From Methyloversatilis thermotolerans (GTDB lineage Bacteria > Pseudomonadota > Gammaproteobacteria > Burkholderiales > Rhodocyclaceae), in NCBI RefSeq assembly GCF_000372885.1, contig NZ_KB889967.1:558001-622000 (forward strand): a DNA stretch of 64,000 nt. The letters are read 5' to 3'. How positions within the stretch are numbered: the first letter of the stretch is position 1; every line of letters starts with the position of its first letter. Below are positions 1-64,000 of this stretch, one piece after another. A program made the position numbers and the translations under genes. The notes under the pieces are model-generated. The model made no database searches. It saw nothing but the letters and a program-made list of their open reading frames with translations, and was not told the origin of the DNA.

Positions 1-851
1 TGCGCGGCGACCTGGTGAGCCGGCCGATCGGCGACGTGATGCGCGAAGCCGAAGCACTGCGCGACGCCGGTGTGCGCGAACTGCTCATCGTGTCGCAGGA
101 CACCAGCGCCTATGGCGTGGATGTGAAGTACCGCACCGGCTTCTGGGGCGGGCGGCCCTTGCGCACCAGGCTGCATGACCTGGCGAGCGCGCTGGGCGAA
201 CTGGGCATCTGGGTACGCATGCATTATGTCTACCCGTATCCGCACGTCGACGACATCATTCCGCTGATGGCCGAGGGCATGATTCTTCCCTACCTTGACG
301 TCCCGTTCCAGCATGCCAGCCCGCGCGTGCTCAAGGCGATGAAGCGGCCGGCGAACGCCGAGAACAATCTCGAGCGCATCCGCGCCTGGCGCGCCATCTG
401 TCCCGACATCACGATACGCAGTACCTTCATCACCGGCTTTCCCGGCGAAACCGAACAGGAATTCGAGGAGCTGCTCGATTTTCTCGGCGAGGCGCGGCTG
501 GACCGCGTCGGCTGTTTCGCCTATTCGCCGGTCGACGGCGCCAGCGCGAACGATCTGCCGGGCGCCTTGCCGGACGAAGTGCGCGAGGAGCGCAAGCAGC
601 GCCTGATGGAATTCCAGGAAGACATTTCCACGCAGCGCCTGGAGGAAAAGATCGACCGGGAAATGATCGTGCTGGTCGACGAGGTGGACGAGGATGGCGC
701 GGTCGCGCGCACCGAGGGCGATGCACCCGACATCGACGGCCTTGTGCATGTACTGGACGGACAGGATCTCGAAGTCGGCGATTTCGTGCGCGTGCGCATC
801 ACCGACTGCGATGTGCACGATCTGTATGCCGAGGTGATGCGCGAGGAGTGA
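1..851 (+). CDS. rimO: Ribosomal protein S12 methylthiotransferase RimO (5'-truncated by window edge)
   Basis: Radical-SAM enzyme that methylthiolates the conserved aspartate of ribosomal protein S12. The frame is open from base 3, giving about 282 of the usual ~440 residues, so the N-terminal UPF0004 domain and the CxxxCxxC cluster motif lie outside the window. The visible part has the radical-SAM barrel typical of the family ([41 protein letters not shown]), then a C-terminal TRAM-like RNA-binding tail ([15 protein letters not shown] onward). The GTG at base 15 is an internal valine, not a start. The next gene begins 22 bp downstream on the same strand. Confidence 0.95.
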
Positions 852-873
852 ACATCCTCGGCCGGGAGGGGGC

Positions 874-2313
874 ATGGAAGGCAGTGTGATCGAGGCGGTA
901 CTGGCACGCTTGCGCGCGGCGCTGGGCGAAGCCCACGTGCTGCACGAGGCGGCCGACACCGCGCCGTACTGCACCGACTGGCGCGGCCGCTATCGCGGTG
1001 ACGCGTTGTGCGTGGTGCGCCCTGCATCGGTGGCCGAGGTGGCTGCGGTGGTGCGGGTGTGCACCGAGGCCGGTGTCGCCATGGTGCCCCAGGGCGGCAA
1101 TACCGGGCTGTGCGGAGGGGCGACGCCGCGCAGCGGGCGTCACGAAGTGGTGGTGAACCTGTCGCGCCTCAACCGTGTGCGCGCGCTGGATGCGGACAAT
1201 GCCTCGATCACGGTCGAGGCAGGCTGCAAGCTCGCAGCCGTGCAGGCCGCCGCACGCGAGGCCGGATTGCTGTTCCCGCTCAGCCTGGCGTCGGAAGGTT
1301 CCTGCGAGATAGGCGGCAATCTGTCCACCAATGCGGGTGGCGTGCATGTGCTGCGCCACGGCAATGCGCGCGAACAGGTGCTCGGGCTGGAGGTGGTGCT
1401 GCCGGATGGGCGCATCTGGGACGGCCTGCGCAGTCTGCGCAAGGACAATACCGGCTATGACCTGAAGCAGTTGTTCATCGGTGCCGAAGGCACGCTCGGT
1501 TTCATCACTGCCGCGGTGCTCAGGTTGCGGCCGCTGCCGGCCTGCAGCGCACTGGCCTGGGTCGCGCTGCCCGACGTGCGCTCGGCCATCGCACTGCTGC
1601 GCCACCTGCAGGCGCACGCCGGCGATGCCCTGAACGCCTTCGAACTGGTCGGACGCGACGCGCTGGACCTGGTGCTCCGGCATATCCCGGGGACGCGCGA
1701 CCCGCTGTCCGCGCCTCATCCGTGGTACGTGTTGATCGAACTCGCAGGTGCGGAGCAGGGGGGCGCCCGTGCGCTCGAACCGGTGCTCGAAAGCGTGCTG
1801 GACAGGGCGCTGGAGAACGCGCTCGTGGCGGACGCGGTGATCGCCCAGGACGGCCCGCAGGCGAGCGCGCTGTGGGCGCTGCGCGAGAACATTTCGGAGG
1901 CGCAGCGCATTGAGGGATTCAGCGTGAAGCACGACATCAGCGTGCCGGTCAGCGCGATACCCGCCTTCACGGAATGCACCGGTGCCGCGCTGGGTGAGCT
2001 GCTGCCCGGCGTGCGCATCGTCGCCTTCGGTCATGCCGGCGACGGCAATCTGCACTACAACCTGTCCTTTCCCGATGCCGCCGACAATGCGGCATTGCTC
2101 GCAGATGCGGCACGCGCGAGTGCGCTCGTGCATGACACGGTACAGGCGTTCGCGGGATCGATTTCCGCGGAGCACGGCATTGGCCAGCTCAAGCGTGACC
2201 TCTTGCCCCGCTACAAGAGTGAGGTCGAACTGGACATGATGCGTGCGATCAAATCGGCGTTCGATCCTCGCGACCTGATGAATCCGGGCAAAGTGCTGCC
2301 CTCGTCCTTCTGA
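874..2313 (+). CDS. FAD-binding oxidase/dehydrogenase, GlcD/D-2-hydroxyacid dehydrogenase type
   Basis: 479-residue flavoprotein of the PCMH-type FAD oxidase family, likely oxidising a D-2-hydroxyacid such as D-lactate, glycolate or D-2-hydroxyglutarate; the substrate cannot be told from sequence. The FAD pyrophosphate-binding loop PQGGNTGLCGG is at about residues 72-82, with SEGSCEIGGNLSTNAGG further on. The C-terminal FAD-oxidase_C domain carries GHAGDGNLHYN (near 385) and SAEHGIGQLKRD (near 430), typical of the D-lactate/D-2-HGDH branch. No signal peptide or membrane segment is visible, so it is probably cytoplasmic. A purine-rich GGGAGGGGG lies just before the ATG. It follows rimO but has no obvious functional link to it. 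Confidence 0.88.
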   Translation: MEGSVIEAVLARLRAALGEAHVLHEAADTAPYCTDWRGRYRGDALCVVRPASVAEVAAVVRVCTEAGVAMVPQGGNTGLCGGATPRSGRHEVVVNLSRLNRVRALDADNASITVEAGCKLAAVQAAAREAGLLFPLSLASEGSCEIGGNLSTNAGGVHVLRHGNAREQVLGLEVVLPDGRIWDGLRSLRKDNTGYDLKQLFIGAEGTLGFITAAVLRLRPLPACSALAWVALPDVRSAIALLRHLQAHAGDALNAFELVGRDALDLVLRHIPGTRDPLSAPHPWYVLIELAGAEQGGARALEPVLESVLDRALENALVADAVIAQDGPQASALWALRENISEAQRIEGFSVKHDISVPVSAIPAFTECTGAALGELLPGVRIVAFGHAGDGNLHYNLSFPDAADNAALLADAARASALVHDTVQAFAGSISAEHGIGQLKRDLLPRYKSEVELDMMRAIKSAFDPRDLMNPGKVLPSSF

Positions 2314-2423
2314 AGAGGCGTGCGATGGCGACCGGCCATGCCGTCCTCATGCGGGCTGCGGGATGTTCCCGTCATCGCACCTGCCGACCATGTGCGCTGC
2401 GCAAAAAAACTGGCGCGAGGCCC

Positions 2424-2451
2424 TTTACAAAGCCGTTTCACTGTTTATAAT
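2424..2451 (+). promoter_or_regulatory. Sigma-70 promoter of the tRNA cluster
   Basis: TTTACA (2424-2429) and a perfect TATAAT (2446-2451) are separated by 16 bp. The -10 ends 16 bp before tRNA-Ala. The sequence after the -10 is GC-rich (GCGCG), a discriminator type seen in stringently controlled stable-RNA promoters. Confidence 0.8.
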
Positions 2452-2467
2452 GCGCGTCTCTTTCGAC

Positions 2468-2543
<76 letters not shown>

Positions 2544-2583
2544 TGCGAAAGAGAGCAGCAAAGCAGTCAGTGCAGCACACTAG

Positions 2584-2659
2584 GTCCCCATCGTCTAGAG
2601 GCCTAGGACATCGCCCTTTCACGGCGGTAACCGGGGTTCGAATCCCCGTGGGGACGCCA
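2584..2659 (+). tRNA. tRNA-Glu (TTC), copy 1
   Basis: 76-nt cloverleaf with acceptor GTCCCCA/TGGGGAC, anticodon loop CTTTCAC (anticodon TTC), T loop GGTTCGAATCC and an encoded CCA end. The second copy at 2871-2946 appears identical across the mature tRNA. Confidence 0.96.
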
Positions 2660-2708
2660 GCCCAGGGCTGGTCTGCAGGTCCGGAAGATGTCGCGCCGGC
2701 ACCAACGA

Positions 2709-2785
2709 GGAGTGGTAGTTCAGTTGGTTAGAATACCGGCCTGTCACGCCGGGGGTCGCGGGTTCGAGTCCCGTCCACTCCGCCA
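2709..2785 (+). tRNA. tRNA-Asp (GTC), copy 1
   Basis: 77-nt cloverleaf with acceptor GGAGTGG/CCACTCC, anticodon loop CTGTCAC (anticodon GTC), T arm GGGTTCGAGTCCC and an encoded CCA. The sequence of the copy at 2960-3036 is the same. Confidence 0.96.
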
Positions 2786-2821
2786 ACACCTGTCGTTGCA
2801 CCCGGTGCAGCGACGATCCGG

Positions 2822-2848
2822 AAAGGGTCGCGCAAGCGGCCTTTTTTG
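2822..2848 (+). terminator. Rho-independent terminator between the two Glu-Asp tRNA pairs
   Basis: Stem GGTCGC with loop GCAA and GCGGCC, followed by six T residues. The stem can be extended by the A/T-rich flanks. It would end or attenuate the transcript after the first tRNA-Asp. Confidence 0.75.
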
Positions 2849-2870
2849 TTGTGAGGGGCCCGCCCCTTCT

Positions 2871-2946
2871 GTCCCCATCGTCTAGAGGCCTAGGACATCG
2901 CCCTTTCACGGCGGTAACCGGGGTTCGAATCCCCGTGGGGACGCCA
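2871..2946 (+). tRNA. tRNA-Glu (TTC), copy 2
   Basis: 76-nt cloverleaf with anticodon TTC and CCA encoded, matching the copy at 2584-2659. No separate strong promoter was seen in the ~22 bp after the preceding terminator, so read-through may be needed. Confidence 0.96.
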
Positions 2947-2959
2947 TCGCCCGCAGTAC

Positions 2960-3036
2960 GGAGTGGTAGTTCAGTTGGTTAGAATACCGGCCTGTCACGC
3001 CGGGGGTCGCGGGTTCGAGTCCCGTCCACTCCGCCA
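2960..3036 (+). tRNA. tRNA-Asp (GTC), copy 2
   Basis: 77-nt cloverleaf with anticodon GTC and encoded CCA, a duplicate of the tRNA at 2709-2785. It lies 13 bp after tRNA-Glu copy 2 and is the last gene of the block. Confidence 0.96.
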
Positions 3037-3058
3037 TACCTGCAAGCCCGTCCGTCAT

Positions 3059-3082
3059 CGAAGCCGCTTCCGCGGCTTTTTT
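3059..3082 (+). terminator. Rho-independent terminator of the tRNA cluster
   Basis: Stem AGCCGC with loop TTCC and GCGGCT, followed by a run of T residues. It lies 23 bp after the last tRNA-Asp. Confidence 0.85.
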
Positions 3083-3236
3083 CATTTCTGCGCATGCCTT
3101 TTCCTTGCCTTGGGTGGCGGATGCCTGCAAGGTGCAGCCCGGTGCTTGCTGATGCAGGCAAGCGCGGACACACTGCACGCTGTGACCGTAGACCGCGTGT
3201 CTGCCCCATGCTGCGCGCAGCCGTCCCGACCACTGG

Positions 3237-6200
3237 ATGAGCACAATGTCCCTGAACACCCTCATTGCACGACCGGCGCTGCGCAAGGCCGCCATCGCCC
3301 TGGTGATTTTCCTGGTCCTGTTCGGACTGCTGGGGGTGTTCGCGGCACCCCACCTGGTCCGTTCGCTCGCCGAGAAACATGGCTCGGCCTTTCTTGGCAG
3401 GACCCTGTCGATCGACGAGGTGAACATCAATCCCTACACGCTGAAGCTCGATGTGCGCGGCTTCCGCATGCTGGAGGTGGATGGCAAGGAGGAGGCCGCG
3501 TCGGTCGACCGGCTGACGGTCGATGTCGAGTGGATGTCGCTGTTCCGGGGCGCGCCGGTGATCCGTCAGGTGGAGGTGGAGCGACCTTTGTTGCGCATCG
3601 TCCGGCTGGACGAGGACGGGCATTACAACTACAGCGATGTGCTGAAAAAGCTGCTGGACCAGCCGCCCAGTGACGAGCCGGCACGCTTCTCGGTCAACAA
3701 CATCACCTTGCGCGACGGTCGTATCGACATCGATGACCAGCCGTTTGCGCGCAAGCATGTGATCAGCGACATCCAGATCGGGCTGCCCTTCGTGTCCAAC
3801 CTGCCGTCGGATGTCGAACTGTTCGTCGAGCCATCCATCGCCGCGCGCATCAACGATGCGCCGTTCTCGCTCAAGGGCCGCATCAGACCCTTCCTCGACG
3901 AGCGGGAAGCGACGCTGAAGATCGAATTCAACGCGCTCAATCTCGCACGCTTCGATGAATACTCGCCGGTACCGCTCGGTTTCCGCATTGCCTCCGGTGC
4001 GCTCGATACCGATATCGATGTGAGTTTCCGCCAGCCCGCGTCGGGCGACACGAAAATTGCGCTGCAGGGCACGCTGGAACTGCGCGATCTCGAACTCGAC
4101 AACCGCGAGGGGCAGCCGCTGTTGCGGCTGCCGGCGCTGGACATGGTGCTCAACGAGATACAGCCGCTCGAAGGCAAGGTGGACATCGCGAGCATACGCA
4201 TCGATCAACCCGACATCGAGCTGGCTCGCCTGAAGGATGGAAGCTGGAACCTGATGGCGCTCGGCCCGCTGCCTGCGCAGCAGCGCGGCGCCGCGGATGC
4301 GGGCGGACGCGAAGCCGGTGAGGACGCGGCCCGGGCGGCGGGGAAAAAAGAGGAAAAGGACGGACCGAAGCCGGAACCGAAGAAAGCGGTGCCGGATGTG
4401 AAGCTGGGCATGCTGGAAATCCTGCAGGCCCGCCTGGCTTTCACCGACGATGTTCCGGCGCAGACGTTCAAGTACGTGATCGAACCCATGGATGTGGTGC
4501 TGCGGGATTTCGCGCTGAATGCGGATACGCCTGCCAAACTGCTGGTGAGCGCCACCACGGAAAGCAATGCGCGCATCTCTCTCGATGCGCGCGTGAAAAT
4601 CGCCCAGCCGGGCATCGAGGGCGAACTGACGGTCGCTGACCTCGACCTTCCACGCTTCTCACCCTATTTCGCCGACCGCATCAATTTCGATCTGGAAGAG
4701 GCTGCATTCAGACTGGGCACGCGTTTCGGCCTGCGTATCGAGAACGGAACGCCGCAGGGCGAAATTGCGGTGACCGAGGCCGGCATTTCGCGATTGCGGC
4801 TTGCGCGCCCGCGCGAGCGGGGTGCCTTCATGCAGGCGGACGATATCGTCGTGCGCGATGCGCGGGTCGACCTGTCCTCACGCAAGGTATCGATAGAGAG
4901 CTTCGTCATCGAACGGCCGCGCGCGAAGGTGGCCCGACTCGCCGATGGCAGCATGGATCTGGCCGCCTTGATGCGTGCCCCGGCCGGGATTTCCCAGCCG
5001 GCCACGGTGGCATCCGGGAAGGATGCGGCGGCCTGGAGCGCCCGCCTGGGCAGCGTGCTGCTGAACGACGGCAGTCTGCATTTCGAGGACCGTACGCTCA
5101 CCACGCCAGCCGTGATCGACCTGAGCAAGCTCGCGTTCAAGCTCGACAACGTGGGCACGGATCCCAAGCTCAGATCCGTGCTTGAACTGTCCTTCCGCGA
5201 TCCGAAGGGTGGGGTGTTCGGCACCCGCGGCAGTTTCACCCAGTCGCCGCTCAAGGCCGACCTGAAGGTCGATGTGCGTCGCCTCGACCTGCTTGCGGCG
5301 CAGCCATGGATGGCCCGCAAACTGAACGCCGAACTGCTCGCCGGCAGCTTGAGCCTGCGTGGTGATCTGGGCGTGCAGATGCAGACTTCGGGCAGATGGA
5401 CCCTGGGCTGGAGTGGTGAGGGCAATGTCGACAATATCCACCTGACGGACAAGCTCAACGCAGCCGATCTGCTGAAGTGGCGTTCGCTGTTCGCCGGGGG
5501 CATGCAACTCAGGCTGGACAGCGCACGGCCTGATCTGCTGGCGGGACTGAGCATCAACGAGATCGCGCTGAGCGACTATTTCGCGCGTGTCATCGTGTCA
5601 CCCGAAGGGCGGCTGAACCTGCAGGACATCGTGCGCGCCGAGGATGGCGGATCGGGGACCGCCGCGACGCCTGTCACGAAGGCGCCGGTTGCGAAGCTGC
5701 CTGCCGCGAAGGCTCCGTCCGCCCCGGCTGGCGCCGGCAAGTCGGCCCCGGCACGCCCGGCGGAGGGGCAGGCGGCGCTCGCGAAAGTGATCGATACCGT
5801 CCGGCCACCGATCGACATCAAGACCGTGGTCATGCAGGGCGGGCGGGTGGATTTCAGCGATTTCTTCATCAAGCCCAATTACCGCGCACAACTTTCGGAG
5901 CTGGGCGGGCGGGTGGCCGGCCTGAGTTCAGTCGCGGGAACACGCGGTGAAGTGGAGCTGCGTGGCGTGGTCGAAGGGTCGGCACCGATAGACATCACCG
6001 GCCGCATCAATCCGCTGGCACAGTCGCTTTTCCTGGATATCAAGGCGAGCGCGCGTGGCATCGAACTGGCGCCGCTGTCGCCCTATTCCGGCAAGTACGT
6101 CGGCTACGGCATCGAGAAAGGCAAGCTCAGCGTGAACATTGCCTACAAGATCGAGAACGACCAGCTTACCGCCCAGAACAATGTCATTCTTGACCAGCTT

Positions 6201-7007
6201 ACCTTCGGCGCGGCGGTGGACAGCCCGGACGCGATCAAGGCGCCGGTGCTGCTCGCGGTGTCGCTGCTCAAGGACCGCAATGGCGTGATCGACATCAATC
6301 TGCCGATCAGCGGTTCATTGTCCGATCCGCAGTTCTCGATCGGTGGCATCGTCGTGAAGGTGATCGTGAATCTCATCGTGAAGGCGGTCACCTCGCCGTT
6401 CGCGCTGCTGGGCTCGCTGTTCGGCTCGGAAGCCGAGCTGGACCACGTGGCGTTCGACCCCGGGCGCAGCACGCTGTCCGATACCGCACGTGGCAAGCTC
6501 GATACCCTGGCCAAGGCACTCAATGACCGTCCGGCGCTCAAGCTGGAGGTGAGCGGGCGGGTGGATCGTGCGGTCGATGTCGAGGGCTATCGCCGCGCCG
6601 TGCTGGATCGACGCATCCGCGCCGCCAAGGCGGCGCAGACCAAGGGGTCGGCTGACGAGGTGACGGTGTCGGCCGACGAGTATCCGCGCCTGCTGGAAGT
6701 GGTCTACAAGGCCTCATCGTTTCCCAAGCCACGCAATGTGATCGGTCTGGCCAAGGATCTGCCGGTGCCGGAGATGGAAAAACTCATCCTGACCAACACC
6801 GAGGTGAGCGACGAGGATCTGCGTCAGCTCGGCCTGGCGCGCGCGCAGGTGGTGAAGGACTATCTGAGCCGCAGCGGCAAGGTGGAGGATGGCCGCCTGT
6901 TCGTGCTGTCGCCGCGGCTCGATGCGGCGGGTGATGCGGCAAAGGAGGGGCGCGCAAAGGACGACAGGAGCGCGCCGGCGCGCGCGGAATTCACCATCAG
7001 GAACTGA
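3237..7007 (+). CDS. DUF748 domain-containing AsmA-like protein
   Basis: 1256-residue protein with one N-terminal membrane segment (about 18-38) followed by a long periplasmic region of DUF748/AsmA-type repeats, for example VDRLTVDVEWMSLFRG and the many FxLDxR strands. AsmA-superfamily proteins bridge the inner and outer membranes and are linked to phospholipid transport; that role is inferred here from family. A low-complexity Lys/Pro/Glu linker lies near 360-385 and an Ala/Pro/Lys linker near 805-845. The last ~200 residues contain an OmpA-like stretch (HVAFDPGRSTLSDTARGKL). ATG at 3237 or 3246 could both serve; no clear ribosome site separates them. Its 3' end overlaps the convergent peroxiredoxin gene by 11 bp. 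Confidence 0.85.
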   Translation: MSTMSLNTLIARPALRKAAIALVIFLVLFGLLGVFAAPHLVRSLAEKHGSAFLGRTLSIDEVNINPYTLKLDVRGFRMLEVDGKEEAASVDRLTVDVEWMSLFRGAPVIRQVEVERPLLRIVRLDEDGHYNYSDVLKKLLDQPPSDEPARFSVNNITLRDGRIDIDDQPFARKHVISDIQIGLPFVSNLPSDVELFVEPSIAARINDAPFSLKGRIRPFLDEREATLKIEFNALNLARFDEYSPVPLGFRIASGALDTDIDVSFRQPASGDTKIALQGTLELRDLELDNREGQPLLRLPALDMVLNEIQPLEGKVDIASIRIDQPDIELARLKDGSWNLMALGPLPAQQRGAADAGGREAGEDAARAAGKKEEKDGPKPEPKKAVPDVKLGMLEILQARLAFTDDVPAQTFKYVIEPMDVVLRDFALNADTPAKLLVSATTESNARISLDARVKIAQPGIEGELTVADLDLPRFSPYFADRINFDLEEAAFRLGTRFGLRIENGTPQGEIAVTEAGISRLRLARPRERGAFMQADDIVVRDARVDLSSRKVSIESFVIERPRAKVARLADGSMDLAALMRAPAGISQPATVASGKDAAAWSARLGSVLLNDGSLHFEDRTLTTPAVIDLSKLAFKLDNVGTDPKLRSVLELSFRDPKGGVFGTRGSFTQSPLKADLKVDVRRLDLLAAQPWMARKLNAELLAGSLSLRGDLGVQMQTSGRWTLGWSGEGNVDNIHLTDKLNAADLLKWRSLFAGGMQLRLDSARPDLLAGLSINEIALSDYFARVIVSPEGRLNLQDIVRAEDGGSGTAATPVTKAPVAKLPAAKAPSAPAGAGKSAPARPAEGQAALAKVIDTVRPPIDIKTVVMQGGRVDFSDFFIKPNYRAQLSELGGRVAGLSSVAGTRGEVELRGVVEGSAPIDITGRINPLAQSLFLDIKASARGIELAPLSPYSGKYVGYGIEKGKLSVNIAYKIENDQLTAQNNVILDQLTFGAAVDSPDAIKAPVLLAVSLLKDRNGVIDINLPISGSLSDPQFSIGGIVVKVIVNLIVKAVTSPFALLGSLFGSEAELDHVAFDPGRSTLSDTARGKLDTLAKALNDRPALKLEVSGRVDRAVDVEGYRRAVLDRRIRAAKAAQTKGSADEVTVSADEYPRLLEVVYKASSFPKPRNVIGLAKDLPVPEMEKLILTNTEVSDEDLRQLGLARAQVVKDYLSRSGKVEDGRLFVLSPRLDAAGDAAKEGRAKDDRSAPARAEFTIRN

Positions 7008-7449
7008 TGCTGCGCAGGATCTGCCCGGCGTGGTCCCTTACGTCGGGCGTATCGATGCGCTGCGCGATGCGGCCGTCCGGAGCGATCACCACGGTGATGC
7101 GCCGGTAGGCACCGAGCAGCCTGCGCAGCCCGGCCCGCCAGCCGGTACCCAGCGCACCGTAGCCGGTGGCGATGCGCAGGCCGTCGTCGACCAGCAGCGG
7201 AAAGTTCAGGCCATGCCGGGCCGCGAAGGCGCGATGCGTCGTGCCATCCTGGGCCGATACGCCCAGCACCGCGACGTTCATGCGCTGCAGTGTTTCGCGC
7301 GCGTCGCGTATCGAACAGGCCTGCCGCGTGCACTGCGGTGTATCGTCGCGCGGGTAGAAATAGAGCACCAGCCAGCGGCCGCGGTAGTCGGCGAGGCGAT
7401 GGCGCACGCCGTTCTGGTCCAGTGCGTCGAAATCGGGCGCGGCATTCAT
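6997..7449 (-). CDS. Peroxiredoxin (BCP/PrxQ-type thiol peroxidase)
   Basis: 150-residue thioredoxin-fold peroxidase that reduces hydroperoxides using thioredoxin. The motif FYPRDDTPQCTRQACSIRD holds the peroxidatic Cys40 and a possible resolving Cys45, the five-residue spacing typical of BCP/PrxQ. GVSAQDGTTHRAFAARHGLNFPLL fits the second half of the family. No signal peptide is present, so it acts in the cytoplasm. It lies directly downstream of dnaE2 on the same strand (15-bp gap) and may be co-transcribed with it. It overlaps the end of the convergent DUF748 gene. Confidence 0.92.
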   Translation of the reverse strand: MNAAPDFDALDQNGVRHRLADYRGRWLVLYFYPRDDTPQCTRQACSIRDARETLQRMNVAVLGVSAQDGTTHRAFAARHGLNFPLLVDDGLRIATGYGALGTGWRAGLRRLLGAYRRITVVIAPDGRIAQRIDTPDVRDHAGQILRSISS

Positions 7450-7464
7450 GTCTGGTCCTCCGGT

Positions 7465-10400
7465 TCAATGGAAATCACGGCTGCGCGGCGTCAATGCGCC
7501 GAGCAGGGCGGAGCGGTCGACCAGGCGGCGCGCGATCAGGTGGATCACCTCGCCTTCGCGCGACACCTGACCATAGATGCCCAGCAGTGTGGCCCCCAGC
7601 ACCTCGCGCCGCTGCTTCTGCTGCACATCCTGGTGCACGATGATGTTGGCCAGCCCGGTTTCATCCTCCACCGTGACGAACATGACGCCGCTGGCCGTGC
7701 CCGGCCGCTGGCGACAGGTGACGATGCCCGCCGCACGCGCCAGCGTGCGGTCCGGCAGGCGACGCAGTTCGGCCGCGGTGATGAAGCGCTGCGCGCGGAG
7801 CTGGGTGCGCAGCAGCGCCAGCGGATGACGGCCGAGCGTGAAGCCGAGGCTGGCGTAGTCGGCCACGATATCTTCGCCTTCGCGCGGCGCTTGCAGCGCG
7901 AGCGGCACTTCGTCGAGCGGGGCGTCCTGCAGCAGTGCGTCCGGCCTGCGTACGGCCGACTGCCAGTGCGCCTGATGCCGGTTGCCCGCCAGTCGGGCCA
8001 GTGCGCCGCCGGCCGCCAGCGCGCGCAATTGCGCGCGATCGATGCGTGCGCGACGGGCGAGATCGTCCACGCTGCGGAAGGCGCCGCCGGTGCGCGCCTC
8101 GACGATGCGTCGCGCGACTTCTTCCGATGCACCCTTGATCATGCGCAGTCCGAGCCGCACGCAGGCTGCCGGTCTGCCATCGGGCGCCGCGCTGCCTCGA
8201 GCGGGTAAGGGATGCGAGGGTTCGAGCGCACAATCCCAGTCGCTCGCGTTCACGTCCGCCGGTCTGACCTCGACGCCGTGCGCACGTGCGTCGGCGATGA
8301 GTTGTGCAGGCGCATAGAAACCCATGGGCTGGCTGTTCAGCAGACCGCACAGAAACGCGGCTGGATGATGGCACTTGAGCCAGGATGAGGCGTAGACCAG
8401 CAATGCGAAGCTGGCGGCGTGCGACTCCGGGAAACCATAGCCCGAGAAGCCTTCGATCTGCTTGTAGATGCGCTCCGCGAAGTCCGGGGAATAGCCGTTT
8501 GCCAGCAGCCCTTCGGTCAGTTTCTGCTGGAACTTCTCCATCGTGCCGCGCTGTCGCCAGGCGGCCATCGAACGGCGCATCTGGTCGGCTTCGCCGGGCG
8601 TGAAATTCGCGGCCACGACGGCAAGCTGCATCACCTGCTCCTGGAAGATGGGGATGCCCAGCGTGCGCTCCAGCACCGGCCGCAGGGCGTCGGATGGATA
8701 GTCGATCGCATCCGGCGGCAGATGCCGGCGCGCGAGATAGGGATGCACCATGCCCCCCTGTATCGGCCCCGGCCGCACGATGGCCACCTGGATCACCAGA
8801 TCGTAGTAGCGACGCGGGCGCAGGCGCGGCAGCATGTTCATCTGCGCGCGCGACTCGACCTGGAATACACCCACCGATCCGCCGCGACACAGCATGTCAT
8901 AGGTGGCCGGATCTTCCGGCGGAATGTCGGCGAGGGTGCGCGGAACGAATCCCTGTCCTGTCGCGCAGGGCTTCGTTGCCGGGCCCGGGTATGTGGCATC
9001 TGCGTCCGCCGGCATGGCGCAGTCCGTCGGTGTCCGTGCCACGCACGTCGCAGCGGGAACAAGTGCTTCGTAGGCCGCCAGCGACTGCAGCGTCTTGCGT
9101 ATCGCGGTGAGCATGCCCAGCGCCAGTACGTCCACCTTCATCAAGCCGACCGCCTCCAGATCGTCCTTGTCCCACTGGATGACGCAGCGCTCCGGCATGC
9201 GGGCATTCTCGATCGGCACCAGGCTGGACAGCCGGCCACGCGCGATGACGAAACCGCCGACGTGCTGCGACAGATGACGTGGTGCACCGATCAGCTCATT
9301 GGCCAGTTCCATCAACAGGCGCACGCGCGGCGCACGCGCGCTGAAGCCGGCCTCCATCAGCCTGTCCTCGCGCACCTGCCGGCCGTCCCACCACATGTGA
9401 CCGCGCGTGAGCCGGTCCAGCGCCTCGTCGCTGAACCCCAGCGCGCGCCCGACGTCGCGCAGCGCCGAACGGGGCCGGTAGCAGATCAGGCTGGCCGCCA
9501 GCGCGGCGCGGTCGCGGCCGTACTTGCGGTAGATGTACTGGATCACTTCCTCGCGCCGCTCGTGCTCGAAATCGACATCGATGTCCGGTGCCTCGTCGCG
9601 GCTCGCGGAAATGAAGCGCCCGAACAGCATGTTGGCGCGCCACGGATCGACCTCGGTCACGCCTATGCAGTAGCACACCGCCGAATTCGCCGCCGAACCG
9701 CGCCCCTGGCACAGGATGCCCTGCGAACGCGCCCAGGCGACGATGTCGTATACGGTCAGGAAATAAGGCTCGTACGTCAGCTCGCTGATCAGCGCCAGTT
9801 CGTCCTCGATCTGTCTGCGCATCTGTTCGGCCTTGCGCGTGAAGCTGGCGTCATCCATCGAGACCACGCGCCGGATTTCGGCACAGCGGCGCGCGTAGCC
9901 GCGTTCCGCCAGATGCCTGAGCCAGGAGGAGGGCGTATGACCTGCCGGTACGATTTCCTCCGGGTATTCGTAGCGCAGTTCGTCGAGCGAGAAACGGCAC
10001 TGTGCGGCGATGGTGAGCGTGGCCTGCAGCAGCTCGGGCGGGTAGAGCTTGCGCAATGCCTGCAGCGGGCGCAGATGGCGCTCTCCGTTCGGGAACAGGG
10101 CTTCGCCGCAGGCGGACAGCGGCCGGTGCAGCCGTATCGCGGTCAGCGTGTCCTGCAAGCGGCGGCGTGCCCGCACATGCATGTGCACGTCGCCCGCGGC
10201 ACACAGCGGCAGTCCCGATGCCGCGCCGATGGCGGTGAGCTGCGCCAGCTTGTGCGTGTCGTCGGGCCCGCGCAGCAGTTCCACCGCCAGCCAGGCGTGT
10301 TCGTCGAACAGCGCCCGCAGCCAGCGTGCCTGGGCGAGCAGGGTGTCCGGATTGTCGAGCGCTTTGTCGTCCGCCAGCAGCAGCCCGCTGCAGTCCTGCA

Positions 10401-10758
10401 CGGCAGCCCGCGTGAAGTCGCCGCACCCGATGCGGTAGCGCCCCTTGTCGGCTGCACGCCGCGCGTGCGTGATCAGTTCGCACAGATGCGCGTAACCGGT
10501 TCGCGAGCGTGCGATCAGCACCAGTCTGGGGCCATCCGCGAGCTGCATTTCGGTGCCGATGAGGAGGGCGGGTTTCGGATCGGGCAGTGCGCGCAGGGCG
10601 GCATGGGCGCGCACCACACCGGCCACCGAACATTCATCGGTCAGGGCCAGGGCGGCGTAGCCAAGTTCGGCGGCACGGATTACCAGCTCGTCCGGAGACG
10701 AGGCGCCGCGCTGGAAGCTGAAATGGCTCAGGCAGTGAAGTTCAGCGTAGGTGGACAT
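7465..10758 (-). CDS. dnaE2: Error-prone DNA polymerase DnaE2 (ImuC)
   Basis: 1097-residue C-family polymerase used in SOS mutagenesis. The start ATG at 10758 gives the family N-terminus MSTYAELHCLSHFSFQRGASSP. The PHP domain is N-terminal and the palm carries PDIDVDFEHERREE and KVDVLALGM with the catalytic aspartates. VGVFQVESRAQMNMLPRL and VRPGPIQGGMVHPYL are DnaE2 signatures, and an OB-fold lies near the C-terminus (AAGIVTCRQRPGTASGVMFVT). A Cys/Pro/Ala-rich insertion of roughly 40 residues precedes LADIPPEDPATYDM. DnaE2 normally sits beside imuA and imuB, but neither is next to it here. A LexA-type box lies 8 bp upstream of the start codon. Confidence 0.95.
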   Translation of the reverse strand: MSTYAELHCLSHFSFQRGASSPDELVIRAAELGYAALALTDECSVAGVVRAHAALRALPDPKPALLIGTEMQLADGPRLVLIARSRTGYAHLCELITHARRAADKGRYRIGCGDFTRAAVQDCSGLLLADDKALDNPDTLLAQARWLRALFDEHAWLAVELLRGPDDTHKLAQLTAIGAASGLPLCAAGDVHMHVRARRRLQDTLTAIRLHRPLSACGEALFPNGERHLRPLQALRKLYPPELLQATLTIAAQCRFSLDELRYEYPEEIVPAGHTPSSWLRHLAERGYARRCAEIRRVVSMDDASFTRKAEQMRRQIEDELALISELTYEPYFLTVYDIVAWARSQGILCQGRGSAANSAVCYCIGVTEVDPWRANMLFGRFISASRDEAPDIDVDFEHERREEVIQYIYRKYGRDRAALAASLICYRPRSALRDVGRALGFSDEALDRLTRGHMWWDGRQVREDRLMEAGFSARAPRVRLLMELANELIGAPRHLSQHVGGFVIARGRLSSLVPIENARMPERCVIQWDKDDLEAVGLMKVDVLALGMLTAIRKTLQSLAAYEALVPAATCVARTPTDCAMPADADATYPGPATKPCATGQGFVPRTLADIPPEDPATYDMLCRGGSVGVFQVESRAQMNMLPRLRPRRYYDLVIQVAIVRPGPIQGGMVHPYLARRHLPPDAIDYPSDALRPVLERTLGIPIFQEQVMQLAVVAANFTPGEADQMRRSMAAWRQRGTMEKFQQKLTEGLLANGYSPDFAERIYKQIEGFSGYGFPESHAASFALLVYASSWLKCHHPAAFLCGLLNSQPMGFYAPAQLIADARAHGVEVRPADVNASDWDCALEPSHPLPARGSAAPDGRPAACVRLGLRMIKGASEEVARRIVEARTGGAFRSVDDLARRARIDRAQLRALAAGGALARLAGNRHQAHWQSAVRRPDALLQDAPLDEVPLALQAPREGEDIVADYASLGFTLGRHPLALLRTQLRAQRFITAAELRRLPDRTLARAAGIVTCRQRPGTASGVMFVTVEDETGLANIIVHQDVQQKQRREVLGATLLGIYGQVSREGEVIHLIARRLVDRSALLGALTPRSRDFH

Positions 10759-10766
10759 GGCGTGAG

Positions 10767-10782
10767 CTGTTTTTTTATACAG
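10767..10782 (-). promoter_or_regulatory. LexA (SOS) box of dnaE2
   Basis: CTGT-N8-ACAG (plus-strand reading CTGTTTTTTTATACAG) exactly matches the proteobacterial LexA consensus core. It starts 9 bp upstream of the dnaE2 ATG. On the minus strand TATACT overlaps its upstream edge and could be the -10, so LexA binding would cover the promoter. Confidence 0.8.
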
Positions 10783-10860
10783 TATAGCCATCCGTCGCCG
10801 ACGAACGGAACCCCCGTCCTTCCCCTTGCCGACGCATGCTCGTGGCGGGTGCATCGCCCT

Positions 10861-11295
10861 TCACTGGTGCATGCCGCGCATGCAAAGAATGTTGAAGTGC
10901 GGCGGCCGACTGTCCGTTGTTTCAATCAGTCGGGCCTCTGCGTTGTCGGGCCACCGGATTTGCACAGTGTTGCGATGCATGGACCACAACTTGCTGGGAC
11001 CGTATTGATCCAGCGTCAACGCGGCCTCGTGCCGATGCGTGATTACACCGGTGAGGGGCGGGAACTTAGCAGGGTGTGGAGCATCGACTGGCGGTAAGTC
11101 GCGTGTCGGCGTCACGGATGCAGTGCCGCATCGGGATGGCGAAGAGTGTCCGAACGACTGTTGCGCAGATGCATCGTGCGATCGATCCGCTGACACAGCA
11201 GCGATGCTTAGGAGCAGGATAGAGATCACCGCGCTTTTCCGGCTTTGCCAGAGAGCGTGTGTGAGCCAAGCTGAACATGAGGTGGTGCGGTGCAT
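10861..11295 (-). CDS. Hypothetical exported protein (possible ORFan)
   Basis: 144-residue open frame read from the ATG at 11295. It has a rather long basic N-region, then a hydrophobic core AVISILLLSIAAVSA with a plausible signal-peptidase site after AVSA. The mature part shows no family I recognise; it ends with two Cys/Met-containing stretches (RPPHFNILCMRGMHQ). Base composition here is visibly less GC-rich than in neighbours. It is divergent from prkA and sits upstream of dnaE2 on the same strand. The existence of the gene is uncertain: the only ribosome-site candidate is a weak GGCAGG. Confidence 0.35.
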   Translation of the reverse strand: MHRTTSCSAWLTHALWQSRKSAVISILLLSIAAVSADRSHDASAQQSFGHSSPSRCGTASVTPTRDLPPVDAPHPAKFPPLTGVITHRHEAALTLDQYGPSKLWSMHRNTVQIRWPDNAEARLIETTDSRPPHFNILCMRGMHQ

Positions 11296-11358
11296 GCCTG
11301 CCGCGCAGTCAGTCCGGACCACCTGTTTTTGTCGGTCAACGGAGACATGGAGATCAGC

Positions 11359-13281
11359 ATGGATATCGTCAGTCATTTCGCAGCGCGTTTCGAACGCACA
11401 CGCGAAGAAGAACTATCGCTGGAAGAATATCTGGCGGAGTGCAAGCGCGATCCGCTGGCCTATGCGAGTGCCGCCGAACGCATGCTCAAGGCGATCGGCG
11501 AGCCACAGACGATCGATACCCGTAACGATCCGCGGCTGTCACGCATCTTCGCCAACAAGGTGATCAAGATCTATCCCGCCTTCGCCGAGTTCTACGGCAT
11601 GGAGGAAGCGATCGAGCAGGTGGTGAGCTATTTCCGCCACGCCGCGCAGGGGCTGGAAGAGAAGAAGCAGATCCTCTACCTGCTCGGACCGGTGGGTGGC
11701 GGCAAGTCCTCCATTGCCGAGCGGCTCAAGTCGCTGATGGAACAAGTGCCCTTCTACGCCATCAAGGGCTCGCCGGTGAACGAGTCGCCGCTCGGGCTGT
11801 TCGACCCGGCCGAGGATGGCGCCATCCTCGAGAAGGAATACGGCATTCCGCGCCGTTATCTCAACCGCATCCTGAGCCCGTGGGCGGTCAAGCGGCTGGA
11901 GGAGTTCGGCGGCGACATCCGCAAGTTCCGCGTGGTCAAGCGTTACCCCAGCATCCTGAAGCAGGTGGGCATCGCCAAGACCGAACCGGGCGACGAGAAC
12001 AACCAGGACATTTCTTCGCTGGTGGGCAAGGTGGACATCCGCAAGCTCGAGAGCTACGCGCAGGACGACCCGGACGCCTACAGCTATTCCGGCGGCCTGT
12101 GCCTGGCCAATCAGGGGCTGCTCGAATTCGTCGAAATGTTCAAGGCCCCGATCAAGGTATTGCACCCGCTGCTGACCGCCACGCAGGAAGGCAATTTCAA
12201 GGGTACCGAAGGTTTCGGCGCGATCCCGTTCGACGGTGTGGTGCTCGCTCACTCGAACGAGAGCGAGTGGAAGGCCTTCCGCAACAACAAGAACAACGAG
12301 GCCTTCCTCGACCGCATCTATATCGTGAAGGTGCCTTACTGCCTGCGCGTGTCCGAGGAAGTGCACATCTACGAAAAGCTGCTGCGCGGCTCCTCGCTGG
12401 CGGAAGCCGTGTGCGCGCCGGGCACGCTGAAGATGATGGCGCAGTTCGCGGTGCTCACCCGCCTGAAGGAACCGGAGAACTCCAGCCTGTACTCGAAGAT
12501 GCAGGTGTATGACGGCGAGAACCTGAAGGACACGGATCCGCGCGCCAAGAGCTATCAGGAATACCGCGATTACGCAGGCGTGGACGAAGGCATGAGCGGT
12601 ATTTCCACCCGTTTTGCATTCAAGATCCTGTCCAAGGTGTTCAACTTCGATTCCACCGAGGTGGCGGCCAATCCGGTGCACCTGATGTATGTGCTGGAGC
12701 AGCAGATCGAGCGCGAGCAGTTCCCGCAGGAAACCGAGCAGAAATACATTTCCTTCATCAAGGAGCATCTGTCGCCGCGCTATGCCGAATTCATCGGCAA
12801 GGAAATCCAGACCGCCTATCTGGAAAGCTACAGTGAGTACGGCCAGAACATCTTCGACCGCTATGTCACCTATGCCGACTACTGGATACAGGACCAGGAG
12901 TACCGCGACACCGACACCGGCGAGGTGTTCGACCGCGCGTCGCTGAATGCGGAACTGGAAAAGATCGAGAAGCCGGCCGGCATCGCCAATCCGAAGGATT
13001 TCCGCAACGAGATCGTGAACTTCGTGCTGCGCGCCCGCGCCAGCAACGCCGGGAAGAATCCGGTGTGGACCAGTTACGAGAAGCTGCGCACGGTGATCGA
13101 GAAGAAGATGTTCTCCAACACCGAGGAACTGCTGCCGGTCATCAGCTTCAACGCCAAGGCCAGCGCCGACGATGCCAAGAAGCACGAGGACTTCGTCAAC
13201 CGCATGGTGGGCAAGGGCTACACACCCAAGCAGGTGCGGCTGCTGTGCGAATGGTATCTGCGCGTGCGCAAGAGTTCGTGA
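11359..13281 (+). CDS. prkA: PrkA family serine protein kinase (YeaG-like)
   Basis: 640 residues, close to E. coli YeaG (644). An AAA+ domain carries the Walker A GPVGGGKSS at about 110-118 and a C-terminal PrkA kinase-like domain follows. The family is a stress- and starvation-associated kinase or AAA protease. Two ATGs are possible: 11359 is preferred because GGAG lies 6 bp before it and the N-terminus (MDIVSHFAARFERT) matches YeaG. ATG 11347 has its GGAG only 2 bp away. It is first of the conserved prkA-yeaH-spoVR trio, with a 68-bp gap to yeaH. Confidence 0.95.
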   Translation: MDIVSHFAARFERTREEELSLEEYLAECKRDPLAYASAAERMLKAIGEPQTIDTRNDPRLSRIFANKVIKIYPAFAEFYGMEEAIEQVVSYFRHAAQGLEEKKQILYLLGPVGGGKSSIAERLKSLMEQVPFYAIKGSPVNESPLGLFDPAEDGAILEKEYGIPRRYLNRILSPWAVKRLEEFGGDIRKFRVVKRYPSILKQVGIAKTEPGDENNQDISSLVGKVDIRKLESYAQDDPDAYSYSGGLCLANQGLLEFVEMFKAPIKVLHPLLTATQEGNFKGTEGFGAIPFDGVVLAHSNESEWKAFRNNKNNEAFLDRIYIVKVPYCLRVSEEVHIYEKLLRGSSLAEAVCAPGTLKMMAQFAVLTRLKEPENSSLYSKMQVYDGENLKDTDPRAKSYQEYRDYAGVDEGMSGISTRFAFKILSKVFNFDSTEVAANPVHLMYVLEQQIEREQFPQETEQKYISFIKEHLSPRYAEFIGKEIQTAYLESYSEYGQNIFDRYVTYADYWIQDQEYRDTDTGEVFDRASLNAELEKIEKPAGIANPKDFRNEIVNFVLRARASNAGKNPVWTSYEKLRTVIEKKMFSNTEELLPVISFNAKASADDAKKHEDFVNRMVGKGYTPKQVRLLCEWYLRVRKSS

Positions 13282-13349
13282 TGCGCGGCTGCCTGAAGCA
13301 ATGACATGAAGGCCGGGGCGAAGCCGCTCCGGCGGGAAGGGGACACATC

Positions 13350-14624
13350 TTGCAGCAGATCATCGATCGCAGACTGGCGGGCAAGAACAAGTCCATCGGC
13401 AACCGTGAACGTTTCCTGCGCCGCCACAAGGAACAGATACGCGACGCGGTGCGCCGTGCGGTGGAAGGTCGCGGCATACGCGACATCGCGCAGGGTGAGG
13501 ACATCCACATTCCGCGCCGCGACATCAGTGAGCCGGTGTTCGGCCACGGCTCGGGTGGCCAGCGCGAGATGGTGCATCCGGGCAACAAGGATTTCGTGCA
13601 GGGTGACCGCATAGAACGTCCGCAGGGGGGCGGTGGAGGCGGTGGCTCCGGGCAGGCGAGCGATTCCGGCGAGGGCGAGGACGATTTCGTTTTCCATCTC
13701 ACCAAGGAAGAATTCATGCAGTTCTTCTTTGATGATCTGGCGTTGCCCAACCTGATCCGCACCACGCTGGCGGATACGCCCGAATTCAAGACGCACCGGG
13801 CCGGTTTTTCCAGCGACGGCACGCCGAACAATCTGCACGTGGTGCGCTCGATGCGGGGTGCGATCGGGCGGCGCATTGCGCTCGGCAGTTCGTCCCGGCG
13901 CACGCTGCACCAGCTCGAGGAACAGCTCGAAGCGCTGCGCGCCCAGCCGGCCACGCCGGAGCGCGTGCTCGAGATCGAACAGATCGAGGCGGAGATCGAG
14001 GCGCTGCGGCTGCGCCTGGAACACATTCCCTATCTCGACCCGATAGATCTGCGCTACCGCAGCCGGGTGCGCACGCCGGTGCCTACCGCCAAGGCGGTCA
14101 TGTTCTGCCTGATGGATGTGTCCGGCTCGATGGACGAGTCGCGCAAGGATCTGGCCAAGCGCTTCTTCATCCTGCTTTACCTGTTCCTGACCCGGCACTA
14201 CGAGAAGATAGAGATCGTGTTCATCCGCCATCACACGCAGGCGCAGGAGGTGAACGAGCACGACTTCTTCCACGCCACCGAAACCGGCGGCACCGTGGTG
14301 TCCAGCGCACTGGTGCTGATGGAGGACATCATCCAGGCCCGCTATCCGCGCGGTGAGTGGAACATCTATGGCGCCCAGGCCAGCGACGGCGACAACTGGC
14401 ACGACGACAGCCCGCGCTGCCGCGACATCCTGGCGCAGAAGATACTGCCGCTGGTGCGCTATTTCGCCTACATCCAGGTGGTCGAGCAGGAGCAGAACCT
14501 CTGGCACGAATATGCCACGCTGGCCGATGACAGCGAGAACTTCGCGATACGCAAGGCGGCCGAGGTGCACCAGATCTATCCGGTGTTCCGCGATCTGTTC
14601 AAGAAGGAAGGAGCGGCGACATGA
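13350..14624 (+). CDS. yeaH: YeaH/YhbH family protein (DUF444)
   Basis: 424 residues with the full DUF444 pattern: IDRRLAGKNKSIGNRERFLRR at the N-terminus, a Gly-rich linker near 92-100 and a von Willebrand-like MIDAS motif DVSGSM near 255-260. These proteins act with PrkA in the general stress response; the molecular activity is not established. The start is TTG: the preceding GGAAGGGGAC gives a good ribosome site, and the alignment to YeaH (MxxxIDRRLxGKNKS) fits exactly, while no in-frame ATG is nearby. The stop overlaps the spoVR start by 4 bp (ATGA), indicating translational coupling. Confidence 0.93.
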   Translation: MQQIIDRRLAGKNKSIGNRERFLRRHKEQIRDAVRRAVEGRGIRDIAQGEDIHIPRRDISEPVFGHGSGGQREMVHPGNKDFVQGDRIERPQGGGGGGGSGQASDSGEGEDDFVFHLTKEEFMQFFFDDLALPNLIRTTLADTPEFKTHRAGFSSDGTPNNLHVVRSMRGAIGRRIALGSSSRRTLHQLEEQLEALRAQPATPERVLEIEQIEAEIEALRLRLEHIPYLDPIDLRYRSRVRTPVPTAKAVMFCLMDVSGSMDESRKDLAKRFFILLYLFLTRHYEKIEIVFIRHHTQAQEVNEHDFFHATETGGTVVSSALVLMEDIIQARYPRGEWNIYGAQASDGDNWHDDSPRCRDILAQKILPLVRYFAYIQVVEQEQNLWHEYATLADDSENFAIRKAAEVHQIYPVFRDLFKKEGAAT

Positions 14625-16234
14625 GCGACACCTATGACCGGCGCCACATCGGCCGCGCGGCCTCGCCGGCTGAATACGGCGGCCGCCGGCACGCGCCGCC
14701 ACTGCGCACTCCGCTGCCGTTGAAGGAACGTCCGGCCGCCCGGCTGCCGGCACCCAGCGACTGGACCTTCGAGCTCATCGAACAGTATCACGATGCGATC
14801 CGCGCGACCGCCGCGCGCTTCGGTCTGGACACCTATCCGAACCAGCTCGAAATCATCACCGCGGAACAGATGATGGATGCCTACGCCAGCGTCGGCATGC
14901 CGGTGAACTACCGGCACTGGAGCTATGGCAAGGAATTCATCTCGACCGAAAAGAACTATCGCCGCGGCCACATGGGCCTGGCATACGAAATCGTGATCAA
15001 CAGCAATCCCTGCATCAGCTACCTGATGGAGGAGAACACGATGGCGATGCAGGCGCTGGTGATCGCGCACGCGGCCTACGGTCACAACAGCTTTTTCAAG
15101 GGCAACTACCTGTTCCGGATGTGGACCGACGCGTCGTCCATCATCGACTACCTGGTCTATGCGAAGAACTATGTCGCGGCGGCGGAGGAAAGGCACGGCA
15201 TCGACGCGGTCGAACTGCTGCTCGACAGTTGTCACGCGCTGATGAATTACGGCGTGGACCGCTACCGTCGGCCGAGCAAGCTCAGCCTCGCACAGGAGCA
15301 GGCGCGCCTGAAGGAGCGCGAGGCGTATGCACAGCAGCAGGTGAACGAAATCTGGCGCACATTGCCGCCGCGCGTCGAGCGCGACGAGGTCGAGCGCGAG
15401 GCGCCGCGCTTTCCGGTCGAGCCACAGGAGAACCTGCTGTATTTCGTCGAGAAGAACGCGCCGCTGCTCGAACCCTGGCAGCGCGAAATCGTGCGCATCG
15501 TGCGCAAGATCGCGCAGTACTTCTATCCGCAGCGGCAGACCCAGGTGATGAACGAGGGCTGGGCCACGTTCTGGCATCATCATCTGCTGAACACGATGTA
15601 CGACGACGGCTGGCTGGACGATGGCATCATGATCGAGTGCCTGAAATCGCATACCAATGTGGTGTATCAGCCTCCGGTCGGCCATCCGGCCTACAGCGGC
15701 ATCAATCCGTACGCGCTCGGTTTCGCGATGTACACCGACATCAAGCGCATCTGCGAGGCGCCGACGGATGAGGACCGCGCGTGGTTTCCGGACATCGCAG
15801 GCAGCGAATGGCTGGCCACGCTGGATCACGCGATGCGCAACTTCAAGGACGAGAGCTTCGTCGGGCAGTACCTGTCGCCGCGCGTCATGCGCGCCTTCCG
15901 CATGTTCGCCATTCGAGACGACGACACCGAACCGACGCTGGAGGTGTCCGCCATCCACGATGAAGCGGGTTACCGCAGTCTGCGCGAGTCCCTGTCGCGC
16001 CAGTACGATCTCGGTTCGCGCGAACCCAATATCCAGGTGTGGAGCGTGAACCTGCGCGGCGACCGTTCGCTGATGCTGCGGCATACCCAGCACAACAACC
16101 GGCCGCTGCATGACAGCGCCTACGAGGTCATGAAGCATGTGGCGCGCCTGTGGGGTTTCCCGGTTCATCTGGAAAGCGTGAATGCACAGGGCAATGTGTC
16201 GCGCCGCTGGACGGTGGACCCGAGTACGACTTGA
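14621..16234 (+). CDS. SpoVR family protein (YcgB-like)
   Basis: 537 residues matching the SpoVR/YcgB family (MPVNYRHWSYGKEFI, YPQRQTQVMNEGWATFWHH, HPAYSGINPYALGF). It is the third member of the prkA-yeaH-spoVR operon found widely in Proteobacteria and tied to stress or stationary-phase physiology; its biochemical function is unknown. It is cytoplasmic, with no membrane segments. Its ATG overlaps the yeaH stop. The copper operon starts 45 bp downstream on the same strand, so read-through is possible. Confidence 0.94.
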   Translation: MSDTYDRRHIGRAASPAEYGGRRHAPPLRTPLPLKERPAARLPAPSDWTFELIEQYHDAIRATAARFGLDTYPNQLEIITAEQMMDAYASVGMPVNYRHWSYGKEFISTEKNYRRGHMGLAYEIVINSNPCISYLMEENTMAMQALVIAHAAYGHNSFFKGNYLFRMWTDASSIIDYLVYAKNYVAAAEERHGIDAVELLLDSCHALMNYGVDRYRRPSKLSLAQEQARLKEREAYAQQQVNEIWRTLPPRVERDEVEREAPRFPVEPQENLLYFVEKNAPLLEPWQREIVRIVRKIAQYFYPQRQTQVMNEGWATFWHHHLLNTMYDDGWLDDGIMIECLKSHTNVVYQPPVGHPAYSGINPYALGFAMYTDIKRICEAPTDEDRAWFPDIAGSEWLATLDHAMRNFKDESFVGQYLSPRVMRAFRMFAIRDDDTEPTLEVSAIHDEAGYRSLRESLSRQYDLGSREPNIQVWSVNLRGDRSLMLRHTQHNNRPLHDSAYEVMKHVARLWGFPVHLESVNAQGNVSRRWTVDPSTT

Positions 16235-16279
16235 CCGGTGTCATGCGAATTCCGTCCTTCCGCTGATATCCTGGCTTTC

Positions 16280-16654
16280 ATGCGCTCCGCGACCCGCGTC
16301 CTGCTTGCCTTCATGCTGCTGCTGGCATTGCCGCTGCAGGGGTTCGCTGCAGCCGTCATGATCCGTTGCGCGCCGTCGCATCATGGCCTGCAGACGACAG
16401 GGATCCTGCACGGCGACGCAGCCGCGCCCGCCCATCACCACCATGGGGCTCATGATCCCGCCGAGACGCCCTCTCCCGGCAAGCACGCCTGCAGCGCCTG
16501 CGCCGCCTGCTGCATCGGCAGCGCCTTGATGCCGTCCGCGCTGCGGCTGCCCGGCGACATGTCCACTCACTTGCGTCCGCTGCCGGCGCGCGTGACCCCT
16601 CCCGCCTTCATCACCGAAGGCACTGAACGTCCGCCCAGACACGACCTCGCCTGA
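16280..16654 (+). CDS. CopL-like metal-binding regulatory protein
   Basis: 124 residues from ATG 16280, chosen because the signal peptide MRSATRVLLAFMLLLALPLQGFA begins there; an earlier in-frame ATG-like extension is uncharged and unlikely. The mature part is rich in His and Cys (HHHHGAH, CSACAACC) and ends with the ERPPRH tail seen in CopL-type proteins encoded upstream of copper-resistance genes. It probably binds copper in the periplasm. It is first in the copper operon that ends with the multicopper oxidase. Confidence 0.75.
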   Translation: MRSATRVLLAFMLLLALPLQGFAAAVMIRCAPSHHGLQTTGILHGDAAAPAHHHHGAHDPAETPSPGKHACSACAACCIGSALMPSALRLPGDMSTHLRPLPARVTPPAFITEGTERPPRHDLA

Positions 16655-16713
16655 CACCCGAAATCCGTCCACTGTGGGCGGAAATCGATACTCCTGTCTT
16701 TCGCGAGGTTGCC

Positions 16714-17181
16714 ATGTTCCATCATTCCATGCGGATGCTGCTCGTCGCAGCATCCGTCTCTACCTCTGCCTGGGCGGCCGATCCCGCGGATCCGGCCGCC
16801 CCCACGCGACCAGTCGATCACCGCTCGGTGTTCGACAGCTACCGCGCCACTGGCGCTGCAACGGTCGGCAACTGGCGCGATGCCAACGACGCAGTCGGTC
16901 GCCAGACCGGCGGACACGGGCACGACCACGGCAGTAGAGCGACCCTGTCGTCCGACCCGCATGCCGGTCATGACCCCGCCGAGCAAGCGGCGGCCGATGC
17001 GCACGCCGGCCACGGTGCTGCCGGCGGCGACGCGAAGCCGCACCATTGTCCGCATCACGCTGCCCACCATGAATCGATGCACGGGCACGAGCGGGGCGGC
17101 GGTTCACAGGCGATGAAGTCGCACCACGGACACGACTGCCATCACGGCGACGAGGAGGGCGGCGATGCGCACAAGCACTGA
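16714..17181 (+). CDS. His-rich periplasmic protein, probable copper-binding
   Basis: 155 residues with a signal peptide (MFHHSMRMLLVAASVSTSAWA; ATG at 16732 would also fit). The mature protein is dominated by HGHDHG, HAGH and HHGHDCHH clusters, which suggest metal chelation. No conserved catalytic domain is seen. It lies between the CopL-like gene and the efflux protein and overlaps the latter's start by 17 bp. A role as a periplasmic copper buffer or chaperone is inferred from composition and context. Confidence 0.7.
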   Translation: MFHHSMRMLLVAASVSTSAWAADPADPAAPTRPVDHRSVFDSYRATGAATVGNWRDANDAVGRQTGGHGHDHGSRATLSSDPHAGHDPAEQAAADAHAGHGAAGGDAKPHHCPHHAAHHESMHGHERGGGSQAMKSHHGHDCHHGDEEGGDAHKH

Positions 17182-18598
17182 TCATGGCCGGCTCAGGCTC
17201 GTGCCGCTGGCGGCGGCGGTCGCGCTGCTGGCCGGATGCGCCAGCTTCAGCCCGGACGGCGGTTTCGGCACGGTCGAACGGACCGCACGCGACGCGCTGG
17301 GCAAAGAGGTCCGATGGGCGCGCAGCGACGAGGACCGCAAGGCGGTGGCCGACCGCGTTGCCGAATTGCTGGCGCAGCCGCTGTCGGCGGACGACGCGGT
17401 ACAGCTCGCGCTGCTGAACAATCGCGGCCTGCAGGCGGGTTTCCACGAACTGGGCATTCGCGAGGCCGATGTGGTGCGCGCGGGCCGCCTGCCCAATCCG
17501 ACCTTGTCGATGTTCCACGCCAGCAAGCGCGAAGACGGCGGGCGCGACTACAAGATCGAGCAGGCGATCACCTTCAACATCTTTTCGCTGCTGACGATGC
17601 CGCAGGCGGTCGAGGTGAATCGCCGCGTCTTCGAACAGTCACAGCGCGCGGTATCGCTGCAGGTGCTGCGTCTGGCAGCGGATGTGCGCCGCGCCTGGGT
17701 GCAGGCGGTCTCTGCCGGCGAAACGCTGCGCTACATGAAACAGGTGATGGAGGCCGCCGACGCAGGCGCCGAGCTTGCCCGGCGCATGCGCACCGCCGGC
17801 AACTACAGCGCACTGGCACAGGCACGGGAGCAGGGCTTCCACGCCGATGCGGCGCTGAATCTGGCGCGCGCACAACAGGCGCACACTGCGGCGCGCGAGC
17901 GGCTGACCCGCCTGCTGGGCCTGTGGGGCGAACAGACCGCGTTCCGACTGCCCGACCGACTGCCCGAACTGCCCGCGGCCGCGCTCGACGCTCCGGACAT
18001 CGAGCGCCAGGCCATGAGTTCGCGCATCGACCTGCAGATCGCGAAACTCGACGCAGAAGCGACCGCGCGCGATCTCGGGCTGACGAAGACCACCCGTTTC
18101 ATCGACGTGCTCGAGTTCGGTCCGGCGCGCGTGCTGGAAGGACGGCGCGGCGAGTCGTACAAGAAGGGCTACGAGATCAGTTTCGAACTTCCTCTGTTCG
18201 ACTGGGGCGGCTCGCGCGTCGCGCGGGCCGAGGCCATCTACATGCAGTCGGTCGAGCGGGCCGCCGAAGCGGCAGTGAACGCCCGCTCCGAGGTACGCGA
18301 AGCGTACGCGGGCTATCGCATGGCCTTCGACATCGCGCGCCATTACCGCGACGAGGTGGTGCCGCTCAGGAAGCGCATTTCCGATGAAAACCTGCTGCGC
18401 TACAACGGCATGCTGATCGGCGTGTTCGAACTGCTGGCCGACGCCCGCGCTCAGGTGGCCGGTGTGAATGGTTACATCGAGGCGCTGCGCGATTTCTGGA
18501 TCGCCCAGGCGGATCTCGACATGGCGCTGGTCGGTCGCCCCGATCTGGCGCCCGCACCGGGCGCCGCAATGGCCACCGCCTCTGGCGCAGAGCACTGA
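17165..18598 (+). CDS. TolC family outer-membrane efflux lipoprotein
   Basis: 477 residues with a lipoprotein signal ending LLAGC (lipidated Cys25). The two OEP repeats of a TolC/CusC-like channel follow (QLALLNNRGLQAGFHELGIREADVVRAGRLPNP; EVREAYAGYRMAFDIARHYRDEVVPLRKRI). No RND pump or membrane-fusion protein is nearby, so it may pair with a distant pump or serve the oxidase system. It overlaps the His-rich gene upstream and precedes the multicopper oxidase by 5 bp. Confidence 0.88.
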   Translation: MRTSTDHGRLRLVPLAAAVALLAGCASFSPDGGFGTVERTARDALGKEVRWARSDEDRKAVADRVAELLAQPLSADDAVQLALLNNRGLQAGFHELGIREADVVRAGRLPNPTLSMFHASKREDGGRDYKIEQAITFNIFSLLTMPQAVEVNRRVFEQSQRAVSLQVLRLAADVRRAWVQAVSAGETLRYMKQVMEAADAGAELARRMRTAGNYSALAQAREQGFHADAALNLARAQQAHTAARERLTRLLGLWGEQTAFRLPDRLPELPAAALDAPDIERQAMSSRIDLQIAKLDAEATARDLGLTKTTRFIDVLEFGPARVLEGRRGESYKKGYEISFELPLFDWGGSRVARAEAIYMQSVERAAEAAVNARSEVREAYAGYRMAFDIARHYRDEVVPLRKRISDENLLRYNGMLIGVFELLADARAQVAGVNGYIEALRDFWIAQADLDMALVGRPDLAPAPGAAMATASGAEH

Positions 18599-18603
18599 AC
18601 AGG

Positions 18604-20037
18604 ATGAGCGAAATGACTTCCCGCAGAGATTTTTTCCGCAATGCAGGCATCGCTGGTGCCGCTGTGGCCAGCGCGGCCGTGAGCCGTGTGGCGCTGGCGG
18701 CGATTCCGGAGCCGGTGGTCGAGACGACCGCCGACACGCGCGGCCCGCTGGTTCCGCCGACCGGTCGCCCGTACAACCCGGTGGTGACGCTGAATGGCTG
18801 GACGCTGCCCTGGCGCATGAAGGACGGCGTCAAGGAATTCCACCTGGTGGCCGAGCCGGTGGTGCGCGAAATGGCGCCCGGCTTCAAGGTCCACTTGTGG
18901 GGCTACAACGGCCAGTCGCCGGGGCCGACCATCGAAGTGGTCGAAGGCGACCGCGTGCGTATCTACGTCACCAACAGGCTGCCTGAGCGCACCAGCGTGC
19001 ACTGGCATGGCCAGCGCCTGCCCAATGGCATGGATGGCGTGAGCGGGCTGACCCAGCCGGCGATACCGCCGGGCAAGACCTTCGTGTACGAATTCGTCGC
19101 ACGCCGGCCCGGCACCTTCATGTACCACCCGCACGCCGACGAAATGACGCAGATGGCCATGGGCATGATGGGATTCTGGGTCACTCACCCGAAGGGCCGT
19201 CACCCGCTGATCGCACCGGTGGACCGCGACTATGTGTTCCTGCTCAACGCCTACGACATCGACCCAGGCAGCTATACGCCGAAAACCATGACCATGCTGG
19301 ATTTCAACCTGTGGTCCTGGAACAGCCGGGTGTTTCCCGGCATCGCGCCACTGGTGGCACGCCAGGGCGACCGCGTGCGCATCCGCATCGGCAATCTCAC
19401 CATGACCAATCATCCGATACACATTCATGGCCACGAGTTCGAGGTGACCGGCACCGATGGCGGTCCGGTACCGAAAGGTGCGCGCTGGCCGGAGGTAACG
19501 ACCGACATCGCGGTCGGACAGATGCGGCAGATCGAATTCATCGCCGATGAGGAGGGCGACTGGGCCATGCACTGCCACAAGAGCCACCACACGATGAATG
19601 CGATGGGACATGACGTGCCCAACCTGATCGGCGTAGACCAGCGCGGGCTGGCAGAACGCATCGCCGATCTCGTGCCGGGCTATATGGCCATGGGCAGCCA
19701 GGGCATGGCCGACATGGCCGACATGAAGATGCCGCTGCCCGAGAACACGCTGCCCATGATGACCGGCGACGGTCCGTTCGGGCCGCTCGAGATGGGCGGC
19801 ATGTTCTCGGTGCTCAAGGTAAGGCGCGGGCAGAAGGCTGACGACTACACCGATCCCGGCTGGTTCGATCATCCACCGGGTACGGTAGCGTCCGAAGTCG
19901 ACGGCTCCCGGGTGCCACCGGCATCGTCACCTGCGGCGGACTCGCCGACTTCGTCCGGCGAGGCGCACGGATCGGATGCAGAAGGGGTTGAAGTCCATGT
20001 GCGTCGCCCGGGCGTGGGCGGTCACGGGCAGCACTGA
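18604..20037 (+). CDS. Multicopper oxidase, copper-resistance type
   Basis: 477-residue exported cuproprotein, expected to oxidise Cu(I) to Cu(II) in the periplasm. A twin-arginine signal SRRDFF is at 6-11. Copper ligands are visible as HWHG (about 134), HPHADEM, HPIHIHGHEF (about 270) and HCHKSHH (about 322), covering type 1 to 3 sites. A Met-rich stretch (MGSQGMADMADMKMP) lies near the C-terminus, as in CueO/CopA-like oxidases. ATG 18613 is an alternative start. It is the last gene of the copper operon, with a strong hairpin just beyond its stop. Confidence 0.92.
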   Translation: MSEMTSRRDFFRNAGIAGAAVASAAVSRVALAAIPEPVVETTADTRGPLVPPTGRPYNPVVTLNGWTLPWRMKDGVKEFHLVAEPVVREMAPGFKVHLWGYNGQSPGPTIEVVEGDRVRIYVTNRLPERTSVHWHGQRLPNGMDGVSGLTQPAIPPGKTFVYEFVARRPGTFMYHPHADEMTQMAMGMMGFWVTHPKGRHPLIAPVDRDYVFLLNAYDIDPGSYTPKTMTMLDFNLWSWNSRVFPGIAPLVARQGDRVRIRIGNLTMTNHPIHIHGHEFEVTGTDGGPVPKGARWPEVTTDIAVGQMRQIEFIADEEGDWAMHCHKSHHTMNAMGHDVPNLIGVDQRGLAERIADLVPGYMAMGSQGMADMADMKMPLPENTLPMMTGDGPFGPLEMGGMFSVLKVRRGQKADDYTDPGWFDHPPGTVASEVDGSRVPPASSPAADSPTSSGEAHGSDAEGVEVHVRRPGVGGHGQH

Positions 20038-20040
20038 GTT

Positions 20041-20062
20041 CGCCACGGCATCTGCCGTGGCG
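20041..20062. terminator. Perfect hairpin between convergent genes
   Basis: CGCCACGGCA, a 2-nt gap, then TGCCGTGGCG: a 10-bp inverted repeat right after the oxidase stop and before the stop of the convergent HupE-like gene. There is no clear T run, so bidirectional termination is inferred from position. Confidence 0.5.
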
Positions 20063-20069
20063 ACCGACG

Positions 20070-20672
20070 TCAACGTGCGGTGTGGTAGAGCCAGCCGAAC
20101 ATGAGCAGGCCGCTGGCGGCAATCCAGCTTCCAGCCACCCGCACCGCGATGCGTTGCCATCCGGGAACCAGTGCGTTCACCTGCGAGGACAACAGGAGCA
20201 CCAGCACGGCGACCGCGCATACGGCGCCGATCAGGCCCTGCGTGCCTATGCCCGACGGCGTCATGGTCGGGCCGTTGGCCAGACCGTGCAGCAGACCCGC
20301 CGCGATGGCGATGGCGATGATGGCCGCATCGCGCAGCCGCGCGTCCAGAGCCACCAGGGCACCGGTCAGCGCGAAGGTCGCCGTGGTGAGCACAACGAGT
20401 TGCGACGGCAGCGGCGACCAGCGCGCGCCCATCAGTCCGCCGGCCAGCCAGGCCAGTGGAAGTGCGATCACCGCGAACCGGGTGGCGCGACTGCCGCGCT
20501 GTCCGGCGAGCAGCCCCACCGCCAGGGCCACCAGAAGGTCTTCAGGGGTGATGAGCACATGGGCGATGCCATCGTAGAAGTCGCCGAAGCCGGTGCTGGC
20601 CAGGTGGGCTTGTGCCGGCGCGGCGAAAAGCGCAAGGGCGAAGGCGATGACAGCGGGCGCGCTTCGCCTCAC
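20070..20672 (-). CDS. HupE/UreJ-like membrane protein (third of three)
   Basis: 200 residues from a GTG start whose bases overlap the upstream gene's stop (GTGA), the same coupling seen along this operon. A signal peptide (VIAFALALFAAPAQAHLAS) is followed by about six hydrophobic helices. HVLITPEDLLVALAVGLLAGQRG and GLLHGLANGPTM echo the His-containing helices of HupE/UreJ metal transporters, but the first motif has PED in place of the usual GxDH. Transport of nickel or a related metal is a family-level inference. It is the last gene of the minus-strand cluster. Confidence 0.72.
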   Translation of the reverse strand: MRRSAPAVIAFALALFAAPAQAHLASTGFGDFYDGIAHVLITPEDLLVALAVGLLAGQRGSRATRFAVIALPLAWLAGGLMGARWSPLPSQLVVLTTATFALTGALVALDARLRDAAIIAIAIAAGLLHGLANGPTMTPSGIGTQGLIGAVCAVAVLVLLLSSQVNALVPGWQRIAVRVAGSWIAASGLLMFGWLYHTAR

Positions 20673-21265
20673 GCGAGCGCCTTCCACATGAAGAACAGGC
20701 CCGCCAGCGCAACGCCGCCGCCGGCGGCGCGCACAGCCCGCCGCCCCGCGCTCCAGCCGTGCAGCGTGCCGAGCGCGATGCCCACCGCGTGCAGCAGGCC
20801 GGTGGACATGACGAAGCCCAGGCTGTACATCAATGCGCTCGCGCCCTCGGGCAGTTCGGCACCGTGCGCATGGCCGTGGAAGATCGCGAACAGTGCGGTA
20901 ATGACGACGGCCGCCCTGAGTGGCAAGCGTCTTTCGGTCATCACCATGGCACCGAGTACGATGGCCGATGCGGCAATGCCGATCTCGACGCCGGGCAGCG
21001 GAAATCCGAGCAGGCCCATCAGGCCGCCCATCGCCATCATCAGCGGAAACGCGACCGGCAGCATCCAGATGGCGGGTTGTCCCAGCACCGCGCCCCACAG
21101 GCCGACGGCCACCATGGCCAGCATGTGGTCGAGGCCCGATACCGGATGTTCCAGGCCGGCCAGGAAGCCGGCCGCCTGGCCCGCCTCCTGGTGGGCGAAT
21201 GCGGCGGCGGGCAGCAAGAGCATCAGCAGGGCGCCGGGAAGGGTGAACGGTGTGCGCGGTTTCAT
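20669..21265 (-). CDS. HupE/UreJ family protein (second of three)
   Basis: 198 residues with the classic HupE pattern: signal peptide ending AFAHQEAG, then HPVSGLDHMLAMVAVGLWGA, and a later IFHGHAHGAELP. Six to seven hydrophobic helices. HupE proteins carry Ni(II) to hydrogenase or urease systems; neither enzyme is encoded in this window, so the cargo is open. The start ATG at 21265 overlaps the preceding stop by 4 bp and its own stop overlaps the next start by 4 bp. Confidence 0.88.
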   Translation of the reverse strand: MKPRTPFTLPGALLMLLLPAAAFAHQEAGQAAGFLAGLEHPVSGLDHMLAMVAVGLWGAVLGQPAIWMLPVAFPLMMAMGGLMGLLGFPLPGVEIGIAASAIVLGAMVMTERRLPLRAAVVITALFAIFHGHAHGAELPEGASALMYSLGFVMSTGLLHAVGIALGTLHGWSAGRRAVRAAGGGVALAGLFFMWKALA

Positions 21266-22242
21266 GTGACGACTTTCAGGAGGATGGCGATACGCTGCAG
21301 TGTCCAGAAGGCGCCGAGCGCGCCCACGACATAGCCGGGAAAACGCTGCAGCGCCATGTTGCGATCCAGTGCCAGCAGGCGGATCGCGCGGGCGACCAGC
21401 AGTATGCCGACAACGAAGCCCAGTTGTCCGATTTCCACTCCCACGTTGAACATGAGCAGGGCGAGCGGGATGTCCTTCTCCGGCAAGCCGATCTGCGCCA
21501 GACCGCTGGCGAAGCCGAAGCCGTGCAGCAGGCCGAAGGCGAACGCCACCAGCCATGGATTGCGTATGGTGAAGCTGCTGTCGCCGCGCCAGCTTCGCGC
21601 CACCTCCAGCCCAAGGAAAAGTATCGACAGGGCGATGCTGGCATTGAGCGGGGCGGCAGCGACATGCACCACGCCGAAGGTGGCCGCCGCGAGTGTGATG
21701 CTGTGGGCGATCGTGAAGGCGGTGATGGTCTTCACCAGGGTCCACCGGTTGGCGACCAGCAGCAACAGTCCGAGCACGAACAGAAGATGGTCGACACCGA
21801 GCAGGATGTGTTCGATGCCCAGATAGACGTATGAAGCGATACCTTCGGCATGGTCCTGGCCGGATCCGCCCAGTCGCGCCGTGGGTTGCGCGGAGCTGAT
21901 GGTGTAGACCCTGAACGGGGCCTCCAGCCAGTACACCTTGATCAGCGCCGCCGAGTAGGTCTGGCCTATGCCTTCTATCGTGAGCTTGCCGCGCAGTCCT
22001 TCCCGGCCGCACTTCAGCACGTTGCCGTCGGCCGCGCAGCTTTCCGGCCACTTCGGCGTCAGTTCCTGGGCGACCGGCACATTGCCGCTGGCGGTCCATT
22101 GCCAGACGAAGTCGGTGGGCGAGAGCTGGCGTATCTCCATCTCGGCGATGCTCAGCTCGTGTGCGGATGCACCGCCAAACAGCATGAGCATGACCAGGGC
22201 CAGCAGAGCGCGCACCGGGGACGGAAGGCGATGCGGCTTCAT
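21262..22242 (-). CDS. HupE/UreJ family protein with periplasmic N-terminal domain (first of three)
   Basis: 326 residues. After the signal peptide (LLALVMLMLFGGASAHELS) comes a ~110-residue soluble domain with two Cys (ESCAADGNVLKCG), then a six-helix membrane domain of HupE_UreJ_2 type: GIEHILLGVDHLLFVLGLLLL, FTIAHSITLAAATFG, GLLHGFGFASGL. The His-rich helices suggest metal handling. The N-terminal domain could receive metal or interact with an exported partner. It overlaps the parvulin-like gene upstream (ATGA) and the next HupE gene downstream. Confidence 0.85.
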   Translation of the reverse strand: MKPHRLPSPVRALLALVMLMLFGGASAHELSIAEMEIRQLSPTDFVWQWTASGNVPVAQELTPKWPESCAADGNVLKCGREGLRGKLTIEGIGQTYSAALIKVYWLEAPFRVYTISSAQPTARLGGSGQDHAEGIASYVYLGIEHILLGVDHLLFVLGLLLLVANRWTLVKTITAFTIAHSITLAAATFGVVHVAAAPLNASIALSILFLGLEVARSWRGDSSFTIRNPWLVAFAFGLLHGFGFASGLAQIGLPEKDIPLALLMFNVGVEIGQLGFVVGILLVARAIRLLALDRNMALQRFPGYVVGALGAFWTLQRIAILLKVVT

Positions 22243-23117
22243 TCCTTGCGGCCCGTTTCATACTTGATGTTGTATTTGCGCGCCTGGTTGCGTACTGCGG
22301 CGGTGCGCTGTTCGGCCATCGTCTGGTCGGTCCAGTCCTGCAGTATCACGCCGCGCAGCGCGTCGTAATCCGCGGGCCGCGCCGGCGTCTGCGCGATCAG
22401 GCGTATCGCGCGCCAGCCTTCCTTGGCCGGCAGGGCGACCCACTCCTCCCGTGGCGCTTTCTTCAGCGCTGCGGCGAAGTCCTCGCCGTAGCTCTGCACC
22501 ACCGTGGGTTCGGGGCGCGCCTTGAACACCCTCAGTCCAGCCTGTGCATCGCCCGGCGTGCCTGCATTCAGGGCGCGCACGAAGGCACGCACCGCGGCTT
22601 CCCCGTTGTCGCCGGCGAGCACCGCTTCCTGGAAGTCGTAGCGCGCCGGTTCTTCGTACTTGTCACGCCGCGCCTCGAACCAGGTGCGCAAGGTCTGGTC
22701 GTCATAGGGCGGCAGCTTGACGCTGGCCTCGATGATGCTGAGCGCCTTGAATATGACCCGATCCCGTATGGCTTCGTCGCCGCGATCCACCTGCAGCGCC
22801 AGACCTTCGCGGTACAGCACTTCATTGTCGACCCAGCGCTGGCGCAGTGCCGACAGTTCCTGCTCGGTGGGCGGACGACCGCGCGAAGCCTGGAAGATGT
22901 CTATCGCATGCTGGTCGACCTTGGCGTCCACGACGATGGTGTGCGGATCGTAGGCCTTGCCGGACAGTGCGTGATCGATGGCGAACAGCAGTGCGCCGAG
23001 CACGAGGAAGTGCAGCAGTGGATCGCGCAGCCATGCCGGAAGGCCGCCGCGGGAGGAAGAGGGAGCGGCAACAGCAGGGGAGTCGGATTGGGGGGCGGAC
23101 AGGGACATTCTCATCAT
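22239..23117 (-). CDS. Membrane-anchored peptidylprolyl isomerase-like protein (PpiC/SurA type)
   Basis: About 292 residues with a single N-terminal transmembrane segment (PLLHFLVLGALLFAI) and a periplasmic part resembling the SurA/PpiC N-domain (RPPTEQELSALRQRWVDNEVLYREGLAL) followed by a degenerate parvulin-like region. It would assist folding of exported proteins. ATGs at 23117, 23114 and 23108 are all possible and no ribosome site decides; a TTG further upstream is less likely. Its stop overlaps the first HupE/UreJ gene by 4 bp, so the two are translationally coupled. Confidence 0.75.
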   Translation of the reverse strand: MMRMSLSAPQSDSPAVAAPSSSRGGLPAWLRDPLLHFLVLGALLFAIDHALSGKAYDPHTIVVDAKVDQHAIDIFQASRGRPPTEQELSALRQRWVDNEVLYREGLALQVDRGDEAIRDRVIFKALSIIEASVKLPPYDDQTLRTWFEARRDKYEEPARYDFQEAVLAGDNGEAAVRAFVRALNAGTPGDAQAGLRVFKARPEPTVVQSYGEDFAAALKKAPREEWVALPAKEGWRAIRLIAQTPARPADYDALRGVILQDWTDQTMAEQRTAAVRNQARKYNIKYETGRKE

Positions 23118-23164
23118 CGGTGATCGCACGGACCGGGTGCGACGCAAGGAGCGTTAACAACGAA

Positions 23165-23193
23165 GGGACGCCGTGCAAGGTGCACGGCGTCCC
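23165..23193 (-). terminator. 13-bp perfect hairpin between PEP-CTERM and parvulin-like genes
   Basis: GGGACGCCGTGCA, loop of 3, TGCACGGCGTCCC. On the minus strand it follows the PEP-CTERM stop and is trailed by TTCGTTGTT. It could be a terminator, an attenuator or an mRNA-stabilising element within a longer transcript. Confidence 0.55.
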
Positions 23194-23220
23194 GATCACG
23201 GCTTTGGCAGTCGCGGGCTA

Positions 23221-23820
23221 TCAGGCCTGCTTGCGGCTCATGCGACGGGCACCGTAGGCCACGCCGGCCAGACCCAGCGACAGCAGCAGGGCCTGGCTGG
23301 GTTCCGGCACCGCCGTGATGGTCAGGTTGTCGAAGCCGGCACCTTCGGCGTTGGCGAAGGTGATGGAGTGGGCCACGCCATTGAAGGCGTTGGACGCGAA
23401 GTTCCAGTTGCAGTAGGCGGAGTCGCTGCAGCCGTAGGTGGCGTTGTCCACCAGCGCGAAGGCGGCCAGCAGATCGCCGGTGCCATCGAGGCCGGAATAG
23501 ATGTTCACGATGGCGAAGCTGGTGGTGGAGTACCAGAACGACGCGGCGGTGAAACCGGTGGCGAAGTTCATGGTGGCATCTGCGCCAACCACGGTCATGA
23601 CGCCGGTGGGCGACGGCGAATTGGAATAGTAGGGGCCGAGTTCGTCGTTCTGCAGGGCCAGAATGTCCAGACCGAAGGACACGCCCAGCGAATCGGCGTA
23701 GAAGTCGCCGATCGACGCGAAGCTGGTCGGTTCGTCGAAATCGACGACGACATCGGCGGCGAAGGCGGGGGCGCTGGCGAACAGGCCGGCGGCGAGAAGA
23801 GTGGCCAGATTCAGATTCAT
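23221..23820 (-). CDS. PEP-CTERM sorting domain-containing protein 1
   Basis: 199 residues with an N-terminal signal peptide (LATLLAAGLFASAPAFA) and a C-terminal PEP-CTERM tail: VPEPSQALLLSLGLAGVAYGARR, i.e. Pro-Glu-Pro, a hydrophobic helix and a basic end. The tail is the exosortase sorting signal for export to the cell surface. The middle has a beta-rich VDFDEPTSF...SLGVSFG pattern and two Cys; no catalytic domain is seen. It lies 66 bp after the DUF3604 gene, with a hairpin between them, and before the parvulin-like gene. Confidence 0.9.
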   Translation of the reverse strand: MNLNLATLLAAGLFASAPAFAADVVVDFDEPTSFASIGDFYADSLGVSFGLDILALQNDELGPYYSNSPSPTGVMTVVGADATMNFATGFTAASFWYSTTSFAIVNIYSGLDGTGDLLAAFALVDNATYGCSDSAYCNWNFASNAFNGVAHSITFANAEGAGFDNLTITAVPEPSQALLLSLGLAGVAYGARRMSRKQA

Positions 23821-23849
23821 TTCGATACTCCTGTTTTCAACGGATCAAT

Positions 23850-23879
23850 GGATGCGCCGCCGGTTGGGGCGGCGCATCC
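23850..23879 (-). repeat. 12-bp perfect hairpin between DUF3604 and PEP-CTERM genes
   Basis: GGATGCGCCGCC, loop of 6, GGCGGCGCATCC. It starts 8 bp beyond the DUF3604 stop. On the minus strand there is no T run after it, so an intercistronic stability or processing element is as likely as termination. Confidence 0.5.
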
Positions 23880-23886
23880 TGCTTCC

Positions 23887-26103
23887 TTACTTCACACCGG
23901 CGACCTGGGTCGAATTGGCAACCTCGATGAAGATCGGGTTGCTGTAGAACCACAGGTCAGCCCAGGCGGCCACGTCGTATGCCACCATCTTCTGGCCATT
24001 CACGACCGGCAGATGGTTCGGGCAACCGTCGATCTTGGTCATCGACGCCGTGTGGGTCACGTCGTTGCCCGGCACATTGCTGCCGCTTGCCTTGCACGGG
24101 ATGGACAGCGGGGCGATGGCGCGGTTGTTGCTGCCGGCATTGGTATAGACGTCGGCCAGCGGATTGCCCTTGTCGTCGGTTTCGTACGGCACGCCGGCGG
24201 GCAGGTTGCTGCCGCGCAGACGGATGTACTGCGATGCCGCCACGGCCGGGATGCGGAACACCATGGACTTGTATTCCGGATTGCCGGCGACCGATGCCCA
24301 GGTACCGTCGTTGAAGGTCTTGATGACGGCTGCCGTGGTGTTCTTGGCGGCGGCCGGCACGCGGGCCATGTCGGCGTTCTCGACCCAGTCATCCGGCCAG
24401 GCACCGGCGTAGTCGGCGCTGGCGGGCTGCTTGTAACCGGTCACCATGCCGCGGATCACGTCGACATGATCCAGTTCCGGCGCATTCATCGGCTGGGTGA
24501 TGCCGACCTGGGCCAACGACGGGTTGGGGAAGGAGTAGGGCGAGTAATTCGTGCCGGACGGATCGCGCACGACGATGGCGACCACGATTTCGGCACCCGG
24601 GCGAACGCTCAGCTTTTCACCCATGGTGGCGCAACCGGCGACATCGGTATCGGTATTGGCCATCGCGGCATTCAGAGCGAGGCGTTCCACAGATGCGTTG
24701 GTACGGGCAGCGAGACCCTTGTACGAGGCGCACGCCACGAAGCCCAGACGGTCGATCAACTGACCGGAACTGGCGAAGCTGTTGCCGCTGCGCAGGCCGT
24801 CCACGATGGCTTGCGGGCGCACCTTGTCGCTGCCATTGCGCACCATCACGAAATCGCGCTGGTATTCGCCCGGGTAGAAGTCCTGGGTCGAACGCACGTC
24901 GTGGGTACCGAAGCTGCCGCGGTTGTGCCAGTCGGAGCTGGCGAAGAACCACCAGTTGCGACCTTCGCCCAGCAGCGCATCCCACACGCCGCCGATCTGC
25001 GCCGCGTAGACACCGGTACCGCCCCAGGTCGTGCCGCCGACCGAATCCCAGCGCTTGCCACCGAAATTGTTGCGATCCGGGTAGTACTCGCCGCGGTCGC
25101 TGGATGCGCCGTGACCCGGCTGGCTTTCGAAACCGAAAGCGACCCGGGGCGCGGCATTGTTGAAATTGCGCAGGTGTTCGATGTTGAAGCCGTTGCTGCC
25201 GCTCGGATTGAACGGACCGGCACGCTCCAGGTGGGCCGGTACGTAGTAGCTGGCATTCGGATGGTACTTGGCCATCCACTTCACGCCTTCCACCGTCTTC
25301 AGGTGACCGGCTTCGCCACTGTTGTTGGTGAGCTTGGCGGCGGTTGCGTTCCAGTTGGCATCGGCGGCGTTCAGGCTGCCCGGCACCGAACAATCCCAGC
25401 TCTGGCCGGCGCCACGGCTGTTGTCGCTGTCGTTGCGGTCGAAGCAGTAGGACCATTGAGCCAGCGCTGCGGCATTGCCCAGCGGGGTGTAGCCCGGGCC
25501 GGTCGGCAGGCCGGCATGGTCGATTTCGGCCGGCAACTGACCGGTAATCACACTCATCGAGGTGTGCTCGTGACCGGACACGACCGATTCCATGCCCATG
25601 AATACCGGCACGCCCTTCAGTGCGGTGAGGTATTCGGCGATCGGGTAGGAAATTTCCTGGATGGACTGCCAGCGCCACATCGACGGATTCGACTGGCTGC
25701 TCAGAGGCGTGCCATTCGACGCATTGCCCTTGACGGCGGCGGCGCCGATGCTGTTTGCCCAGGTCGTGGTCGGGCCCTTGCCCTCGACGACCGGGTAGGC
25801 CGGCGTGGCGACGGATTCGTCTTCGACCAGCGAGCAGTTGCGGTTGCCATTACCGCCGTGACCGGCCTGGACGAACCAGTCCAGACCCCACGGGGTATCG
25901 ACCTTGTCGGTGGACTTCTTCACCAGCATCTGCATCGAGATCGAGCCATCGGAGCAGGTCGTATGGTTGTGGAAGTCACCGGTCACATAGGTGCCGGCGG
26001 TCTTGCCGGCGCTGGCAACGCCAGGCGCCATGCTCACGGCGACGGCACTGATTGCCATGGCCACGGCCGAGGCAACCGGCGTCATCTTGGTGTTGAACAT
26101 CAT
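23887..26103 (-). CDS. DUF3604 domain-containing exported protein, PHP-like metal-site motifs
   Basis: 738 residues from ATG 26103, chosen for the AAGGA site about 9 bp upstream and the signal peptide beginning there (AMAISAVAVSMAPGVASA). The mature N-terminus TGDFHNHTTCSDGS is a PHP-type metal-binding motif (HxH...D), and the protein is full-length for DUF3604, a family without a proven reaction. HEHTSM, SSDWHNRGSFGTHD and GEDGRNWW-like segments supply further candidate ligands. A metal-dependent (phospho)hydrolase acting outside the cytoplasm is the likely class. It heads the cluster containing a PEP-CTERM protein, a folding helper and three HupE/UreJ-type genes. Confidence 0.85.
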   Translation of the reverse strand: MMFNTKMTPVASAVAMAISAVAVSMAPGVASAGKTAGTYVTGDFHNHTTCSDGSISMQMLVKKSTDKVDTPWGLDWFVQAGHGGNGNRNCSLVEDESVATPAYPVVEGKGPTTTWANSIGAAAVKGNASNGTPLSSQSNPSMWRWQSIQEISYPIAEYLTALKGVPVFMGMESVVSGHEHTSMSVITGQLPAEIDHAGLPTGPGYTPLGNAAALAQWSYCFDRNDSDNSRGAGQSWDCSVPGSLNAADANWNATAAKLTNNSGEAGHLKTVEGVKWMAKYHPNASYYVPAHLERAGPFNPSGSNGFNIEHLRNFNNAAPRVAFGFESQPGHGASSDRGEYYPDRNNFGGKRWDSVGGTTWGGTGVYAAQIGGVWDALLGEGRNWWFFASSDWHNRGSFGTHDVRSTQDFYPGEYQRDFVMVRNGSDKVRPQAIVDGLRSGNSFASSGQLIDRLGFVACASYKGLAARTNASVERLALNAAMANTDTDVAGCATMGEKLSVRPGAEIVVAIVVRDPSGTNYSPYSFPNPSLAQVGITQPMNAPELDHVDVIRGMVTGYKQPASADYAGAWPDDWVENADMARVPAAAKNTTAAVIKTFNDGTWASVAGNPEYKSMVFRIPAVAASQYIRLRGSNLPAGVPYETDDKGNPLADVYTNAGSNNRAIAPLSIPCKASGSNVPGNDVTHTASMTKIDGCPNHLPVVNGQKMVAYDVAAWADLWFYSNPIFIEVANSTQVAGVK

Positions 26104-26302
26104 GTCGGAGGGTCCTTTCAGGAGATGCGAAGGAATAGCTATTGGTCTTGGTCCGGGGCAGGGCCAGCCCTCCGACATTCTCGGGACGCAACGTGACCTT
26201 CCTGTTTCAAGGAGATTAAATGCAAGCGCGCGCAACCATGGGCATGGACTACCCACGGGTGTGCACGCTGCCGCGATGGCCCCTGGCGGGGCTTCGCATG
26301 TA

Positions 26303-26596
26303 TCAGCCCAGCGGTGTCTGTCGCCCGCCGTGCTGCCGGGGATCGTGATGCGGACGACCGTGCGCCGCGTCGGCATCCTGTCCCGGCTTCACCTGCCCGT
26401 GCGCGTTCGCCGCGCCGCAGGCCGGCGCAGCATCGGTCCGGACTCCGCAGTGGTCGTCCGGCTGCGCGAGCAGCGCCGGAGCGATGTGAGGATCGGGGTG
26501 GACGCCTTCATGCGCGAGTGCCCACGACGCAGCAAGTGCAACAGAAAGCAGGGCCGCGACGCGGGTGATTCGACCGGAAACCGGAGGATTGGACAT
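26303..26596 (-). CDS. Small His-rich exported protein
   Basis: 97 residues from ATG 26596, supported by a strong AAGGAG site 8 bp upstream. A signal peptide (RVAALLSVALAASWALA) precedes a short mature chain rich in His, Asp and Pro (HEGVHPDPH, GRPHHDP) with two Cys. No known domain. Composition and its position about 200 bp upstream of the DUF3604 gene, on the same strand, suggest metal binding linked to the HupE/UreJ cluster. Function otherwise unknown. Confidence 0.6.
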   Translation of the reverse strand: MSNPPVSGRITRVAALLSVALAASWALAHEGVHPDPHIAPALLAQPDDHCGVRTDAAPACGAANAHGQVKPGQDADAAHGRPHHDPRQHGGRQTPLG

Positions 26597-26926
26597 CAAA
26601 AAACTCCTTCTGTACAAGGGCTTGGCATGAGATCCATGCCCAATCCTTAAAGAGATTTCACACTCAATAATGAATGTTCAACACGCGCTTATTTTTTGTT
26701 CACACGAACTTTAGTCAGCATCCGTGATGATTTGATGACATCGTTGCAGTTCGCTTCCCGCACGTGCCGGCCTTTTTCATTGAACTGTCACGCACGCCGC
26801 GTACGCTCGCGCGTCTGGCAGGAAGCGGCTCAAGCCGCCACTTTACTTGCGCGACGGATGCAGTGCCGCCGTTTCTGCCCGGGTCCGCTACGTCTCCCGC
26901 TTCCCACGATCACCTCCTCAACGCCC
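26597..26926. other. Divergent intergenic region, AT-rich
   Basis: 330 bp between the minus-strand metal cluster and the 2OG oxygenase. Bases 26640-26740 are unusually AT-rich for this window and must hold the minus-strand promoter; the best guess there is TTGAAC with a poor AAATCT 17 bp on. A Pho-box-like repeat facing right is listed separately. No gene is seen. Confidence 0.5.
26774..26791 (+). promoter_or_regulatory. Candidate Pho box upstream of the 2OG oxygenase
   Basis: TTTTCAT-TGAA-CTGTCAC: two 7-mers separated by 4 bp matching the PhoB consensus at 12 of 14 positions. TACGCT lies 10 bp downstream as a possible -10. It is 135 bp before the ATG, so this is tentative. Confidence 0.35.
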
Positions 26927-27553
26927 ATGCAAAGCGAAGTTTTCGGCCTGTTTCCCATTCCCGTCATGCGTATCGCGGGCGCCCTCGATCCGGCTCTGGT
27001 CGGCGGACTGGTCGAACACTTCACCGTCCAGGCACAGCAGGCGAACAACACTTCGCCCAATCTGACGCATACCGCCATGCTGCATCCCGGGGACAGTCCT
27101 CTGCTGGTGGAGGCCGCGCAGCAGCTCACCCCGCGGGTGTCGGAATTCGGCGCGCTGCTGTTCGGCGAACAGATGGGCTGGTCGCTCAAGGAAATGTGGG
27201 TGAACGTGATGGATCACGGCGGATACCAGGCGATGCACAACCACGCGAACAGCTTCATTTCGGGCGTGGTCTATCTCACGCCCATCCATCCGGATTCGCG
27301 CACGGTATTCATGAAGTCGCCGGGCGGCACCGAGTTTTCGTTCAAGAACGACCACAAGGGCATCGCCGTCGGACCCTACAACGCAGAGCGCTGGATCAGC
27401 CCCCAGCCCGAACCGGGCGACCTGGTCCTGTTTCCCAGCTATCTGATGCACGCCGTTCCGCACAACACCGCCGGACGGCGCATCACCATGCCCTTCAACG
27501 CGATCCCGGCCAGCCTCGATTCCTGGGGCTACCGGATCGGCTTCAGCGGCTGA
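26927..27553 (+). CDS. 2OG-Fe(II) oxygenase family protein (TIGR02466-like)
   Basis: 208 residues beginning MQSEVFGLFPIPVMRI, the usual start of the TIGR02466/2OG-FeII_Oxy_5 family, which fixes the ATG despite a weak ribosome site. Candidate iron ligands are in YQAMHNHANSFISGVVYL and LFPSYLMHAVPHN, and the 2-oxoglutarate-binding arginine in GRRITMPFNA. The substrate is unknown; the family contains putative hydroxylases. It is cytoplasmic. The next gene starts 1 bp after its stop, so the two form an operon. Confidence 0.85.
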   Translation: MQSEVFGLFPIPVMRIAGALDPALVGGLVEHFTVQAQQANNTSPNLTHTAMLHPGDSPLLVEAAQQLTPRVSEFGALLFGEQMGWSLKEMWVNVMDHGGYQAMHNHANSFISGVVYLTPIHPDSRTVFMKSPGGTEFSFKNDHKGIAVGPYNAERWISPQPEPGDLVLFPSYLMHAVPHNTAGRRITMPFNAIPASLDSWGYRIGFSG

Positions 27554-27554
27554 C

Positions 27555-30191
27555 GTGTCGAACGTCGGCCAAGGCGTGGGTGGAGCGTCATCCGCCCGGT
27601 TCCGGCTGTCCCTGCCCTGGAGCATGGCGCTGGTACTCATGGTGGCGTCCGGTTTCGCGGCGCTCGGTTACCAGATCGTGTGGACCCAGCAGAGCGCGCT
27701 CTGGCTCGGCCATGAGGCCGCGGCCGTGCTGGCGGTCGTAGCCGCCTTTTTCGGCGGACTGGCGGTCGGTGCCCTGGCGCTCGGTCCGCGCGTCGACCGC
27801 AGTGCGCACCCGCGCCTGTGGTATGCCGCATGCGAATCGCTCATCGGCCTGTGGAGTCTGGCGCTCGCCTTCGCGCTGGAACCGCTGGCTGGCGCACTGC
27901 TGCAGTTCATCGGCCCGCAGCCCGCGCCCGTCTGGCACTGGAGCGTGGCCTTCGGCGGTACCTTCCTGCTGCTGCTGCCGGCAACCGCGGCGATGGGCGC
28001 CACGCTGCCCGCCATGGAACGCGCACTGGCGCGTCTGACCGACGGCGGCACGCCGATCGCCGCGCTGTACGCCGGAAACACCTTCGGTGCCCTGCTCGGC
28101 GTGCTGGGCAGCGCCTTCTGGCTTTTGCCCCGGTACGGTCTCGGTGCCACCGCGGGCATCTGCGCCGCGCTCAATCTGGGCTGCGCAGTGATCGCCTGGA
28201 AGCTTTTTCCGCGCACCTCGGCCGGCATATCGCCGGAGCGCGTTCCGGTCGCAATGGAGGACGCACCAAAGGTGTTGCGCCTGCTCGCCGCTACCGGGCT
28301 GCTGGGCATCGCCTATGAAGTGCTGGTGGTGCGCGTGCTCAGCCAGGTTGCCGAGAACACGGTCTATACCTTTGCCATCCTGCTTGCCGTCTATCTGGTC
28401 GGCACCGCGCTCGGCGCCACCCTCTATGCCGGCCGGCGACATCGCTTTGACCGGGGCGACGGATTGCGCGACACGCTGTGCCTGATCCTGGCGTGGGCCT
28501 GCCTGGCGGGCATCCTCGCCCTGACCGCGGCCCCGGCCGTCAAGGGGTGGCTGCTCGCCGCGCTGGGTGCCAGCCTGGCGAGCGCGCTGGTCGCCGAAGC
28601 TGCTCTGGCGTTGGGCGCCTTCCTGCTGCCCACGATGGCGATGGGCGTGCTGTTCAGCCACCTGGCGACCCAGGGCCGGCTGGCCGGCGTCGGCTTCGGT
28701 CGTGCGCTGGGGGTCAATACCCTGGGCGCGGCGCTCGCGCCGCTGCTGTTCGGCGTCCTGCTGGTGCCTGCGCTCGGCCCCGGGCTAGCCCTGCTGCTGG
28801 TCGTGCTCGGCTATCTGCTGCTGTCCTCGCCGGCGGTGCGACGCCGGCCCGGATTCTGGGCGCCGGTGGTTGCCGCCGCGGCGCTCACGCTCTGGATGCC
28901 TTCGCTCGCCTTCGTTGCCGTTCCGCCCGGCGGCCGGCTCCTGAGTCATGCTGAGGGCGTACTCGCCACGGTGAGCGTGATCGAGGATGCCCAGGGCGTT
29001 GCGACGCTGCACATCAACAACCGGCAACAGGAGGGCAGCAGCGCCACCCGCCTTGCGGATGCGCGTCAGGCCCTGTTGCCGATACTGCTTCATCCGGCGC
29101 CGGCGCGCGCGCTCTTCCTCGGCCTGGGAACCGGCGTGACCGCGTCCGCCGCCGCGCAGGACAGCCATCTGCAGGTCGATGTGGCGGAACTGCTGCCCGA
29201 GGTGATCGCCGCCTCGCCGCGCTTCACCCATGGTCTGTGGGGACAGGGCACGGTGCCGCGCATGCATGTCATGGCGGCCGACGCACGGCGCTTCGTGCGG
29301 GCCGGCAGCGAGCGCTACGACGTGATCGTGTCCGACAACTTCCATCCGGCGCGCAGCGGTTCCGGTGCGCTGTACACGGTCGAGCACTTCCGCGCCGTGC
29401 AGGCGCGACTCACGCCGGATGGCGTGTTCTGCCAGTGGCTGCCTCTGCATCAGCTCGATCTCGACACCTTGCGCAGCGTCGTGCGCGCCTTCCTTGCGGT
29501 CTATCCGCAGGGCTGGGCCATGCTGGCCACCAACAGTCTGGAAACGCCGACGCTGGGTCTGGTCGCACGCGGCGACGGCGGCCACCTGGAACTCGATCAG
29601 GTGCGTCGGCGGCTGGCCACGGCAGCGCTGCCCTTCACACCGGCGGAATTCGACATCGACGACGAATTCGCGCTCCTTGGCACCTTCATTGCCGGCCCGC
29701 AGGCGCTGTCGGCATTCGCCGGCGACGCACCGGTGAACACCGACGACCATCCGGTCGTCATCTACAGCGCACCGCGCATCACCTACCAGCCGGATTCCCT
29801 GCCGCGTGACCGGCTGGTCAGCCTGCTCGACGCGACACATATCGACGTGGACGAACTGCTGCGAGGGGCACCGGATCCGGCCTGGCGCAGCCGCCTGGCC
29901 GCCTACTGGTCGGCGCGCGATCGCTACATCGCGCTGGGCCGCAGCGTGCGACCCAGCGCGGATGTGCGACAGATGCTGGCACAGGTGCGCGGGCCGCTGC
30001 TGGACATCTTGCGCACCAGCCCGGATTTCCGGCCGGCCTACGATCCGCTGTTGCGCATGTCGCTCGCGCTGGCGCGGACCGATGCCGCTGCAGCGCGCGC
30101 GCTGCTGCAGGATCTGCTTCAGGTGCAACCCGCCCGGAGCGAAGCGGCGGAAGCGATCCGGCTGCTGGATGCCGGCGCGCAAAATCGGTGA
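27555..30191 (+). CDS. Fused MFS-like / spermidine synthase-like protein
   Basis: 878 residues. The first ~460 form about twelve hydrophobic helices of a transporter-like region (WSMALVLMVASGFAALGYQIVWTQ). Residues ~490-720 form a Rossmann aminopropyltransferase-like domain (FLGLGTGVTASAAAQ, VDVAELLPEVIAAS, DNFHPARSGSGALYTVEHF). A helical tail of ~150 residues follows. Such fusions are common in bacteria and their polyamine role is unproven. The start is GTG 27555, one base after the oxygenase stop; ATG 27624 is an alternative but would trim the first helix's flank. Confidence 0.85.
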   Translation: MSNVGQGVGGASSARFRLSLPWSMALVLMVASGFAALGYQIVWTQQSALWLGHEAAAVLAVVAAFFGGLAVGALALGPRVDRSAHPRLWYAACESLIGLWSLALAFALEPLAGALLQFIGPQPAPVWHWSVAFGGTFLLLLPATAAMGATLPAMERALARLTDGGTPIAALYAGNTFGALLGVLGSAFWLLPRYGLGATAGICAALNLGCAVIAWKLFPRTSAGISPERVPVAMEDAPKVLRLLAATGLLGIAYEVLVVRVLSQVAENTVYTFAILLAVYLVGTALGATLYAGRRHRFDRGDGLRDTLCLILAWACLAGILALTAAPAVKGWLLAALGASLASALVAEAALALGAFLLPTMAMGVLFSHLATQGRLAGVGFGRALGVNTLGAALAPLLFGVLLVPALGPGLALLLVVLGYLLLSSPAVRRRPGFWAPVVAAAALTLWMPSLAFVAVPPGGRLLSHAEGVLATVSVIEDAQGVATLHINNRQQEGSSATRLADARQALLPILLHPAPARALFLGLGTGVTASAAAQDSHLQVDVAELLPEVIAASPRFTHGLWGQGTVPRMHVMAADARRFVRAGSERYDVIVSDNFHPARSGSGALYTVEHFRAVQARLTPDGVFCQWLPLHQLDLDTLRSVVRAFLAVYPQGWAMLATNSLETPTLGLVARGDGGHLELDQVRRRLATAALPFTPAEFDIDDEFALLGTFIAGPQALSAFAGDAPVNTDDHPVVIYSAPRITYQPDSLPRDRLVSLLDATHIDVDELLRGAPDPAWRSRLAAYWSARDRYIALGRSVRPSADVRQMLAQVRGPLLDILRTSPDFRPAYDPLLRMSLALARTDAAAARALLQDLLQVQPARSEAAEAIRLLDAGAQNR

Positions 30192-30231
30192 CCGTGTCGT
30201 GCCGGACGCGATCCGCTGACCGGGGGCGGCG

Positions 30232-30432
30232 TCAGGCGGGCGGGTAATCGGCCTCGATCAGCGCGGCACGAAACACTTCGGCATCGGTGTCGGACTCGAT
30301 GCGCACGCGATGGCCGGGCAGATCGATGTCTACACGCGCCTTTGCGTCCAGGCCGGCGACCAGCGCCTCGATGCGGCCGGCGCAGTGGCCGCAGGTCATG
30401 TCGGGTACGGTGAATTCCACTGTCTGGCTCAT
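30232..30432 (-). CDS. Heavy-metal-associated domain protein, CopZ-like copper chaperone
   Basis: 66 residues with a single HMA domain. The metal motif MTCGHC (Cys14, Cys17) binds Cu(I) and would deliver it to CopA. It is cytoplasmic, with no signal. It is transcribed divergently from copA and has its own CueR-type operator (30468-30498), so both should respond to the CueR-like regulator encoded after copA. Confidence 0.9.
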   Translation of the reverse strand: MSQTVEFTVPDMTCGHCAGRIEALVAGLDAKARVDIDLPGHRVRIESDTDAEVFRAALIEADYPPA

Positions 30433-30467
30433 GATGCTGGGTCCTTGATGAGTGATCGGAATGGCGC

Positions 30468-30498
30468 AGCCTGGACCTTGTCACCGTGACAAGGTCAA
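30468..30498 (-). promoter_or_regulatory. CueR-type promoter/operator of the copZ-like gene
   Basis: A 23-bp perfect palindrome (30474-30496) with arms GACCTTGTCAC and GTGACAAGGTC overlaps the minus-strand -35 TTGACC. It is followed after 19 bp by CAGGCT as -10. The overlong spacer is typical of MerR-family activated promoters. Confidence 0.8.
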
Positions 30499-30520
30499 GT
30501 GTCGCTCGCACTCGGCATGC

Positions 30521-30551
30521 TTGACCTTACCATGATGGAAAGGTCGACACT
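30521..30551 (+). promoter_or_regulatory. CueR-type promoter/operator of copA
   Basis: -35 TTGACC (30521-30526), 19-bp spacer and GACACT as -10. GACCTT and AAGGTC (30523-30528, 30540-30545) form a dyad with the same 23-bp geometry as E. coli copA. It lies 28 bp before the copA ATG. Confidence 0.82.
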
Positions 30552-30578
30552 CTGTCCGATCCCGTCACGGACATCGCC

Positions 30579-32996
30579 ATGAACAGTGAATCCATTGCCG
30601 CCGCGGCCGCGCCGCGCTGGTCCTTCGGCGTCGAGGGCATGACCTGCGCGTCCTGCGTCTCGCGCGTGGAAAAGGCGCTCGCGCGTACGCCCGGCGTCGC
30701 ATCCGCCAGCGTCAATCTGGCAACCGGAAACGCCACCGTCGACGCCGAGGCCGGCGCGGACGCCGGTGCACTTACGCCGGCACTGGTCGCCGCGATCACG
30801 CGCGCCGGCTACACGGTGAAGCCGCAGGTGATCGGCCTGGACATCGATGGCATGAGCTGCGCATCCTGCGTCGCACGTGTCGAGAAAGCACTGTCGAAGG
30901 TGCCGGGCGTGCAGTCAGCGTCGGTCAATCTGGCCAGCGAAAGCGCGCAGGTCGCGTATCTGGGCGATGAGCCGGCGGCCCTTCTGGCAGCGGTCGCACG
31001 CGCCGGTTACACCGCCACTCCGCGCAGCGAGGCCGCGGTTGCGGTGCCGGCGTCGGCGTGGCCGCAGTGGTGGCCGGTCGCGTTCGCGGTCGCGCTGTCC
31101 TTGCCGCTCGCGCTGCCCATGCTGGGCATGCTGTGGGGCGTGCACTGGATGCCGCCCGCCTGGCTGCAGTGGCTGCTCGCGACGCCGGTGCAGTTCTGGC
31201 TCGGCGCGCGCTTCTACCGTGCCGGCTGGAAGGCCCTGCGCGCCGGCAGCGGCAATATGGACCTGCTGGTCGCGCTCGGCACCTCGGCCGCCTATGGTCT
31301 GAGTCTGTGGCTCTGGCTGGGCGCACCCGACGGCATGCGGCCGCATCTCTATTTCGAAGCTTCGGCAGTAGTCATCACCCTGGTGCTGCTGGGCAAGTGG
31401 CTGGAGACACGGGCCAGGCGACAGACCACGGACGCATTGCGCGAACTGAGTGCGCTGCGGCCGGAAGTCGCCCGGGTGCGGCGCGACGGCAAGGACATGG
31501 ACGTTCCGCTGGCGCGCGTCGGGGTAGGTGACCTGGTCGTGATCCGGCCCGGCGAGCGCGTGCCGGTCGATGGCGAGGTCATCGAAGGCGTGAGCCAGAT
31601 CGACGAGTCGCTGATCAGCGGCGAAAGCCTGCCGGTGGCGAAGGAGGCGGGGGACCGCGTGACCGGCGGTTCGGTCAATGGTGAAGGTCTGCTGGTGGTG
31701 CGCACGCGCGCCGTTGGCACCGAGACCGTACTGGCCCGCATCGTGCGGCTGGTGGAAGGCGCGCAGGCCGGCAAGGCGCCGGTCCAGCGCCTGGTCGACC
31801 GCGTGAGCGCTGTCTTCGTGCCGGTGGTGCTGCTGCTCGCCGTACTCACCTTCGTCGGCTGGACGATGAGCGGCGCCGGCGTGGAAGTGGCGTTGCTGAA
31901 TGCGGTCGCCGTGCTGGTGATCGCCTGCCCGTGCGCGCTCGGTCTGGCCACCCCGACCGCCATCATGGTGGGCACCGGCGTTGCGGCGCGCCACGGCATG
32001 CTGATCAAGGATGCCGAAGCGCTGGAAGTCGCGCATCGCGTTTCCGTTGTGGCATTCGACAAGACAGGCACGCTGACCGAAGGACGCCCGGAACTGGTGG
32101 CGGTCGAGCCGCAGTCCGGTCCGCGCGGTGAACTGCTGGCGCGGGCCGCCGCATTGCAGGCCGGGAGCGAACACCCGCTGGCGCGTGCGGTGACGGCTGC
32201 CGCCTTGCGCGAAGGGCTCACGGTACCGTCGGCGGACGCGCTGACGGCCGTCGCGGGCCGCGGCATCGCGGCGACCGTGGAGGGCCGCGAGCTCAAGCTC
32301 GGAAGTTCGCGCTTCATGGAAGAGCTGGGCGTCGACCTGTCGCCGCTGGCGGCCCGCGCGGCACAGTTGCAGGCAGTCGGGCGTACCGTATCCTGGCTGG
32401 CGGATCTGAGTGGTGCGCCGCGCCTGCTCGGTCTGCTCGCGTTCGGTGACTCGATCAAACCGTCGGCCGCGCAAGCGGTGCAGCGACTGCAGGCGGCAGG
32501 TGTGCGCACGATACTGGTCAGCGGCGACAACCGCGGCGCCGCGGAGGCCGTGGCTGCGCAACTCGGGATGGCCGATGTGCGCGCCGAGGTGCTGCCGGAG
32601 CACAAGGCTGACGTGGTGGCCGGGCTGAAGCAGGGCGGCGCGGTGGTGGCCATGGTGGGGGATGGCATCAACGACGCGCCCGCGCTGGCGGCGGCCGATG
32701 TGGGCATTGCCATGTCGACCGGCACCGATGTGGCCATGCATGCGGCTGGCATCACCCTGATGGGTGGCGATCCTGCGCGCGTGGCCGACGCGATCGACCT
32801 GTCGCGCCGCACCTGGAACAAGATCAGGCAGAACCTGTTCTGGGCCTTCGCCTATAACGTGGTCGGCATTCCGCTGGCCGCGGCGGGCATGCTGGACCCG
32901 GTCATCGCGGGTGGGGCGATGGCGTTCTCCAGTTTCAGCGTGGTGAGCAATGCCTTGCTGCTGCGGCGCTGGCGGGCGGGAGGCGGCAAAAGATGA
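30579..32996 (+). CDS. copA: Copper-translocating P1B-type ATPase
   Basis: 805-residue Cu(I) exporter of the inner membrane. Two N-terminal HMA domains carry GMTCASC (about 20-26) and GMSCASC (about 91-97). The membrane metal site is CPC in [12 protein letters not shown] (about 450-452), the phosphorylation site is DKTGT (about 494), the HP motif is EHPLARA, and the hinge is GDGINDAP (about 693). Length is normal for two-HMA CopA. Its stop overlaps the cueR-like start by 4 bp (ATGA), giving a copA-cueR operon under a CueR-type promoter. Confidence 0.97.
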
Positions 32997-33385
32997 ATAT
33001 CGGCGAGGCGGCGGCACGCTCGGGCGTGTCGGCGCGCATGGTGAGACATTACGAAGCGCTGGGGCTGCTGCCCGAAGTGGCGCGCAGTGAAGCGGGCTAT
33101 CGCCGTTACGGCGAACGCGAAGTGCATACCCTGCGCTTCATCCGCCGCGCGCGCGATCTTGGCTTTTCGATGGAAGAGATCGCCGGCCTGCTGGCGCTGT
33201 GGCAGAAGCCGGACCGCGCCAGCGCGGACGTGAAGCGCATCGCTCAGGCACACATTGTCGATCTGGACCGTCGCATCGCCGAAATGACCGCCATGCGACG
33301 TACGCTGGAAAGCCTCGTGAGCTGCTGTCAGGGCGATGGCCGGCCCGACTGCCCGATACTGGACAGTCTGTCCGGCGACATCTGA
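32993..33385 (+). CDS. cueR: MerR family copper-responsive regulator, CueR-like
   Basis: 130 residues: an N-terminal MerR winged helix ([27 protein letters not shown]), a dimerisation helix and a C-terminal metal loop CQGDGRPDC with the Cys-x7-Cys spacing of CueR. CueR activates copper export genes on binding Cu(I), Ag(I) or Au(I). It overlaps copA by 4 bp, so it is autoregulated if the copA promoter is its target. The two CueR-type dyads at 30474-30496 and 30523-30545 are the obvious targets. Confidence 0.92.
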
Positions 33386-33422
33386 GCGGGCATGGACCTC
33401 TCGCCGCAGCGGATGGCGGGCG

Positions 33423-35252
33423 TCAGCGCCCCGCCGCGCCCTCGGCCATTGCCCGCAGTTCGTCCTCGCCCATCAGTCGTCCGGGTTCGTCGCGATGGGT
33501 GTGCCGGCCCTCGATCGGAGTACCCTGCCAGCGCCGTTCTATCGCCAGTCGTTCCGGACTGCCGCGGAAGCCGCGGATGAAGGCATTCACCTCTGTCAGC
33601 AGACGTGCCGCCTGCGCTTCGCCGATCACCGCCATGGTGTAGTAATAGGGGCGGGCGGCCAGGTTGCCGGGGACGATTTCGATGCGCCCGCGCCAGGGAC
33701 TGGCAGCGTCGGTGCACGCCCAGTGGTAGATCGGCAGATCGACCGCGAATGCATCGACCACGCCGTTGGCCAGGCAGTCGTGTATGCGGCCCTGGTCGGA
33801 ATAGGCGATCAGATTGGCCAGCCTGATACGGCAACCTTCGTCCTGGCCCACACCCAGGCTCTGCAGCACCGCGAAGGCCCCCGGATCGTTGATGATGCCC
33901 AGCACCTTGCCTTCCAGGTCCTCGATGCGGCGGATGCGAGCGTCGCCCGCGCGCCGTGCGAGCACCCAGTGCAGATAGGTATAGGGCTCGGAGTAGGCGA
34001 TCGCTCCGTAATCCGCGCTCGGTGGCAGTGCACTGATCACGATGTCGGCCGGCGGCTGGCCGGGTTTTTCGCCGCTGAACAGTCGCTCGGTGCAGATGTC
34101 CCAGGGCGTTTCCATCAGTTCGCAGCGCACGCCCAGATGACGGGCCAGCGCGTGCGCGTAATCGACATCCAGACCCTGTAGCGCTTCGCCCGCCTTGCGG
34201 CGGAACGACAGTCCGACGAATGCCGGCTCGACGGCCACGCGCAGCGCGCCCCGGCTGCGGATGCGGTCGAGCAGGTCGCCGTTGCAGAGGTCCAGGCCGC
34301 GCAGCGACGGTGGCGTCCAGTTGGCCGTCTCGCGCGCCAGATGCTGCAGGCCGTTCGCGATGTCCTTGTTCAGTGCGCGCAGCCACACTTCCTTGGCGTT
34401 CACGCGGCTGACTGCGAGATCGAGCATGTCCATGCTTTCGAACATGACCTGGGTGTTGTCCTGCACGGCCACGATTTCGCCGTTCAGCGCGTCGAACAGT
34501 CCGGACAGGCGCTGGTTGGATTCCTGCACCGTGACGGTGGCCTCGTTCAGGCGGGCCTCGTTGGTGGTGCGCAGCGCGTGCAGTTCCGCTTCGACATCGC
34601 TGAAATCGAGTTCGCGACCGGCGCGACCGATGTGTTCCATGGTGACCGTCGCGAGCTTGCGCACCTCGTCGGCGACGACCGCGAAGCCTCGCCCGTGCTC
34701 GCCTGCACGCGCCGCCTCGATGGCTGCATTCAGCGCGAGCAGATTGATCTGCTCGCCGATGCGGCGCACGTCCTCGAGCACGCTCTGAGCCCCTTGCGCC
34801 TTGCGTGCCAGTTGTTGCATCGCCGCTTCCAGCGCACTGACCAGCGAGGCGTGGGCCGCCTTCATCGCGCCACCGATGTCCGCCTGCAGGCTGGCGGCGG
34901 TGTCGCGCGAATGGCTTACGTGCTCGACCGCCGCGCTCAGTTCGTCGGCCAGCCGGTGCGAGCGCAGCGATACCTGCTGAATGGTGTTGCGCTGTGCAGC
35001 ACTGTTGCGCGCCAGATGGCCGACCAGCGCGCCGGCCCGGCTGCTGAGCAGTCCGAGCTGGTGCGGCAGCTCGCCACGCTGCGGCGCCGCATCCGCCTGT
35101 ACGATGCGATCGGCAAGTGCCCGCAGGCGCTGTGTCAGCTCCGCATCGTCCGGCCAGTGCGCCGGTATTTCGCCTGTCATCATTGCATCCAGTGCCCGCA
35201 GGCACTGTTCGCGCGTCTGCCGCGCCTTCCGTCCGAACCCGCGTGAAAACAT
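33423..35252 (-). CDS. Soluble methyl-accepting chemotaxis domain fused to a SBP_bac_3 substrate-binding domain
   Basis: 609 residues with no signal peptide and no transmembrane segment. The N-terminal ~300 residues are coiled-coil with the chemoreceptor hairpin tip [33 protein letters not shown]-type (about 165-200), the CheA/CheW contact. The C-terminal half (about 330-580) is a type 3 solute-binding domain as in amino-acid ABC transporters ([53 protein letters not shown]). Such domains are normally periplasmic. Here both would be cytoplasmic, which suggests sensing of an internal solute. It ends 37 bp from the convergent cueR-like gene. Confidence 0.87.
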
Positions 35253-35562
35253 CGACTCGTCCCTCGTATTGATCGGAGTGCTGGTGGCGTCGGATGCGCG
35301 CCACTTTGCGCGGTCATCGGCGGAAGGAAGGGGCTCTTGAGAGTTTTCGTGCGATGCACAAACGCCGGGCAGGGCATGCGCGCGGCTGGTGCAGTTCCGC
35401 GTTTATTTCGTGACGGCACGACCTGCTTTGCCCGATACTTGTGCATGCGATTGCGCCAATGCGGGAAGCTGCGCATCCGGCGCCGGCCGTTGCCCGACTT
35501 GCCGACACGTGTCGCGGGTGCCCGTACAGGCCCTGGCGACAGCGAAGACACCTGGAGACGCC
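35253..35562. other. Divergent intergenic region
   Basis: 310 bp between the chemoreceptor fusion and the DUF2189 gene. It must contain promoters for both, but I see no convincing -35/-10 pair, operator dyad or small gene. Confidence 0.4.
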
Positions 35563-36357
35563 ATGAACGACAGCCAAGCCCTGATCGAGTCCCGTGTGTT
35601 CACTACCAGGACGGTGCCGCTGGGCCGACCGCTCACCTGGCTCGTGGCGGGCTGCCGAGACTTCCTGGCCTGTCCATGGCCCGGCCTGTCCCATGGTCTG
35701 GCTGTCGCGCTGTTCGGCTATCTGCTGTGCTGGTTCATCCCCGACCAGTTCTGGCTGCTCGCTGGCGCGTTTTCCGGATTCATGCTGGTGGCGCCGGTGG
35801 TGGCCACCGGACTGTATGCCACCAGCCGCGCGCTGGAAGGCGGCGCCAGGGTGAGCGCGGCGACGGTGCTGCGCGCCTGGTTGCCGCACGAGAAACATCT
35901 GGTGGTCTTCGGCCTGCTGCTTGCGCTGGCAGGCAGCGGATGGGTGGTAACCTCGGCCTCGCTGATCAAGGTGTTTGCCGCCGCGCCGGTCACCACGCCC
36001 GAGGATTTCCTGCGCGTTGTCGTGCTGGCGGAAGAGGGCTGGCTGTTCGAGGGCTGGATGGCGCTGGGGGGGCTGCTTGCTGCACCGGTGTTCGCGTCCA
36101 GCGTGGTGGCCATACCCATGCTCATGGAACATGACATCAGCGTGATGGGCGCGGTGCTCACGAGCTGGCGCACGGTGCTGGACAATCCGGCACCGCTGGC
36201 CCTGTGGGCCACCGCGATTGCCGGTTTCACTCTTTTCGGCATGGCGACCGCGCTGGTCGGCATGCTGGTGGTGGTGCCGCTGCTCGGACACGCGAGCTGG
36301 CACGCCTACCGCGATCTCGTGCCGCGCAACCCGCAGTCCGCCGATGCGCGGAACTGA
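35563..36357 (+). CDS. DUF2189 domain-containing integral membrane protein
   Basis: 264 residues, start ATG 35563 supported by GGAG 6 bp upstream. About six hydrophobic helices (LAVALFGYLLCWFI, FWLLAGAFSGFMLVAPVVATGLYA, LLGHASWHAYRDLV near the end) match the DUF2189 pattern, a family of unknown function. It is an inner-membrane protein. Divergent from the chemoreceptor fusion; the DUF2788 gene follows 77 bp downstream. Confidence 0.82.
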   Translation: MNDSQALIESRVFTTRTVPLGRPLTWLVAGCRDFLACPWPGLSHGLAVALFGYLLCWFIPDQFWLLAGAFSGFMLVAPVVATGLYATSRALEGGARVSAATVLRAWLPHEKHLVVFGLLLALAGSGWVVTSASLIKVFAAAPVTTPEDFLRVVVLAEEGWLFEGWMALGGLLAAPVFASSVVAIPMLMEHDISVMGAVLTSWRTVLDNPAPLALWATAIAGFTLFGMATALVGMLVVVPLLGHASWHAYRDLVPRNPQSADARN

Positions 36358-36434
36358 GCGGATGGCGCAGCGCGGGCACCGAGGGTCGCGATGGACAGGA
36401 TTCGTATCAATGCAATCTGGAGTTCTTCTTTTTC

Positions 36435-36644
36435 ATGGGCGGCATCACCGAAGAGCAGTTTGCCGAGTTCGGACTTACGTTCGGCGTCGCGGCATTCATG
36501 CTCTATATGTTCTTCATACTGTTCCAGCTCGCGCGTGAATCCAAGGCGGGCCGCTTCGGAACCTTCGTCATCATGATAGGGCTGGGCCTGGGCATGATGG
36601 GCTATGTGGCAAAAGGCGTGATCAAGATGATTCTCGAAAACTGA
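36435..36644 (+). CDS. DUF2788 domain-containing small membrane protein
   Basis: 69 residues starting MGGITEEQFAEFGLTFGVAAFMLYMFFILFQ-like and ending with a second helix (GTFVIMIGLGLGMMGYVAKGVI). The EEQFAEFGLTFGV and ESKAGRFGTF motifs mark DUF2788, a two-helix inner-membrane family without known function. The ATG at 36435 is chosen because upstream sequence in this frame is not protein-like. It probably shares a transcript with the DUF2189 gene. Confidence 0.8.
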   Translation: MGGITEEQFAEFGLTFGVAAFMLYMFFILFQLARESKAGRFGTFVIMIGLGLGMMGYVAKGVIKMILEN

Positions 36645-36710
36645 GGCGCATCCCCGGCAGGAGCCCGCCTGCGCGCGCGGCGGTACCTCGTCCGTCGCGG
36701 AACGCCGGAC

Positions 36711-36740
36711 GAAAAAAAGCCCGGCCGGATGGCCGGGCCG
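36711..36740 (-). terminator. Rho-independent terminator of PEP-CTERM gene 2
   Basis: GCCCGGCC, loop GGAT, GGCCGGGC (36719-36738). On the minus strand it is followed by seven T residues. It sits 33 bp beyond the PEP-CTERM stop. Confidence 0.88.
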
Positions 36741-36772
36741 AATATCGGACCCTCGTGACAGGTGTTGCGCGA

Positions 36773-37402
36773 TCAGCGCATGCGGCGACGCGCGGTCAGG
36801 CCGATCAGGCCCAGGCCGGCGAGCAGCATGGCGTAGGTTTCCGGCTCCGGTACCGGGCCGGCGACCGCGAGGTTGTCCAGCACCACGTTCGTGCCCTTGA
36901 ACGAGATCGAACGGATGTCCGCCGCGTCGCGCGTGATGCCGACGAACAGGCCTTCGTTGTAGCTGAATTCGTCGGTGGTGATCGACAGCGTGTAGGTTTC
37001 GATGATCTGGTTGTTGTCGCCATAGGCCGACACCACCAGGCCGAACGGGAAGAACGAACCGAGCTCGGCGTAGTGATTCACGAAGGCACCGGCGGCCGAG
37101 GTCAGTTCGGCGAAGGTGAAGCGCAGTTCACCGACCGCGCCACCGGCGACGAAGGGCGATTCCGCACCCCACACGCCATTGCTTTCCAGCGAACGGATGA
37201 AGGCGCCCAGTTCGGAGCCTTCGTCGCCGGTGAATACGACGCCCGGCGCCACGGTTTCCGGACCGCTGGTCAGGTAGCCGTCATAGTCATTGAAATCGAC
37301 CACCGTCGCATTCGTGATGTCGGCGGCGTTGCTGGTGAGGGCGGCCTGTGCCGGCAGAGCGGCGGACAGCGCGAGCGCCAGTGCGGCGAATTTGAAGTTC
37401 AT
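36773..37402 (-). CDS. PEP-CTERM sorting domain-containing protein 2
   Basis: 209 residues from ATG 37402, preferred over 37408 because AAAGGA then lies 6 bp upstream. A signal peptide (FAALALALSAALPAQA) opens the protein, and VPEPETYAMLLAGLGLIGLTARRR closes it as the exosortase recognition tail. The core VVDFNDYDGYLTSG...GVVFTGDEGS resembles the beta-rich cores of other PEP-CTERM proteins. It lies 69 bp downstream of phoX on the same strand with a hairpin between, and ends in a clear terminator, so the two probably share a transcript. Confidence 0.92.
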   Translation of the reverse strand: MNFKFAALALALSAALPAQAALTSNAADITNATVVDFNDYDGYLTSGPETVAPGVVFTGDEGSELGAFIRSLESNGVWGAESPFVAGGAVGELRFTFAELTSAAGAFVNHYAELGSFFPFGLVVSAYGDNNQIIETYTLSITTDEFSYNEGLFVGITRDAADIRSISFKGTNVVLDNLAVAGPVPEPETYAMLLAGLGLIGLTARRRMR

Positions 37403-37423
37403 GTTCATTCCTTTCCGAAAGAG

Positions 37424-37450
37424 GCCGGGCGACGAAAGGTCGCGCCCGGC
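37424..37450 (-). repeat. Intercistronic hairpin between phoX and PEP-CTERM gene 2
   Basis: GCCGGGC paired with GCCCGGC, plus an inner GAC/GTC with a 2-nt bulge. There is no T run, so it is more like a processing or stability element than a terminator. Confidence 0.4.
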
Positions 37451-37471
37451 AGGTCATGCAGGGACTGTCGA

Positions 37472-39514
37472 TCAGGTACCGACCACGCCGCCGTCATCCT
37501 TGGTGATGACCACGCATGCCGAACGCGGCTTGGCCACCGGCTTGCCGGCCTGGGTGGTCGGGCCGTTGAACTGGCTGTCCGGCCAGGTGCTGCGGGCGGT
37601 GAAGCTGCCCGACCAGTCCTCGCCCGGATGCTGGATGTTGATGAACAGCGCCTTGCCATCCGGTGTCGAGGCGATGCCGGTGACCTCGCAGTTCTTCGGG
37701 CTGGTCAGGAAGCGGGTGATCTTGCGGGTCGCCGGATCGGCGCAGAACATGGCGTTGCCGCCGATGTTTGCCCAGTCGCCGGTGGCGTCGCCGGCCTGGT
37801 CGGTCTGTATCCACAGGCGGCCGTCCTTGTCGAACCACAGGCCGTCCGGTGCGCCCAGGTCGTCACCGAAAATATTGCCCTGCAGATTCGGCGCGCTGGC
37901 CAGCTTGTCGCCGCATTCGACGAAGATGTCCCATTCGAAACCGGTGGCCTTCACGTCACCGCCGTTCTCGTTCCAGCGGATGATGTGACCGTAGCGGTTG
38001 TCGGGGCGCGGGTTGGCCGCGTCGACCGGCGGGCGGGCGCTACCAGCGGTCGTCGTGCCATTGACCGAATTCGAGGTCGTGCCGCCGCGGCGGTTGTTGT
38101 TGGTCAGCGTCATGTAGATTTCGCGCGTCACCGGGTGATGCGTGATCCACTCCGGGCGGTCCATCATGGTGGCACCCAGACGGTCGGCCGCCTGGCGCGC
38201 CTTGATCAGCACCTCGCCCTGGTCGGCGAAACCGTTCTCCGGCGTGAGGCCGTTCTGGCCCCATACCAGCGGCAGCCAGACACCCGTGCCGTCGGCATTG
38301 AACCTGGCGACATACAGCGTGCCGCTGTCCAGCAGGTCGCGGTTGTTCGCGCGGTTCTTCGTGTCCAGTTTCTTCGCGCAGACAAACTTGTAGACATAGT
38401 CGTTGCGCTCGTCGTCACCCATGTAGACCGCGACCGAATTGTCGGCACCGACCACGGTTTCCGCGCTCTCGTGCTTGAAGCGTCCGAGCGCGGTGCGCTT
38501 GACCGGCATGGCGTTCGGGTTCCACGGATCGATCTCCACCACCCAGCCGAAGCGGTTCGGCTCGTTCGGGTTGTCGCGAAAATCGAAGCGCGGATCGGCT
38601 TCGTGCCAGCGATAGCCGAAGCCGCCGGCCGCCAGGCCATAGCGGGCTTCCAGCGCGGACAGGGGCTGTGCAGCCAGCTTGGCGGCCGTGGTGCCGAAAT
38701 AGCCGTTGAAGTTTTCTTCGCAGGTGAGGTAGGTGCCCCAGGGCGTGTAGCCATTGGCGCAGTTGTTCAGCGTACCCAGCACCACGGTGCCCGAAGGATC
38801 GGCGGCCGTCTTCATCAGCGCGTGACCGGCCGCAGGGCCGGTCACCTTACAGGGCGTGGCGCCGGTGATGCGGCGGGCGAAGGCGGACGGGCGCTGCACC
38901 TTGTACTCGCCATTCAGCTTGCGCACTTCCACCACGCTCACGCCATGGCCGGCGATCTGGGCGTCCACCTTTTCCTTGGTCATGGTGATGCTGGCATAGC
39001 TCAGCGTATTGGCGACCAGACCCGGATCGACGTACTCATGGTTCGACACCAGCAGGCCGCGGTCATTGCTCACGCCATTGCCGACCGGGAAGGGGAACAG
39101 GTGCATGCCGTCATTGTGCGCACCCCAGGTGGTGAGCTGACGCGCTTCGGTCATTTCGGTCGCCGGATCCCAATGCACATTGGCCTGGGCACCGGCCTTG
39201 CCGATGGCATCGCCCCATGCGATCAGCACGCGAGCCGTGTAGCCGGGCGGCACGGTGATGCCATCGGTCATCGGCACCACATTGGCGGGAACGCCGGTGA
39301 AGCCGATGCCACCTGCCGGCGACGGGCTGGATGCGTAGCCGCTGTCCGCGCTCGATTCGACGCTGAAGCCGCCGATCGAAACCACGGTGGCAGTGGCCAG
39401 TGTGCCCTTCATGAAATTGCGACGACCCTGGAAACGGGCCATCACGTCGCGTATGGATTCGTTGCCCGACGGGTTGATCGTCAGGTCATTGTCAGGATGC
39501 TGTATCGAAGACAT
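37472..39514 (-). CDS. phoX: PhoX family alkaline phosphatase (DUF839)
   Basis: 680 residues with a twin-arginine signal (GRRNFMKG at about 30-37) and the PhoX/DUF839 body: LLVSNHEYVDPG, GYTPWGTYLTCEENFNGYFG, RFGWVVEIDPWNP, GAPDGLWFDKDGRLWIQTD. PhoX enzymes are Tat-exported Ca/Fe-dependent phosphatases that release phosphate from organic esters. AGGAG lies 5 bp before the ATG. The PEP-CTERM 2 gene follows on the same strand. A weak Pho-box-like repeat precedes it. Confidence 0.93.
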   Translation of the reverse strand: MSSIQHPDNDLTINPSGNESIRDVMARFQGRRNFMKGTLATATVVSIGGFSVESSADSGYASSPSPAGGIGFTGVPANVVPMTDGITVPPGYTARVLIAWGDAIGKAGAQANVHWDPATEMTEARQLTTWGAHNDGMHLFPFPVGNGVSNDRGLLVSNHEYVDPGLVANTLSYASITMTKEKVDAQIAGHGVSVVEVRKLNGEYKVQRPSAFARRITGATPCKVTGPAAGHALMKTAADPSGTVVLGTLNNCANGYTPWGTYLTCEENFNGYFGTTAAKLAAQPLSALEARYGLAAGGFGYRWHEADPRFDFRDNPNEPNRFGWVVEIDPWNPNAMPVKRTALGRFKHESAETVVGADNSVAVYMGDDERNDYVYKFVCAKKLDTKNRANNRDLLDSGTLYVARFNADGTGVWLPLVWGQNGLTPENGFADQGEVLIKARQAADRLGATMMDRPEWITHHPVTREIYMTLTNNNRRGGTTSNSVNGTTTAGSARPPVDAANPRPDNRYGHIIRWNENGGDVKATGFEWDIFVECGDKLASAPNLQGNIFGDDLGAPDGLWFDKDGRLWIQTDQAGDATGDWANIGGNAMFCADPATRKITRFLTSPKNCEVTGIASTPDGKALFINIQHPGEDWSGSFTARSTWPDSQFNGPTTQAGKPVAKPRSACVVITKDDGGVVGT

Positions 39515-39582
39515 GTCTGCTCCTATTGCGGGATATAGGCAGGGATAGGCGGCGAATGATTACCGCGCTAAGCAAACAGTCT

Positions 39583-39600
39583 GCGAGGGATTTCTGACAG
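39583..39600 (-). promoter_or_regulatory. Weak candidate Pho box upstream of phoX
   Basis: On the minus strand CTGTCAG-AAAT-CCCTCGC, two 7-mers 4 bp apart. The first matches the PhoB half-site at 6 of 7 positions, the second at only 4 of 7. Listed because phoX genes are usually PhoB-controlled. Confidence 0.25.
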
Positions 39601-39620
39601 GGAAGAGAAATGCAACAGGG

Positions 39621-39650
39621 TGCCGGATAGTCCGAACGGACTATCCGGCA
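39621..39650 (-). terminator. Long perfect hairpin downstream of the carbonic anhydrase gene
   Basis: TGCCGGATAGTCC, loop GAAC, GGACTATCCGGCA: a 13-bp perfect stem 77 bp beyond the can stop. There is no T run, so it is a terminator by position only. Confidence 0.5.
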
Positions 39651-39726
39651 GGCGGGCGCCACCGGGGAGGTGGTCAGGATGGAGCAGGAAAAGTCGGCGC
39701 GCGAGGGGTGTGCGCTTCAGGGAGGG

Positions 39727-40386
39727 TCAGCTCGCCCGGGCAAGAGTGTTCAACGCGGCGTCGTAGGCATCCTGCAATTCCGATTCGCTGCCCGCTTCCA
39801 TCTGCAGATTGCGCACCAGGCCGTCCTTGAGGCCATAGATCCAGCCGTGTACCCGGACCTCCTGGCCGCGCGCCCAGGCATCGCGGATCACCGTGGTTTC
39901 ACAGACATTCATTGCCTGTTCGATCACATTCAGTTCGCACAGCCGGTCTTCGCGCAGTTCATCCGCCACGACCGCATCCAGCAGTGCGCGGTGCTTGTTC
40001 CGCACGTCCTGGACGTTGCGCAGCCAGTTGTCGATCAGGCCGAAACGCATGTCGTGCAGGGCCGCCCGTACGCCGCCGCAGCCGTAATGACCGACGATGA
40101 GGATGTGTTTCACCTTCAGCACGTCGACCGCGTACTGCATGACCGACAGGCAATTCAGGTCGGTCTGAACGACTACATTGGCCACGTTGCGATGGACGAA
40201 CACCTCGCCCGGAATCAGGCCGACGATCTGGTTGGCCGGTACCCGGCTGTCGGAACAGCCTATCCAGAGGTATTCAGGGGACTGCAGCGTCGCGAGACGC
40301 TCGAAGAACAGCGGGTCGTCAGCCCGCATGCGTTCCGCCCAGCGACGATTGGCTTCGAAAAGATGATCAGTACTTTTATTGGTCAT
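39727..40386 (-). CDS. can: Beta-carbonic anhydrase
   Basis: 219 residues interconverting CO2 and bicarbonate in the cytoplasm. Zinc ligands and the catalytic dyad are visible: Cys44, Asp46 and Arg48 in GCSDSR, and His100 and Cys103 in GHYGCGG. The length and the start MTNKSTDHLFEANRRWAERM match the E. coli Can subgroup. GAGGG lies before the ATG. Between it and the upstream BON gene is a 14-bp perfect inverted repeat whose loop contains a TATAAT. Confidence 0.96.
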   Translation of the reverse strand: MTNKSTDHLFEANRRWAERMRADDPLFFERLATLQSPEYLWIGCSDSRVPANQIVGLIPGEVFVHRNVANVVVQTDLNCLSVMQYAVDVLKVKHILIVGHYGCGGVRAALHDMRFGLIDNWLRNVQDVRNKHRALLDAVVADELREDRLCELNVIEQAMNVCETTVIRDAWARGQEVRVHGWIYGLKDGLVRNLQMEAGSESELQDAYDAALNTLARAS

Positions 40387-40394
40387 GGCACCCT

Positions 40395-40431
40395 CGTATC
40401 AGCCGCGATTATATAGGTCGCGGCTGATACG
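40395..40431 (-). promoter_or_regulatory. 14-bp perfect dyad with TATAAT in its loop, upstream of can
   Basis: Arms CGTATCAGCCGCGA (40395-40408) and TCGCGGCTGATACG (40418-40431) flank a 9-nt loop. Read on the minus strand, TATAAT (40413-40408) spans the loop edge and the can ATG follows 9 bp after the dyad. No matching -35 is seen. It could be a repressor operator over the can promoter or a terminator for the upstream BON gene. Confidence 0.5.
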
Positions 40432-40441
40432 GGAGGACGCC

Positions 40442-40969
40442 TCAGCTTTGTGCAACGACGATCTGATTGTCGATGCCGACCACGCCCTTGATCGAGGCAG
40501 CGAGTTCGGCGGCGCGTGCGCGCGCGGCTTCGCTCGGCGCCGGTCCGGACAGCTTCACCTTGCCGTCCTGCGTATCGACGTCGATCTTCAGCGCACTCAG
40601 TTCCGGATCGCCCGCGAGACGGGCTTTCACATTGGCCGTGATGGCGGCGTCGTCGACCTGCTCGGCAAGCTTGTCGGCGGCCTGTTCGACCGAGCTGCGC
40701 GCATCGGCCGCCGCCTCCGACGCTCTCGCCTGCGCGCTGTCGAGCGCGGATTCCGCGCGCGTCTGTGCATGGTCAAGCGTGTTTTCGGCGCGCTGGCCCA
40801 GTTCGTCCGCCTTTTTCTCGGTCTGGGCGATGGCCGAATCCAGCTTCTGGCCCAGCGTCGCGTTGTCACTGGATTCGCCGCACGCGGACAGTGCAAGTGC
40901 GAGAGCCGTAACGCCGGCGATGCGCAACGCGGGCTGGATGAAGCGGCTGGTGAGGGGCGATGTGTGCAT
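40442..40969 (-). CDS. BON domain-containing lipoprotein
   Basis: 175 residues with a lipoprotein signal ending ALSAC (Cys30). A long Ala/Glu/Lys-rich helical or coiled-coil stretch (about 38-105) follows, then one BON domain (ITANVKARLAGDPELSALKIDVDTQDGKVKL). BON domains bind phospholipid or envelope components, and related OsmY-like proteins help keep the envelope intact under stress. A strong AGGAGG lies before the ATG. The carbonic anhydrase gene follows on the same strand. Confidence 0.9.
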   Translation of the reverse strand: MHTSPLTSRFIQPALRIAGVTALALALSACGESSDNATLGQKLDSAIAQTEKKADELGQRAENTLDHAQTRAESALDSAQARASEAAADARSSVEQAADKLAEQVDDAAITANVKARLAGDPELSALKIDVDTQDGKVKLSGPAPSEAARARAAELAASIKGVVGIDNQIVVAQS

Positions 40970-41169
40970 GGCAATCCTCCTGTCGTCAGGGTTCGAGTAT
41001 GGCGATCAGCCATGACAGGACTGTAAAGAGCGGACCCGGCATGCACTGTCGGCAGTGCGGCCGCCGCCTGTAGGACTATGCGGACCTGACGGGCGTCGTG
41101 CCGCGTTCGATGACGCGGCGGGCGACGCTGTGTTCAAATCGGATCGTTACCGAACCAGAAAACTCAGTC

Positions 41170-42945
41170 ATGAGCGCCGTCCGCTACCGCATCACCCCGA
41201 TTCATCCGGAGGCCCATCTGTTCGAGGTCGAACTGGACATTGCACAGCCCGCTCACGAAGGGCAGAAACTGTCATTGCCGGCATGGATTCCCGGCAGCTA
41301 CATGATCCGGGAGTTCGCGCGTCACATCGTGCGCATCGAGGCCCGCGCGGGCATCAAGGCGGTGCCGCTGGCCAAGCTGGACAAGCACACCTGGCAGGCC
41401 GAGCCGTGTGAAGGGCCGCTGCGCGTGCGCTACGAGGTCTACGCCTGGGATCTTTCGGTACGCGCCGCGCACCTTGATAACACGCACGGCTTCTTCAATG
41501 GCTCAAGCGTTTTCCTGAAGGTGCACGGCTTCGAGGATGAAAGCTGTGACATCGACATCCGGCCGCCATCGGGGCGTGCATACAAGGACTGGCGTGTGGC
41601 CACCACGCTGCCCGAGGCGCCGGGGCGCCAGGGCGCCAGGCGCTATGGCTTCGGGCTGTATCGCGCCGCCAGTTACGACGAACTGATCGATCATCCGGTC
41701 GAGATGGGCGAATTTGCCCTGCATGTCTTCAAGGCCTGCGGGGTGCCGCACGAAATCGCCATCACCGGTCGCCATGACGTGGACGCCGCGCGACTGTGCG
41801 AGGACCTCAAGCATGTGTGCGAATGGCAGATCCGCCTGTTCGGAGAGCCCGCTCCATTCGAGCGCTATCTGTTCCTCGTCATGGCGGTAGGCGACGGTTA
41901 TGGCGGCCTGGAACATCGTTCGAGCACCGTGCTGCTGTGTTCGCGCAACGATCTGCCGGCACCCGGGGCGACGCAGATGAGCGATGCCTACCGGGGCTTC
42001 CTGGGTCTGTGCAGCCACGAGTACTTCCACTCATGGAATGTGAAGCGCATCAAGCCGGCCGCCTTCGTGCCGTACGACCTGACGACAGAAAACTACACGC
42101 GATTGCTGTGGGCCTTCGAGGGCTTCACGTCGTATTACGACGACCTCGCGCTGGTGCGCTCGGGCGTGATCGCGCAGGACGATTACCTGAAGCTGCTCGG
42201 CAAGACCGTGACTCAGGTGATGCGCGGCAGCGGCCGGCTCAAGCAGAGCGTCGCCGAGTCCTCGTTCGACGCCTGGATCAAGTACTACCGGCAGGACGAG
42301 AACGCACCGAACGCGGTGGTGAGCTATTACACCAAGGGCGCCCTGGTGGCACTCGCGCTCGATCTCACATTGCGCGGCAAGAGTCGCGGCGCGGTATCGC
42401 TGGATGACGTGATGCGCCGGCTATGGACCGAGTTCGGTCTGACCGGAGCAGGTGTGCCGGAGGATGGCATACGCCGCACGGCAGAGGCCGTCAGCGGCTT
42501 CAAGCTGAAGCGCTTCTTCGAGCAGGCGACCGAAGGAACCGAGGATCTGCCGCTCGAGGAGTTGCTCAAATCCGTCGGTCTGGAACTGTCGTTCGAAGCC
42601 GCCGCACCGACACCTGTGCTGGGTGCCAGGACGGCGAACGATGGCGATGCAGTCCGCCTGACCCAGGTTCTGGATCACGGCCCGGCGCAACGCGCCGGGC
42701 TTTCCGCCGGCGACGTGCTGGTGGCGATGGACGGTCTGCGCGTCACCCATGCTTCGCTCGACGCGCTGCTCAGGCGGCATCAGCCGGGCGACGAACTCAA
42801 GGTGCACGCCTTCCGCCGTGACGAGCTGATGAAGTTCCGCGTGAAGCTCGATGCGGCTCCGCTCGATCAGGCGCATATCGCGCCCGCCGCCCGTGCCAGC
42901 CGCGCCGCGAAGGATCTGCTCAGACAGTGGCTGGGCCGTGGCTAG
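41170..42945 (+). CDS. M61 family metallopeptidase (glycyl aminopeptidase type) with PDZ domain
   Basis: 591 residues from ATG 41170 (MSAVRYRITPIHPEAHLFEVEL, the standard family start). The zinc motif HEYFH is at about 283-287 in SHEYFHSWNVKRIKP, with the downstream Glu in WAFEGFTSYYDD. The C-terminus carries a PDZ-like domain (about 480-560, GPAQRAGLSAGDVLVAMDG). Family members cleave N-terminal Gly or Ala from peptides. No signal peptide is visible, so it is cytoplasmic. The gene stands alone, convergent with PEP-CTERM gene 3. Confidence 0.9.
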   Translation: MSAVRYRITPIHPEAHLFEVELDIAQPAHEGQKLSLPAWIPGSYMIREFARHIVRIEARAGIKAVPLAKLDKHTWQAEPCEGPLRVRYEVYAWDLSVRAAHLDNTHGFFNGSSVFLKVHGFEDESCDIDIRPPSGRAYKDWRVATTLPEAPGRQGARRYGFGLYRAASYDELIDHPVEMGEFALHVFKACGVPHEIAITGRHDVDAARLCEDLKHVCEWQIRLFGEPAPFERYLFLVMAVGDGYGGLEHRSSTVLLCSRNDLPAPGATQMSDAYRGFLGLCSHEYFHSWNVKRIKPAAFVPYDLTTENYTRLLWAFEGFTSYYDDLALVRSGVIAQDDYLKLLGKTVTQVMRGSGRLKQSVAESSFDAWIKYYRQDENAPNAVVSYYTKGALVALALDLTLRGKSRGAVSLDDVMRRLWTEFGLTGAGVPEDGIRRTAEAVSGFKLKRFFEQATEGTEDLPLEELLKSVGLELSFEAAAPTPVLGARTANDGDAVRLTQVLDHGPAQRAGLSAGDVLVAMDGLRVTHASLDALLRRHQPGDELKVHAFRRDELMKFRVKLDAAPLDQAHIAPAARASRAAKDLLRQWLGRG

Positions 42946-43047
42946 GCGCTGCCCCGCTCGGCCTTGCGGCCGGCGGTTGCAGCGTGCGATCGGCGACGGA
43001 CGAAGTCCGCGCGCGGCGACGAGGCCGCGGCAGAAACGACGGCAGCT

Positions 43048-43626
43048 TCAGCGCCAGATGCGACGGGCGGCGCTGACACCGATCATGCCCAGTCCGGCGA
43101 GCATCATCATCCATTCGCGCGGTTCGGGCACTGCGGGCGTGATGGCCAGATTCAGGCTGAAGCGGTCGCCGGCACTCGCATTGGCGAACACCAGCGTCCA
43201 GTCGGTCAGGCCGTCCTCGACGAAGGGATTGCCGATGTACAGCTCGGTCACCCTGCCCTGGCCGAACAGGTTTCCGGTCAGCAGATCGCCATCGGCCGTG
43301 GCGGCGCGCAGCGAACCGGGGATCAGCTCGAAGGCGGCGCCACTGAAGGAGTAGCTCACGCCGGCAATGCCCAGGCCGGCAACTTCGCGGATCACGCCAT
43401 TCACATCGACGCTGCCGCGCGCGATATCTTCCGCTTCGATCACGAAATCGAAGCTCACCGGCAGGCTGTTCTGCAGGGTGAGGTCGAGCGCGAACAGCGT
43501 GTCCGTGCTCAGCGAGGTGTCGATCAGATTGCCGTTGAGCACGCTGCTGTCCAGACGCAGTGCGTGCGCCGGTGCGGCGAACGCCGCAGCCGCCAGCGCG
43601 GCGAGCAGCATCTTCTTCATCTTCAT
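43048..43626 (-). CDS. PEP-CTERM sorting domain-containing protein 3
   Basis: 192 residues from ATG 43626, which has GGAG 8 bp upstream and begins the signal peptide MKMKKMLLAALAAAAFAAPAHA-like stretch. The tail VPEPREWMMMLAGLGMIGVSAARR is a PEP-CTERM exosortase signal; it has Met-rich hydrophobic residues. The core is beta-rich (SVLNGNLIDTSLSTDTLFALDL) with no known enzyme motif and no Cys. It is divergent from the PhoD-like phosphatase; the shared 161-bp intergenic region holds a Pho box. Confidence 0.9.
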   Translation of the reverse strand: MKMKKMLLAALAAAAFAAPAHALRLDSSVLNGNLIDTSLSTDTLFALDLTLQNSLPVSFDFVIEAEDIARGSVDVNGVIREVAGLGIAGVSYSFSGAAFELIPGSLRAATADGDLLTGNLFGQGRVTELYIGNPFVEDGLTDWTLVFANASAGDRFSLNLAITPAVPEPREWMMMLAGLGMIGVSAARRIWR

Positions 43627-43721
43627 GGTGCGGACTCCTGAAAGGCATGTTGCATTGCCGCGGACGATAGGCCGCCCGTGTGACATGCACGTGTCACCTC
43701 TTCGCATATCCATTCAAGATT

Positions 43722-43739
43722 CCGTCATCGGACTGTCAC
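43722..43739 (+). promoter_or_regulatory. Pho box upstream of the PhoD-like phosphatase
   Basis: CCGTCAT-CGGA-CTGTCAC matches the PhoB direct-repeat consensus at 13 of 14 half-site positions with the correct 4-bp spacer. It is 48 bp before the ATG. A second dyad, GTGACA-N6-TGTCAC, lies about 25 bp upstream (near 43679-43696) and could serve the divergent gene. Confidence 0.7.
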
Positions 43740-43787
43740 CGGCACTGCCCACACTGCGCGCCAGCCCCCTCAAGCCGGAGAGTTCCG

Positions 43788-45464
43788 ATGTCCCGCAATG
43801 TGTTTTCCCGTCGCGATTTCATGCGTACGGTCGGCGCAGGCGCGCTGGCCGGTTCCGCCGTCGTCCGCTCGGCCAGTGCGCTGGCCGCGAGCGACAGCCT
43901 GTTCCAGCACGGTGTGGCCAGCGGCGATCCGCTGTCCGATCGCGTCATCATCTGGACCCGTGTGTCGCCGAGCCGGGCCGGCATGATGGCGGTCATGTGG
44001 GAAGTGGCGCTGGACGAGCGCTTCAGCCGCATCATCCGGCGCGGACGCGTGCTCACCGGCGAGGACATCGACTACACGGTGAAGGCCGATGTGCTGGGTC
44101 TGCCGGCAGCGGCCCGCCTGTTCTACCGCTTCCGCGCCGACAACCAGCTCTCGCCGGTCGGACGCACGCGCACGCTGCCCGCCGGTGCGATCGATCAGGT
44201 CCGCCTCGCGGTGTTCTCCTGTTCCAACTATCCGGCCGGTTACTTCAATGTGTATGCCGAGGCGGCCAAGCTCGATGTGCACGCCGCCATCCACCTGGGC
44301 GACTACATCTACGAATATCCGCGCGGCGGTTACGCCTCGGGCGACGCGGCGGCCATGGGCCGGCTGTCGCAGCCGGAAGGCGAAATCCTGACGCTGGAAG
44401 ACTATCGCACCCGTCACGCCCAGTACCGCACCGACCCCGACCTGCAGGCGCTGCATGCGGCGATGCCGGTGATCGCGGTATGGGACGATCACGAGGTGGC
44501 GAACGATGCCTGGCGCGAGGGTGCCGAGAACCACAGCGAAGGCGTGGAAGGCGCTTTCGCGGACCGTCGCGCCGCCGCCATCCGTGCCTATCACGAGTGG
44601 ATGCCGACCCGCGTGTCCGACCCGTCGCGTCCGGACCGCATCTACCGCAGCTTCCGCTTCGGCAACCTGCTGTCGCTGCACATGCTCGACACGCGAATCA
44701 TCGGTCGCGATCAGCAGATGGATTACGCGAACTACTTCGGTGCGAGCGGTTTCGACACGGCGCGCTTTGCAGGGGATCTGGCCGACCCCAACCGCAGCCT
44801 GCTCGGCGCGGAACAGCAGGACTGGCTCGGCGTGCAACTGGCGAAGTCCGACACCTTGTGGGATGTGCTGGGACAGCAGGTGCTGATGGGCCGCATGAAC
44901 ATTCCGGCGCCGCTGGTGCTCGGCCAGATCGGCTTCAGCGCCTACAGCGCGCTGGTGGTGAAGGCGCAGACCGCGCCTGCCACGCTGACCGCACAGGAAC
45001 AGGCCATCCTCGCGCAGCCGGCCATCCCGTACAACCTGGATGCCTGGGACGGCTATGCCGTGGCGCGCGAACAGGTGCTGGGTGCCGCGCGCGCGCTCGA
45101 CAAGAACCTGGTCGTGCTGGCAGGCGATACGCACAACGCGTGGGCCAGCGATCTGGCCGATTTCGCCGGTCGCGCGGTCGGCGTGGAATTCGCGACGCCG
45201 GCGGTCAGTTCGCCGGGTCTGGAAGAGTATTTCCCGAGCGAAAGCCCGGCCGCGGTGGCCGCCGGCCTGACCCAGATCATCGGCCCGCTGCAGTACGCCG
45301 ATACCGCCCGTCGCGGCTTCATGCTGGTGACGGCGACGCCGGATGCCTGCCGCGCGGAATGGCGCTATGTGAGCACGGTGAAGAGCCGCAGCTATGTACT
45401 GCAGCAGGGCCCGGCGCTCAAGGTGCTGCCGGGCGCGGGCAACCGCAAGCTGCTGCCGGCCTGA
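43788..45464 (+). CDS. PhoD-like alkaline phosphatase/phosphodiesterase
   Basis: 558 residues from ATG 43788, chosen for GGAG upstream and the twin-arginine signal SRRDFMRTVG beginning there. The family pattern is complete: FQHGVASGDPLSDRVIIWTRV, FSCSNYPAGYFNVY, HLGDYIYEY, VWDDHEVANDAWREG and LAGDTHNAWASDL carry the metal ligands. PhoD enzymes are Tat-exported Ca/Fe phosphodiesterases that attack phosphate diesters and teichoic-like polymers. A Pho box precedes the gene, so phosphate starvation should induce it. Confidence 0.94.
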   Translation: MSRNVFSRRDFMRTVGAGALAGSAVVRSASALAASDSLFQHGVASGDPLSDRVIIWTRVSPSRAGMMAVMWEVALDERFSRIIRRGRVLTGEDIDYTVKADVLGLPAAARLFYRFRADNQLSPVGRTRTLPAGAIDQVRLAVFSCSNYPAGYFNVYAEAAKLDVHAAIHLGDYIYEYPRGGYASGDAAAMGRLSQPEGEILTLEDYRTRHAQYRTDPDLQALHAAMPVIAVWDDHEVANDAWREGAENHSEGVEGAFADRRAAAIRAYHEWMPTRVSDPSRPDRIYRSFRFGNLLSLHMLDTRIIGRDQQMDYANYFGASGFDTARFAGDLADPNRSLLGAEQQDWLGVQLAKSDTLWDVLGQQVLMGRMNIPAPLVLGQIGFSAYSALVVKAQTAPATLTAQEQAILAQPAIPYNLDAWDGYAVAREQVLGAARALDKNLVVLAGDTHNAWASDLADFAGRAVGVEFATPAVSSPGLEEYFPSESPAAVAAGLTQIIGPLQYADTARRGFMLVTATPDACRAEWRYVSTVKSRSYVLQQGPALKVLPGAGNRKLLPA

Positions 45465-45471
45465 GTGTGCA

Positions 45472-45496
45472 GGTCGAGCGGCCGTGCCGCTCGACC
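45472..45496 (+). terminator. Hairpin terminator after the PhoD-like gene
   Basis: GGTCGAGCGGC, loop CGT, GCCGCTCGACC: an 11-bp perfect stem 7 bp beyond the stop, between convergent genes. No T run. Confidence 0.6.
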
Positions 45497-45527
45497 ATAA
45501 CGGCGGCTTGTGGGGTGCGCAGGTCGG

Positions 45528-45917
45528 TCACCGGCGCGCGGCGGCGGACTTGCGGCCGAACATTTTCACCAGCGCGCTGCCGGCGATGCCCATCAGCAAC
45601 AGCATGCCGGCGCCTATCGTCCATGCCGTCCAGACGATGACACCGAACAGGCCGCGCAGGTCAGGCAGCGATTTCAGCGCGGCTTCGATCTCCGGGCTGG
45701 CATCGAGCAGCCAGGCGCGCGTTTCGTCCAGCCACATCTGGGGTATCCATGGCGCAAGCCATGTCGGCGCTTGCAGGCTGTCCAGCCACAGTGGCCACTC
45801 CGCCAGCGATTGCGTGCTCCAGCCCGGCCACGTCAGTACGGCATCGGCAGTCCATGCGAGCAAGGTCCAGATGCCGAGTATGAGGGCGACGATGATCCAG
45901 ATGATGGCGTGTGCCAT
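45528..45917 (-). CDS. Hypothetical Trp-rich protein with two membrane segments
   Basis: 129 residues from ATG 45917, supported by AAGGAA 7 bp upstream. A first hydrophobic helix (IIWIIVALILGIWTLLAW) and a last one (GVIVWTAWTIGAGMLLLMGIAGSAL) flank a ~60-residue stretch unusually rich in Trp, with 13 Trp in the whole protein. The short basic tail (KMFGRKSAAARR) should stay in the cytoplasm. I do not recognise a family. It lies 52 bp downstream of mutS on the same strand and converges with the PhoD-like gene. Confidence 0.7.
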   Translation of the reverse strand: MAHAIIWIIVALILGIWTLLAWTADAVLTWPGWSTQSLAEWPLWLDSLQAPTWLAPWIPQMWLDETRAWLLDASPEIEAALKSLPDLRGLFGVIVWTAWTIGAGMLLLMGIAGSALVKMFGRKSAAARR

Positions 45918-45969
45918 GACAGTTTCCTTCCGGTGAAACGGTTTTCGCGTCGCCATCCGGCGCGCACGC

Positions 45970-48519
45970 TCACGACTGCACCAGCTTCTTCAGCGCATAC
46001 AGCGCTTCCAGCGCTTCGCGCGGACTCATGCCGTCCGGATCGAGCGCCGTGAGTGCATCGACCGCCGCATGCGACGGCGGTTCGGGTGGCGGTGGCGGTG
46101 GCGCGAACAGATCGGCCTGCGGCCCGGCATTCACGCGGCTCGCTTCGAGCTGCTGCAGGGCGCGCCGGGCGTCGCGGATGACGCTGCCCGGCACGCCGGC
46201 CAGCGCGGCCACCTCGATGCCGTAGGACTGCGACGCCGGTCCTTCTTCTATCGCATGCAGGAACACGATGCGGTTGCCGTGCTCGACCGCGTCCAGATGC
46301 ATGTTGGCGCAGGTCGGATGGCTTGCGCCGAGCTGGGTCAGTTCGAAATAGTGGGTGGCGAACAGTGTCCAGCTCCGGTTGCGCACGAGCAGGTGACGCG
46401 CGATGGACTGCGCCAGCGCGACGCCATCGAAGGTGGAGGTGCCGCGTCCGATCTCGTCCATCAGCACCAGGCTGCGTTCGGTCGCGCCATGCAGGATGCT
46501 GGCGGCCTCGGTCATTTCGACCATGAAGGTCGAGCGTCCGGACGCCAGGTCGTCGGACGCACCGATGCGGGTGTGGATGGCATCCAGCGGCCCCAGCCGC
46601 ACCGCCCGCGCCGGTACCGGGCAGCCGCAGTGCGCCATCAGTGCGATCAGGGCGACCTGTCGCATATAGGTCGACTTGCCGCCCATGTTGGGGCCGGTGA
46701 TGAGCAGCATGCGGCGCGCATCGTGCATCACCGTGTCATTGGCGATGAAGTTGTCGACCTGCTGTTCGACCACCGGATGGCGGCCGCGCTCTATCGTGAT
46801 TTCCGGCTCGTCCACGAACTGCGGCCGGCAGTAGTCGTGGCGCTGGGCGGCGCGCGCAAACGCGATCAGGCCATCCAGTCCGGACAGCGCGCGTGCGATG
46901 TCGCCCAGTTGCGGCAGTTCCGGCGCCAGTGCGTCGAGCACCTGTTCGTACAGCATCCTTTCGCGCGATGTTGCGCGATCGGCCGCCGACAGCGCGCGAT
47001 CCTCGAAGGCCTTCAGCTCCGGCGTGATGTAGCGCTCGGCATTCTTCAGCGTCTGCCGCCGGCGATAATCGTCCGGCACCCGGTCCGCATTGGCATGGGT
47101 GACTTCGATGTAGAAGCCATGCACCCGGTTGTATTCGACCTTCAGGTTGGCGATGCCGGTGCGCTCGCGTTCGCGCGCTTCCAGCGCCAGCAGGAATTCG
47201 CCGCAGTTGTCCTGCAGGCCGCGCAGTTCGTCCAGTTCGGCATCGAAACCGGCACGGATGACGCGACCGTCGCGCAACTGCGCGGCCGGTTCGTCCATGA
47301 TGGCGCGGTCGAGCAGGTCGCTGGCCGCCAGCGGCTGCGCCAGCGTCGCGCGCGCCTGGTCGAGCAGGTCCCGGTCCTGCGGAATCGCCTCGGCGATGGC
47401 CGGCAGCTTCGCCAGTGAATCGCGCAGGCTGGACAGGTCACGCGGCCGTGCGGTGCGCAGCGCGATGCGGGCGGCGATGCGCTCGATGTCGGCGATGCCG
47501 CGCAGCGCGTCGTGTACAAGGTCGGCGCGGTCGGTGTCGCGCAGCGCGGCCACAGCTTGCTGACGCGCGTCGGCCCGCGCGCGCTCGCGCAGCGGGTGGT
47601 GCAGCGCGCGGCGCAGCCAGCGCGAGCCCATCGAGGTGGCGCAGGTGTCGAGCAGCGACAGCAGCGTGGGCGCCGCTTCGCCGCGCAGGGTTTCGGTCAG
47701 CTCGAGATTGCGCCGGGTGGCCGCGTCCATGCGCAGCCAGTTCGCGTCGTGCTCGACCGCCAGCGTGGTGACGTGAGCCAGCGCGCGTTGCTGCGTCGCC
47801 TGTGCATAGCTGAACAGCGCGCCGCAGGCGGCGAGTGCGATCGGAACGTCGGCGACGTCGAATGCCGACAGGTCGCGGCTGCCGAAATGCGTGGTCAGCA
47901 GTCGTGTGGCTTCGGCGGCATCGAACTGCCAGGCGCTGCGTGGCGTGATCGCCCACGGGCCGTCCGGCGCGTGGTCGGCATCGGCCACCAGCAGTTCCGC
48001 CGGACGCAGCCGGTCGAGCAGCGAGGGCAGTACATTCGTCGCCACCTCGGTCAGTTTCAGTTCGCCGCTGGCCAGATTGAGCCAGGCCACACCGGCGCGG
48101 GCGCGCTCGATGTGCAGCGCCATCAGCAGCGAATCCGCGCGCTCGTCGAGCAGGCTGGCGTCGGTCAGCGTGCCGGGCGTGACGATGCGCGACACCGCGC
48201 GCTCGACCGGACCCTTCGAGGTGGCCGGATCGCCGATCTGTTCGACGATCACGACCGATTCGCCCATCTTCACCAGCCGGGCGAGATATTGCTCCACCGC
48301 GTGGAAGGGCACGCCGGCCATCGGTATCGGCTGGCCGGCCGACTGGCCGCGATGGGTCTGCGTGATGTCGAGCAGCCGCGCGACGCGTATCGCGTCGTCG
48401 AAGAACAGTTCGTAGAAGTCGCCCATCCGGTAGAACAGCAGCAGCTCGGGGTACTGTCTTTTGAAGCCGAGATACTGCTGCATCATCGGCGTGTGGCCGG
48501 AAAGGTCTTTGTTTTCCAT
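45970..48519 (-). CDS. mutS: DNA mismatch repair protein MutS
   Basis: 849 residues. The start ATG 48519 gives [37 protein letters not shown], containing the mismatch-binding FYE motif. Walker [10 protein letters not shown] is near 610, with later [12 protein letters not shown] (Walker B/signature) and ATHYFEL. It binds mismatches as a dimer and recruits MutL. The C-terminus carries a Pro-rich linker and a short tetramerisation helix ([15 protein letters not shown]). It is divergent from the downstream chemoreceptor gene. Confidence 0.97.
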
Positions 48520-48666
48520 GGATTGCGTAGATGCGGGCGGAGTCCGGCCGAGCTTCCGGTTCGCGGACTGGGGCCGCAATTGTATCCAGCCCGCTCTGCA
48601 GACGGGGTAAGGGGGGCGCGCGCACGCCCTCGTCATTCAAGTCGGGAGTATTTCCTGACGATATAC

Positions 48667-50322
48667 ATGGTTGATTCCAAAAAACTAAATGGTGCCACCA
48701 TGTTCGGAACCTGGACCTTGAAAAACAAGATGCTGGCGGTTGCACTGACTGCGCTTGCCGGCATGCTCATGATCGGAATCTGGGGTGCACTGGAAATGCG
48801 CAGCGCCGCCCACGACCAGCGCATGCAGTTGCTGCAGGCCCTGGTCGAGTCTGTGCGCACCCAGATCGGCCATTACGAAAAGCTGGAGAAGGACGGCGTG
48901 CTCAGCCGCGAGCAGGCGCAGGTCCAGGCGCGCGAGGCATTGCGCGACGTGCGCTTCCAGCAGCGCGAATACTTTTTCATCTACCGCAACGACGGTGTGA
49001 GCGTGCTCCACCCGCCCAAGCCGGAACGCGAGGGCAAGTCCTTCATCGACGAAAAGGACAAGCTCGGCAAGCCGCTCATCGCCGCGATCGTGAAGACCGG
49101 CATGGCCGGAGGCGGCTTCGTCGACTATCACTTTCCGCGCCCCGGCGAGACCGAAGCGGTCCGCAAGCTTGCGTTCGTTGCGCCGGTGCCTGCCTGGAAC
49201 TGGGTCGTCGGTACCGGGCTTTATGTAGACGATGTCGAGGCGGCCTTCCGCAAGGATCTGGCGCTCAGCCTGTCCGTCGTCGCCCTGCTGGCGGGCCTTG
49301 TGCTTGCGCTGGTACTTGCCATCGGGCGATCGGTCATGCGGCAGGTCGGGGGCGAACCGGCCGCCGCGGTCAAGGCGATGAAGAAGGTGGCCGAAGGCGA
49401 TCTGCGCACCGAGGTGGGCAATGCGCCGGCAGGGAGCATGATGGCCGAGCTGGGTGAGCTGATCGTGCGTCTTCGCTCGGCCGTGGCGGAGATCAGCGAA
49501 GGCGCGCGCAAGGTCGGCAGCGCTTCGGCGGACATCAGCGCGACGTCGCGCAGGGTGGCCGGGTCGGCACAGCAGCAGACCGATTCGACGCAGTCCATGG
49601 CTGCCGCGATGGAGGAGCTGACGGTCAGCATCACCCATATTTCCGACAATGCCGGCGAAACCGAGAACCGGTCTGTTGCGTCATCGGAGCTGGCCGTGGA
49701 AGGTCAGCGTCAGGTGCATCAGGCGGCGACCGAAATGCGCGGGCTTGCCGATGCGGTGGTGCAGGCGGGCGAGCGCATCTCCACCCTGAGCGCCCGGGCC
49801 AACGAGGTGGGCGGCATCGCCACCGCCATCAACGACATCGCCGCACAGACCAATCTGCTGGCACTCAATGCCGCGATCGAGGCGGCGCGCGCCGGCGAGC
49901 AGGGTCGCGGCTTCGCGGTGGTGGCGGACGAGGTGCGCAAGCTGGCCGAACGCACCGCGCAGGCTACGCTGCAGATCGGCCAGACGGTCACCGCCATCCG
50001 TGCCGAAACCGAGGCCGCTGCCGGCGCCATGAATGCTGCGTCCGAACGGGCGCGCCTCAGTGTGGATGCTGCGGAACAGTCGGCTGGAATGCTGCAACGC
50101 ATTGCCGAAACGGCGAGTCAGGCGCGTGCCCTGGTTGCCGAAGTGGCCAATTCAACGCGCGAGCAGGGAATCGCAAGTACCAATCTGGCCGGCCAGATCG
50201 AACAGGTGGCCCAGATGGTGGAAGCGACCAGCGAAGGCATGCAGGCGACCGCCACCGCCACCGGCGAGCTGACTCTGGTCGCCGGGGACCTCAATCGCGT
50301 GGTGTCCCGCTTCAGTCACTGA
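48667..50322 (+). CDS. Methyl-accepting chemotaxis protein with Cache sensor
   Basis: 551 residues: TM helix about 24-42, a periplasmic single-Cache-type sensor ([43 protein letters not shown]), TM helix about 195-215, HAMP, and the signalling hairpin with tip [27 protein letters not shown]-type. It should modulate CheA from an unknown small ligand. The start is ambiguous: ATG 48667 lacks a ribosome site, and ATG 48700 ([11 protein letters not shown]) is equally plausible. It lies in a long open frame, so upstream sequence offers no boundary. Confidence 0.92.
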
Positions 50323-50722
50323 CGCGGAAAATCGGGTCGATCGGCGGTTGCGGATGGGACAGGCGGTATTGCGGCACGGCGCGGGGCGAGCCGCCGGAAA
50401 CGGTGTTCCGCGCACATCGCCGCCGCCCGGTGTCGTGCCGGGGCATTCAAGCATCCGCCTCGATCTGACGATACCTCTTCCCGGAGCGTCTTCACGATCG
50501 ACAAGCCTTTGCGCACCCGGCGCGGACAGTGGTCCGTATGGCATCGCGCCGCCTTGCCCGCCGCTCTTTCCGGGCTGATACAAGGCCAACACCGGTTGTG
50601 ATACGCCCCGGAAGGGCGCGCCGCTGCGCACCGCGGACAGCGCGACCTTGTGACGGAAATCCGGCCTTGCCGGGCATTTCCACTGGATGGTGCGCGCTTC
50701 GCGATGCGCAGACGGGACGACG
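50323..50722 (+). other. Intergenic region before the FIST gene
   Basis: 400 bp with no credible gene on either strand. A discontinuous hairpin lies near its 3' end (GGAAAT paired with ATTTCC, inner CCGGC with GCCGG, 50654-50680). No consensus promoter or riboswitch motif was recognised. Confidence 0.4.
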
Positions 50723-51940
50723 ATGACAACCATGCAGACTGCTGCGGCTTCCGACACGGATACCGCTCGAGCGCTTGCAGCGATCGAAACACAGATCGCC
50801 GGTGCGCGCGCGTCATGCGTCTTCGTGTTCTACGGACAGAGACACGACGATGCGCACATCCATCGCTGGCTGAGCGCCCGCTTTCCGGGCGTTGCCATCA
50901 TCGGCGGGACCTCCTGCGGCGGTTTCATGACCGATTCGGGTGTCTGGGACAGCAATTCCATCGGGCTGCTGCTCGTGGACGATGAGTCGGGGGAGTACGG
51001 TGCCGCGTCCGGCCCACTCGGCGAGGATGCTGCCGCCACAGCCGAAGCACTGCTCGGCCAGGCGCTTGCAAGCTGCGGCTGCGCCGGGCAACTGCCGGAG
51101 GTGATCTGGATCTACCAGCAGCCCGGTCGGGAGGAGCAGACCATGATGGGGCTGCGCCGCGTGGTGGGCGATCGTTGCGCCATCGTGGGCGGATCGTCCG
51201 CCGACGACGATGTGAGCGGGCAGTGGCGTCAGCTCGGCCCGGAAGGGGTCTGGCGCGACGGCATGGTGGTCTGTGTCCTGTTTCCGTCTGCCGGCGCAGG
51301 ATGCGCCTTCCAGGGAGGCTACGAGCCTGCCGGACCGAATGGCGTCGTCACCCGTGTTGCGTATCACCCTTCCGGCGAAAGCGGGACGGTCACCGCCACC
51401 ACGGGGCGAGAATTGCTCGCCATCGATGACAGGCCGGCGGCAGAGGTGTATCGCGAATGGACCGGCGAGGTGATCCCGCCGCACATCATGCGCGATGGCG
51501 GAACGATACTGGCGGCCACCACCATGTGCCCGATCGCGGTCGATGCCGGACGCGTGGAGGGCGTCACCCACTACCTTCTGGTTCACCCGGAATCGGTCTC
51601 CGCGTCGGGCTCGCTCACCACCTTCTGCGAAGTGAGCGTCGGCAGCCGCGTGTTCGCGATGAAGGGCGAGCGCCGGCGACTGGTCGAGCGCGCGGGCAGG
51701 GCGGCCGACCTCGCGCATCGCGCGCTTGACGGCGGCACGCTGGCCGGCTGCGTCATGGTGTACTGCGCCGGCTGCAAGCTGGCCGTCGGCGAGTCACTCG
51801 ACGAGGTTGCCGCAACGGTCGCGGCCCGGATGCAGAATCGTCCCTTCATCGGCTGCTTCACCTTCGGCGAACAGGGGCAACTGAGCCAGTGCAACGTACA
51901 TGGCAATCTGATGATTTCCGCGGTCGCGTTTGCGCACTGA
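50723..51940 (+). CDS. FIST domain-containing sensory protein
   Basis: 405 residues from ATG 50723 (GGGACGACG upstream). FIST_N (about 15-210: IAGARASCVFVFYGQRHDD, GVAIIGGTSCGGFM, CAIVGGSSADDDVSG) and FIST_C (about 215-390: TGRELLAIDDRPAAEVYREWTG, AGCVMVYCAGC, GCFTFGEQGQ) are both present. FIST domains are thought to bind small ligands such as amino acids. No membrane segment. It ends 3 bp before the GGDEF/EAL gene and probably reports to it; that partnership is inferred from spacing. Confidence 0.9.
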   Translation: MTTMQTAAASDTDTARALAAIETQIAGARASCVFVFYGQRHDDAHIHRWLSARFPGVAIIGGTSCGGFMTDSGVWDSNSIGLLLVDDESGEYGAASGPLGEDAAATAEALLGQALASCGCAGQLPEVIWIYQQPGREEQTMMGLRRVVGDRCAIVGGSSADDDVSGQWRQLGPEGVWRDGMVVCVLFPSAGAGCAFQGGYEPAGPNGVVTRVAYHPSGESGTVTATTGRELLAIDDRPAAEVYREWTGEVIPPHIMRDGGTILAATTMCPIAVDAGRVEGVTHYLLVHPESVSASGSLTTFCEVSVGSRVFAMKGERRRLVERAGRAADLAHRALDGGTLAGCVMVYCAGCKLAVGESLDEVAATVAARMQNRPFIGCFTFGEQGQLSQCNVHGNLMISAVAFAH

Positions 51941-51943
51941 ATC

Positions 51944-54250
51944 ATGGTCGAACCCGTGTGTCCGCCCGATCCGGGCTCGATAGAAAGCGCGGAAGTGCTG
52001 CGCGAGGCGCTTCACTCGCTGCAGCGGCAGCACGAAGCTCTGCGCGTCGCGCATGACCATGTCAATCAGCTTCTGCAGGCGCTCGATACCCTGCTTGGCG
52101 ACGGGGCGGCGGATGATGCCTTCGCCTGTGTGTTCAATGCGCTGCACAAGACCTTCGTGTTCTCGCAGGCGCTCGCTCTGGCGGAAGGGTCGGACGGCCT
52201 TCTCGAAGCCGTCGTGGCCGAACCTGTACGACTCGTCGGTTCGCGCTGGCCGGTCGGCGATTTTTTCCGCAAGGTGATGGATGGCAAGGTGATCGCCACC
52301 TTCGCCAACGACGCGCTGCCGGAGTGGCGGGGTGCCGGTCGACTCGGCCTTTGCGCCGCGCAGTCGGCGCTGTATGTGCCGCTGCGGATGCGTCGGCGAC
52401 GCGGCATTCTGGTGTTGCTGCGCGCACCTGGCGATGCCGGCTTCGACCGCACGCACGTGGCCCTTGCGCGCAAGTTCTCGCTGCTCGCCTCGCATGCCAT
52501 GGCGGCGCGCGAGGCCTCGCAGGGCGAGACCGAAAGAAACCGCCTGCAGGCGCTGACCGAGCGACTCCGGCTGAGCGAACTCAGCGCCAAGCGCAATGCC
52601 GATCTGCTGAACGAGATCGTCAATCTGCTGCCGGTGGGCGTCACGGTCCAGGACGAGAACGGACGTTTCGTGCTGGTGAATGATGCCGCTGCCGCGCCGT
52701 GGTCGCTGCCCGCCTCGGCGCTGCGCGGTCGGCAGCCCTATGCCTTGCTGGCGCGCGAAGAGGCGGAGACGATGCGCGTGGCCGATCAGGTGCGCCTGCA
52801 TTCCGACCGGCCGGGCAGCGAGGAACGCACGGTGCTGGTGGGCAGCGACGAAGTGACTTTGCTGTCTTCCTACAAGCCGGTGCGCATCTTCGACGAAAGA
52901 CTGTTGCTCACGACGTCGCTGGACATCACGGAACGCAAGCGTTTCGAGGATGAACTGTCGCATCTCGCCTTCCACGACCCGATGACAGGATTGCCCAATC
53001 GCGCCCTGATGCAGGAAATGGTCGACGCCGCGCTGCGTTCCCACGAGCGCGGCGGCATGTTCGCGCTGGCCTTCATCGATCTGGACAATTTCAAGCAGGT
53101 CAACGACTACTACAGTCATGCCATCGGCGATGCGCTGCTGATGGAAGTGGCGCGTCGCGTATCGAACAGCATGCGCTCGTCGGACACCCTTGCCCGCATC
53201 AGCGGCGACGAATTCCTGCTGCTCATCAATCCGCTGGAACGGCAGGAGGATCTGCCGCCGGTGATAGACCGCGTGGTCGCGGCCATCAAGCAGCCGTTCA
53301 CGATCGAAGGTTATGAAGTGCTGACCTCGGCGTCGGTCGGCGCCAGCATCTTTCCTCTGCACGGTACCCACTACGAGGCGCTGCGTCGCTGCGCGGACAG
53401 CGCCATGTACCGCGCAAAGAGCGAGCGCAAGGGCAGCGCGGCCTATTTCGACGCGTCCATGGGAGCAGCGCTCACCGCGCGCATGGAACTGGAACAGAGA
53501 CTGCGCAATGCCATCCGCGATCACGCTTTCCGTTGCGCCTATCAGCCCAAGGTGGACATGAGGTCTGGCCGGATAGTGGGGTTCGAGGCATTGATACGCT
53601 GGATAGAAGCCGATGGCTCGGTCCGCATGCCGGGCAGCTTCATCGAACTGGCCACCGAACTGGGCCTGCTCGACGACATCACGCGTTTCGCGCTCGCCGA
53701 TGCCTGCCGTGACATCCGGCGTCTGCAGGCACGCCACGGCCGTGACGTCACGGTCAGCGTAAACATCGGCGCGCGTCAGGCCGGCGACACAGCGTTCATG
53801 GAAATGCTCATCGCGGCAATTGCCGACAGCGGTGTGGCCCCCAGCCTGATACTCGAACTGACCGAGGATGCCCTGGTCGCTACCCAGCGCTTCCAGCGCC
53901 AGGTGCTGCCCGCCTTGAGGGAACTGGGTGTAAGGGTGTCGATAGACGACTTCGGATCCGGCTATTCATCGCTGTCCACGCTGGCCGACATCACCGCGGA
54001 CGAAGTGAAGGTGGACCGGGCTTTCGTACATGCGATACACGAGCGCCCGCGCAGTCAGGGCATCCTGCGCGCCATAGAGTCGCTCTGCTCGGCGCTCGGC
54101 GTGGTCATGGTGGCCGAAGGCGTGGAGACGATAGAGGAACTCGACTACCTCAGGACCCATACCCAGATCGGGGTCGCACAAGGCTATTACTTCTCGCGGC
54201 CGGAATTCATCGACACTCTTTGCCGGGGCCGCGAGCATGCCGGCCCCTGA
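51944..54250 (+). CDS. Cyclic-di-GMP turnover protein: GAF-PAS-GGDEF-EAL
   Basis: 768 residues. A GAF-like domain (about 45-195) is followed by a PAS-like domain (about 215-330, LPVGVTVQDENGRFVLVND), GGDEF and EAL domains. The GGDEF signature reads SGDEF (about 420) and is preceded at the expected five-residue distance by RSSD, a product-inhibition I-site. The EAL domain has FEALIRW (about 547) and DDFGSGYSS, so phosphodiesterase activity is likely. SGDEF can be active in some enzymes; here the diguanylate cyclase side may be regulatory. It is soluble, the second gene of a FIST operon, and ends 3 bp from the convergent suhB. Confidence 0.92.
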   Translation: MVEPVCPPDPGSIESAEVLREALHSLQRQHEALRVAHDHVNQLLQALDTLLGDGAADDAFACVFNALHKTFVFSQALALAEGSDGLLEAVVAEPVRLVGSRWPVGDFFRKVMDGKVIATFANDALPEWRGAGRLGLCAAQSALYVPLRMRRRRGILVLLRAPGDAGFDRTHVALARKFSLLASHAMAAREASQGETERNRLQALTERLRLSELSAKRNADLLNEIVNLLPVGVTVQDENGRFVLVNDAAAAPWSLPASALRGRQPYALLAREEAETMRVADQVRLHSDRPGSEERTVLVGSDEVTLLSSYKPVRIFDERLLLTTSLDITERKRFEDELSHLAFHDPMTGLPNRALMQEMVDAALRSHERGGMFALAFIDLDNFKQVNDYYSHAIGDALLMEVARRVSNSMRSSDTLARISGDEFLLLINPLERQEDLPPVIDRVVAAIKQPFTIEGYEVLTSASVGASIFPLHGTHYEALRRCADSAMYRAKSERKGSAAYFDASMGAALTARMELEQRLRNAIRDHAFRCAYQPKVDMRSGRIVGFEALIRWIEADGSVRMPGSFIELATELGLLDDITRFALADACRDIRRLQARHGRDVTVSVNIGARQAGDTAFMEMLIAAIADSGVAPSLILELTEDALVATQRFQRQVLPALRELGVRVSIDDFGSGYSSLSTLADITADEVKVDRAFVHAIHERPRSQGILRAIESLCSALGVVMVAEGVETIEELDYLRTHTQIGVAQGYYFSRPEFIDTLCRGREHAGP

Positions 54251-54253
54251 ACA

Positions 54254-55063
54254 TCAGCCAGCCACGCCCCGCAGCGCATCGGTAAGATGGGGCTCGATCG
54301 CGGCCAGCATGGCCGGAAAGAGGCGCGGCGTGGCCGCCACCAGATTGCCGCTTTCCAGATAGCCGGTTTCCCCGATCAGGTTGCCGACCAGACCGCCGGC
54401 TTCGGTCACCAGCAGGCCGCCGGCGGCGATGTCCCAAGGGGACAGCCCGATCTCGAAGAAGCCGTCGAAGCGGCCGCTCGCGACATAGGCGAGGTCAAGC
54501 GCGGCCGCGCCCGGGCGGCGCAGGCCCGAGGTCTTCTGCATCAGGTCCTTGAACATGCCGAGATAGGCATCGACATGGTCCCACACGCGGTAGGGAAAGC
54601 CGGTGCCGATCAGCGCGTCGGCCAGTTTGGCCCGGCGCGATACGCGGATGCGGCGGTCGTTCAGGAAGGCGCCGCGGCCGCGGCTGGCGGTAAACATTTC
54701 ATTGCGCAGCGGATCGAATACCACGGCGGATTGCATCTGGCCGCGATGTTCCAGCGCGATCGACACGGCGAATTGCGGCATGCCATGGATGAAATTCGTT
54801 GTGCCATCGAGCGGATCGATGATCCAGCGGTAATCGGATTGAGCGCCGGATTCACCGCTTTCCTCGGCTAGAATCGAGTGGTCCGGATAGGCTTCGCGCA
54901 GGATGCCGATAATGGCATCCTCTGCCGCGCGGTCCACCTCGGTCACGAAATCGTTCTGGCGCTTGCTGCTGACCTTCAGCAGGTCCACGTCCTCACTGGC
55001 GCGGGTAATGATCTGGCCCGCGCGGCGGGCAGCCTTGACGGCGGTGGTAAGCGTCGGATGCAT
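54254..55063 (-). CDS. suhB: Inositol-1-monophosphatase
   Basis: 269 residues from ATG 55063 ([16 protein letters not shown], as E. coli SuhB). The Mg-binding motifs are [25 protein letters not shown] and [18 protein letters not shown]. SuhB dephosphorylates inositol phosphates and, in E. coli, joins Nus factors in rRNA antitermination. It is divergent from trmJ, the synteny seen in E. coli (suhB-trmJ-iscR). A TAGAAT near 55113-55118 on the minus strand is a possible -10 without a clear -35. Confidence 0.96.
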
Positions 55064-55248
55064 GTGTCTGTGAGCGGTGCGTGATGCCCGCGTCCCGGCA
55101 GGAAAACCCTGCATTCTAATATGAACCCGAACACCTCAGTTGATGGCCCGGCTTTCCGGGAAAAGTCGCCGGCTGCGCCTGCCGGCCGTATGCCCTGTCG
55201 GATCGCGCGTCCGACCGTGTCATCACCCGCGCCGGACGAGGTAAGCCG

Positions 55249-56007
55249 ATGAATACCTTCGCTTCGCTGGACCGCGTGCGCGTGGTCATGTCCCACACCA
55301 CGCACCCCGGGAATATCGGGGCCTGTGCCCGCGCGATGAAGGTGATGGGCCTGTCGCGGCTCTACCTGGTCAATCCCAAGGTGTTTCCGCATGAGGATGC
55401 GGTCGCCATGAGTTCGGGCGCGACCGACGTGCTCGATGGCGCCATCGTGGTGGACAGCCTGCAGGCGGCACTCGCCGGCACCGTGGCACAGGCCGCGCTG
55501 ACCGCGCGCAGGCGAGAAATGTCGCTGCCGGTGCGCGATGTGCGGGCGGCGGCGGTCGAACTGGCCACCCTGCTGGCAGGCACTGCGGGCGCCGGCAGCG
55601 CCGAGGTGGCGCTGGTCTTCGGTACCGAAAGCTCCGGTCTCACCAACGAGGAGGTGGCCATGTGCTCAGTGCCGGTCACCATTTCGACCAGCGACAACTA
55701 CCGTTCGCTGAATGTCGCCGCGGCCGCGCAGATCATGTGCCACGAATTGCGCATGGCGGTCGCCGGCGCGCTGCCGCCGACCGGCCCGGTGCCCGAACTG
55801 GCGCCGCATGAAGGACTGGAAAGCCTGTATCGCTTGTTCGAGGATCTGATGGCGGAATCCGGCTTTCTCGACCGGGTCAATCCGGGACGTGCCATGCCGC
55901 GCCTGCGGCGGCTGTTCGGGCGTGCCGGGGTCGAGACCGAGGAACTGCACCTTTTGATGGGGGCGCTGAAGGCCATTGGCGGCCGCAAGCCGCGCGGCGG
56001 CGACTGA
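55249..56007 (+). CDS. trmJ: tRNA (cytidine/uridine-2'-O-)-methyltransferase TrmJ
   Basis: 252 residues of the SPOUT family methylating the 2'-OH of tRNA nucleotide 32 using SAM. Family motifs: [42 protein letters not shown] and [24 protein letters not shown], forming the SAM-binding knot. GAGG lies before the ATG. It is divergent from suhB and precedes cysE and the isc operon. Confidence 0.96.
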
Positions 56008-56104
56008 GCTGCCGGTATCGCCCTTCGCAGGTGCACAAAATCCGACTAAAATTCTCGGGTTTCGATTTCCCGGCGACGCTGCCGGTTTCCCACAAGGACA
56101 CAAG

Positions 56105-56869
56105 ATGTTCCAACGCCTGCGCGAAGACGTCGCCAGTGTGCGCGACCGCGATCCGGCCGCACGCTCCGCCTTCGAGGTGCTGACCTGTTACCCGGGCATC
56201 CATGCGCTGTTCATCCATCGCATCGCCAATGCCTGCTGGCGACGCGGTTTCCTGTGGCTGGGCCGGTTCACTTCGCACATCGGCCGCCTGCTGACCGGCA
56301 TCGAAATCCATCCCGGTGCGACCATGGGACGGCGGGTGTTCATCGACCACGGCATGGGGGTGGTGATCGGAGAAACCGCGGTTGTCGGCGACGAGTGCAC
56401 GATCTACCAGGGCGTCACGCTGGGCGGCACCTCGCTGTATCGCGGTGCCAAGCGTCATCCCACGCTGGGGCGCGGTGTGGTCGTCGGCGCCGGCGCGCAG
56501 GTGCTGGGCGGTTTCGAGGTGGGCGACGGTGCCAAGATCGGATCGTGCGCAGTGGTGGTGAAACCGGTGCCTGCGGGGGCGACGGCGGTCGGCAATCCGG
56601 CCCGCGTGATCGAGGCCGGTGCCGACGAGGAACGGCGCCGTCGTGCCGAACAGGCCGGCTTCACCGCCTACGGGGTGACACGCGACATGGAAGACCCGAC
56701 CTCCAAGGCACTGACCGCACTGGTCGATCACGCGCTGGAAACCGACCGTCGGCTGGAATGCCTGCTGCGCCGGCTGGAGCGCGCCGGCATCCAGCTCGAC
56801 GACGAGGCGAAGGAAGAGGTCGCCGATCACGCCCATGTCGATCTCGGCAAGATACGTCCGAATTGTTGA
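56105..56869 (+). CDS. cysE: Serine O-acetyltransferase
   Basis: 254 residues from ATG 56105; the protein start [26 protein letters not shown] is standard for CysE. The left-handed beta-helix hexapeptide repeats ([39 protein letters not shown]) hold the catalytic His/Asp. It makes O-acetylserine for cysteine synthesis, which supplies the desulfurases of the isc operon. Its stop codon overlaps the iscR promoter -35 element. The last residues differ from the C-terminal Ile that binds cysteine synthase in E. coli; here they read RPNC. Confidence 0.95.
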
Positions 56870-56886
56870 CTGAACTTGTCGGGAAT
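56862..56886 (+). promoter_or_regulatory. IscR type 1-like site 1
   Basis: Centred on GACT (56868-56871) and GTC (56878-56880). It matches about 21 of 25 positions of the E. coli type 1 IscR consensus, covers the iscR promoter -35 and the cysE stop, and should mediate [2Fe-2S]-IscR repression. Confidence 0.7.
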
Positions 56887-56894
56887 CTTAAAGT
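56866..56894 (+). promoter_or_regulatory. Promoter of the isc operon
   Basis: TTGACT (56866-56871), 17-bp spacer, TAAAGT (56889-56894). Optimal spacing; the -35 overlaps the cysE stop codon. It is flanked and overlapped by two IscR-type sites. Confidence 0.75.
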
Positions 56895-56914
56895 CGACTG
56901 AAATGATCGGGAAT
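56890..56914 (+). promoter_or_regulatory. IscR type 1-like site 2
   Basis: GACT at 56896-56899 within a 25-bp window matching about 20 of 25 consensus positions. It lies 28 bp downstream of site 1, over the -10 and the start-site region. Confidence 0.6.
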
Positions 56915-56979
56915 TGCCCGATCGACGCTGCGCCTCGCATGACCGCGATGTGCGCCGCGAACGACAGCGGGAGTACCCC

Positions 56980-57468
56980 ATGAGACTGACCACCAAAGGC
57001 CGTTTTGCCGTCACCGCCATGCTCGACCTCGCCCTGCGGCAGGACCGCGGGCCGGTCACCCTGTCCGGCGTGGCCGAGCGCCAGGGCATCAGCCTGTCCT
57101 ATCTGGAACAGTTGTTCGGCAAGCTGCGCCGGCAGGAACTGGTGGCCAGCGTGCGCGGCCCCGGCGGTGGCTACTGCCTGGCGCGGGATGCGCGCGCCAT
57201 CTCGGTCGCCCAGATCATCCTCGCGGTGGACGAACCGCTCGACGCGACGCAATGCGGCGGCAAGGAGAACTGCCACGACGAGCACCGCTGCATGACTCAC
57301 GACCTGTGGTCCGATCTGAGTCGCCACATGTATGACTACCTCGATTCCATCAATCTGCACGATCTGGTCCAGAAGCAGCGCGCCTGTTCCAGCCAGAAGG
57401 TGGTGCTGCACGATGCGACCGCGGCGCGGGCGTGCGGCAGCAGCGAGGTCATCGCCGCGCAGGCCTGA
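56980..57468 (+). CDS. iscR: Fe-S cluster assembly transcriptional regulator IscR
   Basis: 162 residues ([19 protein letters not shown]), an Rrf2-family winged helix with a [2Fe-2S] site. Cys92, Cys98, Cys104 and His107 fall at the same positions as in E. coli IscR. It represses the isc operon when cluster supply is sufficient; two matching sites lie in its promoter. GGGAG precedes the ATG. The next gene starts 2 bp after its stop. Confidence 0.97.
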
Positions 57469-57470
57469 TC

Positions 57471-58610
57471 ATGTTTGCACCGGTCTATCTCGATCACAAC
57501 GCCAGCGCACCGCTGCTCGAATCGGTGCGCGACGCCATGCAGCCGTGGCTGGGTGAGCGCTTCGGCAACGCATCCAGCCGTCACGAGTATGGCCGTGCGG
57601 CGCGACGCGCGATCGACGAGGCGCGTGCGCAGGTCGCGGCGGCCGTGGGGGCGCATCCGACCGAGGTGGTATTCACCAGTGGTGGATCGGAAGCCAACAA
57701 CCTGTTCATCAAGGGTGCCGCGGAGCGCATGAAACCTGGTGTGATCGCGGTCAGTGCGATCGAGCACCCCTGCGTGCGGGAACCGGCGCGTCAGCTCGTG
57801 CGCCGCGGCTGGATACTCGAGGACATCCGGGTTGACGTGGCCGGTCGTGCCCGGGTGGACGCATTGCATCCGCACGCTTCCCTGGTGTCGGTGATGGCGG
57901 CCAACAACGAAACAGGGGTGTTACAGGACATCGCGGCGTTTGCCGACGCGGCCAGGCGGCAGGGCGCGTGGATGCATACCGACGCGGTGCAGATGCTGGG
58001 CAAGCTGCCGCTGGATTTCCGGGCGCTCGGCGTGGCGGCGATGACGCTGTCGGCGCACAAGATCGGCGGCCCGCAGGGCGCCGGCGCATTGATCGTCGAC
58101 AAGCGGGTCGACATTGAGCCGCTGATCGCGGGTGGCGGACATGAACGCGGTTTGCGTTCGGGTAGCGAGAACATCGCGGCCATCGTTGGATTCGGAGTGG
58201 CCTGCGAGCACGCGATCGCGTCGCTGCCGGCCGGACGCGAGGCGATGAACGCGGCGCGGGCGCGCATCGAGGCCTGTGTGGCGGCGCTCGGCGGCATCGT
58301 GTTCGGCGAGGCGGCGGCCCGCCTGCCCAATACCTGCTATTTCGCGCTGCCCGGCATCGAAGGCGAAACCCTGGTCGGCAAGCTGGATCGCGCCGGTTTC
58401 GCGGTGGCCAGCGGTTCGGCCTGTTCCAGTGCATCGCCCGAACCGTCGCGTACGCTGACCGCGATGGGTGTGGCGCCGGAGCTCGCGCGCGGTGCGATCA
58501 GGGTGAGCGTGGGCAGGACGACGCGCTCGCAGGATGTGGAAGATTTTTGCGGCGCGCTGGCGCGGGTGGCGGAAGAGCTTCGCGGCCTGCAGGCGATGGC
58601 CGTGGCGTGA
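57471..58610 (+). CDS. Cysteine desulfurase family protein (second NifS/IscS-like enzyme)
   Basis: 379 residues, a PLP enzyme taking sulfur from cysteine. The PLP lysine is in [14 protein letters not shown], the cofactor His in SAIEHPC, and the catalytic cysteine loop in [13 protein letters not shown]. It lacks the longer C-terminal extension of IscS. It is inserted between iscR and iscS, starting 2 bp after iscR and ending 23 bp before iscS, so it is an integral member of the operon. Whether it feeds IscU or another acceptor cannot be told. Confidence 0.92.
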
Positions 58611-58633
58611 CGAAGTCCAACGGAGTTGATGAC

Positions 58634-59845
58634 ATGCTGAAATTTCCGATCTATCTCGACTATTCGGCGACCACGCCGGTCGATCCGCGCGTCGCGGCCA
58701 GGATGATTCCCTGGCTGACCGAGCACTTCGGCAATCCCGCGTCGCGCAGCCACGCCTATGGCTGGGAAGCCGAGGCGGCGGTGGAAGAGGCGCGCGAGCA
58801 GGTCGCCAGGCTGGTGAATGCCGATCCGAAGGAAATCGTCTGGACTTCGGGCGCAACCGAATCGAACAACCTGGCGATCAAGGGCGCGGCCCATTTCTAT
58901 TCCGGCAAGGGCAAGCACATCATCACCGTGCGTACCGAGCACAAGGCGGTGCTGGACACCTTCCGCGAACTGGAGCGCGAGGGCTTCGAAGCCACCTATC
59001 TCGATCCACAGGAGAACGGACTGGTCGATCTCGATGCTTTCCGCGCCGCACTGCGCCCGGACACGGTTCTGGTGTCCATCATGTTCGTCAACAACGAGAT
59101 CGGCGTCATCCAGCCGATCGCCGAGATCGGCGAGATCTGCCGTGAGAAGGGCATCGTGTTCCATGTCGATGCGGCGCAGGCCACCGGCAAGGTCGAGATC
59201 GATCTGGACAGGCTGAAGGTGGATCTGATGTCCTTCTCGGCGCACAAGACTTACGGGCCCAAGGGAATCGGCGCGCTGTACGTGCGCCGCAAGCCGCGTA
59301 TCCGCCTGGAGGCTCAGATGCACGGGGGCGGACATGAGCGCGGACTGCGTTCCGGCACCCTGGCCACCCATCAGATCGTGGGCATGGGTGAAGCCTTCCG
59401 CATCGCGCGCGAGGAGATGGGTGCCGAGAACGAACGCATCCGCATGTTGCGTGATCGCCTGATGAAGGGGCTGACCGATATCGAGGCCACCTATGTCAAT
59501 GGCGACATGGAGGCACGCGTGCCGCACAACCTGAACATCAGCTTCGCCTATGTCGAAGGCGAGTCGCTCATCATGGCGATCAAGGAAGTGGCTGTGTCGT
59601 CCGGCTCGGCCTGTACGTCGGCCAGTCTGGAACCGTCCTACGTGTTGCGTGCCCTCGGTCGCGATGACGAACTGGCGCACAGCTCGATCCGCTTCTCGAT
59701 CGGACGTTTCACGACCGAAGAGGAAGTCGACTTCACCATCGATCTGCTTCATCGCAAGATCGGCAAGCTGCGCGAACTGTCGCCGCTGTGGGAAATGGTG
59801 AAGGAGGGTGTGGATCTGAGCACGGTGCAGTGGGCGCATCACTGA
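58634..59845 (+). CDS. iscS: Cysteine desulfurase IscS
   Basis: 403 residues (E. coli IscS 404) starting [25 protein letters not shown] lies before the ATG. The PLP lysine is in [18 protein letters not shown] and the catalytic cysteine near 327 in [17 protein letters not shown]. It supplies sulfur for Fe-S clusters and other thio-cofactors and binds IscU through its C-terminus. A 129-bp spacer separates it from iscU; a purine-rich AAGGAGAAAG precedes iscU. Confidence 0.97.
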
Positions 59846-59974
59846 GGGCGCATCACTGAAGCCGCTTCACCCGGGCATTTCCCCGGGGGACGCGTTGCCG
59901 GGGACGCGGGGTTCCATCACCGGCATGCTGTCGCCGCGAGGCGCGGCGACAGGCAGGAAGACAAGGAGAAAGAC

Positions 59975-60385
59975 ATGGCATACAGCGACAAACTGCTCGA
60001 TCACTACGAAAACCCGCGCAATGTGGGGTCCTTCGGCAAGGAGGACGATGGGGTCGGTACCGGCATGGTCGGTGCGCCGGCATGCGGCGACGTGATGAAG
60101 CTGCAGATCAAGGTCGGTCCGGATGGCGTGATCGAGGACGCAAAGTTCAAGACCTATGGCTGCGGCTCGGCCATTGCATCCAGTTCGCTGGTGACCGAAT
60201 GGGTCAAGGGCAAGACGCTGGATCAGGCGCTGGAGATCAAGAACACCGCGATTGCGGAGGAACTGGCGCTGCCGCCTGTGAAGATCCACTGCTCCATCCT
60301 GGCGGAGGACGCCATCAAGGCTGCCGTGGAGGACTATCGCAAGAAGCAGGGTACGCAGGTGGCTCCTGCGGCCGACGCAGCGTAA
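59975..60385 (+). CDS. iscU: Fe-S cluster scaffold protein IscU
   Basis: 136 residues. The three cluster cysteines are at 37 (GAPACGDV), 63 (TYGCGSAI) and 106 (KIHCS), with the Asp in PACGD. LPPVK immediately before the third Cys is the HscA recognition motif. It assembles [2Fe-2S] and [4Fe-4S] clusters with sulfur from IscS. The C-terminal tail is slightly longer than in E. coli (128 residues). IscA follows 10 bp later. Confidence 0.98.
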
Positions 60386-60395
60386 GGAGGTCCAT

Positions 60396-60719
60396 ATGGG
60401 CGTCACTCTCACCGAAAAGGCGGCAAGGCATGTCGCGGGCTTCATCGCAAAGCGCGGCCGCGGAGTGGGTCTGCGCCTGGGCGTGCGGACCAGTGGTTGC
60501 TCGGGCATGGCTTACAAGCTCGAATTCGCCGACGACCTGGCTCCCGAGGATCTGGTTTTCGAAAGTCATGGCGTGAAGGTGCTGATCGATCCGCAAAGCC
60601 TGCCCTATATCGACGGTACCGAGCTCGATTTCGTGCGCGAAGGGCTGAATGAGGGTTTCAAGTTCAACAACCCGAATGTCAAGGATGAGTGCGGTTGCGG
60701 CGAGAGCTTCAATGTCTGA
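60396..60719 (+). CDS. iscA: Fe-S assembly A-type carrier IscA
   Basis: 107 residues with the A-type carrier signature: Cys35 in TSGCSGMAY and the C-terminal DECGCGESF pair (Cys99, Cys101). It carries clusters or iron from the scaffold to target proteins. AGGAGG lies before the ATG. Its 3' end overlaps hscB by 8 bp. Confidence 0.97.
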
Positions 60720-61272
60720 CACATCGCAGGTACTGCCCGAGGCGGATCTGTTCAGCCGCGATCATTTTGCGCTGTTCGGTCTGCCGCGGCGTTTCGTGAT
60801 CGACGAGCGGGCGCTCGAAGGCCGTTACCACGAGTTGCAGTCGGCCGCCCACCCGGACCGCCATGCGCATCGCCCGGAGCAGGAAAGACGTCTGTCCATG
60901 CAGTGGGCGACCCGCATCAACGAAGGCTATCGCCTGCTGCGCTCGCCATTGACGCGCGCACGCTATCTGCTCGAGCTGGAAGGCGTGGACGTGGGCGCCG
61001 AGAACAATACTGCCATGCCTGCCGACTTCCTGATGCAGCAGATGGCGTGGCGCGAAGCACTTGACGACGCTCGCAACGCCGGCGATCCGGAAGCGCTGGA
61101 TGCGCTGTCGGCCACGCTGCGGGCTGCGCGCAGCGGGGCTGAAAGCCAGCTCGTCCGCGAACTGGACGAGGAACACAATCTGTCTGCTGCGGCAGCGACC
61201 GTGCGCCGCATGATGTTCATTGCCCGATTGGGCGAAGACATTGCTGCCGCGCACGAAAAGCTGGAAAACTGA
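60712..61272 (+). CDS. hscB: Co-chaperone HscB (J-domain)
   Basis: 186 residues from ATG 60712. The J-domain HPD is at 47-49 (SAAHPDRH) and the C-terminal three-helix bundle contacts IscU. It delivers IscU to HscA and stimulates its ATPase. The start overlaps iscA, and its stop shares one base with the hscA start (TGATG), both signs of translational coupling. Confidence 0.95.
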
Positions 61273-63134
61273 TGGCACTGCTGCAGATCGCCGAACCGGG
61301 CGAATCCACTGCGCCGCACCAGCACAGGCTGGCTGTCGGCATCGATCTCGGTACCACCAACTCGCTGGTGGCGACCGTCCGCAACAGCGTGCCGGTTGTG
61401 CTGAACGATGAACAGGGGCGCGCACTGCTGCCCTCGGTGGTGCGATATGGGGCCGATGGGGGCGTGGTTGTCGGCCACGCGGCCCAGTCGGCGCAGGCAC
61501 AGGATCCGCGCAACACCATTGCCTCGGTCAAGCGTTTCATGGGACGCAGCCTGAGCGATGTCGCGCATGTCGAATCCATGCCTTATGTATTCGAGGATGC
61601 GCCAGGCATGGTCCGCCTGCGTACCGCTCAGGGCGCGAAGAGCCCGGTCGAGGTATCCGCGGACATCCTGCGCGCGCTGCGTTCGCGCGCGGAGGACAGT
61701 CTGGGCGGGCCGCTGACCGGCGCGGTCATCACGGTACCGGCCTATTTCGACGATGCGCAGCGGCAGGCCACCAAGGATGCGGCCAGACTGGCCGGTCTGG
61801 AAGTGCTCCGCCTGCTGAACGAGCCGACCGCCGCAGCCATCGCCTATGGTCTCGACAATGCGTCGGAAGGACTGTACGCAGTCTATGACCTCGGCGGCGG
61901 CACCTTCGACATTTCAATCCTGAAGCTGTCGCGTGGCGTGTTCGAAGTGCTGGCGACGAGTGGCGACGCGGCGCTTGGTGGCGACGACTTTGACCACCGT
62001 GTCTATTGCTGGCTGATCGAAGCATCGCGCATCGGTCCCCCGGGGCTTGAGGACATGCGCCTGGTACACATGGAAGCGCGACGTGCCAAGGAAGTGCTCA
62101 GTGCCCAGGACAGCGTGCATGTCGGCGTCAAGCTGTCGACCGGCGACGAGATCGACCTCACGCTCACGCGCGCCGATTTCGCTGCGATGACGCAGAAGCT
62201 GGTCGACAAGACCCTGGCGCCCACGCGCAAGGCGCTGCGCGATGCCGGCCTTTCTCCGCAGGATGTGAAGGGCGTGGTGATGGTGGGCGGCGCCACCCGC
62301 ATGCCGCATGTGCAGCGTGCGGTGGGCGAGTTCTTCGGTCAGGTGCCGCTGACCAATCTCGATCCGGACAAGGTGGTGGCCATCGGCGCCGCCATCCAGG
62401 CGAATGTTCTGGCCGGCAACCGGAGCGCAGGCGAGGACTGGCTGCTGCTGGACGTGATTCCGCTGTCGCTCGGCCTGGAAACCATGGGCGGGCTGGTCGA
62501 GAAGGTGATTCCGCGCAATTCGACGATTCCGACCGCGCGTGCGCAGGAGTTCACCACCTTCAAGGATGGCCAGACCGCGATGGCCATCCACGTGCTGCAG
62601 GGTGAGCGCGAACGTGTCAGCGACTGCCGTTCGCTGGCGCGCTTCGAACTGCGCGGCATTCCGCCGATGGCGGCCGGGGCGGCACGCATCCGCGTCAGCT
62701 TCCAGGTCGATGCCGACGGGCTGCTCAGCGTGTCTGCGCGCGAAATGACCACCGGTGTGGAGGCGCGCATCGAGGTCAAACCGAGTTATGGTCTGGCCGA
62801 CGACGAAGTCGCCCGCATGTTGAAGGATGGTTTCGAGCACGCTCAGGAAGACATGAAGGCGCGCGCTCTGGCCGAGCAGCGCGTCGAAGCGCAGCGTCTG
62901 CACGATGCAACGGTCGCGGCATTGCTGGCCGATGGCGATCTGCTCGACACGAGCGAGCGCGCGGTGGTCGATGCGTCGCTTGCCGCGCTGGCAACGGCGG
63001 TGAAGGGTGAGGATGTGGCGGCGCTCAAGCAGGCGATCAACGACGCCGGGCGGGCCACCGACGAGTTCGCCGCGCGCCGGATGAATCGCAGTATCCAGCG
63101 TGCGCTGGCCGGCCGCAGCGTCGAGTCGCTGTAA
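61272..63134 (+). CDS. hscA: Fe-S protein assembly chaperone HscA
   Basis: 620 residues of the Hsp70 family. The nucleotide-binding domain shows [24 protein letters not shown] and [10 protein letters not shown]; the substrate-binding domain begins near 385 ([14 protein letters not shown]). The shorter C-terminus and the isc context distinguish it from DnaK. It binds the IscU LPPVK motif to drive cluster transfer. Its ATG overlaps the hscB stop by one base. Confidence 0.97.
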
Positions 63135-63183
63135 GCGCGGCACGCCGACCGCGCAATCGATCAACACGTACCACGGATTACGC

Positions 63184-63525
63184 ATGACCCAGATAGTCGT
63201 TCTGCCCCACGCCGAGTTGTGCCCGGAAGGCGCTGTCATCGAAGCCGAGCCGGGCACCTCGATCTGCGACGCGCTGCTTGCACACGATATCGAGATCGAA
63301 CACGCCTGCGAGAAGTCCTGTGCCTGTACCACCTGCCATGTCGTCGTGCGAGAAGGTTTCCAGAGCCTTGAGCCGGCGGAAGAACTGGAGGAGGACATGC
63401 TGGACAAGGCATGGGGTCTGGAGCCCCTGTCGCGGCTGTCCTGTCAGGCGGTGGTAGGCGGGACGCCACTGGTGGTCGAGATTCCGCGTTACACGATCAA
63501 TATGGTCAGCGAAGGCAAGAGGTAG
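63184..63525 (+). CDS. fdx: Isc-type [2Fe-2S] ferredoxin
   Basis: 113 residues. The cluster cysteines are at 42, 48, 51 and 87 (HACEKSCACTTC and RLSCQ), the Isc-type adrenodoxin-like pattern. It donates electrons during cluster assembly on IscU. The 49-bp gap from hscA contains no hairpin, so it is read from the operon. IscX follows 6 bp later. Confidence 0.96.
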   Translation: MTQIVVLPHAELCPEGAVIEAEPGTSICDALLAHDIEIEHACEKSCACTTCHVVVREGFQSLEPAEELEEDMLDKAWGLEPLSRLSCQAVVGGTPLVVEIPRYTINMVSEGKR

Positions 63526-63531
63526 AACACG

Positions 63532-63726
63532 ATGAAATGGACCGACACCCTGGATATCGCCATCGGGCTGACTGAAACCAAGTCCGATGTCGATCCTCGC
63601 TATGTGCGTTTTACCGATCTGATGAACTGGGTCATGGCGCTGCCGGGTTTTGACGATGATCCCAACCGGTGCAACGAAAAGGTGCTGGAAGCGATACAGA
63701 TGGCCTGGATCGACGAAGCGGATTGA
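63532..63726 (+). CDS. iscX: Fe-S cluster assembly protein IscX
   Basis: 64 residues (MKWTDTLDIAIGLTETKSD...LMNWVMALPGFDD) of the conserved IscX/YfhJ family. It is an acidic adaptor that binds IscS and modulates desulfurase and iron supply. It is the last gene of the isc operon. About 115 bp of intergenic sequence separates it from pyrG. Confidence 0.95.
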   Translation: MKWTDTLDIAIGLTETKSDVDPRYVRFTDLMNWVMALPGFDDDPNRCNEKVLEAIQMAWIDEAD

Positions 63727-63786
63727 TTTTTCAGGTTTTTCCCGGCGACTGGCGGTGCTTGCGGTTTGTCCGGAGGCGCGGGGCGG

Positions 63787-63815
63787 CTGAAGCTTGCTGC
63801 GCTTTCGGCTAGAAT
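63787..63815 (+). promoter_or_regulatory. Candidate pyrG promoter
   Basis: CTGAAG (63787-63792), 17-bp spacer, TAGAAT (63810-63815). The -10 is good and the -35 weak. The pyrG ATG follows 26 bp later. Confidence 0.35.
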
Positions 63816-63841
63816 ACGGGTTTCCTGCACCCGCTCTCAGC

Positions 63842-64000
63842 ATGACCAAGTACGTGTTCGTTACCGGCGGTGTGGTGTCCTCGCTCGGCAAGGGCATTGC
63901 AGCCGCCTCGCTGGGCGCGATCCTCGAATCGCGCTCCATCCGCGTCACCCACCTCAAGCTCGACCCCTATATCAACGTCGATCCGGGCACGATGAGCCCG
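63842..64000 (+). CDS. pyrG: CTP synthase, 5' part (truncated by window edge)
   Basis: First 53 residues ([25 protein letters not shown]...) of a ~540-residue enzyme that aminates UTP to CTP. The [10 protein letters not shown] loop binds ATP/UTP, and [16 protein letters not shown] matches the synthetase-domain start. The remainder lies beyond base 64000. Confidence 0.97.

Follow-up and report, generated by a model that had tools for sequence, protein, structure and literature searches.

PhoD and PhoX, phosphatases of the Pho regulon, are exported and metal-dependent, and their folds are unrelated to that of PHP proteins; for neither do we know of partner genes encoding a parvulin-like protein (PPI) and a HupE/UreJ membrane protein. 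Three further points of reference are the PHP phosphoesterases with solved structures (3e38, 2anu, PsfC (7rty), 3e0f and PolC), the CehA/McbA carbaryl hydrolases (NF038032), and the DUF3604 (PF12228) loci of other Pseudomonadota, in which a PHP-type protein (HxH, signal-like N-termini) is encoded beside a PPI-HupE_UreJ_2 pair. The locus described here lies in a 64,000-nucleotide stretch of the Methyloversatilis thermotolerans genome (the window). Its PHP protein shares 11 to 19% identity with the solved phosphoesterases and differs from them in being exported, in having long insertions and in carrying an extra C-terminal domain; a PhoD gene of the same window has the same promoter element as the module. 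We consider it probable, if well short of certain, that this is a Pho-regulon module for the use of organic phosphorus outside the cytoplasm.

Seven genes, all on the minus strand and reading in the same direction, span 20070-26596, as the preliminary description had it. The first encodes a small exported His-rich protein (97 amino acids, 26303-26596, signal-like N-terminus) and the second an exported PHP-fold metallohydrolase (738 amino acids, 23887-26103, with a probably Ig-like C-terminal domain); a PEP-CTERM surface protein follows (23221-23820; Pfam 21.6 bits, cut-off 20.7). By ORF coordinates the last four genes are joined by 4-base overlaps: they encode a membrane-anchored parvulin-like protein (22239-23114; Rotamase_2, 39.9 bits, cut-off 27), the HupE_UreJ_2 protein HUP3, which has an N-terminal extra-membrane domain (21262-22242; 154.9 bits), and the two HupE_UreJ proteins HUP2 (20669-21265; 191.5 bits) and HUP1 (20070-20672; 63.5 bits). 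All three HupE/UreJ assignments, like those of Rotamase_2 and PEP-CTERM, lie above their Pfam cut-offs. Two divergent plus-strand genes had been omitted from the earlier account: a 2OG-Fe(II) oxygenase (2OG-FeII_Oxy_5, 26927-27553, its start set by comparison with relatives; 78.2 bits) and a fused MFS/spermidine-synthase-like membrane protein (SpdSyn, 27555-30191; NCBIfam NF037959, 75.6 bits, cut-off 40), both nearly as constant in the neighbourhood as PPI and HupE_UreJ_2. A hydrogenase connection was considered and rejected: the NiFe hydrogenase of this genome is located away from the module (C1, ~3.11 Mb, against 0.58 Mb), and adjoining it is a HupE-like match of its own, weak and below cut-off.

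The genes for PHP, PPI, HupE_UreJ_2, 2OG oxygenase and MFS/SpdSyn are conserved as a unit. Neighbour counts were made on 180 related stretches, of which the best 80 were used. Among these, PPI is present in 79, HUP3 in 75, the oxygenase in 74, MFS/SpdSyn in 73 and a PEP-CTERM relative in 55, and PPI precedes HupE_UreJ_2 in all 75 loci that have both, so that the test of conserved order proposed in the preliminary description was passed. HUP2 (8/80) and HUP1 (5/80) are optional. SpdSyn adjoins the oxygenase gene on the same strand in 66 of 69 of these loci, the pair taking three different placements around the PHP gene; order-level co-occurrence of oxygenase and PHP is 6/6, versus 1/144. One locus (L172) has an oxygenase relative without PHP, on a contig that ends 6 kb further on. 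Distant PHP relatives occur in 8 genomes of 299 besides the window's own, and in the eight corresponding 19-kb stretches the window queries found no partner-gene match.

Many PHP promoters carry a GTCA direct repeat with an 11-bp period and a -10 element at fixed distance: the GTCA core with this period was found in 43 of 77 loci, and within 250 bp in 42 (the 80 loci plus the window, less 4 in which no motif anchor could be located or a contig start lay within 300 bases). The published Pho box (PMC3333781) consists of two CTGTCAT repeats with a 4-bp spacer and hence the same 11-bp period, which the GTCA core of the module loci reproduces. The E. coli form, TGTCA-N6-TGTCA, is rare here (2/77), the base before GTCA being mostly C, and in 19 of the 77 loci, that of the window included, not even a loosely matching repeat occurs within 250 bp of PHP. 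The window's own candidate (26708-26739, minus strand: GTCAT-N6-ATCAC, 10 bases, then the -10-like TAAAGT) lies ~110 bases upstream of the His-rich start and ~620 bp from PHP; it is one letter off, has a modest matrix score of 8.0, and is the window's sole match to a rule combining box and -10, which had been relaxed to let in its ATCA half (without the -10, the box pattern occurs 2 times in the window, 1.04 being expected). The site upstream of PhoD (43724-43755, plus strand) has the top matrix score of the window, 17.2, a value reached anywhere in only 2 of 60 random windows; the PhoD-like alkaline phosphatase that it precedes (43788-45464, plus strand; Pfam PhoD, 373.9 bits) lies outside the module and is probably co-regulated with it. 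The training set of the matrix was 42 PHP sites, so its hits at PHP are not independent evidence. The genome-wide pattern (5 sites) was likewise widened to admit both window sites, and the sites independent of that widening are only those at phoB, at a hydroxylase gene and one inside opposite-strand frames. Own sites were seen at none of 73 SpdSyn genes and at 1 of 75 HUP3 genes of the best 80 loci, and sigma-54 sites numbered 1 in the 77 loci.

Which protein reads this element is a separate matter. Tandem sites are commonly used by regulators of the OmpR family, and a member other than PhoB might bind the 11-bp repeat: in the genomes with the module a clean element precedes only 2 of 6 phoB and 2 of 6 pstS genes (a third phoB site is one letter off), and the scarcity of the TGTCA form fits that reading as well. 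We nevertheless hold it quite improbable, given that the repeat and its spacing match the published box and that the element stands before phoB and PhoD of the window's own genome and before phoB of another (G430); it also precedes pstS in two more (G359 and G401). PhoD or phytase genes are among the module's neighbours. The cluster had been proposed to be a metal-linked export system, a label that misses this regulation: the presence of Pho-type boxes in the promoters indicates phosphate, rather than metal supply, as the purpose.

It is nonetheless conceivable, if unlikely, that the module serves metal homeostasis, with HupE, PCuAC-like and His-rich proteins and copper neighbours handling metal, the PHP protein binding metal or processing a metallophore, and oxygenase and SpdSyn making a polyamine-like metal carrier. 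HupE family membership with its invariant HX5DH would suit such a role, as would the multicopper oxidase, outer membrane efflux protein and CopA-like ORF that flank the window copy, and 33 of 81 loci (the best 80 and the window) have a PCuAC-like protein close to PHP, with a Pfam match for the two members scanned. Against this, the multicopper oxidase recurs in just 2 of the 80 loci and a TonB-receptor family in only 18 of the 81, and the G-x-H-x-M pair is kept in none of the 33 PCuAC-like proteins, His-x-Met being the copper ligand motif of PCu(A)C chaperones. Upstream of PHP, simple patterns for Zur, Fur, CueR, NikR and CsoR were found in 0 of 77 loci and a MerR-like one in 3 against a background of 1.3, where the GTCA repeat is strong; with these patterns near absent and the oxidase so rare, a copper or other metal regulon was rejected. 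A palindrome, CTGCA-N8-TGCAG, seemed enriched as well, and was set aside: its sites, ~190-220 bases upstream in PCuAC-carrying loci, apparently lie inside the PCuAC reading frame. The His-rich protein falls in no Pfam or NCBIfam family above cut-off; tblastn of the 80 loci gave no match to its gene, and the nearest relative has no similar ORF.

The PHP protein itself is, judged by its motifs and predicted fold, an exported metal-dependent enzyme around which a conserved bacterial unit is built. The HNHTTCSDG motif is present as described, with its metal-type residues invariant: in an alignment of 35 of the 81 sequences, H45, H47, D52, D75, H82, E172, H178, H180, H291, D391 and H393 are retained in all 35, as is the superfamily pattern HxH...H...E...H...DxH, whose residues we take, by motif, to be the metal ligands. 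Predicted models match PHP structures and show the PHP barrel, and their top structural matches are mostly annotated phosphoesterases; with plain Foldseek neither model had a significant match, and a PDB sequence search yielded a chance match only. The name DUF3604 had to be given up: the protein yields no match at the 20.4-bit Pfam criterion, no Pfam family matches it (a scan of the 35 aligned sequences returned a single match in one, to a phage tail family, E 0.087), and profile comparison of its family with true DUF3604 gives a probability of 17%, over a C-terminal stretch. PF12228 was not found in the window's own genome, nor in the control genomes of that search, although the model finds matches in other genomes. 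The best named similarity is to CehA/McbA; it is weak and covers the C-terminal portion of the PHP domain. The window protein scores 32.5 bits, three relatives score 37.5, 42.1 and 43.1, and a distant relative scores 57, all below the NF038032 cut-off of 80.

Of the pair that accompanies it, HUP3 belongs to HupE/UreJ by Pfam match and by HX5DH, presumably the HupE motif, which together with further H/E/N/Q residues is invariant in 49 HUP3-type sequences (49/49); a metal role would follow by family inference only. The window parvulin-like protein is probably non-catalytic. Among 58 PHP-linked copies the C-terminal parvulin His is Arg in 47, kept in 9 and a gap in 2, and by eye the first His is absent from the window copy too, these being the histidines that we assume to be catalytic. 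(Of the 81 loci, 38 entered the HUP3 and 58 the PPI alignment; over-long ORF calls were excluded.) The suggestion that PPI and HupE serve an exported PHP-type metalloenzyme thus stands as regards the conserved pairing, and is amended in three respects: the enzyme falls outside DUF3604, HUP1 and HUP2 are optional members, and 47 of 58 PPI copies lack the parvulin His.

Genuine DUF3604 genes keep the same company. In 16 stretches, taken from 10 of 12 matching genomes (a fragment in G031 and a weak match in G130 were left out; the copy of G162 is a remnant), HupE is present in 12 and PPI in 11, and nine HUP3 metal-type residues are identical. Since the PPI-HupE neighbourhood is conserved at these genes too, a pair that serves exported PHP-type metalloenzymes is a fair reading. 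To judge by the titles of sequence records, many Pseudomonadota carry the module. The DUF3604 form differs in its separate PHP family, in a PPI that keeps the parvulin His (9/9), and in its neighbours: the ORFs listed with window queries include no relative of the oxygenase, SpdSyn or PEP-CTERM genes. It also has no box with a -10 at 19 starts, so the pair has no general link to phosphate. At L171, HUP3 is followed by a HupE_UreJ gene, again near DUF3604, with no PPI among the ORFs listed; HupE_UreJ_2-like genes at L176 and L177 have no DUF3604 nearby, so that HupE_UreJ_2 alone does not predict the module.

Since its NCBIfam similarity, weak as it is, points to carbamate hydrolases, the PHP protein need not act on a phosphate-ester bond. 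The enzyme might instead hydrolyze a carbamate, sulphate or similar ester and have been co-opted into the phosphate response here, with PPI-HupE serving as a unit for the maturation of exported PHP-type enzymes generally. The lack of a box in DUF3604 modules, two of which adjoin sulfatases, is in keeping with this; Pho-type promoters, PhoD/phytase neighbours and the prevalence of phosphoesterases among the structural matches better fit a phosphorus substrate, and we rate a non-phosphate hydrolase as distinctly unlikely.

We return to organic phosphorus as the preferred reading: because its promoters seem to carry the mark of phosphate starvation, the module probably obtains phosphate from extracellular organic compounds. 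At low phosphate, PhoB would turn on the unit; the exported PHP protein, with metals in its HxH...E...H...DxH pocket, would be active at the cell surface or in the periplasm, hydrolyzing an organic ester (or diester) of phosphate, and the phosphate released would be taken up through Pst. Both co-encoded partners would act on the PHP enzyme, the membrane-anchored parvulin-like protein holding it during folding and HupE_UreJ_2 moving or presenting metal for it; the PEP-CTERM, PCuAC-like and His-rich proteins may assist at the surface or in the periplasm. As a further arm of the phosphate response, the 2OG/SpdSyn pair would probably make or alter a small amine compound or lipid. A bolder proposal, which we offer as speculative, is that pseudo-parvulin and HupE_UreJ_2 constitute an undescribed, exchangeable envelope metallation-and-folding unit for at least two exported PHP families (DUF3604 and that of the window), metal being moved to the periplasmic face and not into the cell; here the unit would have been captured by the phosphate-starvation response along with a membrane aminopropyl-type transferase and a 2OG oxygenase that together make an amine lipid free of phosphorus, or a polyamine compound.

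In the PMC collection searched, PF13795, PF12228 and HupE/UreJ (two spellings) brought up no paper, and 'DUF3604' only one, with a table row in a study of Chlamydia mutants. A testable job can now be offered for families that had none: exported PHP proteins of the window and DUF3604 kinds, HupE_UreJ_2, the degenerate membrane parvulin and the 2OG/MFS-SpdSyn pair. If the proposal is true, the bacterial phosphorus cycle would gain an exported phosphoesterase unlike PhoA, PhoX and PhoD, one that comes with its own envelope partners.

All seven minus-strand genes of the preliminary description are present at 20070-26596. Pfam confirms its three HupE/UreJ proteins, its Rotamase_2 (parvulin) protein (PPI, 22239-23114) and its PEP-CTERM protein (23221-23820), and the HNHTTCSDG motif is found in the 738-residue protein (PHP, 23887-26103), which also carries a signal-like N-terminus. 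The DUF3604 label attached to that protein is wrong by Pfam's own model, since Pfam matches no family in it; an NCBIfam match to CehA/McbA falls below cut-off. The interval itself, while correct for its seven genes, left out a divergent 2OG-Fe(II) oxygenase gene (2OG, 26927-27553, plus strand) and a fused MFS/spermidine-synthase-like gene (SpdSyn, 27555-30191, plus strand) that lie beyond its end at 26596. Copper-type genes flank the module on both sides (16714-20037 and 30579-32996): an outer membrane efflux protein, a multicopper oxidase and, by eye, a CopA-like ATPase.

One genome per species was scanned, and the best 80 of 180 related stretches, by record titles mainly Burkholderiales and Steroidobacter-like bacteria, were searched with tblastn for the partner genes. 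PPI is found in 79 of these 80 loci, the HupE_UreJ_2 gene (HUP3; 21262-22242, minus strand) in 75, 2OG in 74, SpdSyn in 73 and PEP-CTERM in 55; less frequent are the HupE_UreJ genes HUP2 (20669-21265, minus strand; 8/80) and HUP1 (20070-20672, minus strand; 5/80) and the multicopper oxidase (2/80). PPI and HupE_UreJ_2 are both found in all 46 loci with ~10 kb on either side, and PPI precedes HupE in 75 of 75, most commonly with a 4-base overlap (37/64, by ORF calls). Where a locus has 2OG as well as SpdSyn, the two are neighbors in 66 of 69 cases. The pair is placed in one of three ways: upstream and divergent (31), downstream (26) or same-strand upstream (9). Constant membership despite this rearrangement argues for a functional link of the module genes. 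Clustering of neighboring ORFs ranks the same six families most frequent, followed by a PCuAC-like family (33/81 loci). In these PCuAC-fold proteins (L027-L101, clustered family 6) the His-x-Met pair is lost, and the signal-like region is directly followed by Cys in most and by His in L030 and L061.

A full-length PHP gene occurs in 6 of 150 genomes of the order; all six have close relatives of 2OG and HUP3, which are found in one and two, respectively, of the other 144. A search of the stretches around eight distant exported PHP relatives elsewhere in the phylum (L016-L023) found no partner genes; one of these stretches (L018) holds a phytase gene. A further stretch (L172) encodes a 2OG oxygenase that shares 53% identity with that of the window; the part fetched holds neither PHP nor PPI-HupE.

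Word analysis upstream of PHP gave the pattern CGTCACGCC-AGG-GTCACG ... CTAGCATC. GTCA repeated with an 11 bp period stands on the coding strand at 43 of the 77 usable loci, against 0 to 4 for other periods, 3 for the opposite strand and a background of 2.1; among all 256 four-letter words at seven periods it ranks first (42/77 within 250 bp), the next unrelated word reaching 12 loci. A TAnnnT element lies 11 bases beyond the repeat, and box plus -10 are found together at 39/77. The Pho box, as published, is CTGTCAT twice with a 4-bp spacer, which is an 11-bp period (PMC3333781); in the module loci the base 5' of GTCA is mainly C, and TGTCA-N6-TGTCA occurs in only 2/77. A matrix built from the PHP sites marks PEP-CTERM (10/53), PCuAC (9/33) and 2OG (4/61) genes, compared with 8/483 other genes; it marks few or none of PPI (4/69), HUP3 (1/75) and SpdSyn (0/73).

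Within the window (Pho-box-like sites at 26708-26739, minus strand, and 43724-43755, plus strand, before PhoD), four matrix matches score at least 10, where 0.2 such matches arise in random sequence: the sites at PhoD (17.2), 2OG (11.2), PHP (10.7, one half weak) and, with no link, near tRNA genes (10.1). Lower scores go to the site before the gene divergent from PhoD (9.2), the one at 26739 (8.0) and an unlinked one at 30536 (8.0). If the -10 is dropped, the plain pattern matches twice in the window versus 1.04 expected, and its weight therefore lies in position rather than number. Two Pho-box-like sites occur in the region shared by the PhoD-like phosphatase and its divergent neighbor (43048-45464); the neighbor's C-terminus, which has no Pfam match, resembles a PEP-CTERM signal by eye.

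When the pattern was widened to fit both window sites, it found five sites in the organism's own genome (the reversed control, none): one each at this module, at PhoD, at phoB and at a gene that Pfam assigns to the fatty-acid hydroxylases, and one inside opposite-strand reading frames. The hydroxylase superfamily gene (L219:1541-2443), with the match immediately upstream, is possibly a phosphate-starvation lipid hydroxylase. PhoB is found in 6/6 module genomes tested, and the phoB promoter has box and -10 in two of the six (this genome and G430), excluding a near match one letter off in G359; pstS is preceded by a box in G359 and G401 (2/6). In G359 ~15 kb separate module and pst genes, and between them lie a GT4 glycosyltransferase and DUF3419, which belong to phosphorus-sparing lipid synthesis. 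Against assignment to the Pho regulon, the box stands at only some known Pho genes of module genomes, and the window's own box is not a perfect match.

Genuine members of DUF3604 were found in 12 of 200 genomes from the phylum, and their association with HupE and parvulin genes, which the preliminary description had envisaged, does exist: 16 stretches from ten of the 12 contain a HUP3 relative in 12 and a PPI relative in 11. L171, chosen for its HUP3, also has DUF3604; this HUP3 shares 54% identity with that of the window, and a HupE_UreJ gene comes after it, as in the window. HUP3 proteins, 38 of them linked to PHP and 11 to DUF3604, agree in residues H145, D151, H152, H180, E213, H240, N266, E270 and Q273. 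Arg replaces the C-terminal parvulin His in 47/58 PHP-linked PPI proteins, and the His is retained in 9/9 DUF3604-linked ones. Sulfatase genes adjoin the DUF3604-PPI-HupE modules in L156 and L160. The PPI-HupE pair appears to serve two enzyme families, the PHP type here and DUF3604. Box and -10, sought at 19 starts of DUF3604 modules, were found at none (the repeat alone at two); that these modules lack the box also weighs against the Pho-regulon account, and phosphate in itself cannot be what the pair is for. On a bolder reading, which we consider rather unlikely, the pair would be a unit that metallates exported PHP enzymes in general.

Taken singly, PHP phosphoesterases, HupE proteins and Pho boxes all belong to kinds already described; their combination had no match in the literature searched. 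With membership, order, fold, conserved pocket and Pho-type promoter established, the simplest account of the module is an exported PHP phosphoesterase of the Pho regulon with dedicated envelope partners: PhoB would control it, the enzyme would act on a phosphate substrate, HUP3 would deliver metal, PPI would act as chaperone, and 2OG and SpdSyn would make a product.
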